Source: Microlunatus soli
Lineage (GTDB): Bacteria > Actinomycetota > Actinomycetes > Propionibacteriales > Propionibacteriaceae
DNA length: 64,000 nt
Direction: 5' to 3'
NCBI RefSeq assembly: GCF_900105385.1
Contig: NZ_LT629772.1
Coordinates: 930,001-994,000 of the forward strand
Shown here one piece after another: positions 1 to 64,000 of the stretch; the stretch's first letter is position 1, and each line of letters starts with the position of its first letter. A program made the position numbers and the translations under genes. The notes under the pieces are model-generated. The model searched no databases, was not told where the DNA came from, and saw only the letters and a program-made list of their open reading frames with translations.

Positions 1-834
1 GTCGGCGGCCGCGGAGACCTCGAACAGGCCGAGATCGGAACCGCCGGCGATCGACAGCAACACGCCCCGGGCGCCGTCGATGCTCTCCTCCAGCAGCGGT
101 GAGGAGACCGCCATCTCGGCGGCAGCGCGGGCGCGTTCCTCGCCGCGGGCCGAACCGATACCCATCAGCGCCGAGCCGGCGTTGGACATCACGGACTTGA
201 CGTCGGCGAAGTCGAGGTTGATCAGGCCCGGAGTGGTGATCAGGTCGGTGATGCCGGAGACACCTTGCATCAGCACCTGGTCGGCCTGCTTGAAGGCGTC
301 CAGGATGGCGACCTGATGGTCGGTCATCGCCAACAGCTTGTCGTTGGGGATGGTGATCAGGGTGTCGACCTCTTCACGGAGGTTGTTGATCCCCTCCTCG
401 GCCTGCACCGAGCGACGCCGCCCCTCGAAGCTGAACGGCCGGGTCACCACACCGATGGTCAATGCGCCGAGCGATCGGGCGATCCGGGCCACCACCGGCG
501 CGCCGCCGGTGCCGGTGCCGCCACCCTCACCGGCGGTGACGAAGACCATGTCGGCGCCCTTCAGCGCCTCCTCGATCTCGTCGGAATGATCTTCAGCGGC
601 CTGCCGACCCTTGTCCGGATCGGCTCCCGCGCCGAGACCGCGGGTCAGGTCGCGGCCGATGTCGAGCTTGACATCGGCATCGCTCATCAGCAGGGCTTGG
701 GCGTCGGTGTTCACCGCGATGAACTCGACGCCTCGCAAACCTGCCTCGATCATCCGGTTGACGGCGTTGACTCCGCCGCCACCGACCCCGACCACCTTGA
801 TGATCGCCAGGTAGTTCTGCGATGCAGTGACCAC
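1..834 (-). CDS. ftsZ: Cell division protein FtsZ (3' end cut by window edge)
   Basis: Tubulin-like GTPase that forms the division ring. The first 278 codons are present and the C-terminus lies beyond the left edge. The N-terminal nucleotide-binding loop [13 protein letters not shown] starts near residue 16, and the tubulin signature GGGTGTG is at residues 104-110. The start chosen is GTG at 834, reading [16 protein letters not shown], with the purine-rich GAAGAGG upstream. It is the last dcw gene seen here, 344 bases after ftsQ, a gap long enough to hold its own promoter. Identity is certain; only the exact start could differ. Confidence 0.97.
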
Positions 835-1178
835 TTGATCCCGCCTCTTCTCGCTGCCGGGTATGTGCAACGGTTCGTAGCTCTTGCATGTCTGTCGATG
901 CCCCGCCCTGAACCCCCTGTGGGAGGTCTCGACGCTCGGATCAGACGATCTCGACCGGCCCGCGGCGCTGCTTGCGGGTCAGTCTCGACCTGAGGTCCAC
1001 GGGGAAGAAGTCCAACGTCCAGACCGAGGCGTGCACGTCACGTTATGAGGTCTGCATCGGGAAAGTCCACACGACATACCTTGGGCGCGAGATCGGTGTG
1101 TCAGAGCCCATATTTGTCTCAAGTTCTACTTGACCTTGACGGCTAGTTGATCATGAAACCGGAGTCGGGTAAGGGGCC
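835..1178. other. ftsQ-ftsZ intergenic region, probable ftsZ promoter region
   Basis: This 344-base gap has no convincing gene. It contains an AT-richer patch around 1105-1150, unusual for the window, with a small perfect inverted repeat. Actinobacterial ftsZ genes commonly have their own promoters in this gap, which is known from other genera; their presence here is inference. Confidence 0.5.
1119..1133. promoter_or_regulatory. Inverted repeat TCAAGT-TCT-ACTTGA upstream of ftsZ
   Basis: Perfect 6-base arms around a 3-base spacer, in the AT-richer part of the ftsQ-ftsZ gap about 285 bases before the ftsZ start. It could be an operator or a promoter-associated palindrome. No regulator can be named from sequence alone. 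Confidence 0.3.
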
Positions 1179-1913
1179 TCAGCGGATCGCCGGATTGCCC
1201 GGTGCCGAGACGTCGAAGTGGGTGCCCGGCTGCTTGAGCAGTGGGGCCACCACCTCCGCCTTCAGCGCGGACTGATCCTCACTGCCCCAGAAGACGACGT
1301 CGCCGTTCTTCAGCTTGAGCTGGATCGAGTCCCTGGTCGGTGCCTGGATGGTTTCGATCTTGCGCTGCAACGAGTTCGGCAGGGCGGCGACGACGGTCGC
1401 CAACGCCTTCAGCAGCTGCGGTTGGGAGCTGTTCGCCGTGGCCCTCGGCAGTTCGTCCGCCGGCGACGTCACGGTCTGGTAGCCGACGCCATGTCGATCG
1501 ACCAGCAGGTAACCGTTCCCCTGCTTCACGGCGTAGGCCGGGGTGCGTTCGACGACATCGATCCGCACCGTGTGCGGCCAGTCCCTGCTGACCCGGGCCG
1601 ACTCCAGTTCGCCGATCCCGGCGACCCGCTGTTGGACGGCGTCGACGTCCAGTCGTGCGAGCGGTGCGCCCTTCGGTACGGCGGCGACCTCGACGACGGC
1701 CGATTCGTCCAGCTGCTTGGCGCCCTTGACCTGGACCCGGGAGACGGCCAGCAGCGAGGAGAAGCCGACCACCCAGATCGCTGCGGCGATCAGCACCAGG
1801 ATCAGCAACGGCACCAGGACGGCCAGCAGCAGCCGACGCCGGCGGGCCCGCCGTTCGATCTGATCGGGATCGTCGTCGTGTCGGATCCGCAGATCCTCGC
1901 GGGTGATGGTCAT
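1179..1913 (-). CDS. ftsQ: Cell division protein FtsQ (DivIB/FtsQ family)
   Basis: Bitopic divisome protein linking FtsL/FtsB-type partners with the septal synthase. Its 244 residues have an Arg-rich cytoplasmic start, one membrane segment at about residues 28-52 (LLLAVLVPLLILVLIAAAI), a POTRA domain beginning near SRVQVKGAKQLDE, and the FtsQ domain containing SRDWPHTVRIDVVERTPAY. Its ATG at 1913 overlaps the murC stop by four bases (ATGA), which indicates translational coupling. Length and layout are normal for actinobacterial FtsQ. Confidence 0.95.
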   Translation of the reverse strand: MTITREDLRIRHDDDPDQIERRARRRRLLLAVLVPLLILVLIAAAIWVVGFSSLLAVSRVQVKGAKQLDESAVVEVAAVPKGAPLARLDVDAVQQRVAGIGELESARVSRDWPHTVRIDVVERTPAYAVKQGNGYLLVDRHGVGYQTVTSPADELPRATANSSQPQLLKALATVVAALPNSLQRKIETIQAPTRDSIQLKLKNGDVVFWGSEDQSALKAEVVAPLLKQPGTHFDVSAPGNPAIR

Positions 1914-3505
1914 CGCGCCGCCGTCGGATCGCCGGTCGCCTCCCGGCCTGCCGGGCCGCGGTCTCCGTAGCCCGGGTCACCGGAGCGGGTGCCGAGCTCG
2001 TTCACGATCAGCGGGGCCACCTTGGTGACGTCGCCGCAGCCGAGGGTGATCACCAGGTCGCCGGGTCGGGCGATGCCGGCAACCGTCGCGGCGGTGGCAT
2101 CCCAGTCCGGTTCGTAGGTGACGTGGGCGCTGCCGGCCGGGACCGCGTCGGCGACGAGCTTGCCGGTGATGCCGTCGATCGGGTCCTCCCGGTCACCGCA
2201 GACGTCCATCACCACCGCCTCGTCGGCAGGTTGCAGGGCGGCGCCGAACTCGCGCCAGAAGTCCCGGGTCCTGGTGTAGAGATGCGGTTGCATCACCGCG
2301 ACCAGGCGGCCACTGCCGCTGTCGTCGACGGCGGCTCGGGCGGCCTTCACGGTGTTGGCCACCTCGGTCGGATGGTGTGCGTAGTCGTCGAACACCCGGA
2401 CACCACCGTTGCTGCCGACCAACTGGAACCGCCGGTAGGTGCCGGGGTAGCTGCTCAGCGCCTCGCGGACTGCTGCCGGCTGGTGGCCGGTACGGGTGGC
2501 GACCGCGTAGGCGGCGGCGGCGTTCCACAGGTTGTAGTCGCCCGGAACGACCAGCCGCACCGGTCCGGAGTGTTCCCCGTCGGTCAGGGTGAACCGGGAG
2601 CCGAGGTCGGCGAAGGACTCGTCGCTGATCCGGATGTCGGCATCGGCGTCGTGGCCGAAGGTGACGATCTCGGGGATCGGTTCGCCGGCAGCACCGTGGG
2701 CACGGACCTGCTCGGTGAGTTGCACCGCTCCCGGCTCGTCGGCGCTGATCACCAGCAGTCTGACCCTGCTGCCGTCCGCGGTCGGATGCGGCGTGGTGAC
2801 GAACCGGAGGAAGCCGGCCCGGTAGTTGTCCGGTGTGCCCCAGTTGACCAGGTGATCGGGATCGACGTTGGTGATCACCGCGATCTCGGTCGGATACTGC
2901 AGGAACGAGCCGTCCGACTCGTCGGCCTCGACCACGAAGTCGGGTCCCGATCCCAGATGTCCGCCGGTCTTCGGGTGCTCGGCCGCGTCACCCTTCTCGG
3001 TCCCTGAGTCCGACCTGTCCTCGGTCGCTGAGCCCGTCGAGGGGTGATGCAGCGCTCCCCCGATCACGTACGAGGGATCGGCACCGAGCGCGGTCAGCAG
3101 GTGGGCCGTCATCGCCGTCGTGGTGGTCTTGCCGTGCGTGCCGGCGATCGAGATGCCCCGCTTGCCGGACATCAACGACGCCAGCGCGACGCTGCGGTGC
3201 AGCACCGTGAGACCGCGTTCCCGGGCCCGTGCCAGCTCCGGATTGCTGTCCCGGATCGCCGACGAGGCGACCACCGTACGGGCATCCCCCAACTGCTCGG
3301 CTGCGTGTCCGACGTGGGTCCGGACGCCGAGCGCGGCCAGCGACCTGAGGTAGTCGGAGTCGTTGCGGTCGCTGCCGCTGACCTCGATCCCGCGTTGGGC
3401 GAAGACGGTGGCCACGCCGTTCATCCCGGAGCCGCCGATCGCGATGAAGTGCACGGGACCGAGCTGGTCGGGGTCTGGTACCACGGTCGGTTCGATCAAT
3501 GCCAC
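1910..3505 (-). CDS. murC: UDP-N-acetylmuramate--L-alanine ligase MurC
   Basis: Cytoplasmic Mur ligase that adds L-Ala to UDP-MurNAc. It has 531 residues and a GTG start. The N-terminal Rossmann loop is HFIAIGGSGMNG (about 19-30), the ATP loop is AGTHGKTTTT (121-130), and the acidic VVEADESDGS motif lies near 191-200. Residues about 153-182 (from HHPSTGSATEDRS to EHPKTGG) are a hydrophilic insert, just before the conserved GSGPDFVVEADE, where MurC is normally short. The insert is encoded by a copy of the actinobacterial dispersed repeat described separately. The gene starts two bases after the murG stop. Confidence 0.96.
   Translation of the reverse strand: MALIEPTVVPDPDQLGPVHFIAIGGSGMNGVATVFAQRGIEVSGSDRNDSDYLRSLAALGVRTHVGHAAEQLGDARTVVASSAIRDSNPELARARERGLTVLHRSVALASLMSGKRGISIAGTHGKTTTTAMTAHLLTALGADPSYVIGGALHHPSTGSATEDRSDSGTEKGDAAEHPKTGGHLGSGPDFVVEADESDGSFLQYPTEIAVITNVDPDHLVNWGTPDNYRAGFLRFVTTPHPTADGSRVRLLVISADEPGAVQLTEQVRAHGAAGEPIPEIVTFGHDADADIRISDESFADLGSRFTLTDGEHSGPVRLVVPGDYNLWNAAAAYAVATRTGHQPAAVREALSSYPGTYRRFQLVGSNGGVRVFDDYAHHPTEVANTVKAARAAVDDSGSGRLVAVMQPHLYTRTRDFWREFGAALQPADEAVVMDVCGDREDPIDGITGKLVADAVPAGSAHVTYEPDWDATAATVAGIARPGDLVITLGCGDVTKVAPLIVNELGTRSGDPGYGDRGPAGREATGDPTAAR
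2997..3044. repeat. Dispersed repeat copy (two degenerate units) inside murC
   Basis: Two units of the form TCGGTCCCTGAG..CGACCTG and TCGGTCGCTGAGCCCGTCGA lie in frame inside murC and encode the hydrophilic PSTGSATEDRSDSG stretch. The same family occurs twice in murE. Related sequences are widely dispersed in actinobacterial genomes; that statement is general knowledge and was not searched here. Confidence 0.6.
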
Positions 3506-3507
3506 GG

Positions 3508-4701
3508 CTATCGCTGCTCCCCGGACGTCTTCTGCTTGCTGGCGGCGACCTCGAGGGTCAGCCGGGCCAACGCCGACGCGGCGTCGGCCGAGGCAACGCT
3601 ACGCGCCGCCTGCGACATCGCGGTCCGCACCGCCGGGTCGTCCAGGATCGCCGGCACCTCGGTCGCCAGGATGTCACCGGTGAGGGTGGCGTCGTCGAGG
3701 AGTTTGGCTCCGCCCGCCTTGACCACCGAGGTCGCGTTGCGCGCCTGTTCGCCGTTGCCGACCGCGTACGGGACCAGCAGCGACGGCAGACCGAGCAATG
3801 CCTGTTCCAGGGTCGAGCTGGCACCGGCGCGGCTGAGCACCAGATCGGCCGCGGCATAGGCCAGTTCCATCCGTTCGACGAAGCCGACGGGCAGATAGCG
3901 CGCCTCGGTCTGCGGGTCGGTGATCGCGACATCGGCGTCGGTGATGTTCCGGCCGCCGAGCACGTGCAGGATCTGGATCCCCGAAGCCAGCAGGCCGGCC
4001 CGGGCGTCGACGACCGCCCGGTTGATCCGCAGCGCGCCCTGGGATCCGCCGGTGACCAGCAGGGTCGGCATGTCCGGGTCGAGCCCGAGCGCCGAACGTC
4101 CCTCGCTCTTGAGCCGCTGCCGGGTCTGGTCGTCGGCGTCGGCCAGCTCGGTGATCGCGCTGCGCAGCGGCAAGCCGATCCATCGGGCATGCGGCAGCGG
4201 GGTGTCGGGGAACGAGGTCGCGACGTGCCGGGTGAAGCGGGCGGCCAGCCGGTTGGCCAGCCCGGGCAGGGCGTTCTGCTCGTGGATCACGATCGGGATC
4301 CCGAGCCGCCGGGCCGCGAGGTAGGCCGGTGTCGAGACGTAGCCGCCGAAGCCGAGCAGCACGTCGGCGTCGGTCTTGCGCAGGATCGCCGCCGCTGCGG
4401 AGATCGAGGCACCGAGCCGGAACGGCAGCTTGGCCAGGTCGGCGCCCGGCTTGCGGGGCATCGGCACCGGCGGGATCAGCTCCAGCGGCAGCCCGGCCGC
4501 CGGAACGGTGGTGGTCTCCAGGCCGCGGGAGGTGCCGATCGCGGTCAGTGTGATGCCCGGTTCGAGGATCCGGAGCTGCTCGGCGGTGGCGATCAGCGGC
4601 GAAGTGTGCCCGGCCGACCCGCCGCCGGCGAGCACGACGCGATGTACGCCGGCCACCCGATGGTCGCGCGCGGTGGACTGCCCCGAGGTGCGATCGTTCA
4701 T
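3508..4701 (-). CDS. murG: UDP-GlcNAc:lipid I N-acetylglucosaminyltransferase MurG
   Basis: Peripheral membrane glycosyltransferase converting lipid I to lipid II. The protein has 397 residues. The N-terminal glycine-rich loop VVLAGGGSAGHTSPLI is at about residues 22-37. The C-terminal donor-binding region has GGSQGALRINRAVVD and the hallmark SRAGASSTLEQALLGLPSLL. The ATG at 4701 overlaps the ftsW stop (ATGA). The first 20 residues, before the loop, are a non-conserved hydrophilic leader. Confidence 0.97.
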   Translation of the reverse strand: MNDRTSGQSTARDHRVAGVHRVVLAGGGSAGHTSPLIATAEQLRILEPGITLTAIGTSRGLETTTVPAAGLPLELIPPVPMPRKPGADLAKLPFRLGASISAAAAILRKTDADVLLGFGGYVSTPAYLAARRLGIPIVIHEQNALPGLANRLAARFTRHVATSFPDTPLPHARWIGLPLRSAITELADADDQTRQRLKSEGRSALGLDPDMPTLLVTGGSQGALRINRAVVDARAGLLASGIQILHVLGGRNITDADVAITDPQTEARYLPVGFVERMELAYAAADLVLSRAGASSTLEQALLGLPSLLVPYAVGNGEQARNATSVVKAGGAKLLDDATLTGDILATEVPAILDDPAVRTAMSQAARSVASADAASALARLTLEVAASKQKTSGEQR

Positions 4702-6038
4702 CGGCCGGTGTTCCGCTTCCGACCGCGACCGTCGACCACGGTGGTCATCTCCGGCCGCACCGGCTTGGGGGCCTTGGACAGCAGTTTGCGAGCGGCCGGC
4801 TCGTTGCGAGCGCAGAACACCAGCACGCCGACCGCGATCACGTTGGCCATCAACGCCGAACCACCGTAGGACAGCAGCGGCAACGGCACACCGGCGATCG
4901 GCAGCAGTCGCAGGACCACACCGAGATTGATCAGTGCCTGAACCATGAACCAGGACGTCACACCGGCGGCGAGGTAGCGGGAGAACCGGTCGTCGGAACG
5001 GGCCGCGATCCGCAGGCCCGCATAGCCGAGCACCAGGAACAGCCCGAGGACGGCGAGACTGCCGAACAGACCGAGTTCCTCACCGATGACGGCGAAGATG
5101 AAGTCGGTGTGCGCCTCCGGAAGGCTGCCCCACTTCTGCCGGCTGGCGCCGAGTCCGACACCCCACCAGCCGCCCGAGGCGATGCCGCGCATCGCCACCG
5201 TCGACTGCAGGTTGGCGCCGGCGGTGTCGGCGGCCGGGTTGAGGAAGGCGAACAGCCGGGTCATCCGGTTCGGGCTGCTGATGAACAGCACCACGACGCC
5301 GGCGATGCCGAGCACTCCGATCGAGGCGAAGATCCGCATCGGTGCCCCGACGATCCACAACACACCGGCGACGATGCCGGCCATCACGACCGCGGTCCCG
5401 GCGTCGCCCTGGAACACCACCAGCATGATCATCAGGCCGGTGACCGGCAGGAACGGGATCAGCAGGTGTTTGGGTTGATCAAGGAGTTTGTCCTTGCGGG
5501 CGAGCACGTCCGCGGCCCAGACGATCATCGCGAGCTTGGCGAATTCTGACGGTTGCAGCCGGAGCATCGGGCTGCCCAGCTCCAGCCAGTTCTGGTTGCC
5601 GTTCACCGTCACGCCCAGCGGCGTGTAGGTCAGGATCAACAGCGCCGCCGAGACGAACAGTGCCAGCCAGCCGACCACCTGCAGCATCGAGCGGGACATC
5701 CTGGTGACCACGAACGCGGCGATCAGCCCGACGACCAGGAACACCGCCTGCCGCTTCAGGTAGTAGTAGGCGTCGTCGTTGTTCTGGTAGGCGTACACGC
5801 TGGAACTGGACAGCACCATCATCAGCCCGAGAGCGACCAGCAGGCCGGCCGAGGCGAGCACCAGATGGAAGCTGGCCAGCGGCTTGTCCAGCATCGTCCG
5901 CAGCCAGTCCAACCGACCGGCCGTCGGGGTCGCGGCCGTCTTCGAGGCCGAGGTCGGACGCGACGACGAACTCTTACCGCCCGATCGGGCCCTGCCCGTT
6001 CTGGTCCGGGATGGCCGTACGTCGCTGGTGGCGCTCAA
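4698..6038 (-). CDS. ftsW: Peptidoglycan glycosyltransferase FtsW (SEDS family)
   Basis: Polytopic membrane polymerase of septal peptidoglycan that works with FtsI. It has 446 residues, with a Ser/Lys/Arg-rich cytoplasmic leader of about 50 residues and then roughly ten hydrophobic segments. SEDS signatures include NGNQNWLELGSPMLRLQPSE and, near the C-terminus, LLPIAGVPLPLLSYGGSALM. The start is taken as TTG at 6038, six bases after the murD stop, with GGGAG in the end of murD as ribosome binding site. TTG is unusual in this cluster; a later start would only shorten the leader. Confidence 0.95.
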   Translation of the reverse strand: MSATSDVRPSRTRTGRARSGGKSSSSRPTSASKTAATPTAGRLDWLRTMLDKPLASFHLVLASAGLLVALGLMMVLSSSSVYAYQNNDDAYYYLKRQAVFLVVGLIAAFVVTRMSRSMLQVVGWLALFVSAALLILTYTPLGVTVNGNQNWLELGSPMLRLQPSEFAKLAMIVWAADVLARKDKLLDQPKHLLIPFLPVTGLMIMLVVFQGDAGTAVVMAGIVAGVLWIVGAPMRIFASIGVLGIAGVVVLFISSPNRMTRLFAFLNPAADTAGANLQSTVAMRGIASGGWWGVGLGASRQKWGSLPEAHTDFIFAVIGEELGLFGSLAVLGLFLVLGYAGLRIAARSDDRFSRYLAAGVTSWFMVQALINLGVVLRLLPIAGVPLPLLSYGGSALMANVIAVGVLVFCARNEPAARKLLSKAPKPVRPEMTTVVDGRGRKRNTGR

Positions 6039-6044
6039 CCTGAG

Positions 6045-7517
6045 TCACTCCCCTCGGGCAGCCAAGCCCTGGACCGCCGTGGCGAAGGCGTCGCCCCGCT
6101 CGGCGTAATCGGTGTACATGTCCCGGCTCGCACACGCCGGGGCCAGCAGCACCACGTCGCCGGGGCGAGCCAACGACGCGGCCGCCTCGACGACCCGAGC
6201 CATGGCACCAGTGTCGGTGTCCGGCACGCTGATCACCGGGACCTGCGGCGCGTGTCGGGCCAGGGCCTCGGCGATCCGGTCCCGATCGACCCCCAACAGC
6301 ACCGCGCCGCGGAGCCGTTCGGCGTGCTCGGTCACCATCTCGTCGAAAGTGACGTCCTTGGCCTGGCCGCCGGCCACCCAGACCACCGAGTCGAACGCGG
6401 TCAGCGAGGCGTGTGCGGCATGCGGATTGGTGGCCTTGGAGTCGTCGATGTAGCGCACCCCGCCGATCTCGCCGACGGTCTGGATCCGGTGCCCGCCGAC
6501 CCGCATCGCGCGCAGCCCGTCGCGAACCGCGGTCGGGCTGACCCCGAAGGATCGGGCCAGCGAGGCCGCGGCCAACGCGTTGGCCACGTTGTGCGGTGCC
6601 GAACCGGCGCCGGCCGCGTCCGGGGCGATGTCGGCCAGGGTGCCCAACTCGACCGCCGAGGTCTGCCGCTGCTCGATGAAGGCCCGGTCGACCAGGATGT
6701 CCTCCACCACGCCGAGCATCGCCACCTTCGGTACGCCGAGGGTGAAGCCGATCGCCCGTGCCCCTTCGACGACGTCGGCCTCCTCGACCATCCGCCGGGT
6801 GACCTCCTCGGCGACGTTGTAGACCGCGGAGTGCTGCACGTTGTGGAAGATCACCGCCTTGTCGGCGGCGTACTGCTGCTCGCTGCCGTGCCACTCCAGG
6901 TGGTCGGGATGCAGGTTGAGCACGGCGGCCGAATGCAGCGACAGGCTGTTGGTGCGGTGCAGTTGCTGCGCACTCAGCTCGACGGCCAGCACGTCGTACG
7001 GTTCGGGGTCCAGCACGATCTCGGTCAGCGGCCGGCCGATGTTTCCCACCGCAGCCGTCCGCAGCCCGGCCGCGGTGAGCATCGAAGCCAGCATCTCGGT
7101 CGTCGTGGTCTTGCCGTTGGTGCCGGTGATCCCCAGCCAGGGGATCTGTTTCTCGGGCTGCATCAGCCGCCAGGCCAGCTCCGGTTCGCTCCACACCGGT
7201 ACGCCGCGGGCCGCCGCCTCCAGCATCATCGGCTGATGCGGCGGCAGCCCGGTGGTGATCACCAGGTCGGCATCGGCCGGTAGCCGATCGGTGCTGCCCG
7301 GCCCGAGCCGTACGGTGCCGCCGAGCGTCTCCAGCAGCGTGGCCCGCTCGGCCACCGGCCCGGAATCGGCGTTGTCCAGCACGGTGACCCGGGCGCCGTA
7401 CTCGATCAGCCCGTCCGCGGCGGCGAACCCGGCCACGCCCAGCCCGGCGACCACCACCCGGAACCGGCTCCAGTCGCTCGCACCGTTCAGCGCGGCCAGC
7501 TCATCCGTGCCCGTCAT
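6045..7517 (-). CDS. murD: UDP-N-acetylmuramoyl-L-alanine--D-glutamate ligase MurD
   Basis: Cytoplasmic Mur ligase adding D-Glu. Its 490 residues include the N-terminal UDP-binding loop VVAGLGVAGFAAADGLI (about 22-38) and the ATP loop GITGTNGKTTTTEML (near 133-147). The central NLHPDHLEWHGS motif and the C-terminal DSKATNPHAAHASL are family hallmarks. The ATG start is at 7517. It is separated from mraY by 115 bases that contain a very stable inverted repeat, the only sizeable gap between mraY and ftsQ. Confidence 0.97.
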   Translation of the reverse strand: MTGTDELAALNGASDWSRFRVVVAGLGVAGFAAADGLIEYGARVTVLDNADSGPVAERATLLETLGGTVRLGPGSTDRLPADADLVITTGLPPHQPMMLEAAARGVPVWSEPELAWRLMQPEKQIPWLGITGTNGKTTTTEMLASMLTAAGLRTAAVGNIGRPLTEIVLDPEPYDVLAVELSAQQLHRTNSLSLHSAAVLNLHPDHLEWHGSEQQYAADKAVIFHNVQHSAVYNVAEEVTRRMVEEADVVEGARAIGFTLGVPKVAMLGVVEDILVDRAFIEQRQTSAVELGTLADIAPDAAGAGSAPHNVANALAAASLARSFGVSPTAVRDGLRAMRVGGHRIQTVGEIGGVRYIDDSKATNPHAAHASLTAFDSVVWVAGGQAKDVTFDEMVTEHAERLRGAVLLGVDRDRIAEALARHAPQVPVISVPDTDTGAMARVVEAAASLARPGDVVLLAPACASRDMYTDYAERGDAFATAVQGLAARGE

Positions 7518-7557
7518 CGCTCACCCCTGCTCCCTCTCACACCACTCCAGACCCACG

Positions 7558-7619
7558 CCGCACCAGTTGCGTACCTTCGCACCCTGTGTGCACGGTGCGA
7601 AGGTACGCAACCGGTGCGG
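7558..7619. repeat. 26-base near-perfect inverted repeat between mraY and murD
   Basis: The arms at 7558-7583 and 7594-7619 pair at 25 of 26 positions around a 10-base loop. The core arm is GTTGCGTACCTTCGCACC. There is no T-tract, so it is not a canonical intrinsic terminator. It may be a dispersed hairpin element, an mRNA-processing or stabilising hairpin, or an attenuator within the dcw transcript. Confidence 0.75.
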
Positions 7620-7632
7620 AGGGTCGGGTACG

Positions 7633-8712
7633 TCATCGGACCAGCCATTCGGCGTAGAAGATCCCGAGACCACCGGCGACGCAGAGGCCGGCAATGATCC
7701 AGAACCGCATCACGATCGTCACCTCGCCCCAGCCCAGCATCTCGAAATGATTGTGCAGCGGCGAGTTCTTGAACAGCCGTTTCGGGGTGCCGGTCAGCCG
7801 CCGGGTGGCCTTGAAGTAGCTGGTCTGCAGGATCAGCGAGCCGGCCTCGATCACCATCAGCCCGCCGAGCAGGATCAGCAGCAGCTCGGTCCGGCTGAAG
7901 ATCGCGAACGCCGCCAGCCCACCACCGAGCGAGAGCGCGCCGGTGTCACCCATGATGATCTTGGCCGGCTTGGCGTTCCACCACAGGAAGCCGAAGCAGG
8001 CGCCGGCGAGCGCCAGTGCCACCGCCGCCAGGTCGTAGGGGTCGCGGACCTCGTAACAGTTCGGGCCGGCCGAGGCGAACCGGGCGCAGGACTGGTTGTA
8101 CTGCCAGATGTTGATCAACGCGTAGGCACCGAAGATCATTGTGCAGGATCCGGCGGCCAGTCCGTCCAGACCGTCGGTCAGATTGACCCCGTTACTGGCG
8201 CCGACGATCATCAGCAGGATCCAGATCACCACCAGCACCAGCGGTAGCTGCGGCGGGATGTCCCGGAGCAGCGAGATGAACGGCGAGGCGGGCGTCAGGT
8301 CACGCCGGTCCGGGAAGCTCAGTGCCCCGACGGCAAAGACGCCACCGATCAGCAACTGGCCGATGATCTTGAGCATCCCCGGCAGCCCGCGGGAATGCTG
8401 CCGGGTCACCTTGAGCCAGTCGTCGAGGAAGCCGATCACGCCGAGCCCGTTGATCAGGAAGAGCACCAGGACCGCAGAGATGCTGGGCTTCTCCATGGTG
8501 ATCAACTTCGCCAATAGGTAGGACAGATCGACCGCGACGATGATCACCACCCCGCCCATCGTCGGCGTGCCCCGCTTGATCTGGTGACTGTCCGGGGTGC
8601 CGTCCCGGAACGGCTGACCGAGGCCCAGACGGGTGAACAGGCCGATGGCCAGTCGGGTCCCGAACAAGGCTCCGAACAGAGCCATCACCCCGGCTATCGC
8701 AATGGCGATCAC
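7633..8712 (-). CDS. mraY: Phospho-N-acetylmuramoyl-pentapeptide transferase MraY
   Basis: Polytopic membrane enzyme that makes lipid I from UDP-MurNAc-pentapeptide and undecaprenyl phosphate. The protein has 359 residues. Catalytic and signature motifs seen are GFLDDWLKVTRQHSRGL (the DDxxK-type aspartates), NLTDGLDGLAAG, KIIMGDTGALSLGG, and the C-terminal LHNHFEMLGWGE. The start is GTG at 8712, three bases after the murF stop. Length and motif order are typical. Confidence 0.97.
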   Translation of the reverse strand: MIAIAIAGVMALFGALFGTRLAIGLFTRLGLGQPFRDGTPDSHQIKRGTPTMGGVVIIVAVDLSYLLAKLITMEKPSISAVLVLFLINGLGVIGFLDDWLKVTRQHSRGLPGMLKIIGQLLIGGVFAVGALSFPDRRDLTPASPFISLLRDIPPQLPLVLVVIWILLMIVGASNGVNLTDGLDGLAAGSCTMIFGAYALINIWQYNQSCARFASAGPNCYEVRDPYDLAAVALALAGACFGFLWWNAKPAKIIMGDTGALSLGGGLAAFAIFSRTELLLILLGGLMVIEAGSLILQTSYFKATRRLTGTPKRLFKNSPLHNHFEMLGWGEVTIVMRFWIIAGLCVAGGLGIFYAEWLVR

Positions 8713-8715
8713 GGA

Positions 8716-10155
8716 TCAGGCCTCGGTGGCCGACGCGCCGACCAACTGCTCGCCGAGGGTTTCCAGACCGACGTCCCGGGAAGCCTTGATCAGCAGCACG
8801 TCACCGGCCCCGTTGTTCCCCAGCAGCGATGCCGCCGCCGACTTGTCCGTGGCCCGCTCGATCGCGTCGGCAGCCATCCCGGCCGCCAGCGCTCCGTCGG
8901 CGATCGGCTCCGCGCCCGCACCGATGGTGATCAACCGGTCGATGCCGGCCTGCACCACCATCCGGCCGACGCCGCGATGCAGTTCCACCGAATCCTCTCC
9001 CAACTCCAACATTTCACCCAGCACGGCGGTCAACCGGGCCGGCCGGCCCGCCTGCTGCAGACGGCTCCCGATACTGGCGACCGTCGTCAGAGCGGCCTGC
9101 ATCGACGGCGGGTTGGCGTTGTAGGCATCGTTGATCAACACCGCGCCACCCGACAGCTCGTGCAACTCCATCCGCCAGTGCGAACGCAGTCCGACGCCGC
9201 TCAGGGTGTCGGCGATCAGTTGCGGATCGACACCGGCGGCGTGCCCGGCGGCGGCTGCGGCGACCGCGTTGCCGACCTGATGTCGGCCCAGGATCCGGAG
9301 CCGGACCGGCATCGTACGGTCGCCGATCCGCAGCTCGAACGCCCAACGATCAAGATCATCAGCGGCCAGCGCCGAGGCGTACACCTCGGGCACGACGCCG
9401 TCGGGCAACCGGTCGCCCTCGACGGCGTAGCCGAGCACCGGTGCGGTGGTCCGACCGGCCATCGCCCAGACCCGCGGGTCGCCGGCGTTCAGCACCGCTC
9501 GGCCGTCGGCGGGCAGCGCCTCGACCAACTCGCCCTTGGCCTCGGCGATCGCATCCTGGCTGCCGAACTTGCCCAGATGGGCAACGCCGACGTTGAGCTC
9601 CAGACCGATGTCGGGCGGGGTGATGGAGCACAAGTAGCCGATGTGTCCGATCCCCTTCGCTCCCATCTCCGAGACCAGGAACTGGGTGTCGGTCGTCACC
9701 CAGCTCGCCGTCACCGGCAGACCGATCTCGTTGTTCATCGATTCCCGGGGCGCGACCACGGAACCGGCCCGCTCCAGGATCTGGGCCAGCAGGTCCTTGG
9801 TGGTCGTCTTGCCGGCCGACCCGGTGATCCCGATCACCCGCAAGCCACCGCGCTTGGCGGCAGCGACCACGTGCCGTCCGATCAGGCCCATCGCGGTCTG
9901 CGGGTCGTCCACCACCAGGCACAGCCCGCCGGCCACCGGCCGCTGGGTGATGGCGGCCACCGCACCGGCCTGCCAGGCACGGACGGCGTAGTCGTGGCCG
10001 TCGACCCGCTCCCCGAGGAACGCCACGAACAGGCTGCCCGGCGAGACCGAACGGGAGTCGTAGACCAGATCCCCGACCGGTGCCTGCAGGTCACCCTCGC
10101 CGACGACCCGGGCACCGATCAGCTCGGCGAGCTCGCCGACGGTGTTGTTGATCAT
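8716..10155 (-). CDS. murF: UDP-MurNAc-tripeptide--D-alanyl-D-alanine ligase MurF
   Basis: Cytoplasmic Mur ligase that adds D-Ala-D-Ala to complete the pentapeptide. Its 479 residues show an N-terminal MurE/F-type domain with VYDSRSVSPGSLFVAF, the ATP loop ITGSAGKTTTKDLLAQ, the NNEIGLPVT motif and the downstream NDAYNANPPSMQAAL. The ATG at 10155 overlaps the murE stop by four bases. Nothing unusual is seen. Confidence 0.97.
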   Translation of the reverse strand: MINNTVGELAELIGARVVGEGDLQAPVGDLVYDSRSVSPGSLFVAFLGERVDGHDYAVRAWQAGAVAAITQRPVAGGLCLVVDDPQTAMGLIGRHVVAAAKRGGLRVIGITGSAGKTTTKDLLAQILERAGSVVAPRESMNNEIGLPVTASWVTTDTQFLVSEMGAKGIGHIGYLCSITPPDIGLELNVGVAHLGKFGSQDAIAEAKGELVEALPADGRAVLNAGDPRVWAMAGRTTAPVLGYAVEGDRLPDGVVPEVYASALAADDLDRWAFELRIGDRTMPVRLRILGRHQVGNAVAAAAAGHAAGVDPQLIADTLSGVGLRSHWRMELHELSGGAVLINDAYNANPPSMQAALTTVASIGSRLQQAGRPARLTAVLGEMLELGEDSVELHRGVGRMVVQAGIDRLITIGAGAEPIADGALAAGMAADAIERATDKSAAASLLGNNGAGDVLLIKASRDVGLETLGEQLVGASATEA

Positions 10156-12056
10156 GAATCTGCCTTCGTCCGACCATCTCGCTGCTGCTGCCAGCCGCTG
10201 ACCAGTTGGTCGGTGTCGTCGAACGGCAACACCTGACCGCCGATCTCCTGGCCGCGCTCATGTCCCTTGCCCAGCAGGGCGATCACGTCGGCTGCATCGG
10301 CCATCCGCAACGCCTGCCGGATCGCCGTCGTGCGATCGCCGCCGTCCAGCACCGTGACCGTACGATCGCCGACCGCTGCTCGGCGGCGGGCGCCGGCCAG
10401 GGTGGCCGCCCGGATGGCGGCCGGATCCTCGGTCCGCGGGTTGTCGTCGGTGATGATCACCACGTCGGACAGTTCGGCCGCCGCCTCCCCCATCGGTCCG
10501 CGCTTCTCCGGGTCCCGGTCGCCGCCACAGCCGACGACACAGATCAGCCGCCCGGTCAGCGGACCTTCGACAGGCTCAGGACCCTCGACTGGCTCAGGGC
10601 CCTCGACAGGTCCCTGAGCTTGTCGAAGGGTCATCCGCAGTTCGCTCAGCACCGACCCGACGGCCTGCGGCGTATGGGCGAAGTCGACATATGCCCGCGG
10701 TGCGCCGGCTCCGAGATCGACCCGCTGCAACCGGCCGGGTACCGACACGTCGGCCAGCCCGGTCGCGGCGGCGCCGAGGTCGACACCGATGCCGTCCAGC
10801 ATCGCCAGCGCGGTGATCGCGTTGGCCGCGTTGTACGAACCGGTCAGTCCGAGCCGGAAGTCCAATTCCCCGTCTGGGGTGGCGATCCGGACCGGCGTCG
10901 GATCACCCTCGGCGGTGTAGCTCAGGCACCGGAAGTGATCACCCGAACCGCCGCCCGCGGCACCGTTGAAACTCGTCGTGGCGACCCGGAGCCCTTCGGC
11001 GACCGAACGGGAGACCAGCTCGGATCCACGGTCGTCGTCGATGTTGATCACTGCCCGACGGGCCCTGGCTGCGGTGAACAGCTGCGCCTTGGCCTCGAAG
11101 TAGGCCTCGACGGTGCCGTGGAAGTCCAGATGGTCGCGGCCGAAGTTGGTGAAGGCCGCGACGTCGAAGACGATCTCGTCGGCCCGCCCGAGCGCCAACG
11201 CGTGCGAGGAAACCTCCATCACCACGGTGTCCGCGCCGCGTTCGACCAACACCGCCAGCAGCGCCTGCAGGTCGGGCGATTCGGGAGTGGTGATGGTGGT
11301 CCGGTCGGCGGCGATCTCGACGCCGTCCAGGAAGTAGCCCAGGGTGCCGATCAGACCACAGCTCCGCCCCGCGGCGGCCAATGCGGCGGCCAGCAGGTAA
11401 CTGGTGGTGGTCTTGCCGTTGGTGCCGGTGATCCCCAGCATCGCCAGCTTGGTCGCCGGCCGGCCGTAGACCTCCGCAGCAGCGGTCGCCATCGCCTGCC
11501 GCGGATCGCCGACCACCAGCAGCGGCGGCGCAGGCTCGCCCGCTGCGGCCAGCAGGTCCGCACCGGCAGGATCGGTCAGCACCGCAACCGCGCCGGCGTC
11601 CAGGACCGCCGGCGCAAAGCGGGCGCCGTGGGTCTTGGCCCCGGGAAGCGCGACATACAGATCGCCGGCCCGGACGGACCGTGAGTCGAAGGCGACGCCG
11701 GTCAGCTGCACTCCCCCGAGATCGCCGACCGTGCGCTGCAGGTCGAGCTGTTCGGCCAGTCTCGACAACGGATAGGGCTCGGTCCGGATCGGGCGAAGCC
11801 CGGGTCGGCGAACGGGATCGGATGCTGCGGCTGGCACGGCGTGAACGGTACCCCGATCGGCACCGGCCGGACCAAACGAACGCGACCCGAACCAGCCCAG
11901 CCCGGTGGAGTGCCGGACACCGGGCCGCACCCAGCCCAGCGTGCTCGGTCGGGTGTGCCCTTCGACAGGCTCAGGGGCCTTGGCTACCGGGTCAGGGACC
12001 TCGGCGACCAGGTCAGAGATCTTGGCGATCGGGGAACCCTTCACGTTGTTCTGCAC
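10152..12056 (-). CDS. murE: UDP-MurNAc-L-Ala-D-Glu--diaminopimelate ligase MurE
   Basis: Mur ligase adding diaminopimelate to the peptide stem. The 634-residue frame is about 100-130 residues longer than usual. The ATP loop GITGTNGKTTTSYL is near residue 209, and the diaminopimelate-recognition DNPR appears in VIITDDNPRTEDP. The first ~90 residues are non-conserved and begin with heptad-like repeats ISDLVAE/VPDPVAK/APEPVEG from a DNA repeat. A second insert (about 474-500, LRQAQGPVEGPEPVEGPEP) sits at the central/C-terminal domain boundary. Start is uncertain: GTG at 12056 lies one base after the ftsI stop, and GTG at 11837 would remove the leader. Confidence 0.93.
   Translation of the reverse strand: MQNNVKGSPIAKISDLVAEVPDPVAKAPEPVEGHTRPSTLGWVRPGVRHSTGLGWFGSRSFGPAGADRGTVHAVPAAASDPVRRPGLRPIRTEPYPLSRLAEQLDLQRTVGDLGGVQLTGVAFDSRSVRAGDLYVALPGAKTHGARFAPAVLDAGAVAVLTDPAGADLLAAAGEPAPPLLVVGDPRQAMATAAAEVYGRPATKLAMLGITGTNGKTTTSYLLAAALAAAGRSCGLIGTLGYFLDGVEIAADRTTITTPESPDLQALLAVLVERGADTVVMEVSSHALALGRADEIVFDVAAFTNFGRDHLDFHGTVEAYFEAKAQLFTAARARRAVINIDDDRGSELVSRSVAEGLRVATTSFNGAAGGGSGDHFRCLSYTAEGDPTPVRIATPDGELDFRLGLTGSYNAANAITALAMLDGIGVDLGAAATGLADVSVPGRLQRVDLGAGAPRAYVDFAHTPQAVGSVLSELRMTLRQAQGPVEGPEPVEGPEPVEGPLTGRLICVVGCGGDRDPEKRGPMGEAAAELSDVVIITDDNPRTEDPAAIRAATLAGARRRAAVGDRTVTVLDGGDRTTAIRQALRMADAADVIALLGKGHERGQEIGGQVLPFDDTDQLVSGWQQQRDGRTKADS
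10561..10631. repeat. Repeat cluster inside murE (direct plus inverted units)
   Basis: Three direct units (CCTTCGACAGGCTCAGG, CCCTCGACTGGCTCAGG, CCCTCGACAGG) are followed by an inverted unit TCCCTGAGCTTGTCGAAGGG. The cluster keeps the murE frame open and encodes the Gln/Gly/Pro/Glu-rich interdomain insert. This is the clearest copy of the family in the window. Confidence 0.8.
11958..12034. repeat. Repeat plus 21-base tandem array at the 5' end of murE
   Basis: CCCTTCGACAGGCTCAGGGGCC at 11958-11979 matches the murE internal repeat. It runs into about 2.7 degenerate 21-base units (from 11978), each encoding a heptapeptide of the form x-P-D/E-P-V-A/E-x. The array forms the start of the long murE leader if the upstream GTG is used. 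Confidence 0.65.
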
Positions 12057-12057
12057 G

Positions 12058-14157
12058 TCACCAGGTCAGCGGGCGGTCCATCTGGGCCGCACCCCACTTC
12101 TTGCTCTTCATGTCGGGCTTCACGCCGTACCGCGGCAGCGCGTAGTCCATCACGTCGGTGTAGACCGGGCCGGCGGTGCCGGTGCCGGAGTCGCCGCGCT
12201 TGGGCTTGTCGAAGACCACGTAGGTCAGGATCCGCGGATCGTCCAGCGGCGCGAAGCCGACGAACGATGTGACGTAGCCGTTGTAGCAACCGCAGTCCGG
12301 GTCGTACCGCTGGGCGGTGCCGGTCTTGCCGCCGCTGCGGTAGCCGTCCAGCATCAGCAGCTGTTGGCTGATCTCGTTGCGGGTCACGACGGCTTCCATC
12401 ATGTCCCGGATCTGTGCCGAGGACTTCTCCGAGATGATCCGCTTGCCCGCCGGGTGGTCGACGTCGACCGGAGTGCCGTCGGCGTTGGACGCCGATTCGA
12501 TCACCGACGGCGCGTGGTAGACACCACCGTTGATGATGCCGGCGATCGCTGCCGCCTCCTGGACCGCGGTCACCGACAGGCCTTGCCCGAAAGCGATCTG
12601 GTCGCGGGTGTAGTCCTTCATGTCCGCTCCGGGCAGTGTGCCGGTCGCCTCACCGGGCAGCCCGACGCCGGTCGTCTTGCCGAGCCCGAAGCTGGACAGG
12701 TAGTCGTGCAGGGTCTTCTTGTCCATCTGCCGGGCCAGCATCAGGGTGCCGATGTTGGAGGAGTTCGCAATGATCCCGCGCATCGTGTAGTTGACGGTGC
12801 CGTGCGGCTCGGCGTCCTTGATCCGGCCGCCGCCGGAGGCAATGGTCGGCGGCACCGTGACCCGGGTCTCCGGGGTGGCGGTCCCGCTGTCCAGCAACGC
12901 TGCCGCGGTCAGCACCTTCTCCACACTGCCCGGTTCGTAGGCCTGGCTGACCGGCCGGTTGCCAAGATCATCGGCGCTGGCCGCACCCGGGGCGTTGGAG
13001 TCGTAGCCCGGGGACTGCGCTGCGGCCAGCAGCTGCCCGGTCTTGACGTCGATGCTGATCAACATGCCGGACTTGGCGCCGGTCTTGGCGACCTGCGCGT
13101 CCAGCCGACGTTGGGCCACCCACTGCAGCGAGGGATCGATCGTCAGCTGGTAGTTGGTGCCGTTCTTGGCCGGCGTGACCGTGCTCTCGCCGAGCGGGAT
13201 CTTGCTCCCGTTCGGGGCGCTCTCGTACTGCTCCGAACCCTCGACCCCGGCCAGCTCGCGGTTCATCGACCACTCGATGCCGGCCTGGCCCTTGTTCTCG
13301 GAGTTCACGAAGCCGACGATGTTGGAGGCGATGCTGCCCGACGGGTAGGTCCGGATCGGGTTGCTCTCCCGGTAGATGCCGGGCAGATTCTGCGCATCGA
13401 GCTCGTTGGCGATGTCGCTGTAGACGTCGGCCGGCACCTTCTTCACGACGTAGGCGAACCGCAACGGATCGCCGTCGGGCTGCTTGGTGGTGGTCAGCGT
13501 CCTGATCGTCTTCTTCATGTCGATCTTGGTGTGGGCGCCGATGATCTGGGCGATCTTGGTGGCCTCGTTCAGTCCGCACAGCTTGCCGACGTAATTGCCC
13601 GCACAGTCCTGACTGGTCAGGGTCGGGTCGGCGGTGATGTCGACGGCCGGCTCGGTGCCGGCCAGCACCGTGCCGTCCCGGCCGGTGATCTCACCCCGGG
13701 CCGGTAGCAGCGGGGTCTTGGTGGTCAGGTTGGCGCTGGCGATCGCTCCGTAGGCAGCGGAATCGAAGCCCTGCAACTGCAACAGCCGGCCGGCGCACAG
13801 CGAGATGGCGATCGCCATCACGATGCCGATCACCCGCACCCGCCGGGCGGCCGAGCCCAACGGGATCCGCAGGGCCCGCTTCTTCCGCGGCCGACCCGAG
13901 TTGATCTTGCCGGCTACGGAGTTGATCTTGCCGGACCGGGTCCGACCGGTACCGGTCTTGATCTTGGGGCGGGCCGCTGCACCCGACCTCGCGGTGGTCG
14001 CCCGTGCTGTCTGCTTGCGTGCCCCGCTCTTCGCACTGCCGGCGGACTGTCCGTTGCGGAGCGTCCGCCCGCCGGCGGTCCGCTTCGTCGCGCCGGTCGC
14101 CGCCTTCTTCGGATTCTGCTTGCCGCGCTGGGAAGGATGCTGCCGTCGCTCACCCAT
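12058..14157 (-). CDS. ftsI: Septal peptidoglycan transpeptidase FtsI / PBP3
   Basis: Class B penicillin-binding protein that crosslinks septal peptidoglycan with FtsW. It has 699 residues from the ATG at 14157; a GTG one codon upstream is possible. A very basic Lys/Arg/Thr/Gly leader of about 100 residues precedes one membrane segment (VIGIVMAIAISLCAGRLL). The dimerisation domain follows, with TKTPLLPARGEITGRDGT. The transpeptidase has the SxxK motif S-V-E-K near residue 411, the SSN motif in IIANSSNIGTL and KTGTAQ near 611. The stop lies one base before the first possible murE start. Confidence 0.95.
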   Translation of the reverse strand: MGERRQHPSQRGKQNPKKAATGATKRTAGGRTLRNGQSAGSAKSGARKQTARATTARSGAAARPKIKTGTGRTRSGKINSVAGKINSGRPRKKRALRIPLGSAARRVRVIGIVMAIAISLCAGRLLQLQGFDSAAYGAIASANLTTKTPLLPARGEITGRDGTVLAGTEPAVDITADPTLTSQDCAGNYVGKLCGLNEATKIAQIIGAHTKIDMKKTIRTLTTTKQPDGDPLRFAYVVKKVPADVYSDIANELDAQNLPGIYRESNPIRTYPSGSIASNIVGFVNSENKGQAGIEWSMNRELAGVEGSEQYESAPNGSKIPLGESTVTPAKNGTNYQLTIDPSLQWVAQRRLDAQVAKTGAKSGMLISIDVKTGQLLAAAQSPGYDSNAPGAASADDLGNRPVSQAYEPGSVEKVLTAAALLDSGTATPETRVTVPPTIASGGGRIKDAEPHGTVNYTMRGIIANSSNIGTLMLARQMDKKTLHDYLSSFGLGKTTGVGLPGEATGTLPGADMKDYTRDQIAFGQGLSVTAVQEAAAIAGIINGGVYHAPSVIESASNADGTPVDVDHPAGKRIISEKSSAQIRDMMEAVVTRNEISQQLLMLDGYRSGGKTGTAQRYDPDCGCYNGYVTSFVGFAPLDDPRILTYVVFDKPKRGDSGTGTAGPVYTDVMDYALPRYGVKPDMKSKKWGAAQMDRPLTW

Positions 14158-14163
14158 CACCGA

Positions 14164-14817
14164 TCAGCCCCGTCCGTCCGTACGTTTCGTCTTGTTCTCC
14201 GACGCCCCGGCCGCCTGGTTGCCAGCTTGCTTCTTCTCGGCCCGTTCGGCTTCGCGACGCGCCGCGTCGGCCTGCTTCTTGGCCTTCGCCGCTTGCTTCT
14301 TGGCTTCGGCGGCCTCCTGCTCGGCCTGGATCTGCTCCGGCGTCTTGACCAGGCCGGGCACTTCGTCGCCGGTCACCGGCTTCGGCTTGTAGTCGACCTT
14401 GCCGGACGGCACCTCGACGAATCCCGGCCGTGGGTTCGGCCGCATGCCCATCCCGAACGCCCGGGCGGCGAGGTTGTCGATCGACCGCAGTTCCTCCACC
14501 CTGCGTTCCAGAGAGGCCTGCTGGTAGGTCAGCTGATTGGCCTGCTGATGGAGTCGGCCGGCCTGGAAGGCCTGTCCCTGCAGCGTGGTGTTCAGCGCCA
14601 GCAGCCCGGCCATCCCGATACCGAAGACCGCGATCAACACCAGGACGAACGGGACCCGGCCAAGCCTGGCCGGTGCGGCGACGCGGCTCGAGGCTCCCGA
14701 ACCGGAGGACTTCCGCGGCTCCTGGCCCGGCGATCGACGCGTGGCCTTCCGGGCACGGCCGGACCCCGGACTCCGCAGTCCGAATCGTCGGGAATCGTCG
14801 GCCCACAGGGCACTCAT
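14164..14817 (-). CDS. ftsL: FtsL-type septum formation protein with charged C-terminal tail
   Basis: A small bitopic divisome protein by position (between rsmH and ftsI) and structure. It has 217 residues, a basic cytoplasmic leader of about 53 residues, one membrane segment (VPFVLVLIAVFGIGMAGLLAL), and a coiled-coil-like stretch (LHQQANQLTYQQASLERRVEEL). The C-terminus, from about residue 157, is an Ala/Lys/Glu/Arg-rich tail (EQEAAEAKKQAAKAKKQADA), longer than in typical FtsL. The start is ATG at 14817 with GAGGAGG six bases upstream. The assignment rests on synteny and topology, because FtsL sequences are poorly conserved. Confidence 0.85.
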   Translation of the reverse strand: MSALWADDSRRFGLRSPGSGRARKATRRSPGQEPRKSSGSGASSRVAAPARLGRVPFVLVLIAVFGIGMAGLLALNTTLQGQAFQAGRLHQQANQLTYQQASLERRVEELRSIDNLAARAFGMGMRPNPRPGFVEVPSGKVDYKPKPVTGDEVPGLVKTPEQIQAEQEAAEAKKQAAKAKKQADAARREAERAEKKQAGNQAAGASENKTKRTDGRG

Positions 14818-14851
14818 CGCTTCGCCTCCTCGGGGTGGTTGTTGCCGTACG

Positions 14852-15862
14852 TCATGCCGCCCGTCCTCGGGCCGGCGCGATCCTGACGGCCGCGCGCAGC
14901 CGTGCCGACCGCGCCCGGGGATTGCTGTCCGCTTCGGTCTGGTCCGGCCGATCGGCGCCACGGGTCAGCAGCCGCAGCTCGGGGCCGAGTTCGGGCGGTA
15001 CCACCGGCAGGCCGCGCGGCGCCCGATCGCTGGCGGCGACCCGGAGCACCTGTTTGACCAACCGGTCCTCCAAGGAGTGATAGGCCAGCACCGCGATCCG
15101 GCCGCCGACGTCCAGCGCGGCGACCGCTGCGGGCAGCACACCGCGCAGCGCTTCGAGTTCGTGGTTGACCTCGATCCGCAGCGCCTGGAAGGTCCGCTTG
15201 GCGGGGTGCCCGCCGGACCGCTGCAGTGCCATCGGGACGGCGCCGGAGATGATCTGCACCAGTCGGGCGGAGCTGCTGATCGGTTCGGTCCTCCGCTGCG
15301 CGACGATCGCGTCGGCGATCCGCCGTGCGCTGCGTTCCTCGCCGTAGTCCCGCAGGATCCGGGTCAACTCCGCGGCGGAGTAACTGTTCACCACCTCTTC
15401 GGCGGTCAGGTCGGCGGTCTGGTCCATCCGCATGTCCAGCGGTGCGTCGCGCGCGTAGGCGAAACCGCGGTCGGCGCGGTCGATCTGCAGTGAGGACAGC
15501 CCCAGATCGAGCAGTACGCCCTGGACGGCGGTGATGCCACGCTCGGCCAACACCTCGGGAAGTTCGTCGTAGACCGCGTGCACCAACTCGATCCGGTCCG
15601 CGTAGGCCGCCAACCGCTCACCGGCGGCGGCGATCGCCTGGGTGTCGCGGTCCAGGCCGATCAACCGGGCCTGTGGGCAGGCCGCGAGCAACGCCGCGGA
15701 ATGGCCACCGAGGCCGAGGGTGCAGTCGACCAGGATCGGGGCTTCGGTTTCGGGAGAGGACTCCAGCGCGGGCGCGAGCAGGTCGACGATCTGCTCCAGC
15801 ATCACCGGGATGTGTTGGTCGCCACCGGGTGGCGTGCGGTCAGGGGATGCGGCATCAGCCAT
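14852..15862 (-). CDS. rsmH: 16S rRNA (cytosine-1402-N4)-methyltransferase RsmH
   Basis: SAM-dependent methyltransferase (MraW) that modifies C1402 of 16S rRNA in the decoding centre. The protein has 336 residues from the ATG at 15862, chosen over a GTG 21 bases upstream because AGGAG lies at the proper distance. Motifs are [13 protein letters not shown] near the start, the SAM loop [14 protein letters not shown], the [13 protein letters not shown] motif and [17 protein letters not shown]. It is in its standard place after mraZ. Confidence 0.96.
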
Positions 15863-15939
15863 TGCGGCTGCTCCTGCGCACACACGGACCCTGCGCTGCC
15901 ATCTCGACCCTTACCTACCCTCGCGACTGCTTGTGCCGA

Positions 15940-16056
15940 GCACGGTTCGTGTCCTCGGGTTTCAGCCCTGGATCTGCGGGAAGTACTACCTGGCGCCGGG
16001 GAAGTTGCGCCAGGGAGTCAGATCCCAGGGCTGAAGCCTGAAGACACGAGCCGTGC
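15940..16056. repeat. Long imperfect inverted repeat between rsmH and mraZ
   Basis: The arms starting GCACGG(T/C)TCGTGTC and running through TTCAGCCCTGG to ATCTG are about 37-38 bases each, with four mismatches and one bulge. A smaller internal stem, CCTGGCGC / GCGCCAGG, lies at 15989-16014. The 117-base element fills about half of the rsmH-mraZ gap and resembles a small palindromic mobile or REP-like element. No copy is seen elsewhere in the window. Confidence 0.7.
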
Positions 16057-16104
16057 ACCCCGCGGACGGGGGTCTTTCAGCCCGGTGCAGCGATCACGGT
16101 GTGT

Positions 16105-16533
16105 TCACATGCCCGGGAATACCTCTTCGTTCATCTCGGCGAATGCCGATTCCTGAGCCCCGGAGTACTCCTCCCAGGCACTGGTGTTCCAGACCTCGAC
16201 GCGGTTGATGGCACCGACCACCACCACGTTGGTCTCCAGTCCCGCGTAGCCGCGGAGCTGCTGCGGAATGGTGATCCGCCCCTGCTTGTCGGGTGTCTCG
16301 TCCGACGCGCCGGCGGCGAGCATCCGCTGGAAGTCCCGGACCTGCTTGACGCTGGTCGGTGCCGCCGAGATCGACTTCGTCATCTCGACGAAGGTCGACA
16401 TCGGATAGATCGCCAGACACCGGTCCTGCGCACGGGTGATGACCAGCCCCTCCGCCAACTCTTCGCGGAACTTGGCGGGAAGGATCAGCCGGCCCTTGTC
16501 GTCGAGCTTCGGGGTGTGCGTACCGAGAAACAC
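16105..16533 (-). CDS. mraZ: Transcriptional regulator MraZ
   Basis: DNA-binding regulator of the dcw operon, with two SpoVT/AbrB-like half domains forming a ring oligomer. The protein has 142 residues beginning MFLGTHTPKLDDKGRLILPA. The second repeat contains DKQGRITIPQQLRGYAG. The start is taken as the GTG at 16533 because GGGAGG lies eight bases upstream; a GTG nine bases earlier would overlap that ribosome binding site. It opens the operon, and its probable binding boxes lie 58-115 bases upstream of the start. Confidence 0.95.
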   Translation of the reverse strand: MFLGTHTPKLDDKGRLILPAKFREELAEGLVITRAQDRCLAIYPMSTFVEMTKSISAAPTSVKQVRDFQRMLAAGASDETPDKQGRITIPQQLRGYAGLETNVVVVGAINRVEVWNTSAWEEYSGAQESAFAEMNEEVFPGM

Positions 16534-16590
16534 GGCCTGCACCTCCCAGCTCCACCACGGTTCCGAACTGCGTCATCTTGGCCCGATCTC

Positions 16591-16648
16591 CTCCATTTCG
16601 CGCCACTGTACTCCATTTCCCCCCACTGAGACCAGTTTTGCCTCCACT
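16591..16648 (-). promoter_or_regulatory. MraZ-type box array upstream of mraZ
   Basis: On the minus strand three units read AGTGGAGGCAAAACTGG, AGTGGGGGGAAATGGAG and AGTGGCGCGAAATGGAG, starting 20-21 bases apart. This places six TGG cores at roughly 10-base spacing. MraZ proteins are known to bind TGGG-type direct repeats in front of mraZ. The match to such an array is direct; autoregulation is inferred. Confidence 0.75.
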
Positions 16649-16664
16649 GACTCCCGATCTTCGA

Positions 16665-16678
16665 ACGACACGTGTCGT
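16665..16678. promoter_or_regulatory. 14-base perfect palindrome ACGACACGTGTCGT in the mraZ-moxR divergent gap
   Basis: A perfect palindrome between the MraZ boxes and the moxR start, about 104 bases upstream of moxR. Its place between divergent operons suits an operator for either direction. The binding protein is unknown. Confidence 0.35.
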
Positions 16679-16781
16679 CGCACCGTCCAGAGGTCGGGCC
16701 AGAGATCAGGGTTCGTCAGCGCCTGCGCGGGCGGTTGCGGGCGCATAGCATGTAGCTCGACCGCCTGGGAGAGGGAAACCC

Positions 16782-17843
16782 GTGAGCCTGAGGTACGACG
16801 ACGCCGCCGAGGCGTATGACGAAGCCGCCGTCTCCAACGGTCGGCGAGCCCGCTCCGACGGCGACGACGGCCGGCAGTTCGCCGACACGTCGGCGTTCGA
16901 ACTGCACGACGTCGTCGAGGTGATGGGCAAGGTCCGGTCCGCGATCGAGCAGGTGATCGAGGGCAAGCGGGCGTCGGTCGACCTGGCGTTGACGGTGCTG
17001 CTGGCCGAGGGACACCTGCTGGTGGAGGACGTGCCCGGTGTCGGCAAGACGATGCTGGCCAAGGCGTTGGGCCGTTCGATCGACTGCTCGGTCCGCCGGC
17101 TCCAGTTCACCCCCGACCTGCTGCCCTCCGACATCACCGGGGTCTCGGTGTTCAACGCCGAGAGCCGGGAGTTCGAGTTCAAACCGGGCGGCATCTTCGC
17201 CAACATCGTGGTCGGCGACGAGATCAACCGGGCCTCCCCCAAGACCCAGTCCGCTCTACTGGAGTCGATGGAAGAAGGTCAGGTATCGGTCGACGGCACC
17301 ACCTACGGCCTGCAGGCGCCGTTCATGGTGGTGGCGACCCAGAACCCGATCGAGATGGAAGGCACCTATCCGCTGCCGGAGGCGCAGCGGGACCGGTTCA
17401 TGGCACGGATCGAGATGGGTTACCCGACGCCCGCCTCGGAGCTGGACATGTTGGACGCACACGGTGCGGCCAATCCGTTGGATTCGCTGCAACCGGTCAC
17501 CGACGCCGCAACCGTCCGCGGTCTGATCGAGGCCACCCGGCGCGCGCACGTCAGTCTGCCGGTGAGGCAGTACATCATCTCGGTGGTGAATGCGACCCGG
17601 CACTCCCGCGATCTCCGGCTGGGCGCATCCCCGAGGGCCAGCCTGCAACTGCTCCGCGCCGCCCGGGCGCAGGCCGCGCTCAGTGGCCGGGAGTACGTCA
17701 CTCCCGACGACGTCGCGTCGCTCGCGGTCCCGGTGCTGGCTCATCGGGTACTGCCGTCGACCGAGGCACAACTTGCCCGGCACAGCGTGGAGGACATCAT
17801 CTCCGCCGCCGTGCGAACCGTCGCCGTACCTGATCATCGTTAG
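16782..17843 (+). CDS. MoxR-family AAA+ ATPase
   Basis: AAA+ ATPase thought to act as a chaperone for partners encoded next to it. It has 353 residues with a GTG start after GGGAGAGGG. An acidic leader of about 40 residues precedes the core. Walker A is VPGVGKT (residues 84-90), Walker B is VVGDEINRASPKTQSALLE, and sensor-type motifs include VVATQNPIEMEGTYPLPEAQRDRF. The classic MoxR / DUF58 / transglutaminase arrangement follows on the same strand. Divergent from mraZ. Confidence 0.93.
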   Translation: MSLRYDDAAEAYDEAAVSNGRRARSDGDDGRQFADTSAFELHDVVEVMGKVRSAIEQVIEGKRASVDLALTVLLAEGHLLVEDVPGVGKTMLAKALGRSIDCSVRRLQFTPDLLPSDITGVSVFNAESREFEFKPGGIFANIVVGDEINRASPKTQSALLESMEEGQVSVDGTTYGLQAPFMVVATQNPIEMEGTYPLPEAQRDRFMARIEMGYPTPASELDMLDAHGAANPLDSLQPVTDAATVRGLIEATRRAHVSLPVRQYIISVVNATRHSRDLRLGASPRASLQLLRAARAQAALSGREYVTPDDVASLAVPVLAHRVLPSTEAQLARHSVEDIISAAVRTVAVPDHR

Positions 17844-17913
17844 CCACCGTCGGCCGATGATCAGATCCGGGGATGACCAGGCGTGAGCGAGACCAGACGA
17901 TGAGTGACCAGCC

Positions 17914-19326
17914 ATGAGTGAGAGGGGTAGTCGGCATCCGCTGCGGATGTTGACCGTACGGGGCCGGTTGTCGCTCGGACTCGGGATCGCCGTGGTGGTG
18001 ATCGCCATCTTTGCGGGCCAGCGGGACGTGATGCGGATCGGGCTGCTGCTGATCGCTCTGCCGGTGCTCGCGTTGATCTTCATCGCCGCCGCCCGGTTGC
18101 GGCTCTCCGCGCAACGCTCGGTCGTTCCCGAACGGGGTCAGCTCGGGTCGCCGATGATCGGCAAGATCGTGCTCTCGCTGGAGAGCCGGCTGCCGGTCGG
18201 CCTGGTGATGCTGGAAGATCCGGTGCCGCCGGAGTTGGGCACCCGGCCGCGGTTCACCATCGACCGCGCCGGGCTCGGCTGGGAACGGGAGCTGGAGTAT
18301 CCGCTGCTCGGCCGGGTCCGCGGTCGTTGGGAGTGCGGTCCGCTGATCGTCCGGACCAGCGACCCGTTCGGCCTGGTGCAGCGGACCCAGCAGTTCACCG
18401 CGACCAGCGAGGTGTTGGTCACACCGCAGATCGTGCCGCTCACCTCGGTGTCCGGCTCCGGCGGGGCATCCAGTTCCGGCGAATCGCAACCGCACCGGAT
18501 CGGCATGATCGGCGCCGACGACGTGCTGATCCGGGAGTATCGGCACGGAGACGACGTCCGCCGGGTGCACTGGCGCTCGACCGCCCGCCGCGGCGACCTG
18601 ATGGTGCGTCGCGAGGAGCAGGCCTGGGATCCGGCCGCTCGGATCATCCTCGATTCCCGGGCCGGTGCCCATGCCGGTGCCGGGATGAACAGTTCCCTGG
18701 AGTGGGCGGTCTCGGCGGCAGCTTCGATCGGATTGCGGTTCATCGACGACGGTTTCCGGACCGAGCTGTACGAGGCCGACGGCCCGATGCACCTGGAGTC
18801 GATCGGCGGCATGAACCGGCGGGCGACCGGCGACCTGGTGATCTCCCGGCTGACCGACCTGCACCCGCGGCGGACAGTCAGCCTGCGGTACGCCCTGGAC
18901 GCCGCGGCCGCAGACAGCAGCGGACAGCTGGTGGTGGCGATCATGGGGCAGATGACCAGCGACGACGCCCACCTGCTGCTCCGGGTGCGCCGTCAGCACT
19001 CGCGCGGGCTGGCGATCCTGCTCGACGTCGACAGTTTCGCCGATCCGGAATCCGAGGACGCCAGAGAGCGTCCGGCCGCCGCTGCCCGCGGCTCGGCGCA
19101 GCAGCCCGGCGGACGATCGAACGACCGCGTCGGACGCGGCAGCGACCTCGGGGCCACGGCTGCCTTGCTGGCCGCCGACGGGTGGCAGGTGGTCCGGGTC
19201 GGCCACGGCATGACGGTCGCCGCGGCCTGGGCCACGCTGGCCGGCACCACCGGTCGCGCCGGCTCGACGCCGCCGCAGCCGGCGGAGTCGGCGGAGTCGG
19301 ACCACGCAACTGTGGCGGGTGGATAG
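17914..19326 (+). CDS. DUF58 domain-containing membrane protein
   Basis: Partner protein of MoxR ATPases, of unknown exact function. It has 470 residues. Two hydrophobic segments lie near the N-terminus (GIAVVVIAIFAGQ and LLLIALPVLALIFIAA). The DUF58 signature region around residues 205-225 contains IREYRHGDDVRRVHWRSTARRGDLMVRREEQ, quoted here as its hallmark order of R-Y-G-D, W-S-A and R-E. The C-terminal 100 residues are low-complexity and Ala/Gly-rich. The stop directly abuts the next ATG. Confidence 0.85.
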   Translation: MSERGSRHPLRMLTVRGRLSLGLGIAVVVIAIFAGQRDVMRIGLLLIALPVLALIFIAAARLRLSAQRSVVPERGQLGSPMIGKIVLSLESRLPVGLVMLEDPVPPELGTRPRFTIDRAGLGWERELEYPLLGRVRGRWECGPLIVRTSDPFGLVQRTQQFTATSEVLVTPQIVPLTSVSGSGGASSSGESQPHRIGMIGADDVLIREYRHGDDVRRVHWRSTARRGDLMVRREEQAWDPAARIILDSRAGAHAGAGMNSSLEWAVSAAASIGLRFIDDGFRTELYEADGPMHLESIGGMNRRATGDLVISRLTDLHPRRTVSLRYALDAAAADSSGQLVVAIMGQMTSDDAHLLLRVRRQHSRGLAILLDVDSFADPESEDARERPAAAARGSAQQPGGRSNDRVGRGSDLGATAALLAADGWQVVRVGHGMTVAAAWATLAGTTGRAGSTPPQPAESAESDHATVAGG

Positions 19327-21585
19327 ATGCGCGCCACCGATCGGTACGCGATCGCGGTCGCGTTCTCCCTCATCCTGGCCAGCTTCACCCTCGGGCCGTT
19401 GACCGAGGACCGATCGTTCCTCGGGTCGAGTTGGCTGCTGACGTTGTTGATCTGTGGCGTCGGACTGCTGTGCCGCCGGACCCGGGTCGGTTCGACCGGC
19501 GCCCTGCTGGTGCAGCTCGTCGTCCTCGGCACCTTCCTCGGGCTGGTGGCCCGGCAGCTCGCGCCGGTGGACGGGCTGAACGTCCTGCAGCGGACCGCAT
19601 TGTTGTTCCACACCGCCGGCGAACACATGCAGTCCCAGGCCGCGCCGATGCCACCGGACAACGGCGTGATCTTCGTCTTCATCGCCTCGCTCGGGGTGAT
19701 CACGCTGCTCACCGATCTACTGGTGATCACCCTGCACAAGCCGGCGCTCGGACTGGCGCCGCCGCTGACCGCGTTCCTGGTGCCGGCGATCGGACTGGGC
19801 ACCGACACCGGACTGCGCCCGTTCCTGTTGATCGCGGCCGGCTACCTGGCGATCCTGCTCGCCGAGGGGCTGAACGGCTATGCCGGCTGGACCCGCGGGT
19901 TGAGCCGAGACAGCCTGGGCGGCTCGGTGCAGGAACAGGCCGGCGTGGTGGTCTGGCGGGCCGTCGGCTGGGTCGCGGTCCCGGCTGTGGTCCTGACCCT
20001 GATCGCCGGTTCGGTGTTGCCGACCCTGTCGGTCGGCGCATGGGGGTTCGGCGAGGGCAGCGCCGGCAGCGGCGGCCCACTCCGATTGACCGATCCGACC
20101 CTCGACCTCAAACGCAACCTGACACTGCCGACCAATCGAGTGGTGTTGACCTACCGGACCAACAAACCCGACGGCCAGTATCTGCGGATGGCGTCATTGC
20201 CCGCCTTCAGCGATGCCGGCTGGCAGAATGCTCAGACCTCGATCGAGGAAGGTGACCGACTACCGCAACCGGTCGGTCTGACCGAGCCGACCGGGAAGGA
20301 CCGACGCACCAGCATCCAGATCCGCGACTTCGGCAGCGAGTACCTGCCGTTGCCGTTCGTGCCGAAGTCGTTCGACGCCGACGGCCGCTGGGGTTACGAC
20401 CCCAACTCGCTGGTGGTGATCTCCTCTGAAAGGGGCCAGAACCGCAACCGGGCGACCGAGGGACTGGACTATTCGGTGGTCAGTCGAGACGTCGACCCGG
20501 ACGCCGAGACGCTGGACGCGATCATCTCCGGCGACCCGCCGGACTCCAACCTGACCACCGCGGTCCCGGACAACCTGCCGGCCAACATCAGCCGACTGAC
20601 CGAGCGGGTGACCTCCGAGGCGGGCAGTCCGGCCGCCAAGGCTGCCGCCATCCAGGCCTACCTCCGCGACCCGAACAACTTCACCTACAGCACCGACCCG
20701 CGACCGGGTAGCGGCTATCAGGCGTTGGAGAATTTCCTGTTCCGGGACAAACAGGGCTATTGCGAGCAGTTCGCGGCCTCGATGGCGATCATGGCCCGGC
20801 TGGTCGGGATCCCGAGCCGGGTCGCGGTCGGCTTCCTGCCAGGTAGCAAGAAGGGCGACGTCTGGACGGTCACCGGCCGCGACGCGCACGCCTGGCCGGA
20901 GCTGTATTTCAGCGGCTACGGCTGGGTGCGCTACGAGCCGACGCCGTCCAGTCAGACCGGCAACGCACCGTCCTGGACGGTCCCGGTCGACACCGGACCG
21001 GAGCCCGACCCCAGCGCCGGCGCGGCGCAGAGCGATCCCACGACGCAGTCCCGTCCGACGGCCAACCCGCAGCAGTCCAGCGGCCCGGTGCAGGCACCGG
21101 CAACGCCGGCGGACACCGGATTTCCCTGGCGACGGGCCCTCGGGCTGGGCGGCGGTGCGCTGCTGCTGGTGGCGCTGCTCGGCACGCCGGCGGCGATCAG
21201 GATCGGCCGCCGACGGAGCCGGTTGGCGGTCGGCGGAACCGCTCACGGCGGCCCGCTGCCCGACCCCGGCGATCGGATCGAGGCGGGCTGGTCGGAGGTG
21301 CGCGACACCGTACGAGATCTGGGCCGGCCGTGGCCGGCGGGTTCACCGCGGACGATCGCCACCGAGGTGGGCCGGCACTACGATCGCGGGGCGAAGGATG
21401 CGCTGGCCGCCTTGGCCCTGTTGGTCGAGCGGGAGCGGTACGCAGCCCACTTCGCCGACGCCGAGGCCGCCGCGACGGTGCCGGGGCTGGTCCGAACCAT
21501 CCGGCTCGAACTGCTCGCCGACCGGACTCTGCCCGCGAAGATCGCGATGACCGTGCTGCCACGGTCGGTGTTGCGCCGCCGGTAA
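19327..21585 (+). CDS. Membrane transglutaminase-like protein (DUF3488 / transglut_core / DUF4129)
   Basis: A 752-residue membrane protein with six or so N-terminal hydrophobic segments (residues about 5-240, the DUF3488 region). An extracytoplasmic transglutaminase-like domain follows, with catalytic Cys479 in GYCEQFAASMAIMARLVGIP and His521 in GRDAHAWPELYF. A Pro/Ser/Thr/Gln-rich linker leads to a further membrane segment near 605-625 and a C-terminal DUF4129-like cytoplasmic tail. It is the third gene of the MoxR operon and probably acts on envelope proteins or peptidoglycan. The substrate is unknown. Confidence 0.88.
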   Translation: MRATDRYAIAVAFSLILASFTLGPLTEDRSFLGSSWLLTLLICGVGLLCRRTRVGSTGALLVQLVVLGTFLGLVARQLAPVDGLNVLQRTALLFHTAGEHMQSQAAPMPPDNGVIFVFIASLGVITLLTDLLVITLHKPALGLAPPLTAFLVPAIGLGTDTGLRPFLLIAAGYLAILLAEGLNGYAGWTRGLSRDSLGGSVQEQAGVVVWRAVGWVAVPAVVLTLIAGSVLPTLSVGAWGFGEGSAGSGGPLRLTDPTLDLKRNLTLPTNRVVLTYRTNKPDGQYLRMASLPAFSDAGWQNAQTSIEEGDRLPQPVGLTEPTGKDRRTSIQIRDFGSEYLPLPFVPKSFDADGRWGYDPNSLVVISSERGQNRNRATEGLDYSVVSRDVDPDAETLDAIISGDPPDSNLTTAVPDNLPANISRLTERVTSEAGSPAAKAAAIQAYLRDPNNFTYSTDPRPGSGYQALENFLFRDKQGYCEQFAASMAIMARLVGIPSRVAVGFLPGSKKGDVWTVTGRDAHAWPELYFSGYGWVRYEPTPSSQTGNAPSWTVPVDTGPEPDPSAGAAQSDPTTQSRPTANPQQSSGPVQAPATPADTGFPWRRALGLGGGALLLVALLGTPAAIRIGRRRSRLAVGGTAHGGPLPDPGDRIEAGWSEVRDTVRDLGRPWPAGSPRTIATEVGRHYDRGAKDALAALALLVERERYAAHFADAEAAATVPGLVRTIRLELLADRTLPAKIAMTVLPRSVLRRR

Positions 21586-21875
21586 GGTCGGCCGGTCATC
21601 TCGCAACACCGGGACAGATCGTCGCTTGATCCCAGCACAACACGTCGGTGAGCGCTGTTGTGGGCGAATCGGAGGTGGCGGGAAACGGCCGCCGACTGCG
21701 CAACGGCGGATTGTTCAGCGGCCTCGGAGCGCACCACGCAAAACGACGACGCCGCACGGTTTCGCCGGCGCCACACCCCTGGAACGGGTGTGAGCGCGTC
21801 GAAGCCGTACGGCGGCTGGTGATCGGGTCGGCGCGGTTACGGTTGCAACCGTCGTCGTGCCGTGGGTCGGCGAGG

Positions 21876-22268
21876 TCAGAAGCCGGATTCGTCGCGGCGC
21901 TTACGCCAGCGCTCCTCCATCTTGTCCATGAAACCCTGCGCATTCGGCGCCGACTGCGGCGTCTTCGGACGATCGGTGTTGCCGCCGTCGACCGGAGCGT
22001 CATTGACGTGCTGCCAGGAGTAGATGGCCGTCACAGCTGCGGCGAGCATCACCACGAAGCCGAGCACGCTGAAAAAGATGTTCGTCGACATGCCGACGAC
22101 CAGCAGGGCGAGGCCCACGAAGAATCCGACGCCTGCGAGCGCGGCCCGTCTACGGTGAACGCGGCGGCTGCCCTTGCCGCTCAGCGCGTGCGAGAGCTTG
22201 GGGTCCTCAGCTGCCAGCGCCTCCTCCATCTGATGGAGGAGTCGTTCTTCCTCATCTGAGAGGGCCAT
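21876..22268 (-). CDS. DUF3040 small membrane protein
   Basis: A 130-residue protein of unknown function, conserved near the dcw cluster of Actinobacteria. The typical DUF3040 start MALSDEEERLLHQMEEAL is followed by a basic KGSRRVHRRRA stretch and two membrane segments (ALAGVGFFVGLALLVVGM and FFSVLGFVVMLAAAVTAIY). The tail is hydrophilic and basic. The ATG at 22268 has GGAGGTGG upstream. A short hairpin (CACACCC / GGGTGTG at 21772-21792) lies about 85 bases downstream of its stop, without a T-tract. Confidence 0.9.
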   Translation of the reverse strand: MALSDEEERLLHQMEEALAAEDPKLSHALSGKGSRRVHRRRAALAGVGFFVGLALLVVGMSTNIFFSVLGFVVMLAAAVTAIYSWQHVNDAPVDGGNTDRPKTPQSAPNAQGFMDKMEERWRKRRDESGF

Positions 22269-22663
22269 GGGCCACCTCCGACCATTCTGTGTCCGCCTCG
22301 TCCACGCAACAGCGTGGATGTACCGACCAGTCTAGGCGTCAAGGGGGTAACGGGAAACCTGAACCCGGAACAGATCCTGATCTGTCCCTGAAACAGGTCC
22401 GTCCTCGAGCCGAACGCGAAGCTCGGTCCTCGGCCCTGCACTCCCCAACCACACCGTCGGGCCATCCGCGCTCCCGCGCGCTGTTGGGCCTGACCTTACG
22501 TTGGGCCGACCGTGCCTGCAAGATGGCCGTACCGGCAGCGCGACCGCACCTGCTCGACGGACGTGGTACGCCGGTCCCCGCGGTGGCGACCGCTCTCCAT
22601 GGGCGCACCGCCGGACCGGAAGCGAATCCCTTCGGGCCCGGATTCTGCCCGGCGGGCCGGCTC
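22269..22663. other. 395-base gap between dinB stop and DUF3040 start
   Basis: No gene is supported here. It should contain the DUF3040 promoter. An inverted repeat ACAGATC-CT-GATCTGT at 22370-22385, about 100 bases upstream of DUF3040, is the only clear structure and could be an operator. Confidence 0.4.
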
Positions 22664-23932
22664 TCACTGGCGGGCCGGTTCCGCAGCACCCCCTTGCGCG
22701 CTCGATCCGCCGAGAAACGGCCGTGGCCCCTGCTCGTCCCCGGTGTCGGACCCGAAGCCTGCTGCGGTGCCGACCGGGCGGCGGACCAGTGCCAGTCGCT
22801 GCACCGCACCGCTGCCGAACTTGGCTCCCGCCTCGTCCATGGCGAACTCGAGGTCACGCCAGCCGTGTTCGGGCTCGGTCAGCAGCGGCTGCCGGTAGGT
22901 GCGGCGCGCCGGCACCATCCCCTCCCCGCGGACGCCGACCCGGCGGATCCGCTTGCCCCGGCGGGCCAGCTTGGCGAACAACCGGACCGCGACCTCGTGC
23001 AGCTCACTGGTGACATCGGACGGCGTCGGTAACGCCGCCGATCGGGTGACGGTGGAGAAATCGGAGTAGCGGATGGTGATGCTGACGGTCCGCGCCAGTT
23101 GCTCGGCCTTCCGCAGCCGATGAGCGACCCTGCCTGCCATCCGCAACAGCTCGCGTTCGATGATCCGTGGATCGGCGGTGTCGACGGCGAAGGTCTCCTG
23201 CGCTCCGGTGCTGTGTTCCCGGGCCCCCAGGGTGACCCGGCGGCCGTCCCGTCCCCAGGCAAGATCGGCCAGCATCGCGCCGTAGCGCGGACCGAAGGCG
23301 TGCTGCAGCACGGTCTTCGGTATCGCCGCCAGGTCGGCGACGGTACGGACGCCGAGCCGGTTCAGCGAGTCGGCGGTCGACCTGCCGATGCCCCACAGTT
23401 CCTCGACCAGGAGCGGGTGCAGGAAGTCGGCAACCCGATCGGGAGCGACCTCGACCAGGCCGTCCGGCTTGGCCTGCCGGGACGCGACCTTGGCGACGAA
23501 CCTGGTCGGCCCGATCCCCACCGAGCAGGTGATCTTCTGCTCGTCGGCGACGGTGGCCCGGATCAGCTCGCCGATCTCGGTCGGCGACCCGAGACGGCGT
23601 GTCGAGCCGGTCACGTCCAGGAACGCCTCCTCGATCGAGCCGCGCTCGACCCGGGAGGTGATGCTGTCGAAGATCGCGAAGACGCCGGCCGACACCGTAC
23701 GAAAGGCGTCGTAGTCCGGTGGCACGGTCACCAGGCCGGGCACCAACCGGCGCGCCCGCACCGCCGGCATCCCTGAACTGATGCCGAGACGCCGGGCCGG
23801 ATAGTTGGCCGCCAGCACCACGCTGCGGTGTTCGCCGCCGACGATCACCGGGACATCCCACAACTCCGGCCGATGGCGCAGCGCGACCGAGGCGAAGAAG
23901 GCGTCCATGTCGACATGCATGATCACGCTCAT
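22664..23932 (-). CDS. dinB: DNA polymerase IV (Y-family, DinB)
   Basis: Translesion DNA polymerase. It has 422 residues from the ATG at 23932, where the family start VIMHVDMDAFFASV is found. Catalytic acidic residues are Asp8 and the SIEEAFLD motif (about 99-106; the usual D-E pair reads E-E). The thumb helix-hairpin region contains LWGIGRSTADSLNRLGVRTV, and the little-finger domain ends near residue 370. The last ~40 residues are a non-conserved Gly/Ala-rich tail. It lies 73 bases after a methyltransferase gene on the same strand, and a LexA-like site lies upstream of that pair. Confidence 0.93.
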   Translation of the reverse strand: MSVIMHVDMDAFFASVALRHRPELWDVPVIVGGEHRSVVLAANYPARRLGISSGMPAVRARRLVPGLVTVPPDYDAFRTVSAGVFAIFDSITSRVERGSIEEAFLDVTGSTRRLGSPTEIGELIRATVADEQKITCSVGIGPTRFVAKVASRQAKPDGLVEVAPDRVADFLHPLLVEELWGIGRSTADSLNRLGVRTVADLAAIPKTVLQHAFGPRYGAMLADLAWGRDGRRVTLGAREHSTGAQETFAVDTADPRIIERELLRMAGRVAHRLRKAEQLARTVSITIRYSDFSTVTRSAALPTPSDVTSELHEVAVRLFAKLARRGKRIRRVGVRGEGMVPARRTYRQPLLTEPEHGWRDLEFAMDEAGAKFGSGAVQRLALVRRPVGTAAGFGSDTGDEQGPRPFLGGSSAQGGAAEPARQ

Positions 23933-24005
23933 CCGGCGCCACCACCCTGCCGCGAGCCACCACTCCGCCGCGCGCCGGCACCCGCGCCCGGCGGCCGGCT
24001 CGAGG

Positions 24006-24728
24006 TCAGCGCCGCGCGAAGATGTGTGCCCAGGGCGCGATCGCCCGGAACGCATGATCGCGACAGATCCGGGACTCCAACTCGTACAGCTGGTCGGCCA
24101 GTCGGGGTTGCTCCTCCAGCACCGCCTGGGGAACATGGCTGGCCAGCGTCCCGACGCCACTGATGTCTTGGACCGTGAAACCGGCCCGTCCGATCAGCGC
24201 CGCCACGTCGTCCGGATCGAACCGGGTCGGGTCGTCCAACGCCTCCAACGCGGCGTCGATGTGCCCCTGCAGTGCCTGGCTCAGCACCACCGCCCGGCGC
24301 AGCGGAACCACCACGCTCAACACGCCACCGGGACGGACCACCTCGGCCATCGCGGCCAGTGCGGTGGTCGGGTCGTCGATCACTTCCAAGGTCCGGTGAC
24401 AGACCATCACGTCGGTGGAGTCCGCGCCGATCAGTCCGACCAACTCCGAAGCATCGCCCTGCACGCCGCGCAGTCGGTCGCTCAGCCGTCGCTCGGTCGT
24501 CCGCCGTTGCAGGGACGCCAACGCATCCAGGCTGGGGTCGATGACGGTGACCTGATGACCCTGCTGGGCCAGGGTGATCGCGAAGGTGCCGGTGCCACCG
24601 CCGAGGTCGGTGACGGTGAAGTCGTCGATCCCCCGCTCCGCCTGCCAGGCTGCGATCTGTCCGGAGACCAGATCGTCGAGGAATGCTCCCGCCACCGAAC
24701 GGGATCGGTTGCGCCGGGACTCGGCCAT
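24006..24728 (-). CDS. Class I SAM-dependent methyltransferase
   Basis: Soluble methyltransferase of unknown substrate, 240 residues. The SAM loop is VTDLGGGTGTFAITLAQQG (about 35-53), followed by the acidic VIDPSLDAL (strand beta-2) and VMVCHRTLEVIDDP (post-motif region). Its ATG at 24728 has AGGAGG six bases upstream. It is probably co-transcribed with dinB, an arrangement I believe recurs near actinobacterial dcw clusters; that conservation was not checked. Confidence 0.85.
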   Translation of the reverse strand: MAESRRNRSRSVAGAFLDDLVSGQIAAWQAERGIDDFTVTDLGGGTGTFAITLAQQGHQVTVIDPSLDALASLQRRTTERRLSDRLRGVQGDASELVGLIGADSTDVMVCHRTLEVIDDPTTALAAMAEVVRPGGVLSVVVPLRRAVVLSQALQGHIDAALEALDDPTRFDPDDVAALIGRAGFTVQDISGVGTLASHVPQAVLEEQPRLADQLYELESRICRDHAFRAIAPWAHIFARR

Positions 24729-25337
24729 CGGGATCCTCCTGTGCTGTCGGGTCGGCTTCCAGCACAAAGTCTCTCAACACCTCGCCCCCTTTCACGCACC
24801 GGTCGGCAATCCCTCGGGAGCTCCGGCTGGGACGGGGGTCGAGTTCCGTCCCGGCCGGAGCGGCCCGGAAGCGCGATGCCGCGAACACCACGCTCGTCGC
24901 GGTTGCTCGGTACGGGCCCTTCCCCAAGGAGCCACCGGACGGCCCTCCAGAGACTTGTGAGTCCTCGAGGAACGATCCGACGACATACCGTTATCGAACA
25001 ACCATTCGACACTGAGCACGGTACAGCTCAGCTCCGACAAAACTCCAGAACCAGGTCGGACCGCGGTCGATTCCCGCGGTGCCGATCGGTCCGAGGCGTG
25101 GACACGTCGTCCGTACGGACCGATCGGGACTGCGTGATTGATCACATGCGCGTGGCCGCCGAACAGATCCGGCTGCGCCAAGTATCGTCTCAAGGAACAG
25201 AACGTAGAGGCTGCCGGCGAGACGGAGCGAGCAGTTCGGTCGAGGGGGCTCGATCGGGACCGCCCGATCACAGCTGCCTCGATCGAGGTGACTCGACCGC
25301 GGCAGACCGGTCGGTGGTCGACGAAGAAAAGGGAACG
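24729..25337. other. 609-base divergent gap between methyltransferase and P450
   Basis: Frames crossing this gap are shadows or upstream extensions of the P450 frame without plausible starts. It should contain promoters for both directions. A LexA-like palindrome is at 24994-25009. Nothing else stands out. Confidence 0.45.
24994..25009. promoter_or_regulatory. LexA (SOS box)-like palindrome
   Basis: TCGAAC-AACC-ATTCGA matches the actinobacterial SOS consensus TCGAAC-N4-GTTCGA at 11 of 12 defined positions. It lies 266 bases upstream of the methyltransferase-dinB pair and 329 bases upstream of the P450. That is far for simple repression, but dinB being an SOS-type polymerase raises the interest. 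Confidence 0.35.
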
Positions 25338-26633
25338 ATGGGCGTCAGATCTACGATCCGCTCCTGGCTGGGCCGACGGCTGTTGGCCAGGTCCGGCGGG
25401 CAGCTCGACCTGTCCCAGCTGGCGGCGATCCCGCAGCCGTTCCGGTTGCCGTTCCGGCGTGACGGCGTCGACCCGATCCCGGAGCTCGCCGAGCGGCGAG
25501 CCAGCGAGCCGGTGACCCGACTCGGCAAGCTGTTCGGGCTGAGCATCTGGATGGTGTCGGGCTACGACGAGGCCAAGCAGGTGCTCGGTCATCGCGACGC
25601 CTACAGCAACAACATCCGGCCGTTCATCGGCAACATCAACGACTCCGAGGCCAACGGGATCGGAGGACTCGGCTTCACCGATCCGCCGGACCACACCCGG
25701 CTCCGCAAGATCCTGACCCCCGAGTTCACCCGTCGGCGGCTGCAGCGCCTGGAGCCGAAGATCACCCACACCATCGATCAGCAGCTGGACGAGGTCGCCG
25801 CCAAGGGGCCGGTGGTGGATCTGGTCCGCGATTTCGCCTTCCCGATCCCGTTCACGGTGATCTGCGATCTGCTCGGACTGCCGATCGAGGACCGGGAGAC
25901 CTTCCTGGAGCTCGGGCCGGCCCGGTTCGATGTCACCAGCGGCGGGATGGGTGCGCTGGGCGCCGGGGTCGAGTCCAGGGCATTCATGATCAACGCGGTC
26001 CGGCAACAGCGGGAGCACCCCGGTGACGGCCTGATCGGACAGATCATCAAGGACAACCGTGCCGACGTCACCGATCTTGATCTTGCCGGGCTGGCGGACG
26101 GTGTCTTCACCGGTGGCTACGAGACCTCGGTCAGCATGTTGTCGCTCGGTGCCCTGGTACTCCTGCGCAACCCCGAGGCGATGAAGATGTTGGCCGAGGA
26201 CCCGGACTCGGTGGACGAGATCGTCGAGGAGATGCTGCGTTATCTGACGGTGGTCCAGATCGGCTTCCCACGGTTCGCCCGCGAAGATCATCTTCTCGGC
26301 GGCCAGCAGATCAAGGCCGGCGACCCGGTGCTGGTCTCGCTGAGCGGGGCCGACCGCGACCCGGCGATCTTCGGCGCCGGTGCCGACAGTTTCGACCCGC
26401 ACCGCAGGCCCGGTCAGTCACACTTCGCCTTCGGTCATGGCTTCCATCGTTGCGTCGGCGCCGAATTGGCCAGGATGGAGCTGCGGGCCGCCTTTGCCGC
26501 CTTCGCCAAACGGTTCCCCAACATCAGCCTCGCGGTCGATCCCGCCGAGCTGCAGTTCCAGGAACTCTCCATCGTGTACGGCCTGAAGGCACTGCCGGTC
26601 AGGCTGAACGACGACCAGGGTGCCAGCAGCTGA
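25338..26633 (+). CDS. Cytochrome P450
   Basis: Haem-thiolate monooxygenase, 431 residues, normal for soluble bacterial P450s. The haem ligand loop is FAFGHGFHRCVGAEL with Cys372. The I-helix region is DGVFTGGYETSVSML, in which the usual A-G-x-x-T appears as G-G-Y-E-T. The K-helix ExxR motif lies in EEMLRYL. The N-terminus has no membrane anchor. The start is ATG at 25338 after AAGGGA. No ferredoxin or ferredoxin reductase gene is adjacent, so redox partners must come from elsewhere. Substrate unknown. Confidence 0.93.
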   Translation: MGVRSTIRSWLGRRLLARSGGQLDLSQLAAIPQPFRLPFRRDGVDPIPELAERRASEPVTRLGKLFGLSIWMVSGYDEAKQVLGHRDAYSNNIRPFIGNINDSEANGIGGLGFTDPPDHTRLRKILTPEFTRRRLQRLEPKITHTIDQQLDEVAAKGPVVDLVRDFAFPIPFTVICDLLGLPIEDRETFLELGPARFDVTSGGMGALGAGVESRAFMINAVRQQREHPGDGLIGQIIKDNRADVTDLDLAGLADGVFTGGYETSVSMLSLGALVLLRNPEAMKMLAEDPDSVDEIVEEMLRYLTVVQIGFPRFAREDHLLGGQQIKAGDPVLVSLSGADRDPAIFGAGADSFDPHRRPGQSHFAFGHGFHRCVGAELARMELRAAFAAFAKRFPNISLAVDPAELQFQELSIVYGLKALPVRLNDDQGASS

Positions 26634-26643
26634 CCCTCGGACG

Positions 26644-27403
26644 TCATCCCAGTCGCTCGGCGGCGATGATCATGAACGCCGGCAGTGCGACATGGGACTC
26701 GATCCCGTCGATGCCGCTGTCCTGTGCGACCTGCGGATCCAGACCGGGTTCGCACACCTCGGTGATCCGGCAGCCGAGACCGATCAGTTCGTTGAGATAG
26801 CTGGACAGCGGACGGTGGAAGTCGGTGGCGTGGGCGCCCGGCATCTCGTACTCGTCCAGATAGCGATCGAGCCGGTAGTGCCCGTGCACGGCCCAGGTCC
26901 CGATCAGATTCTCGAAGGCGGGATGGCTGATCGAGAACACGAACCTGCCGCCAGGCTTCAGCGCCCGAACACAGGTGGCCATCGCCGGTCGCCAGTCCGG
27001 GATCGAGAGCAGCACCATGCTGCAGACCACCGCATCGAATTCCTGCGGTTGGCCGGTCCACGCGCTACCATCCGGACGTCTCCGGATCGGAGAGATCCGC
27101 CTGCAGGTACCTGATCCCCTGGTCACGCTCGCGCTCGATGCTTCGGGCCTGTTCGATCAGCGCAGCCGCCGGTTCGAGAGCGACCACGTCCGCGCCGTGT
27201 TCGGCCAACAGCCGGCTGAAGTAGCCCTGGCCGGCGCCGGCATCCAGCACCCGCCGCCCCTCCACCGGCCCGAGCAACCGCAACAGATTGGCGTTGATCA
27301 GGTGACGTTTGACGAAGTCGCCCTGATCGTCATAGGCGGCGATCGCTGCGGCCGGCATCGCCGACCAGGCTGCGATCGCTTCGGAGTTGTTGATCTTGGA
27401 CAT
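26644..27403 (-). pseudogene. Class I SAM-dependent methyltransferase, frameshifted
   Basis: The N-terminal half (27065-27403) starts MSKINNSEAIAAWSA, has the SAM loop VLDAGAGQGYFSRLLAEHGA and ends prematurely at LSDPETSGW. The C-terminal half continues in another frame (about 27090 to 26644) with FDAVVCSMVLLSIPDW, the RALKPGGRFVFSISHP motif and a normal end. Joined, they make one protein of about 250 residues. A one-base indel near 27075-27095 explains the break. It could be a real pseudogene or an assembly error. Confidence 0.8.
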
Positions 27404-27455
27404 GCTGAAGGCACCTCTTCGGGCGAGAGTTCACAGGCAGGGCGGGCCGATCAAT

Positions 27456-27983
27456 CTATCGCCTGGTGCCACGATCCGCGGCGTTCGAAGGGTCACGGTC
27501 CAGGATGGATGCGATGAGATCGGACTTGCCGGCGTTGTAGGCAGTCCGGTCGGTCCGCAACAACGGGGCAAGCTCGTACTTCCTTGCCGCATACAGCTCG
27601 CGGGCGTTGGCGTCGGTCCGCAGGATGTCGCGGAACCGGAGTTGAACGGTGTGCTGCCGATTGCCGCGGACCACCACATACAGATGGTGGTACGGCAGGT
27701 CGGGCCGTGACGCGAACCGTTCCCGGCCCGACAGACCGCCGTCCCCCTCATGTCCCCAACCGGCGCCGACCAACGCAGCGATTACCGCCGGCATCTGATC
27801 GGCAGTGGGGACGACGGCGAACAGGTCGATGATCGGTTTGGCGGCCAGGCCTGGGACCGACGTGGACCCGATGTGTTCGATCCCATGATCAACTTCATCG
27901 AGGGCGCGGTCGACCGCCGTCGCGATCTCGCGGAACATCGCCGGCCAGCACTCGTCGTAGCCAACGACCTCTGACGTGCTCAT
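27456..27983 (-). CDS. GrpB / UPF0157 family protein
   Basis: A 175-residue member of the GrpB family, related to nucleotidyltransferases, of unknown substrate. The hallmark HIGSTSVPGLAAKPIID is at about residues 36-52, followed by the conserved HHLYVVVRG and the Arg/Tyr-rich C-terminal AARKYELAPLLRTDR. The ATG at 27983 (MSTSEVVGYDECW) is the likeliest start, though no strong ribosome binding site is seen. It lies 52 bases upstream of the frameshifted methyltransferase. Confidence 0.85.
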   Translation of the reverse strand: MSTSEVVGYDECWPAMFREIATAVDRALDEVDHGIEHIGSTSVPGLAAKPIIDLFAVVPTADQMPAVIAALVGAGWGHEGDGGLSGRERFASRPDLPYHHLYVVVRGNRQHTVQLRFRDILRTDANARELYAARKYELAPLLRTDRTAYNAGKSDLIASILDRDPSNAADRGTRR

Positions 27984-28036
27984 CGGCCGATGATCCCACG
28001 GACTCTTCCACGGTACGGCCGCGGCCACCTTGTTCC

Positions 28037-28789
28037 TCAGAGCGCGGCGCCGGTCTCCAGATAGCTCTTCAGGCTGCTGTAGATCTCCGGGGTGTCCTCG
28101 GCAACCGACGCAGCAGACGCACCGTCGAGCCCGGCGATCGTCACGATCAACTCGCAGACTCCGTCATCCAGGACACGGATCTCGTACTCCAGCGTGCCTG
28201 GCTGCTCGGCCGACACCGTGTCGTCCCACCGCGGATCGAAGGTCAGCCGGAGCCGACGAGGGCGATCGGCCTCGAGGACCTCACCGACGATCAGGTCGAC
28301 GCCTCCGCCGGACATGGCGTAGCGGTCGCCGACCGCCCATCCGCTGCGGATCGTCCCGCCCCACATCCAGGGCCGTGGGGTGTCGTTGTCGGTCAGTGCC
28401 CGCCACAGCGCCTCGGCTGTGCAGCGGATCCGGATGCGATAGACGGAGTCGGACATCGATGATCCTTCCAGATGATTCCGCAGCGCGAGCAGCGCACGGG
28501 CCTGATGTGCTGAGAAGTCCGACAGCCAGCGGGCAGCGATCTCCTGCAGTGGTACGGCATTGAGGTGATGGTGTTTCTCCCGGCCCGCCCTGACGATCGT
28601 GATCAGTTCGGCCTCCTCCAGCACCCGCAGGTGGCTGGCGACGCCGAACCGGGTCATCTTCGGGAAGTGCTCGGTGAGATCGACCAGCGTGCGACCGTCC
28701 CGACGGCGTAACAGGTCGAGGATGTCGCGCCGGGTCTCGTCGGCCAACGCACGGAACACATCACCCACGCCACAACCATAGGTGAGCAT
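28037..28789 (-). CDS. ArsR-family HTH fused to an SRPBCC (AHSA1-like) domain
   Basis: A 250-residue two-domain protein. Residues about 8-100 form a winged helix with FRALADETRRDILDLL and the recognition region FGVASHLRVLEEAELI. Residues about 112-248 form an SRPBCC/AHSA1 ligand-binding domain with ALWRALTD and a C-terminal SLKSYLETGAAL helix. In related operons these are usually two genes, as at 40.6-41.4 kb here. The domain boundary contains an in-frame ATG at 28456 preceded by GGAAGGA, so a separate SRPBCC protein may also be made. The start codon sits inside a palindrome that also contains its ribosome binding site. Confidence 0.85.
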   Translation of the reverse strand: MLTYGCGVGDVFRALADETRRDILDLLRRRDGRTLVDLTEHFPKMTRFGVASHLRVLEEAELITIVRAGREKHHHLNAVPLQEIAARWLSDFSAHQARALLALRNHLEGSSMSDSVYRIRIRCTAEALWRALTDNDTPRPWMWGGTIRSGWAVGDRYAMSGGGVDLIVGEVLEADRPRRLRLTFDPRWDDTVSAEQPGTLEYEIRVLDDGVCELIVTIAGLDGASAASVAEDTPEIYSSLKSYLETGAAL

Positions 28790-28800
28790 TTACTCACCTA
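28779..28800. promoter_or_regulatory. Palindromic operator TAGGTGAG-N6-CTCACCTA over the ArsR-SRPBCC start
   Basis: Perfect 8-base arms around six bases that include the ATG. The left arm provides AGGTGAG as ribosome binding site in the gene's orientation. The layout suggests autoregulation by the ArsR domain; binding is inferred. Confidence 0.6.
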
Positions 28801-28888
28801 TCAACCTCGCATGCTTGTGGGCGGGAATCAGCCGCGACGATGCGGCCGAATCTCACCCCTTAGTTCACGGAGAGGATGCGTGCCTCAG

Positions 28889-29191
28889 TTACTCGGCGAG
28901 AGCGGCTCGGTCGATGTGGCCCAGGTCTCGCTTGGGTGCGATCCGGTCCCGGATCAGCCGTTTCAGCTCGGCAACGTCGGGGAATCCGCCGTCGCGAGCC
29001 CGGTCCCAGATCAACTCATCGCCGATGTACACCTGGAAGATGCCACCCGTCCCGGGCCGCAGCGTCAGCTCACCGTCGTGCTCACTGAGTTCCTTGGCAA
29101 AGGTGGTCAGCAGTTCCTGCGCAACCCAACTGGCCCGCAGCAACCACCGGCACTGGGTGCAATAGCTGATCACGATCCTCGGACCTGCCAT
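28889..29191 (-). CDS. SelT/SelW/SelH (Rdx) family selenoprotein-like protein
   Basis: A 100-residue thioredoxin-like protein of the Rdx family, in which selenocysteine is replaced by cysteine. The redox motif CTQC is at residues 11-14 (IVISYCTQCRWLLRASWVAQ), and the conserved GTGGIFQVYI and LIWDRARDGGFPDVAELK follow. The ATG is at 29191; a strong ribosome binding site is not visible. It is divergent from the FAD oxidoreductase. Physiological role unknown. Confidence 0.9.
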   Translation of the reverse strand: MAGPRIVISYCTQCRWLLRASWVAQELLTTFAKELSEHDGELTLRPGTGGIFQVYIGDELIWDRARDGGFPDVAELKRLIRDRIAPKRDLGHIDRAALAE

Positions 29192-29326
29192 GTCGGTCAG
29201 ATTGGCACAGCTTCGACCCGACACCATGGCTGACCCGCCGATACCCGCACCATTGCCTGCCACCCCACGGCCACCGGCTACCGCGATGGACGTCGGACCG
29301 ACGGCGACTGGGTAGTCTCTGCCGCT

Positions 29327-30691
29327 GTGGCGGATGTCGTGGTGATCGGGGCCGGGCTGGCCGGGATGGCGGCGGCGGCCCGGTTGGCGAAGGCACGACA
29401 TCGGGTGACCTTGCTGGAGGCCAGGGACCGGCTCGGCGGCGCCTGGGCTGCCCGCGAGTTGGACGAGACCGTGGTGGACGCCGCGCCGCCGATCTTCTCC
29501 TTCCCCGCCCCGTGGCGGGATCTGTTCCGCAAGAGCGGCCGTGCCCTGGAGGCCGAGTTCGCCCGCAGCGGGGATGAACTGGTCGACGCCGAGCCCACCC
29601 GGCACGTGTTCGCCGACGGCTCGTCGTTCGTGCTGCCGATCGGACGCGGCGACCAGGATGCGGCGATCTCCGAGCGATTCGGACGACCGGTCGCCGATCG
29701 ATGGCGGGATCTGGTCGACGGTCTCGGCGACGTCTGGCAGGCGTTGCGGCCGTTGGGTATCGAGGCCGAATTGCGCTCGCGGGAACAGCTCACCCGGCCG
29801 GTCAAGAAGGCGCTGCTGCATCGGCAGAGCGTCGCCGACCTCGCCCGCCGGATGGACCATCCCCAGCTGTCGGCGGTGATCACCGACCTCGCGTACGCCG
29901 CCGGCTCGGTTCCGGAGCGGACGCCGGCGTTCTGCGCCGTCCAGCTCTATCTCGACCGCACGTTCGGCCGCTGGACCGCCGGCTCCGGGACGACGCTGAT
30001 CAGCTCCCTGCAGCAGCGGCTCGCCTTGCGCAAGGTCGATGTCCGTACCGGCACCAGGGCAACCGGCATCGGGCCGGACGGTCGCACCGTGAGCACCGAG
30101 GACGGGCCGTTGACCGTCGATGCCGTGGTCGCCACCTGCGATCCCGAGCAGCTCTACCGCGACCTGCTGCCCGACACCGTGGCGGGTACCGAACGCCGAC
30201 TGCTGCGCCGGCTGCCCGGCGCGCTGCGGCCTACGGTGACGCTCGACTGGGCCGAACCGCACCCGACCGACGAAGCCGTCCCCGGCACCGCGACTCCGGC
30301 CGACCCGACTTCCCCCGACAGCACGATCGGCCCGGAAAGTCCGGCCGGTCCCGCCCACCCGACAGCTTCCGACGCCCCGACCGAGACGGTGTGGCACCGC
30401 AGCACCGGCGGGCCGCTGATCGAATACACCCGACCCGCGGCGGGCCGTACGGTGCTGATCCGGCACGACTACGCCGACGCAGAGCCGGATCGGTCCGCGG
30501 GCGTCGGCTGGAACGGGTTCCGACACTGGCTGGACCGGCCACCGGCCAGCAGCGAGCCGGCCGGGCTGTTCATCGCCGGCCCGTCCTCCCGCGGCGGCCC
30601 GGCGCCCTCGATGCAGGTGCTGTCCGGGGCCCTGGCGGCGTACGGCTGCCAGCACCTGATCGCCCCGGACCGGCCGCTGGAACCCCGGTGA
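29327..30691 (+). CDS. FAD-dependent oxidoreductase (amine oxidase / phytoene desaturase-like)
   Basis: A 454-residue flavoprotein. The N-terminal dinucleotide-binding motif is VVVIGAGLAGMAAAARLA (residues 4-21), with the second conserved LLEARDRLGGAW. The C-terminal FAD contact resembles that of carotenoid-desaturase-like proteins (GLFIAGPSSRGGPAPSMQVLSG). Residues about 320-352 are a Pro/Ser/Thr/Ala-rich insert in the substrate domain. The start is GTG at 29327. No carotenoid genes are adjacent, so the substrate cannot be inferred. Confidence 0.85.
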   Translation: MADVVVIGAGLAGMAAAARLAKARHRVTLLEARDRLGGAWAARELDETVVDAAPPIFSFPAPWRDLFRKSGRALEAEFARSGDELVDAEPTRHVFADGSSFVLPIGRGDQDAAISERFGRPVADRWRDLVDGLGDVWQALRPLGIEAELRSREQLTRPVKKALLHRQSVADLARRMDHPQLSAVITDLAYAAGSVPERTPAFCAVQLYLDRTFGRWTAGSGTTLISSLQQRLALRKVDVRTGTRATGIGPDGRTVSTEDGPLTVDAVVATCDPEQLYRDLLPDTVAGTERRLLRRLPGALRPTVTLDWAEPHPTDEAVPGTATPADPTSPDSTIGPESPAGPAHPTASDAPTETVWHRSTGGPLIEYTRPAAGRTVLIRHDYADAEPDRSAGVGWNGFRHWLDRPPASSEPAGLFIAGPSSRGGPAPSMQVLSGALAAYGCQHLIAPDRPLEPR

Positions 30692-30762
30692 CGAACACGA
30701 CAGCCGGACGCCGCGAGAGCGGAGTAAAGTTGTCGGTTCGACTTACGGAGTAAGGATCCTTC

Positions 30763-33027
30763 TTGACAACTCCCGGTGAGACTCAGCCGTCGAACACTTC
30801 CACACCCGCACCGACCGCCTCCGGCAACGGCAGCGGGCCGTCCGCCACCACCTCCCCGGAGGTGATCGCCGCCGAGATCGCCGGCGAACAAGCCCATGTC
30901 GACCGGGTCTACGACCGACTCGGCGAAGCCACCCGATCGGCCCGGCAGGTCGCCACCGAGGGCCGATCGCTCTATCAGTCCGACCGCGGTTCCTATGTCC
31001 GCGAGGAGGACGGCACCGGCCTCTACGAACGGGACGTGTTCGCCTTCCAGGCCGCCAAACGACTGGCCACGCTGGATGCCGAACACGAGGGGCTGGTCTT
31101 CGGCCGACTCGATCGGGTCGACCAGCAGACCTTCTACATCGGCCGGATCGGTGTCCGCGACGAGGAGTACGAGCCGCTGGTGATCGACTGGCGGGCTCCC
31201 GCGGCAGAACCGTTCTACCGGGCCACCCCGACCAAGCCGATGGACGTGATCCGGCGCCGGGTGCTGCGCTCCCGCGGCCAGCAGGTGATCGGGATCGAGG
31301 ACGACCTGCTGGACGGCGAGAACGCCGACGGCTCGCTGATCGTCGTCGGCGAGGGGGCGCTGATGGCGGCGCTGCGTCGTGCCCGCGGTCCGCAGATGCG
31401 CGACATCGTGGCGACCATCCAGGGCGAACAGGACGAGGCGATCCGGGCGCCGTACCAGGGTGTCACGATGATCACCGGCGGCCCCGGCACCGGCAAGACC
31501 GTGGTCGCGTTGCACCGGGCGGCTTACCTGCTCTACTCCAACCGCCGCCGCTTCGAGTCCGGCGGCGTGCTGGTGGTCGGCCCCAGCCGGGTGTTCATGA
31601 ACTACATCGAACGGGTGCTGCCGTCCCTGGGCGAGGAGTCGGTGACGCTGCGCCCGATCGGTGCGGTCGCCTCCGACGTCGTCCGGCTGAACGGCGAGCG
31701 GATCGATTCCGCCGAGGTCGGTGGCATCAAGGGCAGGCTGTCGATGGTCGGCGTGCTGAAGCGGCTGGCCGCCGAACCGGCCCGCGGTACGCCGGACATG
31801 CTGGCGATCACCATCAAGGGTGAGCCGCTGGTGCTGCGGGCGGAGACCCTGGCCCGGATCCGGTCCGATGTGCTGTCCCGCTATCGGGTCAATCAGGGCC
31901 GCGCCGCCGCCGAGGAGGCGTTGCGGAATGCGCTGTGGCAGCGCAAACCGGAGCAGCTCGATCTGGATCGTGATCAGTTCGACGACCTGGTGACCGGGAT
32001 GGCCAGCTTCCGGATGTTCTGCAACGCTTGGTGGCCGTTCCTGTCGGCCGAGGAAACCCTGGCCCGGTTGGGCGACCCGGCAACGCTGGCCTCGGTGGCA
32101 GACGGCAGCCTGTCGTCCCATGATCAACAACTGCTGGCCGACAGCATCCGGTCCAACCGGATCGGGGCCGGCGGCGAACCGACCGTTGCCGACGGCGCTC
32201 TGTTGGACGAGCTGATCGACAAGATCGGCCCGGTGCCGCCCTCGGAGGTGGAGCCGAACATCTTCCTCGACGACGAGGGCTCCGAGGTCAGTGAACTGGT
32301 CACGATGGCCGACAAGCTCAGTGTGCAACGGGAGATCGACCTGTTCGCCGAGCCGTATCAGACCTATGCCCACATCCTGCTGGACGAGGCCCAGGACATC
32401 TCACCGATGCAGTGGCGGATGCTGCGTCGCCGCGGGCAGCATGCGAGTTGGACGATCGTCGGCGATCTGGCGCAGAGTTCGTGGCCGGATCCGGCCGAGG
32501 CGCAGCGGGCGTTGCAGCAGGTGATCGGCAAGGCACCGCATCGGGAGTTCCGGATGAGCACCAACTACCGGAGCCCGTCGGAGGTCTTCGATCTCGCGGC
32601 CAAGGTCGCACTGCAGGCCTATCCCGAGGCCGACCTACCGCAGGCGGTCCGATCGACCGGGGTCGAGCCCGACCTCCGGGTCAGCGAAGTTGATCTTGCC
32701 CGGGACGCCGCAACGGCGGCCGGCGATCTGCTCGACGCGGTCGAAGGCACCGTCGGGGTGATCTGCCCGCCGTCACTGATCGACGAGATCAGCACCATGA
32801 TCAACTCAGTGACCGACGACGATCAACTGCGTCGGTTGATCATGGTGACGCCGTTGCAGGCCAAGGGCCTGGAGTACGACGGCGTGCTGGTGGTCTCCCC
32901 CGACGACGTGGTCGCCGAGTCACCGGGCGGCGAGCGGGTGCTCTACGTGGCGTTGACCCGGCCGACCCAGCGGTTGATCACGCTCGACCGAACTCCGAAC
33001 GCAGCCTGGCGTAAACCTCTCGAGTAG
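30763..33027 (+). CDS. helD: HelD-like RNA polymerase-associated ATPase (UvrD/Rep superfamily)
   Basis: An SF1-helicase-like ATPase; HelD proteins bind RNA polymerase and help release it from stalled or drug-bound states. It has 754 residues. An N-terminal coiled-coil-type region includes AEIAGEQAHVDRVYDRL. Walker A is GGPGTGKTVVALHRAAYLL (residues 239 onward), and Walker B is HILLDEAQDISPMQWRML. The C-terminal helicase motifs include STNYRSPSEVFDLA and LYVALTRPTQRLI. The start is TTG at 30763 with AAGGA upstream. No rifampicin-associated palindrome is seen upstream. Its 3' end overlaps metF convergently by 50 bases. Confidence 0.88.
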   Translation: MTTPGETQPSNTSTPAPTASGNGSGPSATTSPEVIAAEIAGEQAHVDRVYDRLGEATRSARQVATEGRSLYQSDRGSYVREEDGTGLYERDVFAFQAAKRLATLDAEHEGLVFGRLDRVDQQTFYIGRIGVRDEEYEPLVIDWRAPAAEPFYRATPTKPMDVIRRRVLRSRGQQVIGIEDDLLDGENADGSLIVVGEGALMAALRRARGPQMRDIVATIQGEQDEAIRAPYQGVTMITGGPGTGKTVVALHRAAYLLYSNRRRFESGGVLVVGPSRVFMNYIERVLPSLGEESVTLRPIGAVASDVVRLNGERIDSAEVGGIKGRLSMVGVLKRLAAEPARGTPDMLAITIKGEPLVLRAETLARIRSDVLSRYRVNQGRAAAEEALRNALWQRKPEQLDLDRDQFDDLVTGMASFRMFCNAWWPFLSAEETLARLGDPATLASVADGSLSSHDQQLLADSIRSNRIGAGGEPTVADGALLDELIDKIGPVPPSEVEPNIFLDDEGSEVSELVTMADKLSVQREIDLFAEPYQTYAHILLDEAQDISPMQWRMLRRRGQHASWTIVGDLAQSSWPDPAEAQRALQQVIGKAPHREFRMSTNYRSPSEVFDLAAKVALQAYPEADLPQAVRSTGVEPDLRVSEVDLARDAATAAGDLLDAVEGTVGVICPPSLIDEISTMINSVTDDDQLRRLIMVTPLQAKGLEYDGVLVVSPDDVVAESPGGERVLYVALTRPTQRLITLDRTPNAAWRKPLE

Positions 33028-33928
33028 CCAGCGAACGGTTCATCGTATAGAGGTGTGCGCCGGGCGCGCCGCCGGCCAGCACCTCCTCGGCGATCTCGGC
33101 GGCGATCTCGACGCCGACCTTGCGGACCGCCTTGGGGTCGTCGCCGACGGCTTCCAGCCGGGCCACCACCGGTGCCGGCAACGCCGCACCGGAGAGCTCG
33201 GCGAAGCGCTGGATCTGGCTGATCCGAGTCACCGGCTGGATGCCGGGGATGATCGGGATGTCGCAGCCGAGCGACCGGACCCGATCGACCATTTCGAAGT
33301 AGCGGGCCGGGGTGAAGAACAGCTGGGTGATCGCGAAGTCGGCGCCGGCATCGGCCTTCGCCTTCAGGATCCGGGCATCAAGATCGGCGTCGGCGGCCTG
33401 CGGATGGACATCGGGGAAGGCTCCGACGCCGATGCAGAAGTCGCCGAGTTCCTTGACCGTCGCCACCAGTTCGGTGGCATTGGCCAGGCCTTCGGGATGA
33501 CGCTCCCACGGGACCGTCGGCCCGCCCGGCATGTCACCGCGGACGGCGAGCACGTGCCGGATGCCGGCGGCGGCGTACGAACCGATCACCCGGCGGAGCT
33601 CAGTCCTGCTCTGCGACGCCGCGGTCAGGTGCGCCATCGTGCGCAGCGTGGTGGTCTCGGCGATCTGCTCGGTGATCTTGATCGTCCGGTCCCGGGTGGA
33701 TCCGCTGGCGCCGTAGGTGACCGACACGAAGTCCGGCTGCAGCTGCTCCAGCCGGCGGACGGTGAACCAAGCCCGTCGTTCCTCCTCCTCGTTGCGCGGC
33801 GGGTACAGCTCGAAGGAGAACAGCGGCCGGGTCCGCTGAGCCAGCAGCTCGGCGATCGTCGGCGTACGCAGCGGGGTCGCCTCACCGGCTGCGGTCGGTG
33901 GGGTCGACGGAGTCGTGTTGACGGCCAT
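32978..33928 (-). CDS. metF: Methylenetetrahydrofolate reductase
   Basis: FAD enzyme reducing 5,10-methylene-THF to 5-methyl-THF for methionine synthesis. It has 316 residues from the ATG at 33928; a TTG nine bases upstream is less likely. Motifs are LFSFELYPPRNEEEERRAW near the start, DFVSVTYGASGSTRDRT, HVLAVRGDMPGG and DFAITQLFFTPARYFEMVDR. The order metF - divergent isoprenyl synthase matches the Rv2172c - idsA2 neighbourhood of mycobacteria. The last 17 codons lie over the end of helD on the other strand. Confidence 0.93.
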   Translation of the reverse strand: MAVNTTPSTPPTAAGEATPLRTPTIAELLAQRTRPLFSFELYPPRNEEEERRAWFTVRRLEQLQPDFVSVTYGASGSTRDRTIKITEQIAETTTLRTMAHLTAASQSRTELRRVIGSYAAAGIRHVLAVRGDMPGGPTVPWERHPEGLANATELVATVKELGDFCIGVGAFPDVHPQAADADLDARILKAKADAGADFAITQLFFTPARYFEMVDRVRSLGCDIPIIPGIQPVTRISQIQRFAELSGAALPAPVVARLEAVGDDPKAVRKVGVEIAAEIAEEVLAGGAPGAHLYTMNRSLATREVYARLRSEFGRA

Positions 33929-33979
33929 AGCGGCCAAGCCTAACCGGCGGCCCTCACGTCACCGAGTAACCCGCCCCTG

Positions 33980-34020
33980 CTCCGTCCGGCACCAGCCCGT
34001 CCGGCACCAGCCCGTCCGGC
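33980..34020. repeat. 15-base tandem repeat in the metF-isoprenyl synthase gap
   Basis: Two perfect units ACCAGCCCGTCCGGC at 33991-34020 follow a partial unit ending TCCGTCCGGC. The array is in the 256-base divergent gap and has no evident regulatory meaning. Confidence 0.7.
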
Positions 34021-34184
34021 ACTGGCCGATCAGGATGCGACGCCCGGTGCCCACCGATGCAGCGCCGTCCGACTCGACAACCTCGACGAACGTCCGCACG
34101 CCGGGCAAGCCGATCCCGACAAGGACAGCCACCGGTCGGTGATCCGACGCGGGTTCGACGTCCGCGCAGACGTAGGCTCGACAC

Positions 34185-35384
34185 GTGACCCCGCTCGTTC
34201 CGCCCTCGCTCGATCCGGCCCCACTCGATCCGACCACGCCGCTGAACGCGGATTTCACCGACGCCATTTCCGCCGCGATCGGCAACTTCCTCGACGGCCA
34301 GACCGAGGTCCTGAAGCCGCTGGGTGCCGAACTCGACCCGGTCCAGCGGATCGCCGCCGATCTGACCGGCGGCGGCAAGCGCCTGCGACCCGCGTTCTGC
34401 TACTGGGGTTACGTCGCGGTGGCCGGCGAACCGGGCCGGCTGCGGCCCGCGCTGTTGTCGGCGGCGGCGAGTCTTGAGCTGCTGCACGTCAGCGCGCTGG
34501 TGCACGACGACGTGATGGACTCCTCCGATCTGCGCCGGGGTCTGCCCGCTGCGCACCGGCGCTTCGAGCGACTGCACGACGATCTGGGCTGGGTCGGCGA
34601 TCCGACGACCTTCGGTCGGGCCGGCGCGATCCTGCTCGGCGATCTGCTGTTGATGTGGTCGATGCAGATGTTGCACCAGGCCGGGCTGCCACTGGAGATG
34701 CTCGACCGCGGGTTGCCGATCATCGAAAGCATGCGGACCGAGGTCACCGCCGGCCAGTTCCTGGACGTGGTCGCGCAGGCCCGTGATCACGCCAGTTATC
34801 TCCCCGGACGGACCGCCGGCGACGACGCCGAACTGCAGAAGGCCCTGGACGAAGCGGCCCGGGTGGTGGAGTACAAGTCCGCGCGCTACACGGTCCGCAG
34901 GCCGCTGCAGTTCGGCGCTGCGCTCGGCGGTGCCGACGACGCAGCTGACCAGCAGTCCGGTGTGCATGATCAGATCCGGTTGCATGATCAACTCGGCGCG
35001 TTCGGCTCCCCCATCGGCCGGGCCTTCCAATATCGCGACGACCTGCTCGGTGTCTTCGGCGACAGCGCTGTCACCGGCAAGCCCAGTGGTGATGACCTTC
35101 GGGAAGGTAAGCGTACGGTCCTGGTCGCGCAGGCGCTGGCCGGCGCCGACCCGGCCGGTCGCAGGCTGTTGGAATCCCAGCTGGGCAACAAGGATCTCGA
35201 CGCCGACGGCATCGCCGGCCTGCAACAAGTGATCACCGAGAGCGGTGCCCGGGAGGCCGTGGAGAAGATGATCGACCATGATTATTCCGAAGCGATGACC
35301 GTGCTCGCCGATGCACCGATCACCGATGCGGGCCGGACCGCCCTGACCGCGCTGGCATCCGCCGCCGTACGGCGTTCCTTCTGA
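34185..35384 (+). CDS. Trans-isoprenyl (polyprenyl) diphosphate synthase
   Basis: Class I prenyltransferase condensing IPP with allylic diphosphates. It has 399 residues with a GTG start. The first aspartate-rich motif is HDDVMDSSD (Asp108, Asp109 and Asp112); the second is QYRDDLLGVFGD (near 285). GGGKRLRPAF precedes the first motif. Bulky residues upstream of the first motif would set chain length; which product (GGPP or longer) is not clear. It is syntenic with mycobacterial idsA2. A short hydrophilic insert (ADDAADQQSGVHDQIRLHDQ) precedes the second motif. Confidence 0.93.
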   Translation: MTPLVPPSLDPAPLDPTTPLNADFTDAISAAIGNFLDGQTEVLKPLGAELDPVQRIAADLTGGGKRLRPAFCYWGYVAVAGEPGRLRPALLSAAASLELLHVSALVHDDVMDSSDLRRGLPAAHRRFERLHDDLGWVGDPTTFGRAGAILLGDLLLMWSMQMLHQAGLPLEMLDRGLPIIESMRTEVTAGQFLDVVAQARDHASYLPGRTAGDDAELQKALDEAARVVEYKSARYTVRRPLQFGAALGGADDAADQQSGVHDQIRLHDQLGAFGSPIGRAFQYRDDLLGVFGDSAVTGKPSGDDLREGKRTVLVAQALAGADPAGRRLLESQLGNKDLDADGIAGLQQVITESGAREAVEKMIDHDYSEAMTVLADAPITDAGRTALTALASAAVRRSF

Positions 35385-35391
35385 GGACCGG

Positions 35392-36510
35392 TCAGAGTCG
35401 CCGCCCCAGCCCTCGGAAGCGGTACTGCATCACCCGGTAGATGCTGTTGTCGCCGGTGTTCCATTGGCTCACGGTCAGATGCAGATCGTCCAACGATGAG
35501 CCGGGAATCACGTAGCTGCCGTAGAGCTGCGCGACGTGGTTGATGTCCTCGTTGTCCCAGCTGGTGCCGTGCAGCAGCGTAATGCTCTCGGTTGTGCGCA
35601 GGTCCTGAGTGGGATGATCGAGCACCATCGCGTCGATCCGGTAGTCGGCGGAGTTGAACCAGGTGAAGACCCAGCGATCTCCCAGCTGGCGCAGCGACAT
35701 CTCACCGATGATGCCGTCGGTCACCGGGTCCGGTCCGGCTCCCCACTGCCAGCTGTCGCCGGCCTTCCCCCACGGCTCGTAGGCGTCGGGGTCGGTGATC
35801 TTGTCGGGGCGCACCCGATGCAGGATCATCGGGCTCTCCCGAAGGAATTCGGCGGAATAGACATAGATCCAGCCGTCGGATCCCAAGGCCCAGGTGAAGA
35901 GCTGCCACATCTTGTCGTAGGCAGCGCCCGGGAATCGGGCTCCGGAGTCGGTCCAGGTCGCGCCGTTGTCGGTCGAGGTCCAGATGCCGCTCCAGATCAC
36001 GTTGCCGAAGCCCTGGTTGACCACACCCTGCAAATACATCGTGTCGCCGATGGTGATCAGGTCCGACGGGATGATCGTGGAGATCTCGTCACCGTGCTCG
36101 TACGGGATCAGCTGGCTGGCCTGCTCGCCGCCGACCGCACCGGAGAACGTCACCCCGCTCGACAGACCGCGGGTCCGCGACCACAACGCGGTCGGCGACT
36201 TCCAGTTGTCGCCCCAATTGGGACCGAAGCTGTCGCCGAAGACGTACAGGGTCCGGCCGTCCGGGCAGCGCACCGGGATGCCGAGGTCGACGTAGCCGAT
36301 GCCGTACTTGCCGGTGATGTCGGGACCGGTCAGGTCCGCGACCTTGCTGATCCTGATGCCGTCGGCGACGACGGAATCGGTCGCCGCCGCGCTCGGCATG
36401 GTGCCGGCAACCAATCCGGCACCGACCACACCGGCTGCTCCGCCGAGGAACATCCGACGAGACAAACCGACCGAGCTGCTGATCTGAGAACCTGACCCCA
36501 CGACGTTCAT
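35392..36510 (-). CDS. Secreted DUF4185 protein with Tat signal
   Basis: A 372-residue exported protein. The twin-arginine signal SRRMFLGGAAGVVGAGLVAG starts near residue 18, with a likely cleavage after SAAA near residue 43. The mature part matches the DUF4185 beta-propeller-like fold by its LYVFGDSFGPNWGDNW, SGIWTSTDNGATW and WVFTWFNSADYRIDAMV stretches, which recall sialidase-like Asp-box repeats. The ATG at 36510 has GGGGGA upstream. It may bind or cleave extracellular glycans; no catalytic residues can be assigned. Convergent with the isoprenyl synthase, 7 bases apart. Confidence 0.8.
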   Translation of the reverse strand: MNVVGSGSQISSSVGLSRRMFLGGAAGVVGAGLVAGTMPSAAATDSVVADGIRISKVADLTGPDITGKYGIGYVDLGIPVRCPDGRTLYVFGDSFGPNWGDNWKSPTALWSRTRGLSSGVTFSGAVGGEQASQLIPYEHGDEISTIIPSDLITIGDTMYLQGVVNQGFGNVIWSGIWTSTDNGATWTDSGARFPGAAYDKMWQLFTWALGSDGWIYVYSAEFLRESPMILHRVRPDKITDPDAYEPWGKAGDSWQWGAGPDPVTDGIIGEMSLRQLGDRWVFTWFNSADYRIDAMVLDHPTQDLRTTESITLLHGTSWDNEDINHVAQLYGSYVIPGSSLDDLHLTVSQWNTGDNSIYRVMQYRFRGLGRRL

Positions 36511-36683
36511 CGTCGTCCCCCACTTCGTTGTGTGTGTGTGGCTGAGACAGTAGCGATGAAACCGATTTCGAACAATCCCCTGCCGGCAGCTTTCCGGCCC
36601 TGTCGGCAACTTTCGCACAAAGCCGGTTTCCGGAACGGCTATCCGGTTGACGCCACCCCGGCCGGCTGCCGCAGAGTGTGGTC

Positions 36684-37571
36684 ATGATCGACATCGCGAC
36701 CCGACTGCTGCGTCGGCGCCATGCACTCGACGGTCCCGCCGTTGTGCACGAGACCTGGGGGTCGTCGATCGTGGTCGAGATCGGCGAGCTGTTGATCAAG
36801 GCGAGTGGTGATCGCAGCACGACGGCCGAAGCACTGGTCGCCGGTCGCGCCAGGGCTGCCGGTGTGCCGGCGCCCGACGTGATCGACAGCGGCGTCGACG
36901 CCCGACTGCCGGGCGGACGCTGGATGATCATGAAGAGGATGCCTGGTACATCCTGGGACGCCGGCTCCGCCGACGACGATCAGATCACCTCGGTGATCGA
37001 TCAGGTCGGCAATCTGTTGATCAAGTTGCGGGCGGTCAGGTTGCCGGGATGGGGCTGGATCGATGACACCGGCCACGGCACCTCGGACTCATGGTCGCAA
37101 TGGCTGCGCCGACAGGTCACCGACAGTGCGACCACTCTGGTAGATCGGCTGCCGCCGGACTTCGTCCGTGACGCCTACGAGGCGATCGACCGAGCGGCAC
37201 CGGAGCTCGCCGCTGGCAGCCTGCTCAACGGCGATCTGGGACTGAGCCATGTCCTGGTGGACAGTAGCGGCCGCACTGTTACCGGTCTCCTCGACTGGGC
37301 AGCGGCAATCATCGGCGATCCGTTGTACGACGTCGCCACCTTCTCGATGGGCGGCCCGGCGGGCGATCCGATCCAGCAGGTCCCGCAGCCACGGCTGATC
37401 GCGGAGTACGCAGCACGAACCGGCAATCCGGTGGATGATCGCCGGGTCGATCTGTATCGGATGATCAATCATCTCTTCAATGCGTGTTGGAGCGTTGACA
37501 ACGATGTCCTGTCCTGGACCGACGATCTGTGCCGCACAGTCGTCGCCCTGCTCACCAAGATCAACTCCTGA
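36684..37571 (+). CDS. Aminoglycoside-phosphotransferase-like (APH) kinase
   Basis: A 295-residue protein-kinase-like small-molecule phosphotransferase of unknown substrate. The C-lobe has the Brenner-type motif as LLNGDLGLSHVLVDSSG, where the usual H-G-D reads N-G-D while the catalytic Asp is kept. GLLDWAAAIIGDPLYDVA corresponds to the Mg-binding D-W motif. The N-lobe has VVEIGELLIKASG. The ATG at 36684 is used; a GTG six bases earlier is possible. There are no resistance-island signs around it, so a housekeeping or detoxifying role is as likely as antibiotic resistance. Confidence 0.8.
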   Translation: MIDIATRLLRRRHALDGPAVVHETWGSSIVVEIGELLIKASGDRSTTAEALVAGRARAAGVPAPDVIDSGVDARLPGGRWMIMKRMPGTSWDAGSADDDQITSVIDQVGNLLIKLRAVRLPGWGWIDDTGHGTSDSWSQWLRRQVTDSATTLVDRLPPDFVRDAYEAIDRAAPELAAGSLLNGDLGLSHVLVDSSGRTVTGLLDWAAAIIGDPLYDVATFSMGGPAGDPIQQVPQPRLIAEYAARTGNPVDDRRVDLYRMINHLFNACWSVDNDVLSWTDDLCRTVVALLTKINS

Positions 37572-38110
37572 ACGCGAGGACGTTCGCACCGAAGGTGGTT
37601 CGACGTGTCCAGTGGGTATCCAGCAAGGGAGAGGAACACCGGGTGTCGCGACCGATCGCCCAGGACCATCTCCACAGCACCGCAAAGATCCTCAGGACAT
37701 CCTTCTTGATCAGACCAAGTCACCTATGCCGTGGTTTCGGAGAGTCCACGCGGACGCACGACGACTTCGGCCCCGGGACGTACGCGGTCTCGAAGGTGCG
37801 GTCGACGAGAAGGGCGCGGTTTCGGCGCGGCCACGCACAGGCCCGACAGAACAGGCTGTGCGCAGCACCTGCGATGCCTCGTATTCGGAAACGACAGCGT
37901 GTGCCCAGCAGCGGGCGATCACGACGCGCCGAACCGGCCTCGCCCTCCGGCAGCACGACCGACACCAAGTCCTGGTAGCTGTCCTCGGTCGGCCTCCACG
38001 GTGGCCCATCACGTCGGAAGCGATTGATGAGCTGCAACGCGCTACTGGATCCGGTCGACTCCGATGATGTAGCCATCCGCGCGAGACAAAGGCCGACCGG
38101 CCGCGGCGAA
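37572..38110. other. 539-base gap without a convincing gene
   Basis: Frames here on both strands (for example minus 37720-38076, plus 37529-37978) have rare-codon-like composition, no recognisable motif and no supporting ribosome binding site. It may be a decayed gene. Nothing else is seen. Confidence 0.4.
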
Positions 38111-39613
38111 TCAGCGGCGTAGTCGCATCGATCGTTCGGTGAAGCGGGCGTGTTGTCGGGGCCGCTGCCGCGGATCGATCCGCACCGGTGGGATCACCTC
38201 CGGCAACCCGTGTCGATCCAGCCGGATGGTCCACCGACTCCCCGGTCGTGCGGCGGGGTCGGGTTCGACCAGTTGATGATGGTGAGCACACAACAACACG
38301 CCGTTGGACAGGCAGGTCTCACCATCGTCCCACCACGGCCTCAGATGATGACCCTCGCACCGGATCGGTGGCACATCACAGCCGGGGAAGGCGCAGCCGC
38401 CGTCTCGCAGGGTCAGTGCCTGCCGCAGGGCGCCGGTGAACAACCGCACCCTGCGTCCGAGATCCAGTACGGTCGACGGGCCACCGAAGACGGCGGGCAG
38501 GAGGTCCGCACCACACGCGAGTCGTCGGGCTTCGCCGGGGGTCACGGTTTCGTCGGAGCCGAGGATCACTCCTCCGGATCGAAGTCCGGCCAGGAGCTGG
38601 TCGTAGTCGATCGCGATCACCACCCGGGGTCGGTCACCATGGACCGTTGGGGCGAGTTGGCGTTGGGACAGGTCGTCGATCATCGCGGTCAGGCTGTCGG
38701 CCCGACGCTGCGCCAACGTCGGCACCTCGGCCTGCGGATCGATCCGATGATCCACCCCCTTGGCGCGGGCGTGTTTCTCATAGGCGTCGAGTTGACCGAT
38801 GAACGCCTCCCCGGCCACCGCGGGCAACCGGCCATGAAAGTCGACCGACCCGTGCCTGCCGTGGCGCCAGGTCAGATACCGGTCCCGTTGAGCGCGGCGC
38901 TCCTCGGCCTCCAGTTGGGCGCCGAGCCGTTCCTCCACCGTGTCGGGTTCGAGCTCCTCGACCAGACGATTCGCCAATCGACGTAACGCATCGGCAGGGA
39001 ACTCGGCGGCGCGGATGATCAACTCGACCTGCAATCCTTCGACCTCGACCGGGTCGGCAGTGACCGGGAGTTCCTTCAAACTGGTGCAGATCGCCGTGGC
39101 TTGTTCCACCGTCACATCCGCCGAACCGACCGCGGCAGCGATCAGCCGGAACCGCTCCAACTGTTCGGCCAACCGGACCATCGCCCGGCCCTGCCGGGGA
39201 CGGAGCCGGTCGGTATCGGTGACCCGGTCAGCGACGGTCCAGCCCTGCTGCTCCTCACAGACCCGGCGACGCTGGGTTTCGGCAATGGTCCGCAATTGCT
39301 CACCCCGAAGCCGGTCGGCGAAACCACCCAACTGATCCAGCCGTTCCAACAACTCGGCATCGGACAACTGCCACACCTCTGCAGCCATCAACCGCTCGAC
39401 CGCCTGCCGGAGCCCTACCAGCGGAGGCGGCACCGTATGCAGATCCTCACCCGGATCGTCGGGCAACTCATCGTCCCACCGCGACGGAGGTTCCCAGCAC
39501 GGATGATCATCAGCGGGCCCGTTCCGCGGATCGTCATAGAACCAGTCCGGGACCGTCAACAGCTCCGGCGCAGCATCACCCGCAGCACCGGTCGTGAGCG
39601 TCCCGTTCCTCAT
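38111..39613 (-). CDS. DUF222 / HNH endonuclease domain protein (13E12-type)
   Basis: A 500-residue protein of the DUF222-HNH group that is often multicopy in Actinobacteria (13E12 repeat family). The DUF222 region spans about residues 60-370. The C-terminal HNH module (about 400-450) has CAFPGCDVPP, the CEGHHLRPWWDDGET core and LCAHHHQLVEPD, with two cysteine pairs likely holding zinc. The start is ATG at 39613; the open frame continues upstream only through repeats. Exact role unknown; such genes are frequent in accessory DNA. Confidence 0.88.
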   Translation of the reverse strand: MRNGTLTTGAAGDAAPELLTVPDWFYDDPRNGPADDHPCWEPPSRWDDELPDDPGEDLHTVPPPLVGLRQAVERLMAAEVWQLSDAELLERLDQLGGFADRLRGEQLRTIAETQRRRVCEEQQGWTVADRVTDTDRLRPRQGRAMVRLAEQLERFRLIAAAVGSADVTVEQATAICTSLKELPVTADPVEVEGLQVELIIRAAEFPADALRRLANRLVEELEPDTVEERLGAQLEAEERRAQRDRYLTWRHGRHGSVDFHGRLPAVAGEAFIGQLDAYEKHARAKGVDHRIDPQAEVPTLAQRRADSLTAMIDDLSQRQLAPTVHGDRPRVVIAIDYDQLLAGLRSGGVILGSDETVTPGEARRLACGADLLPAVFGGPSTVLDLGRRVRLFTGALRQALTLRDGGCAFPGCDVPPIRCEGHHLRPWWDDGETCLSNGVLLCAHHHQLVEPDPAARPGSRWTIRLDRHGLPEVIPPVRIDPRQRPRQHARFTERSMRLRR

Positions 39614-39663
39614 GTCCAACACACTAGAACGACGCACTGACAGTTTCCCCGGCACGACAGTTG

Positions 39664-39711
39664 CCCGACACCCCGCGTGCCCGACACCCCGCGTGCCCGA
39701 CACCCCGCGTG
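39664..39711. repeat. 16-base perfect tandem repeat, three copies
   Basis: The unit CCCGACACCCCGCGTG is repeated three times exactly, then decays into CCCGGCACGAC. It lies 51 bases upstream of the DUF222-HNH start. There are no spacers, so it is not a CRISPR array. Confidence 0.9.
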
Positions 39712-39828
39712 CCCGGCACGACGCTAGCCCGCCAACACGACCGGCGACGGACCGGTCGTCGCGGCCGTGCAGGCAGCGGTCCGCAGGCTGGTGGCCATCC
39801 CTCCCGTTCGGCGGGTTCGAGCAGCTAC

Positions 39829-39907
39829 GAGGTCGTGTACCCGGCGTGATCGGTCCGAGGTACTCGGGAGGTCGTGCACTCCCGGCGTGGCCGGCCCAGT
39901 CACTCGG
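39829..39907. repeat. About 40-base degenerate tandem repeat, two copies
   Basis: Units at 39829-39867 and 39868-39907 both begin GAGGTCGTG, contain CCCGGCGTG or its equivalent, and end ACTCGG. About 30 of 40 positions agree. It lies in the same repeat-rich gap. Confidence 0.7.
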
Positions 39908-39975
39908 GAATGTGCCGACCGGATCCGGCCGGCGTATGGCGCTGACCGCGGACCGTGCAGCTCCGACAAGGAACG

Positions 39976-40011
39976 CCCGCCCCTTATGGACAACCCGCCC
40001 CTTATGGACAA
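39976..40011. repeat. 18-base perfect tandem duplication
   Basis: CCCGCCCCTTATGGACAA occurs twice head to tail, just after the 3' end of the PPOX gene. On the minus strand it reads TTGTCCATAAGGGGCGGG. It may be a copy of a dispersed element. Confidence 0.85.
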
Positions 40012-40029
40012 GGAGACGTACGCTGGCGA

Positions 40030-40506
40030 TCAGTCGCCGAGACGCTCCGCGACGTCGGCGGGGAAACCGCCGGTGGCGATCGGCCCCCACCGGGTCGGGG
40101 TGATCCTGATCAAGGACTTGTCCTGGACCCGCATCGCCTCGCGGTACTCGTCCCAGTCGGGATGTTCCCCGGAGATGCAGCGGAAGTAGTCGACCAACCC
40201 GTCGGCGGCATCGGGCATGTGCAACACCTCCGCGTCCCCGTCGACCTGGACCCAGGCGCCGCCGAAGTCGTCGGACAGCACCAGCACCGACACCTGCGGA
40301 CGCCGCTCGGCGTTGCGGGTCTTGGCCCGGCCGGGATAGCTCGAGATCACGATCCGGCCCTCCTGATCGACGCCACCGGTGACCGGTGAGATCTGCGGGC
40401 GGCCGTCGGCTCGGGTGGTGGCCAGCAGGAGGTGATGCCGCGGGCGGACGAAGTCGAGCAGTTCGGTCAGGTCGACCGTGGTGTTGGTGGCAATTGATCG
40501 GGCCAT
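40030..40506 (-). CDS. PPOX-class (pyridoxamine 5'-phosphate oxidase fold) F420/flavin-dependent protein
   Basis: A 158-residue split-barrel protein. Family features are LLLATTRADGRPQISPVTGG near the N-terminus, VVISSYPGRAKTRNAERRPQ, and WVQVDGDAEVLHMPDA. The C-terminal LIRITPTRWGPIATGGFP is typical of actinobacterial F420-dependent PPOX proteins. The ATG at 40506 is supported by GGAG. It is divergent from the ArsR-SRPBCC pair, with an operator between them. Confidence 0.85.
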   Translation of the reverse strand: MARSIATNTTVDLTELLDFVRPRHHLLLATTRADGRPQISPVTGGVDQEGRIVISSYPGRAKTRNAERRPQVSVLVLSDDFGGAWVQVDGDAEVLHMPDAADGLVDYFRCISGEHPDWDEYREAMRVQDKSLIRITPTRWGPIATGGFPADVAERLGD

Positions 40507-40568
40507 GGCTCCGACCTTACTGGGCAGCGATCTGCCCCCGGCAGTGACCGCCCTTGCCGATTCTTGTA

Positions 40569-40584
40569 ATAAGCAGTACCTTAT
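40569..40584. promoter_or_regulatory. Inverted repeat ATAAG-N6-CTTAT between PPOX and arsR-like genes
   Basis: Five-base perfect arms, partly extended, in the short divergent gap and ending six bases before the ArsR GTG start. AT-rich palindromes of this kind are typical ArsR-family operators. Autoregulation is inferred. Confidence 0.5.
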
Positions 40585-40589
40585 GATTC

Positions 40590-40916
40590 GTGACGACTTA
40601 TCCAACCGACGCGTGGGCAGCACTCGGCGACCCACGCCGCCGGGAGATCGTCGAGCGACTGGCAGACAGGCCACAGACGGTGGCCGAGCTCACCGGCGAA
40701 CTGCCGATCAGCCAGCCGGCGATCTCCCAACACCTGAAGGTGTTGCGGGACAGCGAATTGGTGAGCTTCCGCCCCGACGGCGCACGCCGGGTCTACCAGC
40801 TCAGACCGGACGGCATAGCCGCGCTCCGTGCCGACCTCGATCGGTTCTGGAGCAGCGCACTGGCCAACTTCAAACAGCTCGCAGACGCCGAAGCAGCATC
40901 ACCGAAGGAGAAATGA
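40590..40916 (+). CDS. ArsR-family transcriptional regulator
   Basis: A 108-residue winged-helix repressor. It begins with TYPTDAWAALGDPRRREIVERLAD, and its recognition helix region is ELPISQPAISQHLKVLRDSELV. No metal-binding cysteines are seen, so it belongs to the metal-independent group that pairs with SRPBCC proteins. The start is GTG directly after a palindrome, so the message may be leaderless or nearly so. Its stop overlaps the first possible start of the next gene. Confidence 0.92.
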   Translation: MTTYPTDAWAALGDPRRREIVERLADRPQTVAELTGELPISQPAISQHLKVLRDSELVSFRPDGARRVYQLRPDGIAALRADLDRFWSSALANFKQLADAEAASPKEK

Positions 40917-40918
40917 TC

Positions 40919-41404
40919 ATGAGCAGCACATCCACCGACAGCACCGTCCGCCAACAGGTCACCGTCGCACTGCCGGTCGACCGAGCGTTCGCCCTGTTCA
41001 CCGAACAGTTCGACAAGATCAAACCGCGCGAGCACAACATGTTGTCCGTGCCGATCGTCGAGTCGGTTTTCGAGCAGAAGGAAGGCGGCTCGGTCTACGA
41101 CCGTGGCGAGGACGGTTCGATCTGCCGCTGGGCGCGCGTGCTCACCTACGAACCGCCGACCCGGTTCGTGATCAGCTGGGACATCACCCCGCGCTGGCAG
41201 ATCGAGACCGACCCGGCTCGCTGCAGCGAGGTCGAGGTCCGCTTCGTCGCCGACGGCGAGGACAACACTCGAGTCGAGCTGGAACACCGCCACCTCGATC
41301 GACACGGGGACGGCTGGGAGTCCGAGCGGGACGGCATCGAGGGCCCGAACGGCTGGCCGATCTACCTGCAGCGGTTCACCGATCTGGCCGGCGCAGCTGA
41401 ATGA
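40919..41404 (+). CDS. SRPBCC / AHSA1 (START-like) domain protein
   Basis: A 161-residue START-like fold protein. Markers are VTVALPVDRAFALFTEQFDKI at the start, FEQKEGGSVYDRGEDGS, and the C-terminal WPIYLQRFTDLAG helix. The ATG at 40919 is preferred to the one at 40913 because AAGGAG is better spaced. It is the cognate downstream partner of the ArsR gene; ligand unknown. Its relation to the fused protein at 28.0-28.8 kb is a useful comparison. Confidence 0.88.
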   Translation: MSSTSTDSTVRQQVTVALPVDRAFALFTEQFDKIKPREHNMLSVPIVESVFEQKEGGSVYDRGEDGSICRWARVLTYEPPTRFVISWDITPRWQIETDPARCSEVEVRFVADGEDNTRVELEHRHLDRHGDGWESERDGIEGPNGWPIYLQRFTDLAGAAE

Positions 41405-41512
41405 CGCAGCCCCCAGCCCGGGCGGCCGAGCTCGGGCCGGGACGAGGACGAACCATAATCGACTTCGCACCGGACGCCGCACCCACTCGGTCGCCGGGTC
41501 GGCAGATCGTGA

Positions 41513-42346
41513 TCAGAGCAACGGTTCGATCAGTCGGTGATAGCGGTCGGCGACCTCGGTCGCGACCTCGGCGTACGGGCGGGCCCAGACATCGGCGTGG
41601 AAGATCTCGGTCTCGATGTCACCCTCGTACCCGGCGGCGAGCACCGCACGGGTGATCGGCTCGAAGTCGATGTGGCCGTCGCCCGGGATCCCCCGCGCCA
41701 GCAGGTTGTCGGCCGGCAGCGGGGTGATCCAGTCACAGATCTGATAACTGGCGATCCGGTCCTTACCGGCCCGCGCGATCTGTTCCAGGACCTGGGGATC
41801 CCACCACACGTGATAGGTGTCGACCACCACTGCCGCCACCTCAGGGGCGAACTGCTCGGCGATATCGAGCGCCTGCCCCAGGGTGTTGATCACCGCACGA
41901 TCCGCGGCATACATCGGATGCAGCGGCTCGATCGCCAGCCGGACACCGAGCGAGCGCGCGTCCTCGGCCAGCGCTCCGATCGCGTCCCGGACCCGTTCGC
42001 GGGCGCCGATCAGATCGCGATCACCGACCGGCAGACCGCCGGCCACCAGCACCAGGGTGTCGGTGCCGAGTCGGTGCGCTTCCTCCAGCGCACGCCGATT
42101 GTCCTCCAGGGCCGCGTCGCGTTCGGGTCCGGGCAGCGTGGTGAAGAAGCCACCACGGCACAGGCTCGACACCCGCAGCCCCGATTGCTGAACCAGCTCG
42201 ACGGCCTTGTCCAGACCGACCTCGGCGACCGGCTCACGCCACAGACCGATGGTCTCATAACCCGTGTCGACCGCGACCTGCAGCGCCTCGGCCAGGGAGG
42301 CGTACTTGATCGTCGCCTGGTTGAGGGAGAACCGGCCGTGGGTCAT
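41513..42346 (-). CDS. Sugar phosphate isomerase/epimerase (xylose isomerase-like TIM barrel)
   Basis: A 277-residue AP endonuclease family 2-type TIM barrel. Metal-site residues are recognisable in LAIEPLHPMYAADR, VVVDTYHVWWDPQVLE and the late DIETEIFHADVW. A product-type motif DNLLARGIPGDGHIDF lies in the loop before the last strand. Its ATG overlaps the upstream gene's stop by four bases, so it is the last gene of the Gfo/Idh - DUF993 - isomerase operon. It probably isomerises an oxidised sugar or inositol derivative. Confidence 0.88.
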   Translation of the reverse strand: MTHGRFSLNQATIKYASLAEALQVAVDTGYETIGLWREPVAEVGLDKAVELVQQSGLRVSSLCRGGFFTTLPGPERDAALEDNRRALEEAHRLGTDTLVLVAGGLPVGDRDLIGARERVRDAIGALAEDARSLGVRLAIEPLHPMYAADRAVINTLGQALDIAEQFAPEVAAVVVDTYHVWWDPQVLEQIARAGKDRIASYQICDWITPLPADNLLARGIPGDGHIDFEPITRAVLAAGYEGDIETEIFHADVWARPYAEVATEVADRYHRLIEPLL

Positions 42347-43527
42347 CGCTGGACCTCGATTCCGTTCACCGACAGCAATCCGTGCCATCGCGCGGCAGCA
42401 AGATCAGGATCGCTCAGGGCGTTGGCCTCGGCTGCGAGCCGGACGATCTCGGACAGGTGCGGCAGGCTGCGTGCGCTGTGCAGGCCACCGATCATCGCCG
42501 GGCTCGGCTGATGGCCGTTCAGCCAGGACAGGAACGCCACACCGGTCTTGTAGTAGAAGGTCGGCGCGGCGAAGATCTGCCGGGACAGCGCCTCGGTCGG
42601 ACCGAGGATGGCTCGGTAGCGTTCATGATCATCATCGTCCAACGCGGCGAACGCGGCCGCCGCATTCGGGCCGACGGCTGCGAAGGCACCGAGCAGCGCA
42701 TCGGAATGCCGCACGCCGTCGCCCTCGATCAGCCCGACGTAGTTGAAGTCGTCTCCGGTGAACAGCCGGACACCGTCGGGAAGCTCGGCCCGCAAGGCGA
42801 TCTCGGCGTCGGCGTCCAGCAGGCTCATCTTGATGCCGCGCACCTTGTCCGGATGATTGCCGATGATCTCCAGGACCGTCTTGCTCGCCTCGGCGACGTC
42901 AGCGCTGCCGAAGTAGCCCGCGAGTTGCGGATCGAATGCCTCTCCCAGCCAGTGCAGGATCACCGGACGTTCGACGTCGGCCAGCAACCGGCCGTAGACA
43001 TCGACGTAGTCCGCCGACGACCGGGCCGCACGCGCAAGATGCCGACTGGCCATCAGCACCACCCCGGCGCCCTGCTGCTGGCTGAACTCCAGCTGCTCGG
43101 CGTAACCGGCGATCACCTGATCACGATCGATGTCCGCGGCCTCGATGTGGTCGGTGTTCACGCCGACGACCACCGCGTCGGCAAGATCATCGAAGCCGGA
43201 CTCGGTCCGCGCCTCGGCCGCGCTGCGGGCGATCAGTTCGCGGGTCGCGGCGGCGTCCAGACCCATGTTGCGTTGAGCGGTGTCCATCGCGTCGGCAACA
43301 CCGAGCCCCCAGGACCACAGGTGCCGGCGGAAACCCAGCGTGGCATCCCAGTCGATCTCGGCAGGGCGGCCGGGGGTGTTGTCGGCGTAGGCGTTCGGCA
43401 CCACATGCGCGGCAGCAAAGGCGATCCGACTGCCGAATCGCGCGGTCGGTCGGGTCAGCGGCTCGACCGCCGGAGCAGCGTAGGAGATCAGGCCGCCATG
43501 ATCATCGACCAGGGTGAAGTCGGTCAT
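42343..43527 (-). CDS. DUF993 / dihydrodipicolinate synthase-like protein
   Basis: A 394-residue aldolase-like TIM barrel (DUF993), probably a lyase for a sugar acid or a keto-sugar. Recognisable stretches are HVVPNAYADNTPGRPAEIDW, GVNTDHIEAADIDRD and HWLGEAFDPQLAGYFGS. The lysine-bearing strand KVRGIKMSLLDADAE would supply the Schiff-base lysine if the mechanism is aldolase-like, which is inferred. It starts one base into the stop of the upstream Gfo/Idh gene (TGATG). Confidence 0.82.
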   Translation of the reverse strand: MTDFTLVDDHGGLISYAAPAVEPLTRPTARFGSRIAFAAAHVVPNAYADNTPGRPAEIDWDATLGFRRHLWSWGLGVADAMDTAQRNMGLDAAATRELIARSAAEARTESGFDDLADAVVVGVNTDHIEAADIDRDQVIAGYAEQLEFSQQQGAGVVLMASRHLARAARSSADYVDVYGRLLADVERPVILHWLGEAFDPQLAGYFGSADVAEASKTVLEIIGNHPDKVRGIKMSLLDADAEIALRAELPDGVRLFTGDDFNYVGLIEGDGVRHSDALLGAFAAVGPNAAAAFAALDDDDHERYRAILGPTEALSRQIFAAPTFYYKTGVAFLSWLNGHQPSPAMIGGLHSARSLPHLSEIVRLAAEANALSDPDLAAARWHGLLSVNGIEVQR

Positions 43528-44741
43528 CAGACGGCCGCCACCGCGGGCTTCGAGGACGCGGCGGCGCCGTTCTGCGTCGCCGGCTGATCATGATCGGCAT
43601 CGGCCGGCACCTCGATCCGGGATCCGGTCGTCGAACTCTGCAGGGCCAGTTCGGCGAGCCGGACCCCGCGCGCGCCGGATCGGAAATCGTACCGATGCGG
43701 CCCGTCCTCGACGACGTGTCGGATGAAGTCCTCCCATTGGGCGCGGAACCCGTTGCCGAACTCGGTCGTCTCCGGCACCTGCTGCCAGTCGGACAGGTAA
43801 TCATGATCATCTTTGACGTCCGGATTCCAGGTCGGCCGCGGTGTCGCGACTCGCGGCTGCACCTCGGCACCGAACAGCCCGACCACGGCACTGCCGTGGG
43901 TGCCGTCGACCTGGAACTCGAGCAGTTCCTTGCGGTGCACCCGGACATCCCAGCTGGAGTTCATCTGGGCGATGATGCCGCCGTCCAACTCGAGCACGGC
44001 GTAGGCGGCGTCATCGGCGGTGGCGGCGTACGGCTTGCCCTGTTCGTCGACCCGCTGCTCGATGTGGGTGATCGCCCGGGCGTAGACCGACTGCACCGAA
44101 CCGAACAGGTTCTCCAAGACGTAGTTCCAGTGCGGGAACATGTCGGAGACGATGCCGCCACCGTCCTCGGCGCGGTAGTTCCAGCTCGGACGCTGAGCCG
44201 GCACCCAGTCCCCCTCGAAGACCCAGTAACCGAACTCACCGCGGACGGCGAAGATCCGACCGAAGAACCCGGAGTCGATCAGGCTGCGCAGCTTGCGCAG
44301 ACCGGGCAGATACAGCTTGTCGTGGACCACACCGTTCTTGACCCCGGCCCGTTCGGCGAGGGTGATCAACTCCTGGCACTCCGCCGATGTCTCGGCGATC
44401 GGCTTCTCGGCGTAGATGTGTTTGCCGGCCGCGATCGCCTTCTTGACCGCCGGCACCCGGGCACTGGTCAACTGGCTGTCGAAGTAGATGTCGATCGACG
44501 GGTCGGCCAGCGCCGCGTCGAGGTCGGTCGTCCACTCCGCCAGGTCGTGCTTGACCGCGATGTCGTTGAGCTTCTCGGCGTTCCGGCCGACCAGAACCGG
44601 GCGGATCTGGACCCGGCGGCCGCCGGCCAGCTCGACCCCGCCGTCCTCGCGGATCGCCAGCAGCGAACGGAGCAGATGCTGCCGGTAGCCCATCCGCCCG
44701 GTGACGCCGTTGACGATGATGCCGACTTCGTTGTGTGACAC
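43527..44741 (-). CDS. Gfo/Idh/MocA-family NAD(P)-dependent oxidoreductase
   Basis: A 404-residue dehydrogenase. The Rossmann loop is IIVNGVTGRMGYRQHLL (about 8-24), and the conserved EKP motif appears in HIYAEKPIAETSAEC. The C-terminal domain has YWVFEGDWVPAQRPSWNYRA and the GGGIVSDMFPHW region, with His-type catalytic candidates. The start is GTG at 44741. It is the first gene of a three-gene operon facing a LacI regulator, with an operator between. Likely substrate: an inositol or a hexose derivative. Confidence 0.88.
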   Translation of the reverse strand: MSHNEVGIIVNGVTGRMGYRQHLLRSLLAIREDGGVELAGGRRVQIRPVLVGRNAEKLNDIAVKHDLAEWTTDLDAALADPSIDIYFDSQLTSARVPAVKKAIAAGKHIYAEKPIAETSAECQELITLAERAGVKNGVVHDKLYLPGLRKLRSLIDSGFFGRIFAVRGEFGYWVFEGDWVPAQRPSWNYRAEDGGGIVSDMFPHWNYVLENLFGSVQSVYARAITHIEQRVDEQGKPYAATADDAAYAVLELDGGIIAQMNSSWDVRVHRKELLEFQVDGTHGSAVVGLFGAEVQPRVATPRPTWNPDVKDDHDYLSDWQQVPETTEFGNGFRAQWEDFIRHVVEDGPHRYDFRSGARGVRLAELALQSSTTGSRIEVPADADHDQPATQNGAAASSKPAVAAV

Positions 44742-44797
44742 GTTGACCGTCTTTCTGGTTGACCGAGCTGGATGACCGAGCAGGAGTTGCGAACGAT

Positions 44798-44815
44798 CTG
44801 GAAAGCGCTTCCCAG
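44798..44815. promoter_or_regulatory. LacI-family operator between the Gfo/Idh operon and lacI-type gene
   Basis: CTGGAAAGCGCTTCCCAG is symmetric at eight of nine positions with a central CG, the usual form of LacI-family operators. It is 57 bases upstream of the operon start. Binding by the adjacent regulator is inferred. Confidence 0.7.
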
Positions 44816-44959
44816 CGTACTGGTCCCCGATTGTGCCGTCAATCGGGTTCATCGGGCCGCCGATCACACCCGTACGGGGAGTCGCCCGGCGATCATTTCC
44901 CACCCGATTCGGAGCGCAGGTGCTGGCGCGAACGGAAAGCGTGAGTCTAGGGTGAACCC

Positions 44960-46072
44960 GTGGACGATACCGACAGTGTTGCGGAGCCCGATGACAGCCG
45001 GCGACCGGTGGGTCACGACGGGCCCCCGGTCGGAGAGCCCACCGGACGACCGTTGCGCAGCGCGACCCTGAGCGACGTCGCTCGTGAGGCCGGCGTCTCG
45101 CTGGCCACCGCGTCCCGCTCGTTGAACGGCAGCAATCGGACCGTCCGGGAGGAGTATCGGCAGCGGGTCCTGGCGGCCGCCCGCCGGCTCAACTACTCGG
45201 CCAACCACTCCGCCCAGGCGGTCGCCCGAGGCAGCAGTCAGACCGTCGCCCTGGTCGTCTCCGACATCGCCGACCCGTACTTCTCCAGCATCGCTTCCGG
45301 GGTGATGCGATCGGCCGAGGACGAGGGCCTGGTGGTGACGATGTCGATCACCGAACGCCGCCCCGAACGCGAGGCGGAGTTGGTCCGGGCACTGCGCGGA
45401 ATGCGACCCCGCTCGCTGATCCTGGTCGGCAGTCGCCGCTCCGACCCACGGCTGACCGACGAACTGCAGGCCGAGTTGAGTGCCTACGAACAGGCCGGTG
45501 GCCGCGTCACCGTGATCGCCCAGCCGACCATGCCGTTCCGTACGGTCGCGGTCCGCAACACCGAAGCCGCCGCCGAACTGGCCGAGCAACTGATCGGACT
45601 CGGCTACCGGTCGATGGCGGTGCTCGGCGGACCCGAACACCTGCTGACCGCCCGGGACCGGGTGACCGGTTTCGTCCGGCGTTGTGCCGAGCGGGGCATC
45701 GAGATCCCCGATCGCAAGATCGTGCACGGCGAATTCACCCGTGACGGCGGCTTCGTCGCCGCAGCCGAGCTGCATCGCCGGGAGCTGGCCGACACCGAAC
45801 TGGTGTTCGCGGTCAACGACGTGATGGCGGTCGGCGCGATGGCCTACTTCCGCACTGCCGGCCTGCACCTCGGCCGCGAGATCGCCATCGCCGGATTCGA
45901 CGACATCGAGACTCTCCGCGACGTCTCCCCCGCCCTCACGACGGTGGCATTGCCGCTGCAACGGATCGGCCAGCTCGCGGTGTCGTTGGCCTTGTCCGAC
46001 AACCCCGCCGACCTGGTCGTCCCGGTCGACGGTTCGGTGATCATCCGGGAGAGCACGCCGCGTCGCGGCTGA
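44960..46072 (+). CDS. LacI-family transcriptional regulator
   Basis: A 370-residue repressor. The helix-turn-helix is SDVAREAGVSLATASRSLNG near residues 39-58, and the hinge helix lies in NYSANHSAQAVARG. The periplasmic-binding-like ligand domain begins TVALVVSDIADPYFSSI and ends with AIAGFDDIETLRDVSPALT. The GTG start gives a hydrophilic leader of about 35 residues. It is divergent from the sugar/polyol operon and very likely controls it. Confidence 0.93.
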   Translation: MDDTDSVAEPDDSRRPVGHDGPPVGEPTGRPLRSATLSDVAREAGVSLATASRSLNGSNRTVREEYRQRVLAAARRLNYSANHSAQAVARGSSQTVALVVSDIADPYFSSIASGVMRSAEDEGLVVTMSITERRPEREAELVRALRGMRPRSLILVGSRRSDPRLTDELQAELSAYEQAGGRVTVIAQPTMPFRTVAVRNTEAAAELAEQLIGLGYRSMAVLGGPEHLLTARDRVTGFVRRCAERGIEIPDRKIVHGEFTRDGGFVAAAELHRRELADTELVFAVNDVMAVGAMAYFRTAGLHLGREIAIAGFDDIETLRDVSPALTTVALPLQRIGQLAVSLALSDNPADLVVPVDGSVIIRESTPRRG

Positions 46073-46153
46073 CCGGACCGTTCAGCTGAGCCGCACCGAC
46101 CGGCCCGCACCCGCAGCACGGTGTGGCAGATCTCGGGTGCGGGATGCTAGTTT

Positions 46154-46171
46154 CCTGATGAGCGCATCAGG
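46154..46171. promoter_or_regulatory. Hairpin/operator-like inverted repeat CCTGATG-AGCG-CATCAGG
   Basis: Perfect 7-base arms with a 4-base loop, 115 bases before the ankyrin gene. It may be an operator or a 5'-leader hairpin. No T-tract follows, so it is not a typical terminator for the LacI gene. Confidence 0.35.
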
Positions 46172-46285
46172 GCGCCACCGGTTCGCGGGCAGGGCTCAGC
46201 CCACCTGATTCAAGCTGGAGACAGGCGTCATGTTCCTGACTTCCATCCCACGCAGCGAACAGGGATCCGGAGACAGGAGCTTGTG

Positions 46286-47377
46286 ATGTCCACGCGCAGC
46301 AACCCACCGACCCGTCGGCTGCCCGACGATCCCAGCCTCGAACACCTGAAGAACGAGGCCCGCAGTCTGCAACGGTCCCTGCGGTCCGGCGACGAACAGT
46401 TGATCAAGGAAGTGTCGGAGCAGCTGGCGGACCAGCAGATCGACTTCAGCCAGATCTCCTTGTCCAGCACGCAATGGCTGCTGGCACGCTGCTATGGATT
46501 CGCCAGCTGGCCACGGTTACGCCGGCAGCTGGACGTCATCGCCACCTACACCCGACGTCCCGAACCTGCCGCGGAGACCGAACCCGAGAGCAGCGACCAC
46601 CGGGCAGTCGTCGACCACCTGTTGGCGCTCAGCGTGCTGAACTACACCCGCGACCGCGGCAACACCTTCGATCGTCCGCGGCGGCTGCTGCAACGCCGAC
46701 CGGAACTGGCGACCGCCGACGCCTTCACGATGGCGGCCACCGGACGCAGCGACGAGCTGGATCGGCTGCTGGCTGACGACCCCGCGGCAGCCTCCCGGTC
46801 CGGCGGCCCCTATGACTGGCCGCCGCTGCTCTACTGCTGCTCCTCGCGGGTGTCGGAGCCGGAGCCGGCCGTTGCGGTCGTCCGGTCGCTGCTCGCTGCC
46901 GGAGCAGATCCGAACACCGGCTACCTGTGGTTCGGCCTCACCTCCGCCTTCACCGCGCTGACCTGCGCGATCGGCGGCGGCGAGCAGGGCCAGCCGCCGC
47001 ACCCCGCTGCGATCCCGATCGCCCGGCTGCTGCTCGACGCCGGCGCCGACCCCAACGACAACCAGGCCTTGTACAACAGGATGTTCACACCGGCCGATGA
47101 TCATCTGGAGCTGCTCTTCGACTACGGTCTGGGCACCGATCTGCCGAGCCCGTGGCGGGATCGGCTCGGTGACAGCTACCCGACCCCGGTTCAGATGCTG
47201 GGAGAGCAGCTGCGCTGGGCCGCCGGTCACGGGTTCATCCACCGGGTCCGGCTGCTGCTCGCCCACGGTGTGTCGTCCGACAATCGTGGCTACCACCCCA
47301 ACTTCGGCAACCGGACCGCCGCCGACCTGGCCGCTGAGGCCGGCCATCACGAGATCGTCGAACTGCTCACCGGCTAG
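46286..47377 (+). CDS. Ankyrin-repeat protein
   Basis: A 363-residue soluble protein. The N-terminus has the SLEHLKNEARSLQRSLRSGDE-type helix often found in actinobacterial ankyrin proteins. Ankyrin units include VVRSLLAAGADPNTGYLW, IARLLLDAGADPNDNQ, RVRLLLAHGVSSDNRG and AAEAGHHEIVELLTG. The ATG at 46286 has GGAG upstream. No enzymatic domain or signal peptide is seen; it probably binds a partner protein. Confidence 0.88.
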   Translation: MSTRSNPPTRRLPDDPSLEHLKNEARSLQRSLRSGDEQLIKEVSEQLADQQIDFSQISLSSTQWLLARCYGFASWPRLRRQLDVIATYTRRPEPAAETEPESSDHRAVVDHLLALSVLNYTRDRGNTFDRPRRLLQRRPELATADAFTMAATGRSDELDRLLADDPAAASRSGGPYDWPPLLYCCSSRVSEPEPAVAVVRSLLAAGADPNTGYLWFGLTSAFTALTCAIGGGEQGQPPHPAAIPIARLLLDAGADPNDNQALYNRMFTPADDHLELLFDYGLGTDLPSPWRDRLGDSYPTPVQMLGEQLRWAAGHGFIHRVRLLLAHGVSSDNRGYHPNFGNRTAADLAAEAGHHEIVELLTG

Positions 47378-47389
47378 CCGTGTGGGGAC

Positions 47390-47803
47390 TCAGAAGTGCA
47401 GGCCGTGGTCGGCCGCTTCGCCGACCCCACCGATGTCCAGGATCACGGCGAACGGCGGTTCCATGGCCGTCCGTTCGGCCAGCACCTTCCGCACGCGGGC
47501 GGCATAGTCGCGGTCCTCGACCGCGAACGGCAGCCAGTCGATGATCACCGCGGTCATCGCCGGAACGTCACGCAACGAGTCCCACAGCGCATCCAGGTTG
47601 TGGCCGGAATAGTCGGGAAACCCGAGCCGGTGCGCGAACTGGCGGTAGAAGCCGATCCGCTCGTCGAAGCCGTCGACCTGCCGCACCGTCCAGCCGGCAG
47701 TCGTCAGCCGGTCGGCGACCTTGAGGCTGAAGGAATCCGGCAGATCGTAGAGTCCGCCGGTGATCGGCTCGACGAGAAGAGGGCTGATGTCGTCGCTGCT
47801 CAT
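47390..47803 (-). CDS. Barstar-family ribonuclease inhibitor
   Basis: A 137-residue protein with the barstar inhibitory helix and loop: FYRQFAHRLGFPDYSGHN followed by LDALWDSLRDVP, which carry the conserved Asp and Tyr residues that block RNase active sites. C-terminal FAVILDIGGVGEA is the last strand. Its ATG overlaps the stop of the ribonuclease gene by four bases. It should protect the cell cytoplasm from the neighbouring RNase. Confidence 0.92.
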   Translation of the reverse strand: MSSDDISPLLVEPITGGLYDLPDSFSLKVADRLTTAGWTVRQVDGFDERIGFYRQFAHRLGFPDYSGHNLDALWDSLRDVPAMTAVIIDWLPFAVEDRDYAARVRKVLAERTAMEPPFAVILDIGGVGEAADHGLHF

Positions 47804-48192
47804 CGGCGGATCCTGGAGAAGCTGTCGTAGTGATCATCGGTGTAATAGAAGATCGTGTCCTGGTCGCCGGTCACGATCCGGCGGGCCCCACGATCGTCCT
47901 CCCCCGGCGTCGGCACGGTGTATTCGCGATAGAAGCCGTTCGCCTCGTCCGGCAGGATGCCCTCCCGGTTACCGAAGGTCGCGCCGTCCTTGTCGTACGG
48001 GAACGGTCCGCCATCGTCGATCAGTTGCAGGGTGTCCCGTGCCTCGGCCGGGAGTTGATCTTGACTGATATAGGGCAGCCCGGAGGCCGAATCGACCTCG
48101 CTGTCACTGTCGGTCGCGGTAGCGCTGCAGCCGGCCAGCAGCGCGATCAGCATGATCATCACGGCCGCCAGCCGGCCGACCCCGCGGCGCAT
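47800..48192 (-). CDS. RNase Sa/barnase-type guanyl ribonuclease with lipoprotein signal
   Basis: A 130-residue exported ribonuclease. The signal MIMLIALLAGCSA has a lipobox ending at Cys22, so it is probably a lipoprotein anchored outside the membrane. The mature part aligns with RNase Sa, with GPFPYDKDGATFGNREGILP, catalytic Glu90 in YREYTVPTPG, Arg101 and Arg105 in DDRGARRIV, and His121 in YYTDDHYDSF. The disulfide cysteines of RNase Sa are absent. Its ATG overlaps the ThiE-like stop; a GTG one codon earlier is possible. Confidence 0.9.
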   Translation of the reverse strand: MRRGVGRLAAVMIMLIALLAGCSATATDSDSEVDSASGLPYISQDQLPAEARDTLQLIDDGGPFPYDKDGATFGNREGILPDEANGFYREYTVPTPGEDDRGARRIVTGDQDTIFYYTDDHYDSFSRIRR

Positions 48193-48890
48193 CACGCCTG
48201 CTCCGCGAGTGCCGAGAACGTCAACCGGGTCAACTCCTCGTCACCGGCCCACACCTCACGCAACCGGCCGGACAGTTGCCGCGCGACCTCCCGCGGATCG
48301 GCCGCCTCGGTCAGCGTCGTGGTCACCGTGATCCGGCGAACGCCCGCCTCGATCGCCTGATTCAGCCGATCGAGATCGAACTCTCCGACCGCATACCAGG
48401 GCTTGGAAGTCAGCTCCCCGACCGGTGCTGCGGCAGCGGCAGCCGCCGCCAGCTCCAGGTCGGAGCTCGCGTCCACCAGCACGAAGTCGATCGCCGATTC
48501 GGCCAGCAGACGGTCGAGCTCGGCCCGGTCCCGTGCCGTCGCGCCGAGTCGGGTGAACCGTCCGAGCCGCGTCTTGAAGTCGACCAGTGCCTGATGGTCC
48601 GCCGGCTCGGCGAGCTCGACCGCGTCGGCCCCGAAATCACCGGCCAGCTCGGCCGAATCGCTGACCACCACCAGATGGCGGTGCCGCGCAGCGACGTCCC
48701 ACGCCGTCCGCAGGGCCGCCAACTCCACGTCATGGGCGAGCCCGGACTCCCTGATCTGGACCAGATCGACCCCGCCGGTCACGGCGGCTTCCAGGAACGT
48801 ATCCAGGTCACCCTGGGCCGAGCGGGTATCGGTCACGAGCATCAGTCGGGCCAGCTTCACCTGGGCTCCGACGCCGATCAGGACATTCAC
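48192..48890 (-). CDS. ThiE/TenI-like (thiamine phosphate synthase family) protein
   Basis: A 232-residue TIM-barrel protein. Family features are LARLMLVTDTR, GGVDLVQIRESGLAHDVELA, LVVVSDSAELAGDFGADAVEL and the late phosphate-site-like region around AGVRRITVTTTL. The typical glycine-rich phosphate loop of ThiE is degenerate, so a true thiamine phosphate synthase activity is doubtful. The GTG at 48890 is chosen because AAGG is eight bases upstream; an ATG at 48926 would overlap the small upstream frame. Confidence 0.75.
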   Translation of the reverse strand: MNVLIGVGAQVKLARLMLVTDTRSAQGDLDTFLEAAVTGGVDLVQIRESGLAHDVELAALRTAWDVAARHRHLVVVSDSAELAGDFGADAVELAEPADHQALVDFKTRLGRFTRLGATARDRAELDRLLAESAIDFVLVDASSDLELAAAAAAAAPVGELTSKPWYAVGEFDLDRLNQAIEAGVRRITVTTTLTEAADPREVARQLSGRLREVWAGDEELTRLTFSALAEQA

Positions 48891-48900
48891 ACCCCGAACC

Positions 48901-49038
48901 TTACTGATCGGATCGTTCGGATGCATCGTGACTGTCGGCGATCACCAGGTCGGGCGCATCGTCGGACCACTCGCCTTGTGGATAGGGCTCTTCGGGTTCG
49001 ACCGTCTCGCCGGCCACCGGGTCAGCCTCCTGCGACAC
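48901..49038 (-). CDS. Candidate small acidic protein (45 residues)
   Basis: A GTG-started frame, MSQEADPVAGETVEPEEPYP and onward, very rich in Glu/Asp/Pro and ending in SERSDQ. It overlaps the end of the FMN reductase gene by 17 bases, and its TAA is 11 bases before the ThiE-like GTG, so it fits the coupled operon. AGAGG lies nine bases upstream, and about 70% of its third positions are G or C. Function unknown; it might be only a chance frame. Confidence 0.4.
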   Translation of the reverse strand: MSQEADPVAGETVEPEEPYPQGEWSDDAPDLVIADSHDASERSDQ

Positions 49039-49636
49039 CCAGCGCCTCTCGCCGGCCGGGGTCGGATCCCGTCGCCCCGGCGAGCTGCCGGGCCAGCACG
49101 TCTCCGTACCGACCGGCCCAATCCGCGGCCACCGTCGCCAGCTCGGGCAGTTGACCTTCGGTGATGGTGAACGCCGGGGTCGGCAGCACCGCCCCGAGCT
49201 CGGTCAGCAACGGCCGCAGGTACAACTCCCCCACGAACGTGTGCGCCGGGCCGCCGGCGACCACCACCGGGATCGCAACCACCGAGGACAGCTCCCCGGC
49301 CTGGTAATGATCAAGGAACGCCTTCAGCAGACCCGTGTAGGACGCCTTGTAGACCGGTGTCGCGACCACCAGCAGCGACGCCGTACGGATTGTTTGCAGC
49401 GCATCCAGCAGAGCGGCCGGACGGGCGTCGGGTGCGACGAACAGATCGGCGCCGAACGCACTGACCTCGATGTCGGCGACCGATACCGCCGGATCGCCGT
49501 GGTCGGCTCCGATCGAGCCCGCGACGGCCTCGCCGACTGCGCGGCCGACCCGCAGTGTACGGGATCCGGGTCGGGGGTTGCCGGAGACGACCACGACCGG
49601 GGGTGCTCCGGCGGTCGCAGGCTGTGGGGTGGTCAT
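49022..49636 (-). CDS. NAD(P)H-dependent FMN reductase (SsuE/MsuE-like)
   Basis: A 204-residue flavodoxin-fold reductase that supplies FMNH2 to two-component monooxygenases. The FMN loop is VVVSGNPRPGSRTLRVG (about 15-31), and VVATPVYKASYTGLLKAFLD is the second conserved block. It overlaps the flavin reductase gene (ATGA). The presence of this enzyme next to several luciferase-like oxygenases supports the reduced-flavin supply role. Confidence 0.9.
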   Translation of the reverse strand: MTTPQPATAGAPPVVVVSGNPRPGSRTLRVGRAVGEAVAGSIGADHGDPAVSVADIEVSAFGADLFVAPDARPAALLDALQTIRTASLLVVATPVYKASYTGLLKAFLDHYQAGELSSVVAIPVVVAGGPAHTFVGELYLRPLLTELGAVLPTPAFTITEGQLPELATVAADWAGRYGDVLARQLAGATGSDPGRREALGVAGG

Positions 49637-50190
49637 CGATGCTCTCCGTTCTCTCTCGGCGCGGCCGGCACGAGAGTGTGGTGGGCGCGGTCGTGGTAGA
49701 CCAGCGGCGGTTCGGTGGAGCGGACCTCGGTCCGCAGCACGTCGACGATGATCAAGAAGCTGGGCCCGACCGGGATCCGACGATTGACCGTGCCGCGTAG
49801 CCAGCTGTGTCCGCCGTCCAGCACCGGCTCGCCGGACTCCAGGACGGACCAGCCGCCGGCCGCGAACCGGTCCACGTCGGTGGCCGCGAACCGGGACGAC
49901 GCCTCGGCCTGTTCGGCGGTCAAGAAGTTGATCACCAACGACTCGCTACGGGCGACCGCCGGCCAGGATCGTGAACTCGCGGCCAGCGAGAAGGCGACGG
50001 TCGGGGGTGTGGCGGCCACCGAGATCACCGAGGTCGCAGTGAATCCGACCGGGGTGCCGGCAGCGTTGATCAAGGTGATGACGGCGACCCCGGCCGGATG
50101 GCGCCGGAAGATCTGTCTGAAGTCGTCGGCGGTCACCTCGGCGAGTCGGTCGGCATCGGGTGACCGCTGCGGATCGGGGTGCGCGCTCAT
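49633..50190 (-). CDS. Flavin reductase-like protein (FMN-binding split barrel)
   Basis: A 185-residue flavin reductase family member. Hallmarks are FRRHPAGVAVITLINAAGTP, GFTATSVISVAATPPTVAFS, VINFLTAEQ and the C-terminal LVYHDRAHHTL. It is a second potential FMNH2 source for the operon's monooxygenases. Both ends overlap neighbours by four bases. Confidence 0.9.
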   Translation of the reverse strand: MSAHPDPQRSPDADRLAEVTADDFRQIFRRHPAGVAVITLINAAGTPVGFTATSVISVAATPPTVAFSLAASSRSWPAVARSESLVINFLTAEQAEASSRFAATDVDRFAAGGWSVLESGEPVLDGGHSWLRGTVNRRIPVGPSFLIIVDVLRTEVRSTEPPLVYHDRAHHTLVPAAPRENGEHR

Positions 50191-51263
50191 GCCGGTGTCC
50201 CCTCCTTGACATCATGATCATCGTCGACGGGCGGCCGGCCGGCCGGGCCTTCCCACAGCCGGTCGGGGATCTTCCTGGCCTCCGGCAACACCTCGGTCGC
50301 GAAGGCCTCCAGCCCGCGCAGCCGGACCGGGTCGGTCAGGTCGACGTCACCGACATGCTGCACCTCGTGGCCGAGTGCCTGCTGATAGCGGTGCAGCTTG
50401 TCCAGCACCTGCTCCGGGCTCCCGACGTAGTAGGAACCGCCGGCGATCGCCTCGTCCAGGTCGGCGAACGGCAACTGTTGCTTGAAGGTCGAAGCCCGGT
50501 CGAGGAAAGCTCGGAAGTAGGGCTCGTACTCGCGGTGCGCCTGCTGCGATGTCGGCGCCACATGAAACGCTGCTGCCCCGGCACCGACCAGCGCATCGGC
50601 GGGATCGCGACCGTGGTCGGCCCATCGCTTGCGGTAGTCGTCGACGAGATCACGGTACTGCTCCAGCTTGCCGGTCACGTTGGCCGAGAACAGTGGGTCA
50701 CCGGCCCGGGCCGCCAGATCGGTGGACTGGGTGCTGGTTGCCGAGCCGTGCCAGATCCGCGGCGCCGGCTGCAGCCAGTCCGGCCGTGGACTGAAGTCGG
50801 TCAGCGGCGGCCGGTAGCGACCGGACCAGGTGATCGACTTCTCGGTGATCAACCGGTGCAGCAAATCGTACTTCTCGGCGTTGCGATCCCACTGGTCCTC
50901 GGCGTCGTAGCCGAACACCTTGCCCTGCAACGGTGTGTTGCCCTTGCCGATGATGATCTCCACCCGTCCGTCGGACAGGTTGTCCAGGGTGGCGTAGTCC
51001 TCGGCCACCCGGACCGGGTCCAGCACCGACAACACCGTGACACCGGTGAACAGGCGCAGCCGGGTGGTCCGGGCGGCGATGCTGGCCAAGATCACCGGTG
51101 GCGAGGAGATTTCGGTGTCCGGGGTGTGATGCTCGCCGACGCCGAACCCGTCCAGGCCGGCCTCCTCGGCCCAGACCGCGGCAGCGACGACGTTGTCCAG
51201 CTTCTCCTTCGACGACAGCCGCGGTTCGGGGTTGAAGCCGAGCGTGAGTCCGATGAACTTCAT
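50187..51263 (-). CDS. LLM-class flavin-dependent monooxygenase
   Basis: A 358-residue luciferase-like TIM barrel beginning MKFIGLTLGFNPEPRLSSKE. Features are GFGVGEHHTPDTEISSPPV, LDNLSDGRVEIIIGKGN and YVGSPEQVLDKLHRY. It resembles the group of putative oxidoreductases related to alkanal monooxygenase. It needs reduced FMN, likely from the adjacent reductases. Its ATG overlaps the DUF1684 stop. Confidence 0.9.
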   Translation of the reverse strand: MKFIGLTLGFNPEPRLSSKEKLDNVVAAAVWAEEAGLDGFGVGEHHTPDTEISSPPVILASIAARTTRLRLFTGVTVLSVLDPVRVAEDYATLDNLSDGRVEIIIGKGNTPLQGKVFGYDAEDQWDRNAEKYDLLHRLITEKSITWSGRYRPPLTDFSPRPDWLQPAPRIWHGSATSTQSTDLAARAGDPLFSANVTGKLEQYRDLVDDYRKRWADHGRDPADALVGAGAAAFHVAPTSQQAHREYEPYFRAFLDRASTFKQQLPFADLDEAIAGGSYYVGSPEQVLDKLHRYQQALGHEVQHVGDVDLTDPVRLRGLEAFATEVLPEARKIPDRLWEGPAGRPPVDDDHDVKEGTPA

Positions 51264-52150
51264 GCGGCATCGGCCCCGATCCCCGGTTCCTCGGCGACGG
51301 GGGTCAGCGCCGGTTCGAGATCGACCCGGTACGGCGCCTGCTCGCCGGCGGTCACCGCCAGCTCGATCCGATTGTCCTCCGGCGGCTGCGGGCAGGTGCC
51401 GAAGTCGTTGAACGCATACGGCAGATTGACCGCCCGGTTGAAGTCCAGCAGCACGTCGGCCGGCCCGCCCGCGGTCGGGTCGCCGAGCTCGATCGGCAGG
51501 ATCCGCCACGGTGCGGTCTCGGCACCACTGGTGACGTCGGAGAACAGGATGCTGGTGCCGTGATCGCCGAAGACGACCAGCCGATGCTCGGCTCCGTCCC
51601 GCTCGAACCACACCTCACCGATCGCCTCGCGATGGTGCTCCAGGCCCGTCTGGGCGCCCGGAACGGTGATCGACCGAGGGGTGACGTACTCGGTGAAACT
51701 CGCCCGCACCACCCAGGCCGGATCGAACGGGTACGCCGGTACGCCGCGGAACTCCTGCCGGGCGACCGCTGCCGGGTCGTAGATCCGGAGTGCGTAGCTG
51801 CCGGTGCGCTTGATCAACTCGATCCGCTTGGCGCCCTCGCCGAGCGGTCCGAACTCGGCGAACAGCGCAGCGCCGGCCTCCGGCACCGCCAGCCGGACGG
51901 TGCCGATGATCAACTCCTCGGTCACCGGCCGACGCAGACTGTCGCCCTCGTCGGCGATCAGGGCCGCCCGGCCGCCGTCCACATACCAGCGCCCCGGTAG
52001 GTCGGTGATCCGCTGCGGCGACTCGGTCAACCAGTGCAGCCCCGACTGGGCCAACACCGAGTAGGGCTCGCTGAGCTTGCCGAACCGCTCGGCCCGCAGT
52101 TCGTGCCAGGCTCGCTCGGCATCGACGATGGTGCGGTCGGTGATGGTCAT
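51260..52150 (-). CDS. DUF1684 domain protein
   Basis: A 296-residue cytoplasmic protein of unknown function. Recognised by the N-terminal SVLAQSGLHWLTE block, VPAYPFDPAWVVRASF and the characteristic VNLPYAFNDFGTCPQPPEDN near the C-terminus. The start is ATG at 52150; the open frame continues 78 codons upstream only over the next gene. Its conserved presence in monooxygenase operons suggests a role in processing the oxidised product, which is inference. Confidence 0.85.
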   Translation of the reverse strand: MTITDRTIVDAERAWHELRAERFGKLSEPYSVLAQSGLHWLTESPQRITDLPGRWYVDGGRAALIADEGDSLRRPVTEELIIGTVRLAVPEAGAALFAEFGPLGEGAKRIELIKRTGSYALRIYDPAAVARQEFRGVPAYPFDPAWVVRASFTEYVTPRSITVPGAQTGLEHHREAIGEVWFERDGAEHRLVVFGDHGTSILFSDVTSGAETAPWRILPIELGDPTAGGPADVLLDFNRAVNLPYAFNDFGTCPQPPEDNRIELAVTAGEQAPYRVDLEPALTPVAEEPGIGADAA

Positions 52151-53361
52151 CTCGGGTCTCCTTCTGGTGCGGTGGGTGTGGGGGAACTCTTCGTCCAGTG
52201 CTCGGCGAGCAGCCGATAGGACTGCACCCGGTCGGCGTGCCGGTGGGTGATGGTGGTGATGATCAACTCGTCGGCCCCGGTCGCCTCGGCGAGTTGCTCC
52301 AGCCGAGCGGTCACGGTCTCGGCCGATCCGACGAACTGGGTCAGCGTCCGGTCGGCGACCAGTGCCCGATCGGCGTCGGACCATTCCAGCCGGTCGGCCT
52401 CCTCCGGCGACGGGAACCTGATCGCTCCCTGGCCGGATCTGATGCTGCGCACCCAGGGTGCGTATCCGGCGGCCAGCCGGCGTGCCGACTCGTCGTCCTC
52501 GGCGACCACCACGTCGGCCGAGATCGCCACATAGGGTTCGGCGAGGCGTTCGGAGGGTTTGAACGCCGACCGGTAGGCGTCAACCGCCTCCAGGACCCGT
52601 TCGGGGGCGACGTGGTAGTTGGCGGCGAACGGCAGCCCGCGGGTGCCGGCCAGGTGTGCGCTCTCGCCCCCGCTGCTGCCCAGCACCCACACCTCGAAGC
52701 CTGCCCCCTCGCCGGGAACGGCGTGCAACGCGACACCGTCGTCGTCGGCATACTCGCCGGCGACCAGACTCAGCAGATCACCGACCTGGTCGGTGTATTC
52801 CTGACCGACCTCGAGGCTGCCCAGCAGCTTGGCCTGAGCGATGAAGCGCGGCGACCGTCCGATCCTGCCGAGCAGGCCCTTCGGCCCTTTGGGAAGCAGG
52901 AGACCGTTCTCCGCGGTCGGCACCGGCTCATGATCATCGGTGTTCAGCTGGTCATCGGCCGGCGCCTGATCATCGGTCTTCGGGGGCGGCCCCGGTGCGC
53001 GATGCGCCGAACGACCGAGCCCGAGATCGATCCGCCCCGGATACAGCGCGTCGATCAGGCCGAACTGTTCGACGATGCCCAGCGCGGAGTAGTTGCCGGC
53101 CAGCACCGCACCCGACCCGACCCGGATGCTCGACGTGTTGGCCGCGATCAGCGCAATCGCCACCGCGGGCGCCGAACCGGCCACCCCGGGGTTGAGGTGA
53201 TGCTCGGCGATCCAGAAACGCCGATAGCCGAACTCCTCGGTCCGGCGGGCAAGATCAACCGCGTTGCCGACCGCCTCGCCGACGTGTTGTCCGCTGGTCA
53301 CCGGGATCAGGTCCAGCACCGACAGCGGCACCCGCCGGTCGGGGTTCACGTCCTTGGTCAT
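52147..53361 (-). CDS. LLM-class flavin-dependent monooxygenase with hydrophilic insert
   Basis: A 404-residue luciferase-like protein. Motifs are LSVLDLIPVTSGQHVGEAV, FWIAEHHLNPGVAGSAP, VGSGAVLAGNYSALGIVEQ and WVLGSSGGESAHLAG. Residues about 122-152 (KTDDQAPADDQ followed by LNTDDHEP) are an acidic insert encoded by imperfect repeats, placed after the conserved DLGLGRS loop. It overlaps genes at both ends. Confidence 0.9.
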   Translation of the reverse strand: MTKDVNPDRRVPLSVLDLIPVTSGQHVGEAVGNAVDLARRTEEFGYRRFWIAEHHLNPGVAGSAPAVAIALIAANTSSIRVGSGAVLAGNYSALGIVEQFGLIDALYPGRIDLGLGRSAHRAPGPPPKTDDQAPADDQLNTDDHEPVPTAENGLLLPKGPKGLLGRIGRSPRFIAQAKLLGSLEVGQEYTDQVGDLLSLVAGEYADDDGVALHAVPGEGAGFEVWVLGSSGGESAHLAGTRGLPFAANYHVAPERVLEAVDAYRSAFKPSERLAEPYVAISADVVVAEDDESARRLAAGYAPWVRSIRSGQGAIRFPSPEEADRLEWSDADRALVADRTLTQFVGSAETVTARLEQLAEATGADELIITTITHRHADRVQSYRLLAEHWTKSSPTPTAPEGDPR

Positions 53362-55058
53362 GATCGTCCTTCCATCGCGGGCTGCCGACCGGGAATCGCG
53401 TCCAGCAGATCCCGGGTGTAGTCACTGTCCGGTTGTTCGAAGATGGCGTCGGTTGGACCGGACTCGATCAGTCGGCCGGCCCGCATCACGCCGACCCGAT
53501 GGGCGATCTGCCGGATCACCGCCAGGTCGTGGGAGATGAACAGGTAGCTCAGCCCCAGGTCGTCCTGCAGCGACACCAGCAACTCCAGGATCTTGGCCTG
53601 GACCGAGACGTCGAGCGCCGACACCGGCTCGTCCAAGATCACCAGCTCCGGCTGCAACGCCAGCGCACGGGCGATCGCCACCCGCTGCCGCATCCCGCCG
53701 GACAGCTCCGCCGGGCGTCGCCGGAGCACCGAGGACGGCAGCGCGACCCGGTCGACCAGCTCGGTGACCCGGCGCCGCCGTGCGACCGGGTCGGGCCGGT
53801 GCCGGTCTGCGTCCCGGAATGCCGACAACGGCTCGGCGATGATCGCCTCGATCGTCAACCGAGGATCCAACGAGGCGTACGGATTCTGGTAGACCACCTG
53901 GAATCGGCGGCGGAGCCGACGTAACGCCTCGCCGTCGGTCCGGGTGACATCGGCTCCGTCCAAGATCACCGATCCGCTGTCCGGATCGATCAAGCGGGCG
54001 GCCAGCCGCGCCGTCGTCGACTTCCCCGAACCGGATTCGCCGACCAGCCCGTAGGTCTCGGCGCGGCCGATCGTGAAGCCGACATCGTCGACCGCTCGGA
54101 ACGGTGCGTGGACACCGGGCAACTGGTACTCCTTGACGAGCCCCTCGACGGCCAACAACGGTTGCGCCGGATCGGGGGCGGTCGGCGGTTGAACGGGGCG
54201 TTCGGTGATCAGCGGCACGGAGCTGAGACTCGGCGCGGCGGCCAGCAGGGCCTGGGTGTAGGGATGTTCGGCCCGATGCAGGATGTCGTCCGCGCTGCCC
54301 TGCTCGACGACCCGGCCGGACTTCATCACCACGATCCGGTCCGCACGTTCCGCGGCCACGCCGAGATCATGGGTGATCAGCAGGACGCCGGTGCCGGATC
54401 CCAGCGTGAGCTCGGTGATCCGGTCCAGGATGCGCCGCTGGACGGTGACATCGAGAGCGCTGGTCGGCTCGTCGGCGATCAGCAGTTCCGGTCCGGCGAT
54501 CATGGCCTGTGCGATCAGCGCTCGTTGTCGCATCCCGCCGGACAATTGATGGGGATACTGGCCGGCGCGGACCGTCGGCTGATCGAGCCCGGCTTCCGCC
54601 AGGGCGTCGATCGCGCGGTGGCGTGCCTCCCGCTTGGTGGCGATCTTGTGCACCAGCAGGACTTCGGCGACCTGATCACCGATCCGCTTCACCGGATTCA
54701 GCGCCACCATCGGATCCTGCGGGACGAAGCCGATCAGCCGACCACGTACCGAGCGACGGCGCCGTTCGGAGAGTCCGAGCAGGTCGTGAGCTCTGCCGCC
54801 TGCGGTCAGCACCGCCCGACCGGCATCGATCGCGGCGGTACGCGGCAGTAGTCCGATCAGGGCGTGCGCGGTGGTCGACTTGCCCGAACCGGACTCCCCT
54901 ACCACTGCGACGATCTCGCCCCGTCCGATCGTCAGACCCACGTCCCGGACGGCCAGGGTCCGTTGTCTGCCGCCGAATCCGCCGGCGGTGCGGTAGCCGA
55001 CCGTCAGCTGGTCCACGGTCAGCAACTCGGTTGTCCGGTCCCGTGTCTGTCGAGTCAT
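53358..55058 (-). CDS. Dipeptide/nickel-type ABC transporter, fused double ATPase
   Basis: A 566-residue protein with two complete ABC domains in one chain (equivalent to DppD plus DppF). Domain 1 has Walker A GESGSGKSTTAH and signature LSGGMRQRALIAQ; domain 2 has Walker A GESGSGKSTTAR and signature LSGGMRQRVAIAR. Walker B motifs are LLIADEPTSALD and LVILDEPVSALD. It should power the importer formed by the two permeases upstream. It overlaps both neighbours. Confidence 0.95.
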   Translation of the reverse strand: MTRQTRDRTTELLTVDQLTVGYRTAGGFGGRQRTLAVRDVGLTIGRGEIVAVVGESGSGKSTTAHALIGLLPRTAAIDAGRAVLTAGGRAHDLLGLSERRRRSVRGRLIGFVPQDPMVALNPVKRIGDQVAEVLLVHKIATKREARHRAIDALAEAGLDQPTVRAGQYPHQLSGGMRQRALIAQAMIAGPELLIADEPTSALDVTVQRRILDRITELTLGSGTGVLLITHDLGVAAERADRIVVMKSGRVVEQGSADDILHRAEHPYTQALLAAAPSLSSVPLITERPVQPPTAPDPAQPLLAVEGLVKEYQLPGVHAPFRAVDDVGFTIGRAETYGLVGESGSGKSTTARLAARLIDPDSGSVILDGADVTRTDGEALRRLRRRFQVVYQNPYASLDPRLTIEAIIAEPLSAFRDADRHRPDPVARRRRVTELVDRVALPSSVLRRRPAELSGGMRQRVAIARALALQPELVILDEPVSALDVSVQAKILELLVSLQDDLGLSYLFISHDLAVIRQIAHRVGVMRAGRLIESGPTDAIFEQPDSDYTRDLLDAIPGRQPAMEGRS

Positions 55059-55948
55059 CGGTTTCCCCGTTCGAGCTCGCGGGCGATCCGGTTGGCGGCG
55101 AGGACGGTCAGCACGACGACCAGCCCGGGCATCGTGGTCAGCCACCAGCCGGTGTCCAGGAAGTCCCTCCCGGCCGCGACCAGCGAGCCCCACTCCGGGG
55201 TCGGCGGCTTGGCGCCGTAGCCGAGGAAGGACAATGCGGAGACCGCCAGCATCGCGGTGCCGAAGTCGAGCGCCGCCAGGACCAGCACCGGCGGCAGCGC
55301 ATTGGGCAGGACGTGCCGCAGCAGCACCCGATAGCGCCGGACGCCGAGCGAGCTCGCCGCCTCGACGTAGTCGCTGACCTTGATCTTGATCACTTCCGAA
55401 CGCATCACCCGTGAGCAACTGGCGACGCTGGCGAAACCGACCGCGATCGCAACGTTGATCGTCCCGAAGCCGAGCACGATGATCAGCGCCAGCGACAACA
55501 ACAGACCGGGGATCGCCATGATCACGTCGACCAGTCGCATCGCGATCACGTCCACCCAGCCGCCGATCGCTCCGGCCACCAGGCCGACCAGGCTGCCCAG
55601 GCAGACCCCGACCGCGACGGCGATCACCGCCGACAGCAGGGACAGTCCCGACCCGTGCACGACGCGGCTGAACAGGTCCCGGCCGATCTGGTCGGTCCCG
55701 AACCAGTGCTGCGCCGACGGCGGCTGCAGCAACGCCCGCTGATCGGCTGCGTACGGGTCGTGGCCGGTGAAGACGGCCGGCACGACGGCAGCCAGCAGGG
55801 CCACCAGCAGCCACAGCACCGACAACACCAGGCCCGGGCGCGCGGCCCGGAGCAGCCGACGAGCCGGACCGAGGCTGCTGACGGGTGTCCGATCAAGATC
55901 ATCGACATCGACCGGCTCGGAACGCCGATCGACCAGAACAGCGGTCAT
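55055..55948 (-). CDS. ABC transporter permease (DppC/OppC-like)
   Basis: A 297-residue permease with about six membrane segments. The oligopeptide permease features include HWFGTDQIGRDLFSRVVHG near the N-terminus and the EAA-loop type DYVEAASSLGVRRYRVLLRH, which contacts the ATPase. ATGA overlaps with the ATPase gene downstream and with DppB-like upstream. Confidence 0.93.
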   Translation of the reverse strand: MTAVLVDRRSEPVDVDDLDRTPVSSLGPARRLLRAARPGLVLSVLWLLVALLAAVVPAVFTGHDPYAADQRALLQPPSAQHWFGTDQIGRDLFSRVVHGSGLSLLSAVIAVAVGVCLGSLVGLVAGAIGGWVDVIAMRLVDVIMAIPGLLLSLALIIVLGFGTINVAIAVGFASVASCSRVMRSEVIKIKVSDYVEAASSLGVRRYRVLLRHVLPNALPPVLVLAALDFGTAMLAVSALSFLGYGAKPPTPEWGSLVAAGRDFLDTGWWLTTMPGLVVVLTVLAANRIARELERGNR

Positions 55949-56949
55949 CGGGTCTCACCCGCCGGCAGCGGTGTCCTCTCGACGGCAGCTCGACGAGGCC
56001 GGGCGCCGGATCGGGTGGACCGACCGACGCGCGGGTCGAGCAGCGGATAGATCAGGTCGACCAGCAGCGTGCAGAGCACCACCACGGCCGCGCCGAACAC
56101 CACGATCCCGAGCACCAGCGGGATGTCCTGGGTGCTGACCGCCGTTGCGGTCAGTTGCCCCAGACCGGTGCGGGAGAAGACGGTCTCGGTGACCACCGCC
56201 CCGCCGAGGAAGTTGCCGACCAGGACTCCGGTGATCGTCAACGTCGGCAGTGCCGCATTGCGTGCCGCGTGCCGCAGATGCACCCGGGCCCGGCCCGCGC
56301 CCTTGGCCACAGCGGTGTCGATGTAGGCCTGGTCCTCCTGCGCCCGCAGGCCGCGACCGAACACCTGGGCGATCACGGCCGTGCCGAGGATCGACAGCGT
56401 CACCGAGGGCAGGATCAGACTGGCGAACCCGTCGTTGCCGAAGGCCGGCAGCAGTCCCAGTCGGAACGAGAAGAGTTGCAGCAACAGCAGTGCGGCCCAG
56501 AAGCTGGGCACGCTGACGCCGAGTGGTGGCAGCGCGAGCATCGCCTGCCGCAGCCAGCCGACCCGGACGGCGGTCGCCAGCAGCGCCCAGCCACCGCCGA
56601 CGATGATCGACAGCGCGATCCCGAGGCCGGCGATCTGGGCGGTCGCCGGAACAGCGGCCGCGATCGCGGCCGAGACCGATCCGGTCCGCGGCGACGTTCC
56701 CAGGTCACCGGTCAGCAGCGCACCCAGGTGCTGCAGATACTGGACGACGACCGGTTGATCGAATCCGTAGCGGGCCCGGAGCTCGGCAATCTGCTCCGGT
56801 GATGCGGTGCTGTTGGCCGGATCGCCGCCGGAGGCGATCAGCGCCGCCGGATCACCGGGCAGCGCGTACAAGATCACGAACGCGACCGTGTACGCCGCCC
56901 ACAACACGATCACCGCCTGCAGCAGCCGGCCCAGCAGATAGCGGATCAT
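55945..56949 (-). CDS. ABC transporter permease (DppB/OppB-like)
   Basis: A 334-residue permease. It starts MIRYLLGRLLQAVIVLWA, typical of OppB, and its EAA-like loop is QAYIDTAVAKGAGRARVHLRH. The C-terminal LVDLIYPLLDPRV is the usual end. It begins two bases after the substrate-binding protein gene. Confidence 0.93.
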   Translation of the reverse strand: MIRYLLGRLLQAVIVLWAAYTVAFVILYALPGDPAALIASGGDPANSTASPEQIAELRARYGFDQPVVVQYLQHLGALLTGDLGTSPRTGSVSAAIAAAVPATAQIAGLGIALSIIVGGGWALLATAVRVGWLRQAMLALPPLGVSVPSFWAALLLLQLFSFRLGLLPAFGNDGFASLILPSVTLSILGTAVIAQVFGRGLRAQEDQAYIDTAVAKGAGRARVHLRHAARNAALPTLTITGVLVGNFLGGAVVTETVFSRTGLGQLTATAVSTQDIPLVLGIVVFGAAVVVLCTLLVDLIYPLLDPRVGRSTRSGARPRRAAVERTPLPAGETR

Positions 56950-56951
56950 CC

Positions 56952-58550
56952 CTACCCCTCCGTTGCTTTCGCGTCGTGGAACTGCAGCCGGGAGTAGGAG
57001 TCGAAGCGGATCCCGGTGGCGTGCTGACCGAGGCCGAGCACGGTGGTCAACTCGAACACCGGGATGCCGTAGGCCTGCTGCACGATGATCTTCTGCGCCT
57101 GCGCCGCGTAGCCGGAGCGCCTGCGCTGATCGATCGTCTCCTGCTGCGCCGTGAGGCTCTTGATCAACTTCGGATCGGTGATCCCGTAGGCCGCGTTGCC
57201 GTTCTGCCAGTACACGTTGCGCAGGATGTCGGGGTCGGGTCGGGTGCTGTTGCCCCAGGACAGGTCGAAGTCGCCGGTCTTCAGTTTCGCCTGCAGCTCC
57301 CCGATCGGTGTGGAGTTCAGATCGAGTTCGATGCCGACCGCCTTGGCCTGTTGCTGGATCAGTTCCAGAGCTGCTTGGTTGGGGTTGAAGTTGGTCGACC
57401 AGTAGCTCTTCAGCTGCAGCCGCTTCCCGGCCTTGGTCCGGATCCCGTCGGGTCCGACCTTCCAGCCGGCACGATCCAGCAGCTTCCTGCCGGCGGCCTG
57501 ATCAACGGTCAGCTCGGACGACAGATCGGTCCAGCCCGGAGTCGTCCTGGCCAACGTGCTGGTCGCCGGGTGGTAGCTCGGGCTCAGGACGGCCTTGACC
57601 ACGGCCTGTCGATCGATCGCCTTGCTCAGCGCCTGTCGGACTGCGGTATCCCGGCCGATCGCGCTCTTCTCGTTGGCCACCAGGGAGAACACCTGCCCCG
57701 GGTTCGGCCGGGACTGCAGGGTGAACCCGGACGATTTCAGCCCGGCTTCGTCCTGCGGCGGCACGCCGCCGATGGCGTCGACCTGGCCAGACTTCAACGC
57801 CCCGGTCCGCACCCCCGACTCCGGGATCACCTTGAAGATCAACTTTGCACTGAGGGCGGCACCCTTGTTGTCCCACAGCGAGGAGCCCCAGCGGTAGTCG
57901 TTCCGCCGGTTCTCCACCACCTCGGTGTTCTTGGTGTAATGGTCGAGCGTGTACGGCCCGGTGCCGACCAGGTGGCCAGCGCAGCGGTCCGCCGGTGGTG
58001 TCTTCAGCGACGACGGCGCCAGCATGCCGAGGAAGTGGCTCGCGGTGGCCTGCAGGAACTGGGCGTTCGGTTCACTGAACTCGACTCGCGCCACCCGGTC
58101 GCTGACCACCACGGTGCGCTGGTAGCCCGCAAGGAACTGCAGCGACTGCGGCTGCTCGGCGCCGTTGCGGACGATCTCGTCGAAGTTCTGCTTCACCGAC
58201 GTCGCGTCGAAGGCCGTGCCGTCGGAGAAGGTGACCCCGTCACGCAGCGTGAAGGTGAACCGGGTGGCTGCGGAGTTCACGGCGTACTTGGTGGCGAGCC
58301 AACCGACGATCCTGCCGGTCTCCGGATCCTGATCGGTCAGCGAGTCGACCAGCTGTCGTGCCGGGTAGGCGCCGTCGTTGTTGCCGGCGACCCGTGGATT
58401 GATGCAGCTGGGATCGGAGGCCAGGGCGAAGCTGAAGTCGCTCTTCGTGGTCGGCTCGTCACCCGGTGCTGCTCCATTGCCGCCGCAGCCGACGACCAGC
58501 AGTGCCGCCACTGCGGTGCCGATCACGCCGCCGATCCGTTTGGTGATCAT
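56952..58550 (-). CDS. ABC transporter substrate-binding lipoprotein (SBP_bac_5)
   Basis: A 532-residue extracytoplasmic solute-binding protein. The lipoprotein signal ends AALLVVGCGGNG (Cys22). Family markers are FTFTLRDGVTFSDGTAFDA, GTGPYTLDHYTKNTEVVE and VRQALSKAIDRQAVVKAVLS. The ligand could be a peptide, an aminopolycarboxylate-like chelator or an organosulfur compound. ATGA overlap with the monooxygenase gene. Confidence 0.92.
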   Translation of the reverse strand: MITKRIGGVIGTAVAALLVVGCGGNGAAPGDEPTTKSDFSFALASDPSCINPRVAGNNDGAYPARQLVDSLTDQDPETGRIVGWLATKYAVNSAATRFTFTLRDGVTFSDGTAFDATSVKQNFDEIVRNGAEQPQSLQFLAGYQRTVVVSDRVARVEFSEPNAQFLQATASHFLGMLAPSSLKTPPADRCAGHLVGTGPYTLDHYTKNTEVVENRRNDYRWGSSLWDNKGAALSAKLIFKVIPESGVRTGALKSGQVDAIGGVPPQDEAGLKSSGFTLQSRPNPGQVFSLVANEKSAIGRDTAVRQALSKAIDRQAVVKAVLSPSYHPATSTLARTTPGWTDLSSELTVDQAAGRKLLDRAGWKVGPDGIRTKAGKRLQLKSYWSTNFNPNQAALELIQQQAKAVGIELDLNSTPIGELQAKLKTGDFDLSWGNSTRPDPDILRNVYWQNGNAAYGITDPKLIKSLTAQQETIDQRRRSGYAAQAQKIIVQQAYGIPVFELTTVLGLGQHATGIRFDSYSRLQFHDAKATEG

Positions 58551-59950
58551 GATGCCGCCCGGTGCGACAACGGATCGGCGATCGGCTGCCGGCCGGCTTC
58601 CGGCAGGCCGAGATTCTCCCGCAGCGTGCCGCCCTCGTAGTCGGTGCGGTAAGCACCGAGATCCTGCAGTTCGGGGACGACGGTGTCGACGAAGCCGTCC
58701 AGCCCGGACGGAGTCAGGTGCGGCACCAGGATGAAGCCGTCGGCCTGTTCGTCGGCCACCGCATCGGCGAGCTGTCGGGCGACCTGGCGGGGTGTACCGA
58801 CGAAGGTCCGCGACGCCTGCACCTCGATCATCAGCTCGCGGATGCTGAGCCCCTTCTCCCGGGCCAGCGTCCGGTAGCGGTCGGCAAGACCATCCTCGTC
58901 GTTGCGCCGCGACTGTCCCGCCACCACCGACGGGCCGCCGCGGTCGGGATCGACCGTGGGCAGCGGGCCGTCGGGATCGAGGTCGGACAGATCCCGGTTC
59001 CAGACCTGACCGAGCAGGTTGAGTGCGGTCTGTGGCGTGATCTGCGCCCGACGGATCCGATAGTCGTTGTGCTGTGCCTCCTCCTCGGTGTCGCCGAGGG
59101 CGAAGCTGACCCCGGGGAAGATCTTCAGCTCCTCGGGCTGCCGGCCGAAGCTCGCCGCGCGCTGTTTGAAGTCGGCATAGGAGGTCCGGCGTCGTTCGGC
59201 CGTGTCGAACCAGCGTCCGAAGATGGCGTCCGCAGTTCGGGCCCCGAAGTCGCGGCCGTCGGCGGAGTCACCGGCCTGAAAGATCACCGGATGTCCCTGC
59301 ACCGGACGGGGTGTGTCGAACACCCCGCTGATGTCGAACTGCTCACTGTGGTGGCTGAACGGGCTGATCGCCCCGGGCCGGGTGAAATGATCAAGGTCGG
59401 CGACCACGGCATCGGCCTGCCAGCTGTCCCACAGCTCACGGGCGGTGCCGACGGAGTCCGCGGCCCGGACGTATCGGTCGGTGCGCGCCAGGTAGCCGCC
59501 GCGGCGGAAGTTCTCACCGGTGAAGGCGTCGGAGGAGGTCACGACGTTCCAGCCGGCACGGCCGTCGGACAGCAGGTCCAACGAGGCGAACTGCCGAGCC
59601 AACTCGTACGGCTCGTTGAAGGTGGCGTTGATCGTCCCGACCAGCCCGAGGTGCTCGGTCACCGCCGCCAGCGCCGCCAGCACCGGCAACGTGTCGGGCC
59701 GGCCGACGACATCAAGATCATGGATCTTGCCGTGCCGTTCGCGCAGCCGGAGGCCTTCGGCCAGGAAGAAGAAGTCGAACCTGCCCCGTTCCGCGCTCTG
59801 GGCGAGTTCGCGGAACGACCCGAACGCGATGTGACTGCCGGCCTGCGGGTCGGACCAGACGGTGTTGTGGTTGACGCCGGGAAAGTGTGCACCGAGCCGG
59901 ACCTGCTTGGTCGGCCGCCCGGCTTGTCGATGGTCCTGCGATTGACTCAT
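58547..59950 (-). CDS. NtaA/SnaA/DszA-type FMNH2-dependent monooxygenase
   Basis: A 467-residue LLM monooxygenase of the group that includes nitrilotriacetate, pristinamycin and dibenzothiophene-sulfone oxygenases. Signatures are LGAHFPGVNHNTVWSDPQ, ERGRFDFFFLAEGL, LSDGRAGWNVVTSSDA and PVIFQAGDSADGRDFGAR. It needs FMNH2 and O2. The ATG at 59950 has GAGGAG upstream. Substrate unknown. Confidence 0.92.
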   Translation of the reverse strand: MSQSQDHRQAGRPTKQVRLGAHFPGVNHNTVWSDPQAGSHIAFGSFRELAQSAERGRFDFFFLAEGLRLRERHGKIHDLDVVGRPDTLPVLAALAAVTEHLGLVGTINATFNEPYELARQFASLDLLSDGRAGWNVVTSSDAFTGENFRRGGYLARTDRYVRAADSVGTARELWDSWQADAVVADLDHFTRPGAISPFSHHSEQFDISGVFDTPRPVQGHPVIFQAGDSADGRDFGARTADAIFGRWFDTAERRRTSYADFKQRAASFGRQPEELKIFPGVSFALGDTEEEAQHNDYRIRRAQITPQTALNLLGQVWNRDLSDLDPDGPLPTVDPDRGGPSVVAGQSRRNDEDGLADRYRTLAREKGLSIRELMIEVQASRTFVGTPRQVARQLADAVADEQADGFILVPHLTPSGLDGFVDTVVPELQDLGAYRTDYEGGTLRENLGLPEAGRQPIADPLSHRAAS

Positions 59951-59952
59951 GA

Positions 59953-61104
59953 TCAACTCCTCACGTACCGATTGACGGGTCTGGTCAGGCCGAAGCGTCC
60001 GCGAAGCGTCAGATCCCGATCGCCGGCTCGGAACAGGCCTCGTTCCTCCAGCTGAGGGACGACGGCGTCGGCGAACAGCTCCAACCCGCCCGGCAGTACC
60101 TCGAAGTTGATCAAGGCGCCGGCGAACCCGGCGGAGCCGATCCCGGCGAGCTCCTCGACGAGCGCTCCCGGCGTGCCCTCGAATCCGATCCCGCGGGCCG
60201 TCGGGCGCTGCGCCAGGCCGTGATCAAGAACCGCGCGCTGCTCCTTGACCTGATCGGCGGTGCCCGCCAGCAGGACCTGGTAGCCGACGAGCACCGGCAG
60301 CGGCTCGCTGCGGCCGGCCTCGAGTGCCGCCGCTCGGACCCCGTCGGCCAGGGTCCGGTCGGTTTCGAGATCACCGGCAGTGACGACGGCGACGTCGGCA
60401 TGACGTCCGGCGTTGCTGGCCGCGGCCGCCGTCCGTACCACGAACACGGTCGGCGGCCGGCCCTGCGGCGGTCGCGGCGTGATCGACGGACCCTTGACCG
60501 AGAAGAACTCCCCGTCGAAGTCGACGTAGTGCAGTTTGTCCCGATCGATGAAGCGGCCGGTCGGCAGATCGCGGATCTCCGCGTCGTCCTCCCAGGAGTC
60601 GAACAGTCGCTGGACGACGTCGGCGACCTCGCCGGCCTCGGCGTCGGCCGTTTGGGGGTCGAGCAGCTCCCGTCGCCCGAAGTGCCGGTTCTGTTCCTCC
60701 GCGGTCGGGTCGGCGCTGCTGGCCGTGATCGGGGCCCAGCCGGCCCGCCCCTCACTGGTGTGGTCGAGGGTGGCCACCGCCTTGGAGATGTGGAACGGCT
60801 CGGCGTGGGTGACGGTGAATTCGGGCACCAGGCCGATGCCCCCGGTCACCGGCGCGAGTCGGCTGGCCAGCAATGCGGCGTCCAGCCGGCCACGGAAGTT
60901 GCGGTCGTCCTCGCTCTGCAACGCATAGCCGTCGGTGAAATAGGCGAAGTCGATCCCGGCCCGTTCGGCGACCCGGATCAGGTCGAGGTAGTAGCGCGCG
61001 CCGAAGGCACGGCGCGCCAGCTGCGGCCGAAGTCGCCACGCTCGGGGGTGGGTACCGAGCCCTTCGAGCGCGACACCGAGGTGCAGCGAGGTGGAGAGAG
61101 CCAT
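59953..61104 (-). CDS. LLM-class flavin-dependent monooxygenase, first gene of the operon
   Basis: A 383-residue luciferase-like protein. Features are YYLDLIRVAERAGIDFAYFTD, LVPEFTVTHAEPFHISKA, LDHTSEGRAGWAPITASS and TVFVVRTAAAASNAG. It resembles the NtaA group but is shorter. The ATG at 61104 has AAAGGA upstream. It starts the long coupled operon that runs to the barstar gene. Confidence 0.9.
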   Translation of the reverse strand: MALSTSLHLGVALEGLGTHPRAWRLRPQLARRAFGARYYLDLIRVAERAGIDFAYFTDGYALQSEDDRNFRGRLDAALLASRLAPVTGGIGLVPEFTVTHAEPFHISKAVATLDHTSEGRAGWAPITASSADPTAEEQNRHFGRRELLDPQTADAEAGEVADVVQRLFDSWEDDAEIRDLPTGRFIDRDKLHYVDFDGEFFSVKGPSITPRPPQGRPPTVFVVRTAAAASNAGRHADVAVVTAGDLETDRTLADGVRAAALEAGRSEPLPVLVGYQVLLAGTADQVKEQRAVLDHGLAQRPTARGIGFEGTPGALVEELAGIGSAGFAGALINFEVLPGGLELFADAVVPQLEERGLFRAGDRDLTLRGRFGLTRPVNRYVRS

Positions 61105-61750
61105 CGGGCCGATCGTCCTTTCATGATCATCAGATTCTCTGTATTACCTACGGTTTAACTAGGATTTAGATCGACAGTTCACCGCGTCCTGGTCCTCTCG
61201 TCAGGGACCCCGATCTGATGGGCCCGCACTTGCCACTACCGCCCGGATGGGCCGTACAGCCATGTCTTCACCCGGGGCACCCCGCCGCGGAGGAGGGTTG
61301 CCGGTCAGCAAGCCGGGGCTTGGCGCTGACGCTCTTGACGAAGACAACGCTAACCCGCCGTCGCAGCAGCCCCGACCGGACGTCCGCGATGTGAACGCCG
61401 CTGTCTCGCTGTCACGAGACCGGAGCCCCCGACTCGAGATCACCTGGCCCGCAGACGGGCCGGCCCACGGGTCGTCGATGATCACCACGGCAATGCCCCA
61501 CACACCGGGCCGGCCGGCGGGGGGCGCGGAATCGCTGCAGAGCAAGGAAAATCGAACACCCGTTGGTTATCCGGCAGAGGTCTCGCGGTGATCACCGTCA
61601 GGACACGAGCCTCGACAGCCACGGCACATCCAGGACACAACGCGGGAGTACGGCGCGTTGGCCCTGGAATCACGCGGCGGTCGCCCTACACTCGGCCATG
61701 GGTCGACCGCGCCGACCCGCCCTTCCCCTCGGCACCTTTTTGGAGCAGGC
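61105..61750. other. 646-base divergent gap between the monooxygenase operon and the PASTA kinase
   Basis: Frames such as minus 61201-61545 have no recognisable motif. The part near 61130-61180 is AT-rich and holds an operator-like repeat for the operon. A small palindrome CGGTGATCACCG lies at 61587-61598. I see no SAM, cobalamin or other riboswitch signature. Confidence 0.5.
61147..61163. promoter_or_regulatory. Operator-like repeat CCTA-N9-TAGG upstream of the monooxygenase operon
   Basis: The + strand reads ATTACCTACGGTTTAACTAGGATT, which, within an AT-rich patch 43-59 bases before the first gene, has symmetric CCTA/TAGG half sites and flanking ATT/TT. This suggests control by an unlinked nutrient-sensing repressor. 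The regulator is not encoded nearby. Confidence 0.4.
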
Positions 61751-63928
61751 GTGACGATGACGAGTACGAGCGACCCGCTGGTCGGGCACGTACTCGACGG
61801 CCGCTACCAGGTCCTCGACCGGGTTGCCCGTGGCGGCATGGCGACCGTATACCGAGCCACCGACACCCGGCTCGGCCGGATGGTCGCGGTCAAGGTGATG
61901 CACGTCGGGCTCGGCGACGATGCCGACTTCGCGCGGAAGTTCGATCGCGAGGCCCGGTCCGCGGCCCGGTTGTCACACCCTCATGTGGTCTCGGTGTTCG
62001 ACCAGGGGGACGACGCCGGACGCCCGTACATCGTGATGGAGCTGGTCGAGGGCCGAACCCTGCGCTCGGTGATCTCCCGGGAGTCGCCGCTGACTCCGAT
62101 CCGCGCGCTGACCATGATCGAACCGGTGCTCAGCGCGCTGGCCGCCGCACACGAGGCGGGTCTGGTGCACCGCGACATCAAGCCGGAGAACGTGCTGATC
62201 TCCGAGCGCGGCGAGATCAAGGTCGGCGATTTCGGGCTGGCCCGCGCGGTCACGGCTCAGACGTCGACGGCCACCGCCGGACTGCTGATCGGCACGGTGT
62301 CCTACCTGCCACCGGAACTGGTCGTCTCCGGCAAGGCCGACGCGCGTTCCGATGTGTACAGCACCGGCGTCGTGCTGTTCGAGCTGCTCACCGGCCGCAA
62401 GCCGCACACCGGAGAGACCCCGATCCAGGTTGCCTACGCCCACGTCCACAACGATGTGCCGGCACCGTCGACCTTCCAGACCGCCGGGCCGATCCCGGAC
62501 TACGTCGACGCCCTGATCGCGCGGGCGACGGCCCGCGATGCCGATGCTCGACCGCATGACGCCAAGATCCTGCTGGCCCAGGTCCGGCGGGTACGTTCCG
62601 CGCTGCAGGCCGGGCTGCGCTCCGATCCCGAGCTCAGCCAGGATCTGACGGTGCCGCTGCTGGCGTTGCGCCAGCAGCGAGCCCGCGACGCCGCCGACGA
62701 GGTCGACCCGTACGCGTCGACGACGGCCATCGGCCCGGCGCTGGAGGCAGCCGCGCTGCAGGAACGCGCGGAGTTCGCCGCCCAGCCGCAACAACCCCGG
62801 GCCGAACAGATCAGGGCCGAACAAATCCGGCCGGCGGTCGACCCGACACCGGCGGCCTACGCCGAGGACGAACAGGAGTTCACCCCCACCGACATCCGGT
62901 TCCTGAGCGGTCCGTCGACGCCGGCCCACCTGTCCTCACCGTCTACGGAGGACAGCGCCTCGTCGCAGCTGAGCCCGATCGACGTGGACGACGACCGGGA
63001 CGTCCGGCGTCGGCGCCCGAATCAACCCGTACACCGCCCCCGGCACCGGTTCCGCGGTTGGATCGTGTTGATCTTGGTGCTGTTGCTGACCGCGGTCGCC
63101 GCCGCTGCCGGCTGGTATCTGGCCAAGGGACGCTTCACCTCGGCACCGGCGCTGACCTCGATGCCGCAGGCCCAGGCCAAGATCATCGCCCGCGAGGCGG
63201 GTCTGCAGATCGCCTTCGCCAAGGACTATTCCGAGACCGTGCCGAAGGGCAACGTGATCAACACCTCGCCGCAGCCAGGCGGCAAGATCCTGCGCGGTGG
63301 CGAGATCGACGCGACCGTCTCCCGTGGCCCGGAGCGGTATCCGATGCCGACGGTGGCCGGCTTGACCGAGGACTCGGCCGTTGCTGCCCTGGACCGCCAG
63401 CATCTTCGGTCCGGCACGGTGCACACCGATTACAGCGAGTCCGTCGACAAGGGCTTGGTGATCAAGGCCTCGGAGACACCCGGTGATCAACTCAAACCGG
63501 ACAGCCGGATCGACCTGGTGATATCCGCCGGACCCCGCCCGATCACCATCACCGACTACACCGGCCGCCCCGCCGACCAGGCGGCAGCGGCCCTGAAGGA
63601 CGCCGGCTTCACCGTCAAGATCAAGAACAAGCACTCGGCCACGGTGCCGCCGGGCGCGGTGATCAAGCAGTCACCGGACGACGGCGAGGGACACAAGGAC
63701 GACCGGGTGACCCTGGTGACCTCGCTCGGACCGGTGATGGTGACTGTCCCGACCGTCAAGTCGATGGGGGTCGAAGCGGCCAAGAAGACCCTTGAGGACA
63801 AGGGATTCACGGTCCGGACCAACAAATCCGGCGTGCTCTTCCTCGGCCTCGGCTACGTCGCCGCCTCCGACCCCGCCGGCGGCACCAAGGCGCCGAAGGG
63901 CTCGACCATCACCCTGAGCCTGGTCTGA
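61751..63928 (+). CDS. pknL: PASTA-domain Ser/Thr protein kinase (PknL-like)
   Basis: A 725-residue membrane kinase. The kinase domain (about residues 10-280) has VARGGMATVYRA glycine-rich loop, Lys48 in VAVKVM, HRDIKPEN with Asp142, and DFGLARA with Asp160. An Ala/Glu/Gln-rich linker precedes one membrane segment near 437-460 (IVLILVLLLTAVAAAAGW). Four PASTA-like repeats fill residues about 465-725. The GTG at 61751 is chosen because GGAG is 5 bases upstream; an ATG at 61757 is possible. It should sense peptidoglycan or lipid II. Confidence 0.9.
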   Translation: MTMTSTSDPLVGHVLDGRYQVLDRVARGGMATVYRATDTRLGRMVAVKVMHVGLGDDADFARKFDREARSAARLSHPHVVSVFDQGDDAGRPYIVMELVEGRTLRSVISRESPLTPIRALTMIEPVLSALAAAHEAGLVHRDIKPENVLISERGEIKVGDFGLARAVTAQTSTATAGLLIGTVSYLPPELVVSGKADARSDVYSTGVVLFELLTGRKPHTGETPIQVAYAHVHNDVPAPSTFQTAGPIPDYVDALIARATARDADARPHDAKILLAQVRRVRSALQAGLRSDPELSQDLTVPLLALRQQRARDAADEVDPYASTTAIGPALEAAALQERAEFAAQPQQPRAEQIRAEQIRPAVDPTPAAYAEDEQEFTPTDIRFLSGPSTPAHLSSPSTEDSASSQLSPIDVDDDRDVRRRRPNQPVHRPRHRFRGWIVLILVLLLTAVAAAAGWYLAKGRFTSAPALTSMPQAQAKIIAREAGLQIAFAKDYSETVPKGNVINTSPQPGGKILRGGEIDATVSRGPERYPMPTVAGLTEDSAVAALDRQHLRSGTVHTDYSESVDKGLVIKASETPGDQLKPDSRIDLVISAGPRPITITDYTGRPADQAAAALKDAGFTVKIKNKHSATVPPGAVIKQSPDDGEGHKDDRVTLVTSLGPVMVTVPTVKSMGVEAAKKTLEDKGFTVRTNKSGVLFLGLGYVAASDPAGGTKAPKGSTITLSLV

Positions 63929-63933
63929 ACCGG

Positions 63934-64000
63934 TCAGAAGCTCTGCGCACCGGCGCCGCGCAGATCGACCAGCTGGGTCGGCGTCATCGAGTTGATCCGC
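63934..64000 (-). CDS. C-terminal end of a convergent gene, possibly Rv2175c-like DNA-binding protein
   Basis: The last 21 codons (RINSMTPTQLVDLRGAGAQS then F and stop) are in the window. By position beside pknL and a loose resemblance to the conserved C-terminus of the Rv2175c family, a PknL substrate, it may be that protein. Only synteny and a short, weak match support this. Confidence 0.3.
   Translation of the reverse strand, partial: RINSMTPTQLVDLRGAGAQSF

Follow-up and report, generated by a model that had tools for sequence, protein, structure and literature searches.

Results

The window analysed here, a 64,000-nucleotide stretch of the Microlunatus soli genome (contig NZ_LT629772.1, positions 930,001 to 994,000), contains eleven intact reading frames on the minus strand between 61104 and 49022. 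Their ten junctions consist of nine four-base overlaps and one two-base gap, the latter lying between the genes of the binding protein (SBP) and the first permease (PermB), which bears out the first-pass annotation's proposal of an 11-gene coupled chain. Family matches likewise agreed with the importer, the DUF1684 protein and the two FMNH2 suppliers named there (SBP_bac_5, two BPD_transp_1, a double-ABC_tran ATPase, DUF1684, Flavin_Reduct and FMN_red), and profile matches across the chain identified four Bac_luciferase proteins, that is, luciferase-like monooxygenases (LLMs). These had been described as one NtaA-type oxygenase and three others; the number four stands, and the single NtaA-type gene does not, because LLM1 and LLM2 are both NtaA/DmoA-like (222 and 392 bits with TIGR03860). 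The features are as follows.

61221..61340, minus strand: SAM-IV riboswitch aptamer (RF00634), full length; cmscan, 97 bits
61105..61220, minus strand: leader of 116 bases from the aptamer to the first start codon, presumed expression platform; read directly
59953..61104, minus strand: LLM1, NtaA-family-like, lidless and missing most flavin-site residues; predicted to pair with LLM2 in a non-catalytic role
58547..59956, minus strand: LLM2, NtaA/DmoA-family FMN monooxygenase; predicted catalytic C-S-cleaving subunit (TIGR03860, 1tvl)
56952..58550, minus strand: SBP_bac_5 binding protein with a lipobox-like LLVVGC (by eye); profile and solved relatives
55945..56949, minus strand: permease, NikB/DppB type; profile matches
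55055..55948, minus strand: permease, NikC/DppC type; profile matches
53358..55058, minus strand: fused double ABC ATPase; two ABC_tran stretches
52147..53361, minus strand: LLM3, MsnO8-family (TIGR03558) monooxygenase, candidate S-oxygenase; 322 bits, best solved relative 4us5
51260..52150, minus strand: DUF1684 protein; the genome's only PF07920 match
50187..51263, minus strand: LLM4, CE1758/2I7G-like monooxygenase; best solved relative 2i7g
49633..50190, minus strand: flavin reductase (Flavin_Reduct); profile matches
49022..49636, minus strand: NADPH-dependent FMN reductase, SsuE/MsuE/CE1759-like, below all cut-offs; profile matches

The range first assigned to the operon began at 47390 and overshoots it: the chain itself ends at 49022 and is followed by a 95-base gap and then by a ThiE-like gene, a ribonuclease gene and a barstar gene, which we excluded from the operon. 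No terminator-like site was found after 49022, so transcription may read through into these three genes. A sigma-70 scan gave no match.

The SAM-IV aptamer had been missed in the first-pass annotation. It covers model positions 1-116 of 116 and ends 116 bases upstream of the first start codon; its score of 97 bits (E 1.8e-16, or 2.3e-18 when scanned in a short stretch) far exceeds the gathering score of 38. The genome holds two SAM-IV riboswitches in total, the second of which precedes a class V aminotransferase gene whose same-genus homologue is SufS-like; in four same-genus genomes this homologue lies directly behind a SAM-IV, in the same locus as LLM1-LLM2. Within the genus, a SAM-IV was found at most about 2.5 kb upstream of LLM1 (match E 1e-60 or better) in five of six genomes. 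Relatives of LLM1 are encoded in at least 587 stretches, of which 80 were kept for locus comparison. Using a SAM-IV model, R1, we found 12 matches (E <1e-12) in 11 of these 80 loci (1.54 Mb in total), where about 0.16 would be expected from the 13 found across 20 whole genomes belonging to other species of the order, whose rounded sizes sum to about 127 Mb. The Rfam check confirmed SAM-IV in all three R1 matches tested (L117, L158 and L185), and the genera with SAM-IV at LLM1 loci include Streptomyces, Nesterenkonia, Hamadaea, Cellulosimicrobium and Blastococcus. Several observations count against reading the operon as a sulfur-acquisition system under SAM control. A strong R1 match was absent from 69 of the 80 loci within the stretch searched, and SAM-IV was not found at the closely corresponding operons of G004 and G028 or in a same-genus genome, G120, in which LLM1-LLM2 is present. 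Moreover, none of the 13 SAM-IV riboswitches in the 20 genomes of the order lies beside its own genome's LLM1.

Scans for other cis-regulatory families at 7, 7 and 6 loci of relatives returned none besides SAM-IV. In the centroid fold of the leader, GGGCC...GGCCC pairs close beside the start codon; we dropped this pairing as an expression platform, as the leader's folding energies were no better than those of shuffles (z 1.24 and 0.84). SAM riboswitches generally repress, and we infer the same direction here: expression of the operon is most likely repressed by SAM. Among the best 10 to 15 literature matches listed in each case, none linked the SAM-IV class to luciferase-like monooxygenases.

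The score of LLM2 with TIGR03860 (392.3 bits) lies over the curated cut-off of 279.7 and that of LLM1 under it. The closest solved relative of LLM2 is YtnJ from B. subtilis (1tvl, 272 bits), which a PDB title names CmoJ; further matches are BdsA/DszA (218 bits), NtfO2 (218 bits), DmoA (168 bits) and EmoA (159 bits). All flavin-site motif residues (N, T, S, R, Y, Q, A, G and S) are kept in the window's LLM2, and with YtnJ/CmoJ as its best solved relative the protein appears, as judged from its sequence, to be CmoJ-like. In B. subtilis, YtnJ/CmoJ is an alkylcysteine-sulfoxide C-S monooxygenase.

LLM1 is predicted to adopt the same LLM fold as LLM2 (pLDDT 89.0, pTM 0.89), and its solved relatives include the NtaA-family protein 3sdo (175 bits), ahead of NtfO1 (116 bits). 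The lid segment is absent from LLM1 in all 80 relatives; its span measures 11-27 residues in LLM1 versus 95-102 in LLM2. The Q of the QAG motif is found in 0/80 LLM1 proteins and the Y of the RY motif in 3/80, whereas both are present in 76/76 LLM2 proteins (four loci, L118, L139, L160 and L183, gave no LLM2); the N of the flavin-site motifs is likewise lost in nearly all LLM1 members. The two genes lie on the same strand and at most 400 bases apart in 75 of 80 loci. When the search started from LLM2, covering the 30 matches with loci out of 42 genomes with an LLM2 match (the one in L198 a partial match), every locus had an adjoining LLM1 match. In 298 of 300 genome pairs, LLM1 was the less conserved protein of the two.

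Because it has neither the lid nor most of the flavin-site residues, LLM1 probably serves LLM2 as a partner subunit, and we consider it likely that this partner is non-catalytic. Judged by sequence, a lidless protein is coupled to a lid-bearing one with an intact flavin site, as in the NtfO1-NtfO2 type, and we infer a heterodimer with one dead subunit. Against a dead site, the VTS motif is partly retained: its T is present in the window's LLM1, and its S in 59 of 80 LLM1 proteins. A further point against the main reading is that the LLM1 of G028 is an open frame of only 256 aa. If LLM1 were instead an enzyme in its own right, using F420 or a different flavin site, the operon would encode four enzymes and no dead partner. 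We regard this as unlikely, given that LLM1 is tied to LLM2 in nearly all loci, that Q, Y and N have been lost in nearly all members, and that LLM1 is the less conserved of the two, the pattern described for NtfO1-type partners (PMC8027225).

The first-pass annotation had proposed a neighbourhood search for the combination of NtaA-like, DUF1684, LLM and SBP_bac_5 genes. The full set does recur: G028, from another genus of the same family, has homologues of all eleven genes together, with the two reductases exchanged and the order otherwise unchanged, and G004 has the first nine in the same order, the compared stretch ending inside LLM4. The grouping of the operon therefore exceeds chance. Elsewhere the parts are modular. 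Of the 80 loci, including those cut by contig ends, 43 carry LLM3, 27 LLM4, 16 the binding protein and 11 DUF1684. The earlier idea that four oxygenases imply stepwise cleavage of a complex compound is not supported, as LLM1 is probably a partner subunit and the other parts come and go between genomes; this gain and loss of genes as modules outside the full-set genera disfavours a single stepwise pathway.

At eight Streptomyces loci the oxygenases stand behind an amino-acid-type importer and an acetyltransferase. Five SAM-IV-led loci of this genus (L114, L121, L141, L143 and L174) carry an amino-acid-type permease, ATPase, SBP_bac_3, GNAT, LLM1, LLM2, LLM4 and LLM3. A GNAT homologue was found in 14 of the 80 LLM1 loci within the stretch searched. 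We rejected the notion that importer and acetylation replace one another, since the Opp-type importer and the GNAT/amino-acid importer are not mutually exclusive in the 80 loci (GNAT in 2/16 loci with the binding protein versus 12/64 without; amino-acid permease in 4/16 versus 17/64). A quick tree of 100 LLM2 proteins, from which matches with stops, shorter than 380 aa, below 50% identity or of at most 300 bits were excluded, required at least 24 changes of importer label (Opp, amino-acid or none; 'none' makes up 61/100 and includes loci cut by contig ends), and no rule connecting importer type with LLM2 subfamily was seen on it.

With its binding protein of family 5, its pair of permeases and its two ATPase domains, the importer is an ABC system of the peptide/opine/nickel type. 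The binding protein scores 313 bits with TIGR04028 (KPN_01854-type), below the cut-off of 468.5; its best solved relatives are named nickel-binding (107 bits), models of CntA and NikA match it below cut-off, and both permeases score highest with nickel models, also below cut-off. These matches, together with the presence of EmoA in LLM2's family, could mean that the operon imports and degrades a metal chelate or an opine-like metallophore (NTA/EDTA type) and is not primarily a sulfur pathway. We consider that improbable: the operon and several relatives' loci are preceded by SAM-IV, the score of LLM2 is 272 bits with YtnJ versus 159 with EmoA, and a SufS-like gene belongs to the same riboswitch regulon. 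Chelators, listed at the outset with thioethers and sulfones as substrates of relatives, thus survive as a rival and, given SAM-IV, not as the leading reading.

LLM3 scores 321.9 bits with TIGR03558 (MsnO8; cut-off 166.95), a model of which we take CmoO to be a member. LLM4 falls below the cut-offs of both models that it matched, with 228.5 bits against 479.1 for TIGR04036 (CE1758). The operon could be a toolbox with one substrate per LLM, whose sulfur would come not from S-alkylcysteines but from sulfonates or their esters, from sulfones or from a mixture of small organosulfur compounds, a proposal that we find possible and rather doubtful. The relationship of LLM2 to BdsA/DszA and DmoA, the resemblance of LLM4 and the FMN reductase to the CE1758/CE1759 models, the modular gene content and an additional SsuD-like LLM (215 bits, below cut-off) at some same-genus SAM-IV loci speak for it, as does the rise of NtaA-type and LLM genes in Gordonia NB4-1Y when organosulfur replaces sulfate (PMC7661421). 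However, the binding protein belongs to SBP_bac_5 rather than to the sulfonate binders of SsuA-like type, the eight Streptomyces loci with GNAT and an amino-acid-type importer point to amino-acid substrates, and the full gene set stays together in two genera.

The structure predicted for the DUF1684 protein has a pLDDT of 88.1, and solved members of its family carry titles reading "uncharacterised". At the corresponding site in the same-genus genome G125, the ThiE-like/ribonuclease/barstar trio is preceded by a SAM-IV operon made up of just DUF1684 and a flavin reductase, with no LLM or importer homologue found there, which suggests DUF1684 as a new component of the module.

Discussion

We conclude that the eleven genes make up a single operon headed by a SAM-IV riboswitch and that this operon most likely serves to scavenge sulfur under repression by SAM. 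This reading follows from the riboswitch directly upstream, and it suggests that the bacterium takes up organic sulfur compounds by means of the operon and removes their sulfur. We put the probability that the operon serves sulfur acquisition under SAM control at roughly 85%; that this holds and LLM1 is also a non-catalytic partner is still fairly likely. The import-and-oxidise scavenging with FMNH2 supply envisaged in the first-pass annotation fits, and the nutrient, which had been left open, is narrowed to sulfur by SAM-IV.

When SAM is low, under sulfur or methionine limitation, the operon would be expressed and its Opp/Dpp-type ABC importer would take up a small organosulfur conjugate, for which the likeliest candidate is a thioether resembling S-alkylcysteines/mercapturates or cysteine peptides. 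With FMNH2 provided by the two reductases, LLM3 and/or LLM4 would oxidise the sulfur, in a presumed order of reactions in which the heterodimer of LLM1 (the partner without an active site) and CmoJ-like, catalytic LLM2 would then cut the C-S bond; the released sulfur would return to cysteine, methionine and SAM. The genome encodes the mycothiol conjugate amidase Mca (461 bits), and the products of Mca are N-acetyl-S-conjugates of cysteine. Our assignment of an S-alkylcysteine-type substrate is tentative, at somewhat less than even odds. Counting against it, there is no acetyltransferase among the eleven genes, the genome's closest relative of the GNAT protein, matching at 46% over half its length, lies apart from the operon, and the importer is peptide/nickel-like rather than amino-acid-like. 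An N-acetylcysteine deacetylase is also missing from the eleven genes.

SnaA/SnaB is a pair that tailors secondary metabolites, and LLM2 and LLM1 match NtfO2 and NtfO1, respectively. A tailoring role like that of these pairs is nonetheless highly improbable for an operon that contains no biosynthetic genes, includes an importer and lies under SAM-IV. The sulfur-scavenging reading turns a locus of unknown substrate into a testable acquisition pathway with a built-in metabolite switch. It also offers a probable role for LLM1-LLM2, a pair common in actinobacteria, which would be an obligate heterodimer of luciferase-like proteins serving neither luminescence nor antibiotic biosynthesis, and it ties DUF1684 to flavin-dependent sulfur metabolism. 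We see an even chance for the broader proposal: that LLM1-LLM2 is a widespread, mainly actinobacterial two-subunit FMN monooxygenase, undescribed in the papers found, whose NtaA-like subunit has lost its lid and flavin site, evolves fast and pairs obligatorily with a catalytic subunit of CmoJ-like type, and that the pair is the core of a mobile sulfur-scavenging module captured repeatedly by SAM-IV, with DUF1684 as a new component.

The alkylcysteine salvage of Bacillus has a dedicated importer, as the pathway proposed here would, and the B. subtilis CmoO/CmoJ (ytn) and scm (ScmK, formerly YxeK) clusters resemble it in FMNH2-dependent C-S cleavage of the YtnJ/CmoJ family. The Streptomyces relatives additionally share the acetyltransferase and the amino-acid-type importer. 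The five SAM-IV-led Streptomyces loci run parallel to the acetylate-oxidise-cleave route of Bacillus (PMC10863075; PMC12757645). SAM-IV, the lidless LLM1, the peptide-type importer, DUF1684 and LLM4 set the operon described here apart, and the acetyltransferase and deacetylase are absent from it.

NtfO1-NtfO2 (PDB 7E36) is likewise an LLM pair of which one member is lidless and less conserved, but it serves natural-product chemistry, whereas a sulfur regulon is indicated here, and LLM1 scores higher with 3sdo than with NtfO1. Further heterodimeric LLMs are SnaA/SnaB and LuxA/LuxB. The Corynebacterium ssu/seu system for sulfonates and sulfonate esters comprises several LLMs and FMN reductases, and LLM4 and the FMN reductase match the models of the CE1758/CE1759 LLM-reductase duo, both below cut-off. 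That system is regulated by the proteins McbR and SsuR and has an importer type unlike the peptide-type one here; in our operon, control would instead lie with a riboswitch whose match to the SAM-IV class (RF00634) is full length and well over the gathering score.

A SAM-IV riboswitch precedes the eleven-gene operon

The first-pass annotation had described eleven coupled genes, and this was borne out: all frames are intact, and the junctions consist of nine 4-base overlaps and one 2-base gap. We additionally identified a full-length SAM-IV riboswitch (Rfam, 97 bits; gathering score, 38) on the operon's strand, its 3′ end lying 116 bases from the start of LLM1, the first of four luciferase-like (LLM) genes.

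Riboswitch and operon genes in transcription order (window positions)
61221-61340, minus, SAM-IV riboswitch
59953-61104, minus, LLM1 (gene 1)
58547-59956, minus, LLM2 (gene 2)
56952-58550, minus, SBP_bac_5 binding protein (gene 3)
55945-56949, minus, permease (gene 4)
55055-55948, minus, permease (gene 5)
53358-55058, minus, double ATPase (gene 6)
52147-53361, minus, LLM3 (gene 7)
51260-52150, minus, DUF1684 (gene 8)
50187-51263, minus, LLM4 (gene 9)
49633-50190, minus, flavin reductase (gene 10)
49022-49636, minus, FMN reductase (gene 11)

The earlier import-and-oxidise interpretation is partly supported and can be sharpened: the eleven genes most likely form a SAM-riboswitch operon for sulfur scavenging, and LLM1 probably serves LLM2 as a non-catalytic partner. 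The TIGR03558 match of LLM3 is split into two stretches by a spacer of ~45 residues, and a stronger match (371 bits) lies elsewhere in the source genome (G000:C1:1069106-1070068). By eye, the divergent neighbour of the operon (61658-63928) has PASTA-like repeats and resembles a serine/threonine protein kinase. An mraW RNA motif (RF01746) occurs at 15937-16055 on the minus strand.

After a 95-base gap, the chain is followed by a ThiE-like gene, a ribonuclease (PF00545), and a barstar (PF01337), joined by 4-base overlaps (47390-48926). No terminator-like site was found on the minus strand between 47000 and 61800, within or downstream of the chain, and read-through into this trio may occur. In the same-genus genome G125, homologues of the trio and of the LacI gene (44960-46072; 82% identical) flank, in the same arrangement and genomic place as in the window, a short SAM-IV operon (L042 15494-17356) containing only DUF1684 and a flavin reductase, upstream of the ThiE gene. 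We therefore left the trio out of the operon. The G125 operon also points to DUF1684 acting by itself with reduced flavin.

The riboswitch link within and between genera

The source genome (6.73 Mb, one contig) carries one further SAM-IV, at 1670860-1670974, where the next gene is a class V aminotransferase (L031 2861-4466). A same-genus homologue of its product (60% identity) is SufS-like, although its 290 bits against the SufS family model fall short of the cut-off. SAM-IV lies upstream of LLM1 in five of the six same-genus genomes with LLM1, the window included; it was not found in the sixth, G120, where LLM1-LLM2 are present. In the other four (G018, G059, G088, and G098), at distances of up to ~2.5 kb, the riboswitch is followed by a class V gene, a gene that by eye is glutathionyl-reductase-like, the LLM1-LLM2 pair, and the two flavin reductases. 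Two of these loci (G018 and G098) also hold the importer, and G098 has LLM4 as well; G059 carries importer and LLM4 at a second SAM-IV locus (L045). As the class V gene and LLM1-LLM2 share one SAM-IV there, the two SAM-IV units of the window's genome jointly match the relatives' single unit. NAD_binding_9, glutathionyl-reductase-like (by eye), SsuD-like LLM, and Gig2-like (PF07350) genes occur in varying combinations at same-genus SAM-IV loci or their edges (L033, L035, L037, and L044).

Two genomes of a second genus in the family carry homologues of all eleven genes (G028, in the same order except that the two reductases are swapped) or of the first nine (G004); SAM-IV was not found with either operon. 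In the LLM2 tree, the window's protein groups with that of G004 (support 100; 74-75% identity), apart from same-genus LLM2 (55-58%). The operon has thus probably moved between genera, with the riboswitch on one side only. A gene ~2 kb from the G028 operon (L226 4256-5125) looks by eye like a sirohydrochlorin chelatase and would then be in keeping with a neighbourhood for sulfur assimilation.

LLM1 relatives beyond the genus

Scanning named genomes with an LLM1 alignment yielded at least 587 relatives, from which 80 loci were kept, in Streptomyces, Mycobacterium, Amycolatopsis, Frankia, Rhodococcus, Nocardia, further actinobacteria, and one record titled Melainabacteria. In 75 loci, LLM2 is on the same strand as LLM1 and no more than 400 bases away, and in 2 more LLM3 intervenes; it was not found in the examined stretch of the other 3. 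Nearby genes include LLM3 (43 loci), LLM4 (27), the binding protein (16), and DUF1684 (11).

Of the 80 loci (1.54 Mb in all), 11 contained strong matches, 12 in total, to a model built from 28 SAM-IV sequences. The background of 13 SAM-IV in ~127 Mb (20 whole genomes of the order; rounded sizes) predicts ~0.16, although the two sets cover different species. No SAM-IV of this background adjoins its genome's LLM1, so the link is unseen in the order's other families. Nine matches lie upstream of LLM1 on the same strand, in Streptomyces (L114, L121, L141, L143, and L174), Blastococcus (L124), Hamadaea (L158), Nesterenkonia (L185), and Cellulosimicrobium (L117), and three on the opposite strand (L124, L156, and L161); Rfam confirmed those at L117, L158, and L185. 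Because the SAM-IV-led loci differ in architecture, repeated capture of LLM loci by SAM-IV is suggested. Streptomyces L114, for example, reads SAM-IV, permease, ATPase, SBP_bac_3, GNAT acetyltransferase, LLM1, LLM2, LLM4, LLM3, and eight Streptomyces loci combine an amino-acid-type permease, GNAT, LLM1, and LLM2. Beside the source genome's GNAT relative, a protein (L194 6810-9343) is by eye like another NtaA-type LLM.

Comparison with known systems

We found no paper in the open literature connecting a SAM-IV riboswitch with a monooxygenase, and neither this operon nor SAM-IV with LLM genes is described among the matches listed for SAM-IV/sulfur metabolism, mercapturate/mycothiol, S-alkylcysteine/riboswitch, or LLM heterodimer/sulfur. 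Two reports offer supporting context: NtaA-type and LLM genes of Gordonia NB4-1Y are expressed more highly with organosulfur sources than with sulfate (PMC7661421), and a Rhodococcus IGTS8 table lists NtaA-type proteins as probably involved in sulfur acquisition (PMC8557817).

Among solved relatives, LLM2 best matches YtnJ (272 bits), which a PDB title equates with CmoJ, followed by 3sdo (245), BdsA and NtfO2 (218 each), LadA (182), DmoA (168), and EmoA (159). As excerpted, PMC10863075 has CmoJ cleaving the C-S bond of N-acetyl-S-alkylcysteine sulfoxides made beforehand by CmoO, and PMC12757645 has such monooxygenases paired with acetyltransferases and deacetylases in Bacillus clusters. The Streptomyces relatives, with a GNAT gene beside LLM1, resemble these clusters, whereas the window operon contains neither an acetyltransferase nor a deacetylase. 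A substrate, imported or internal, that is already N-acetylated might explain this difference. Mycothiol S-conjugates are converted to mercapturates via Mca, which the source genome encodes (461 bits).
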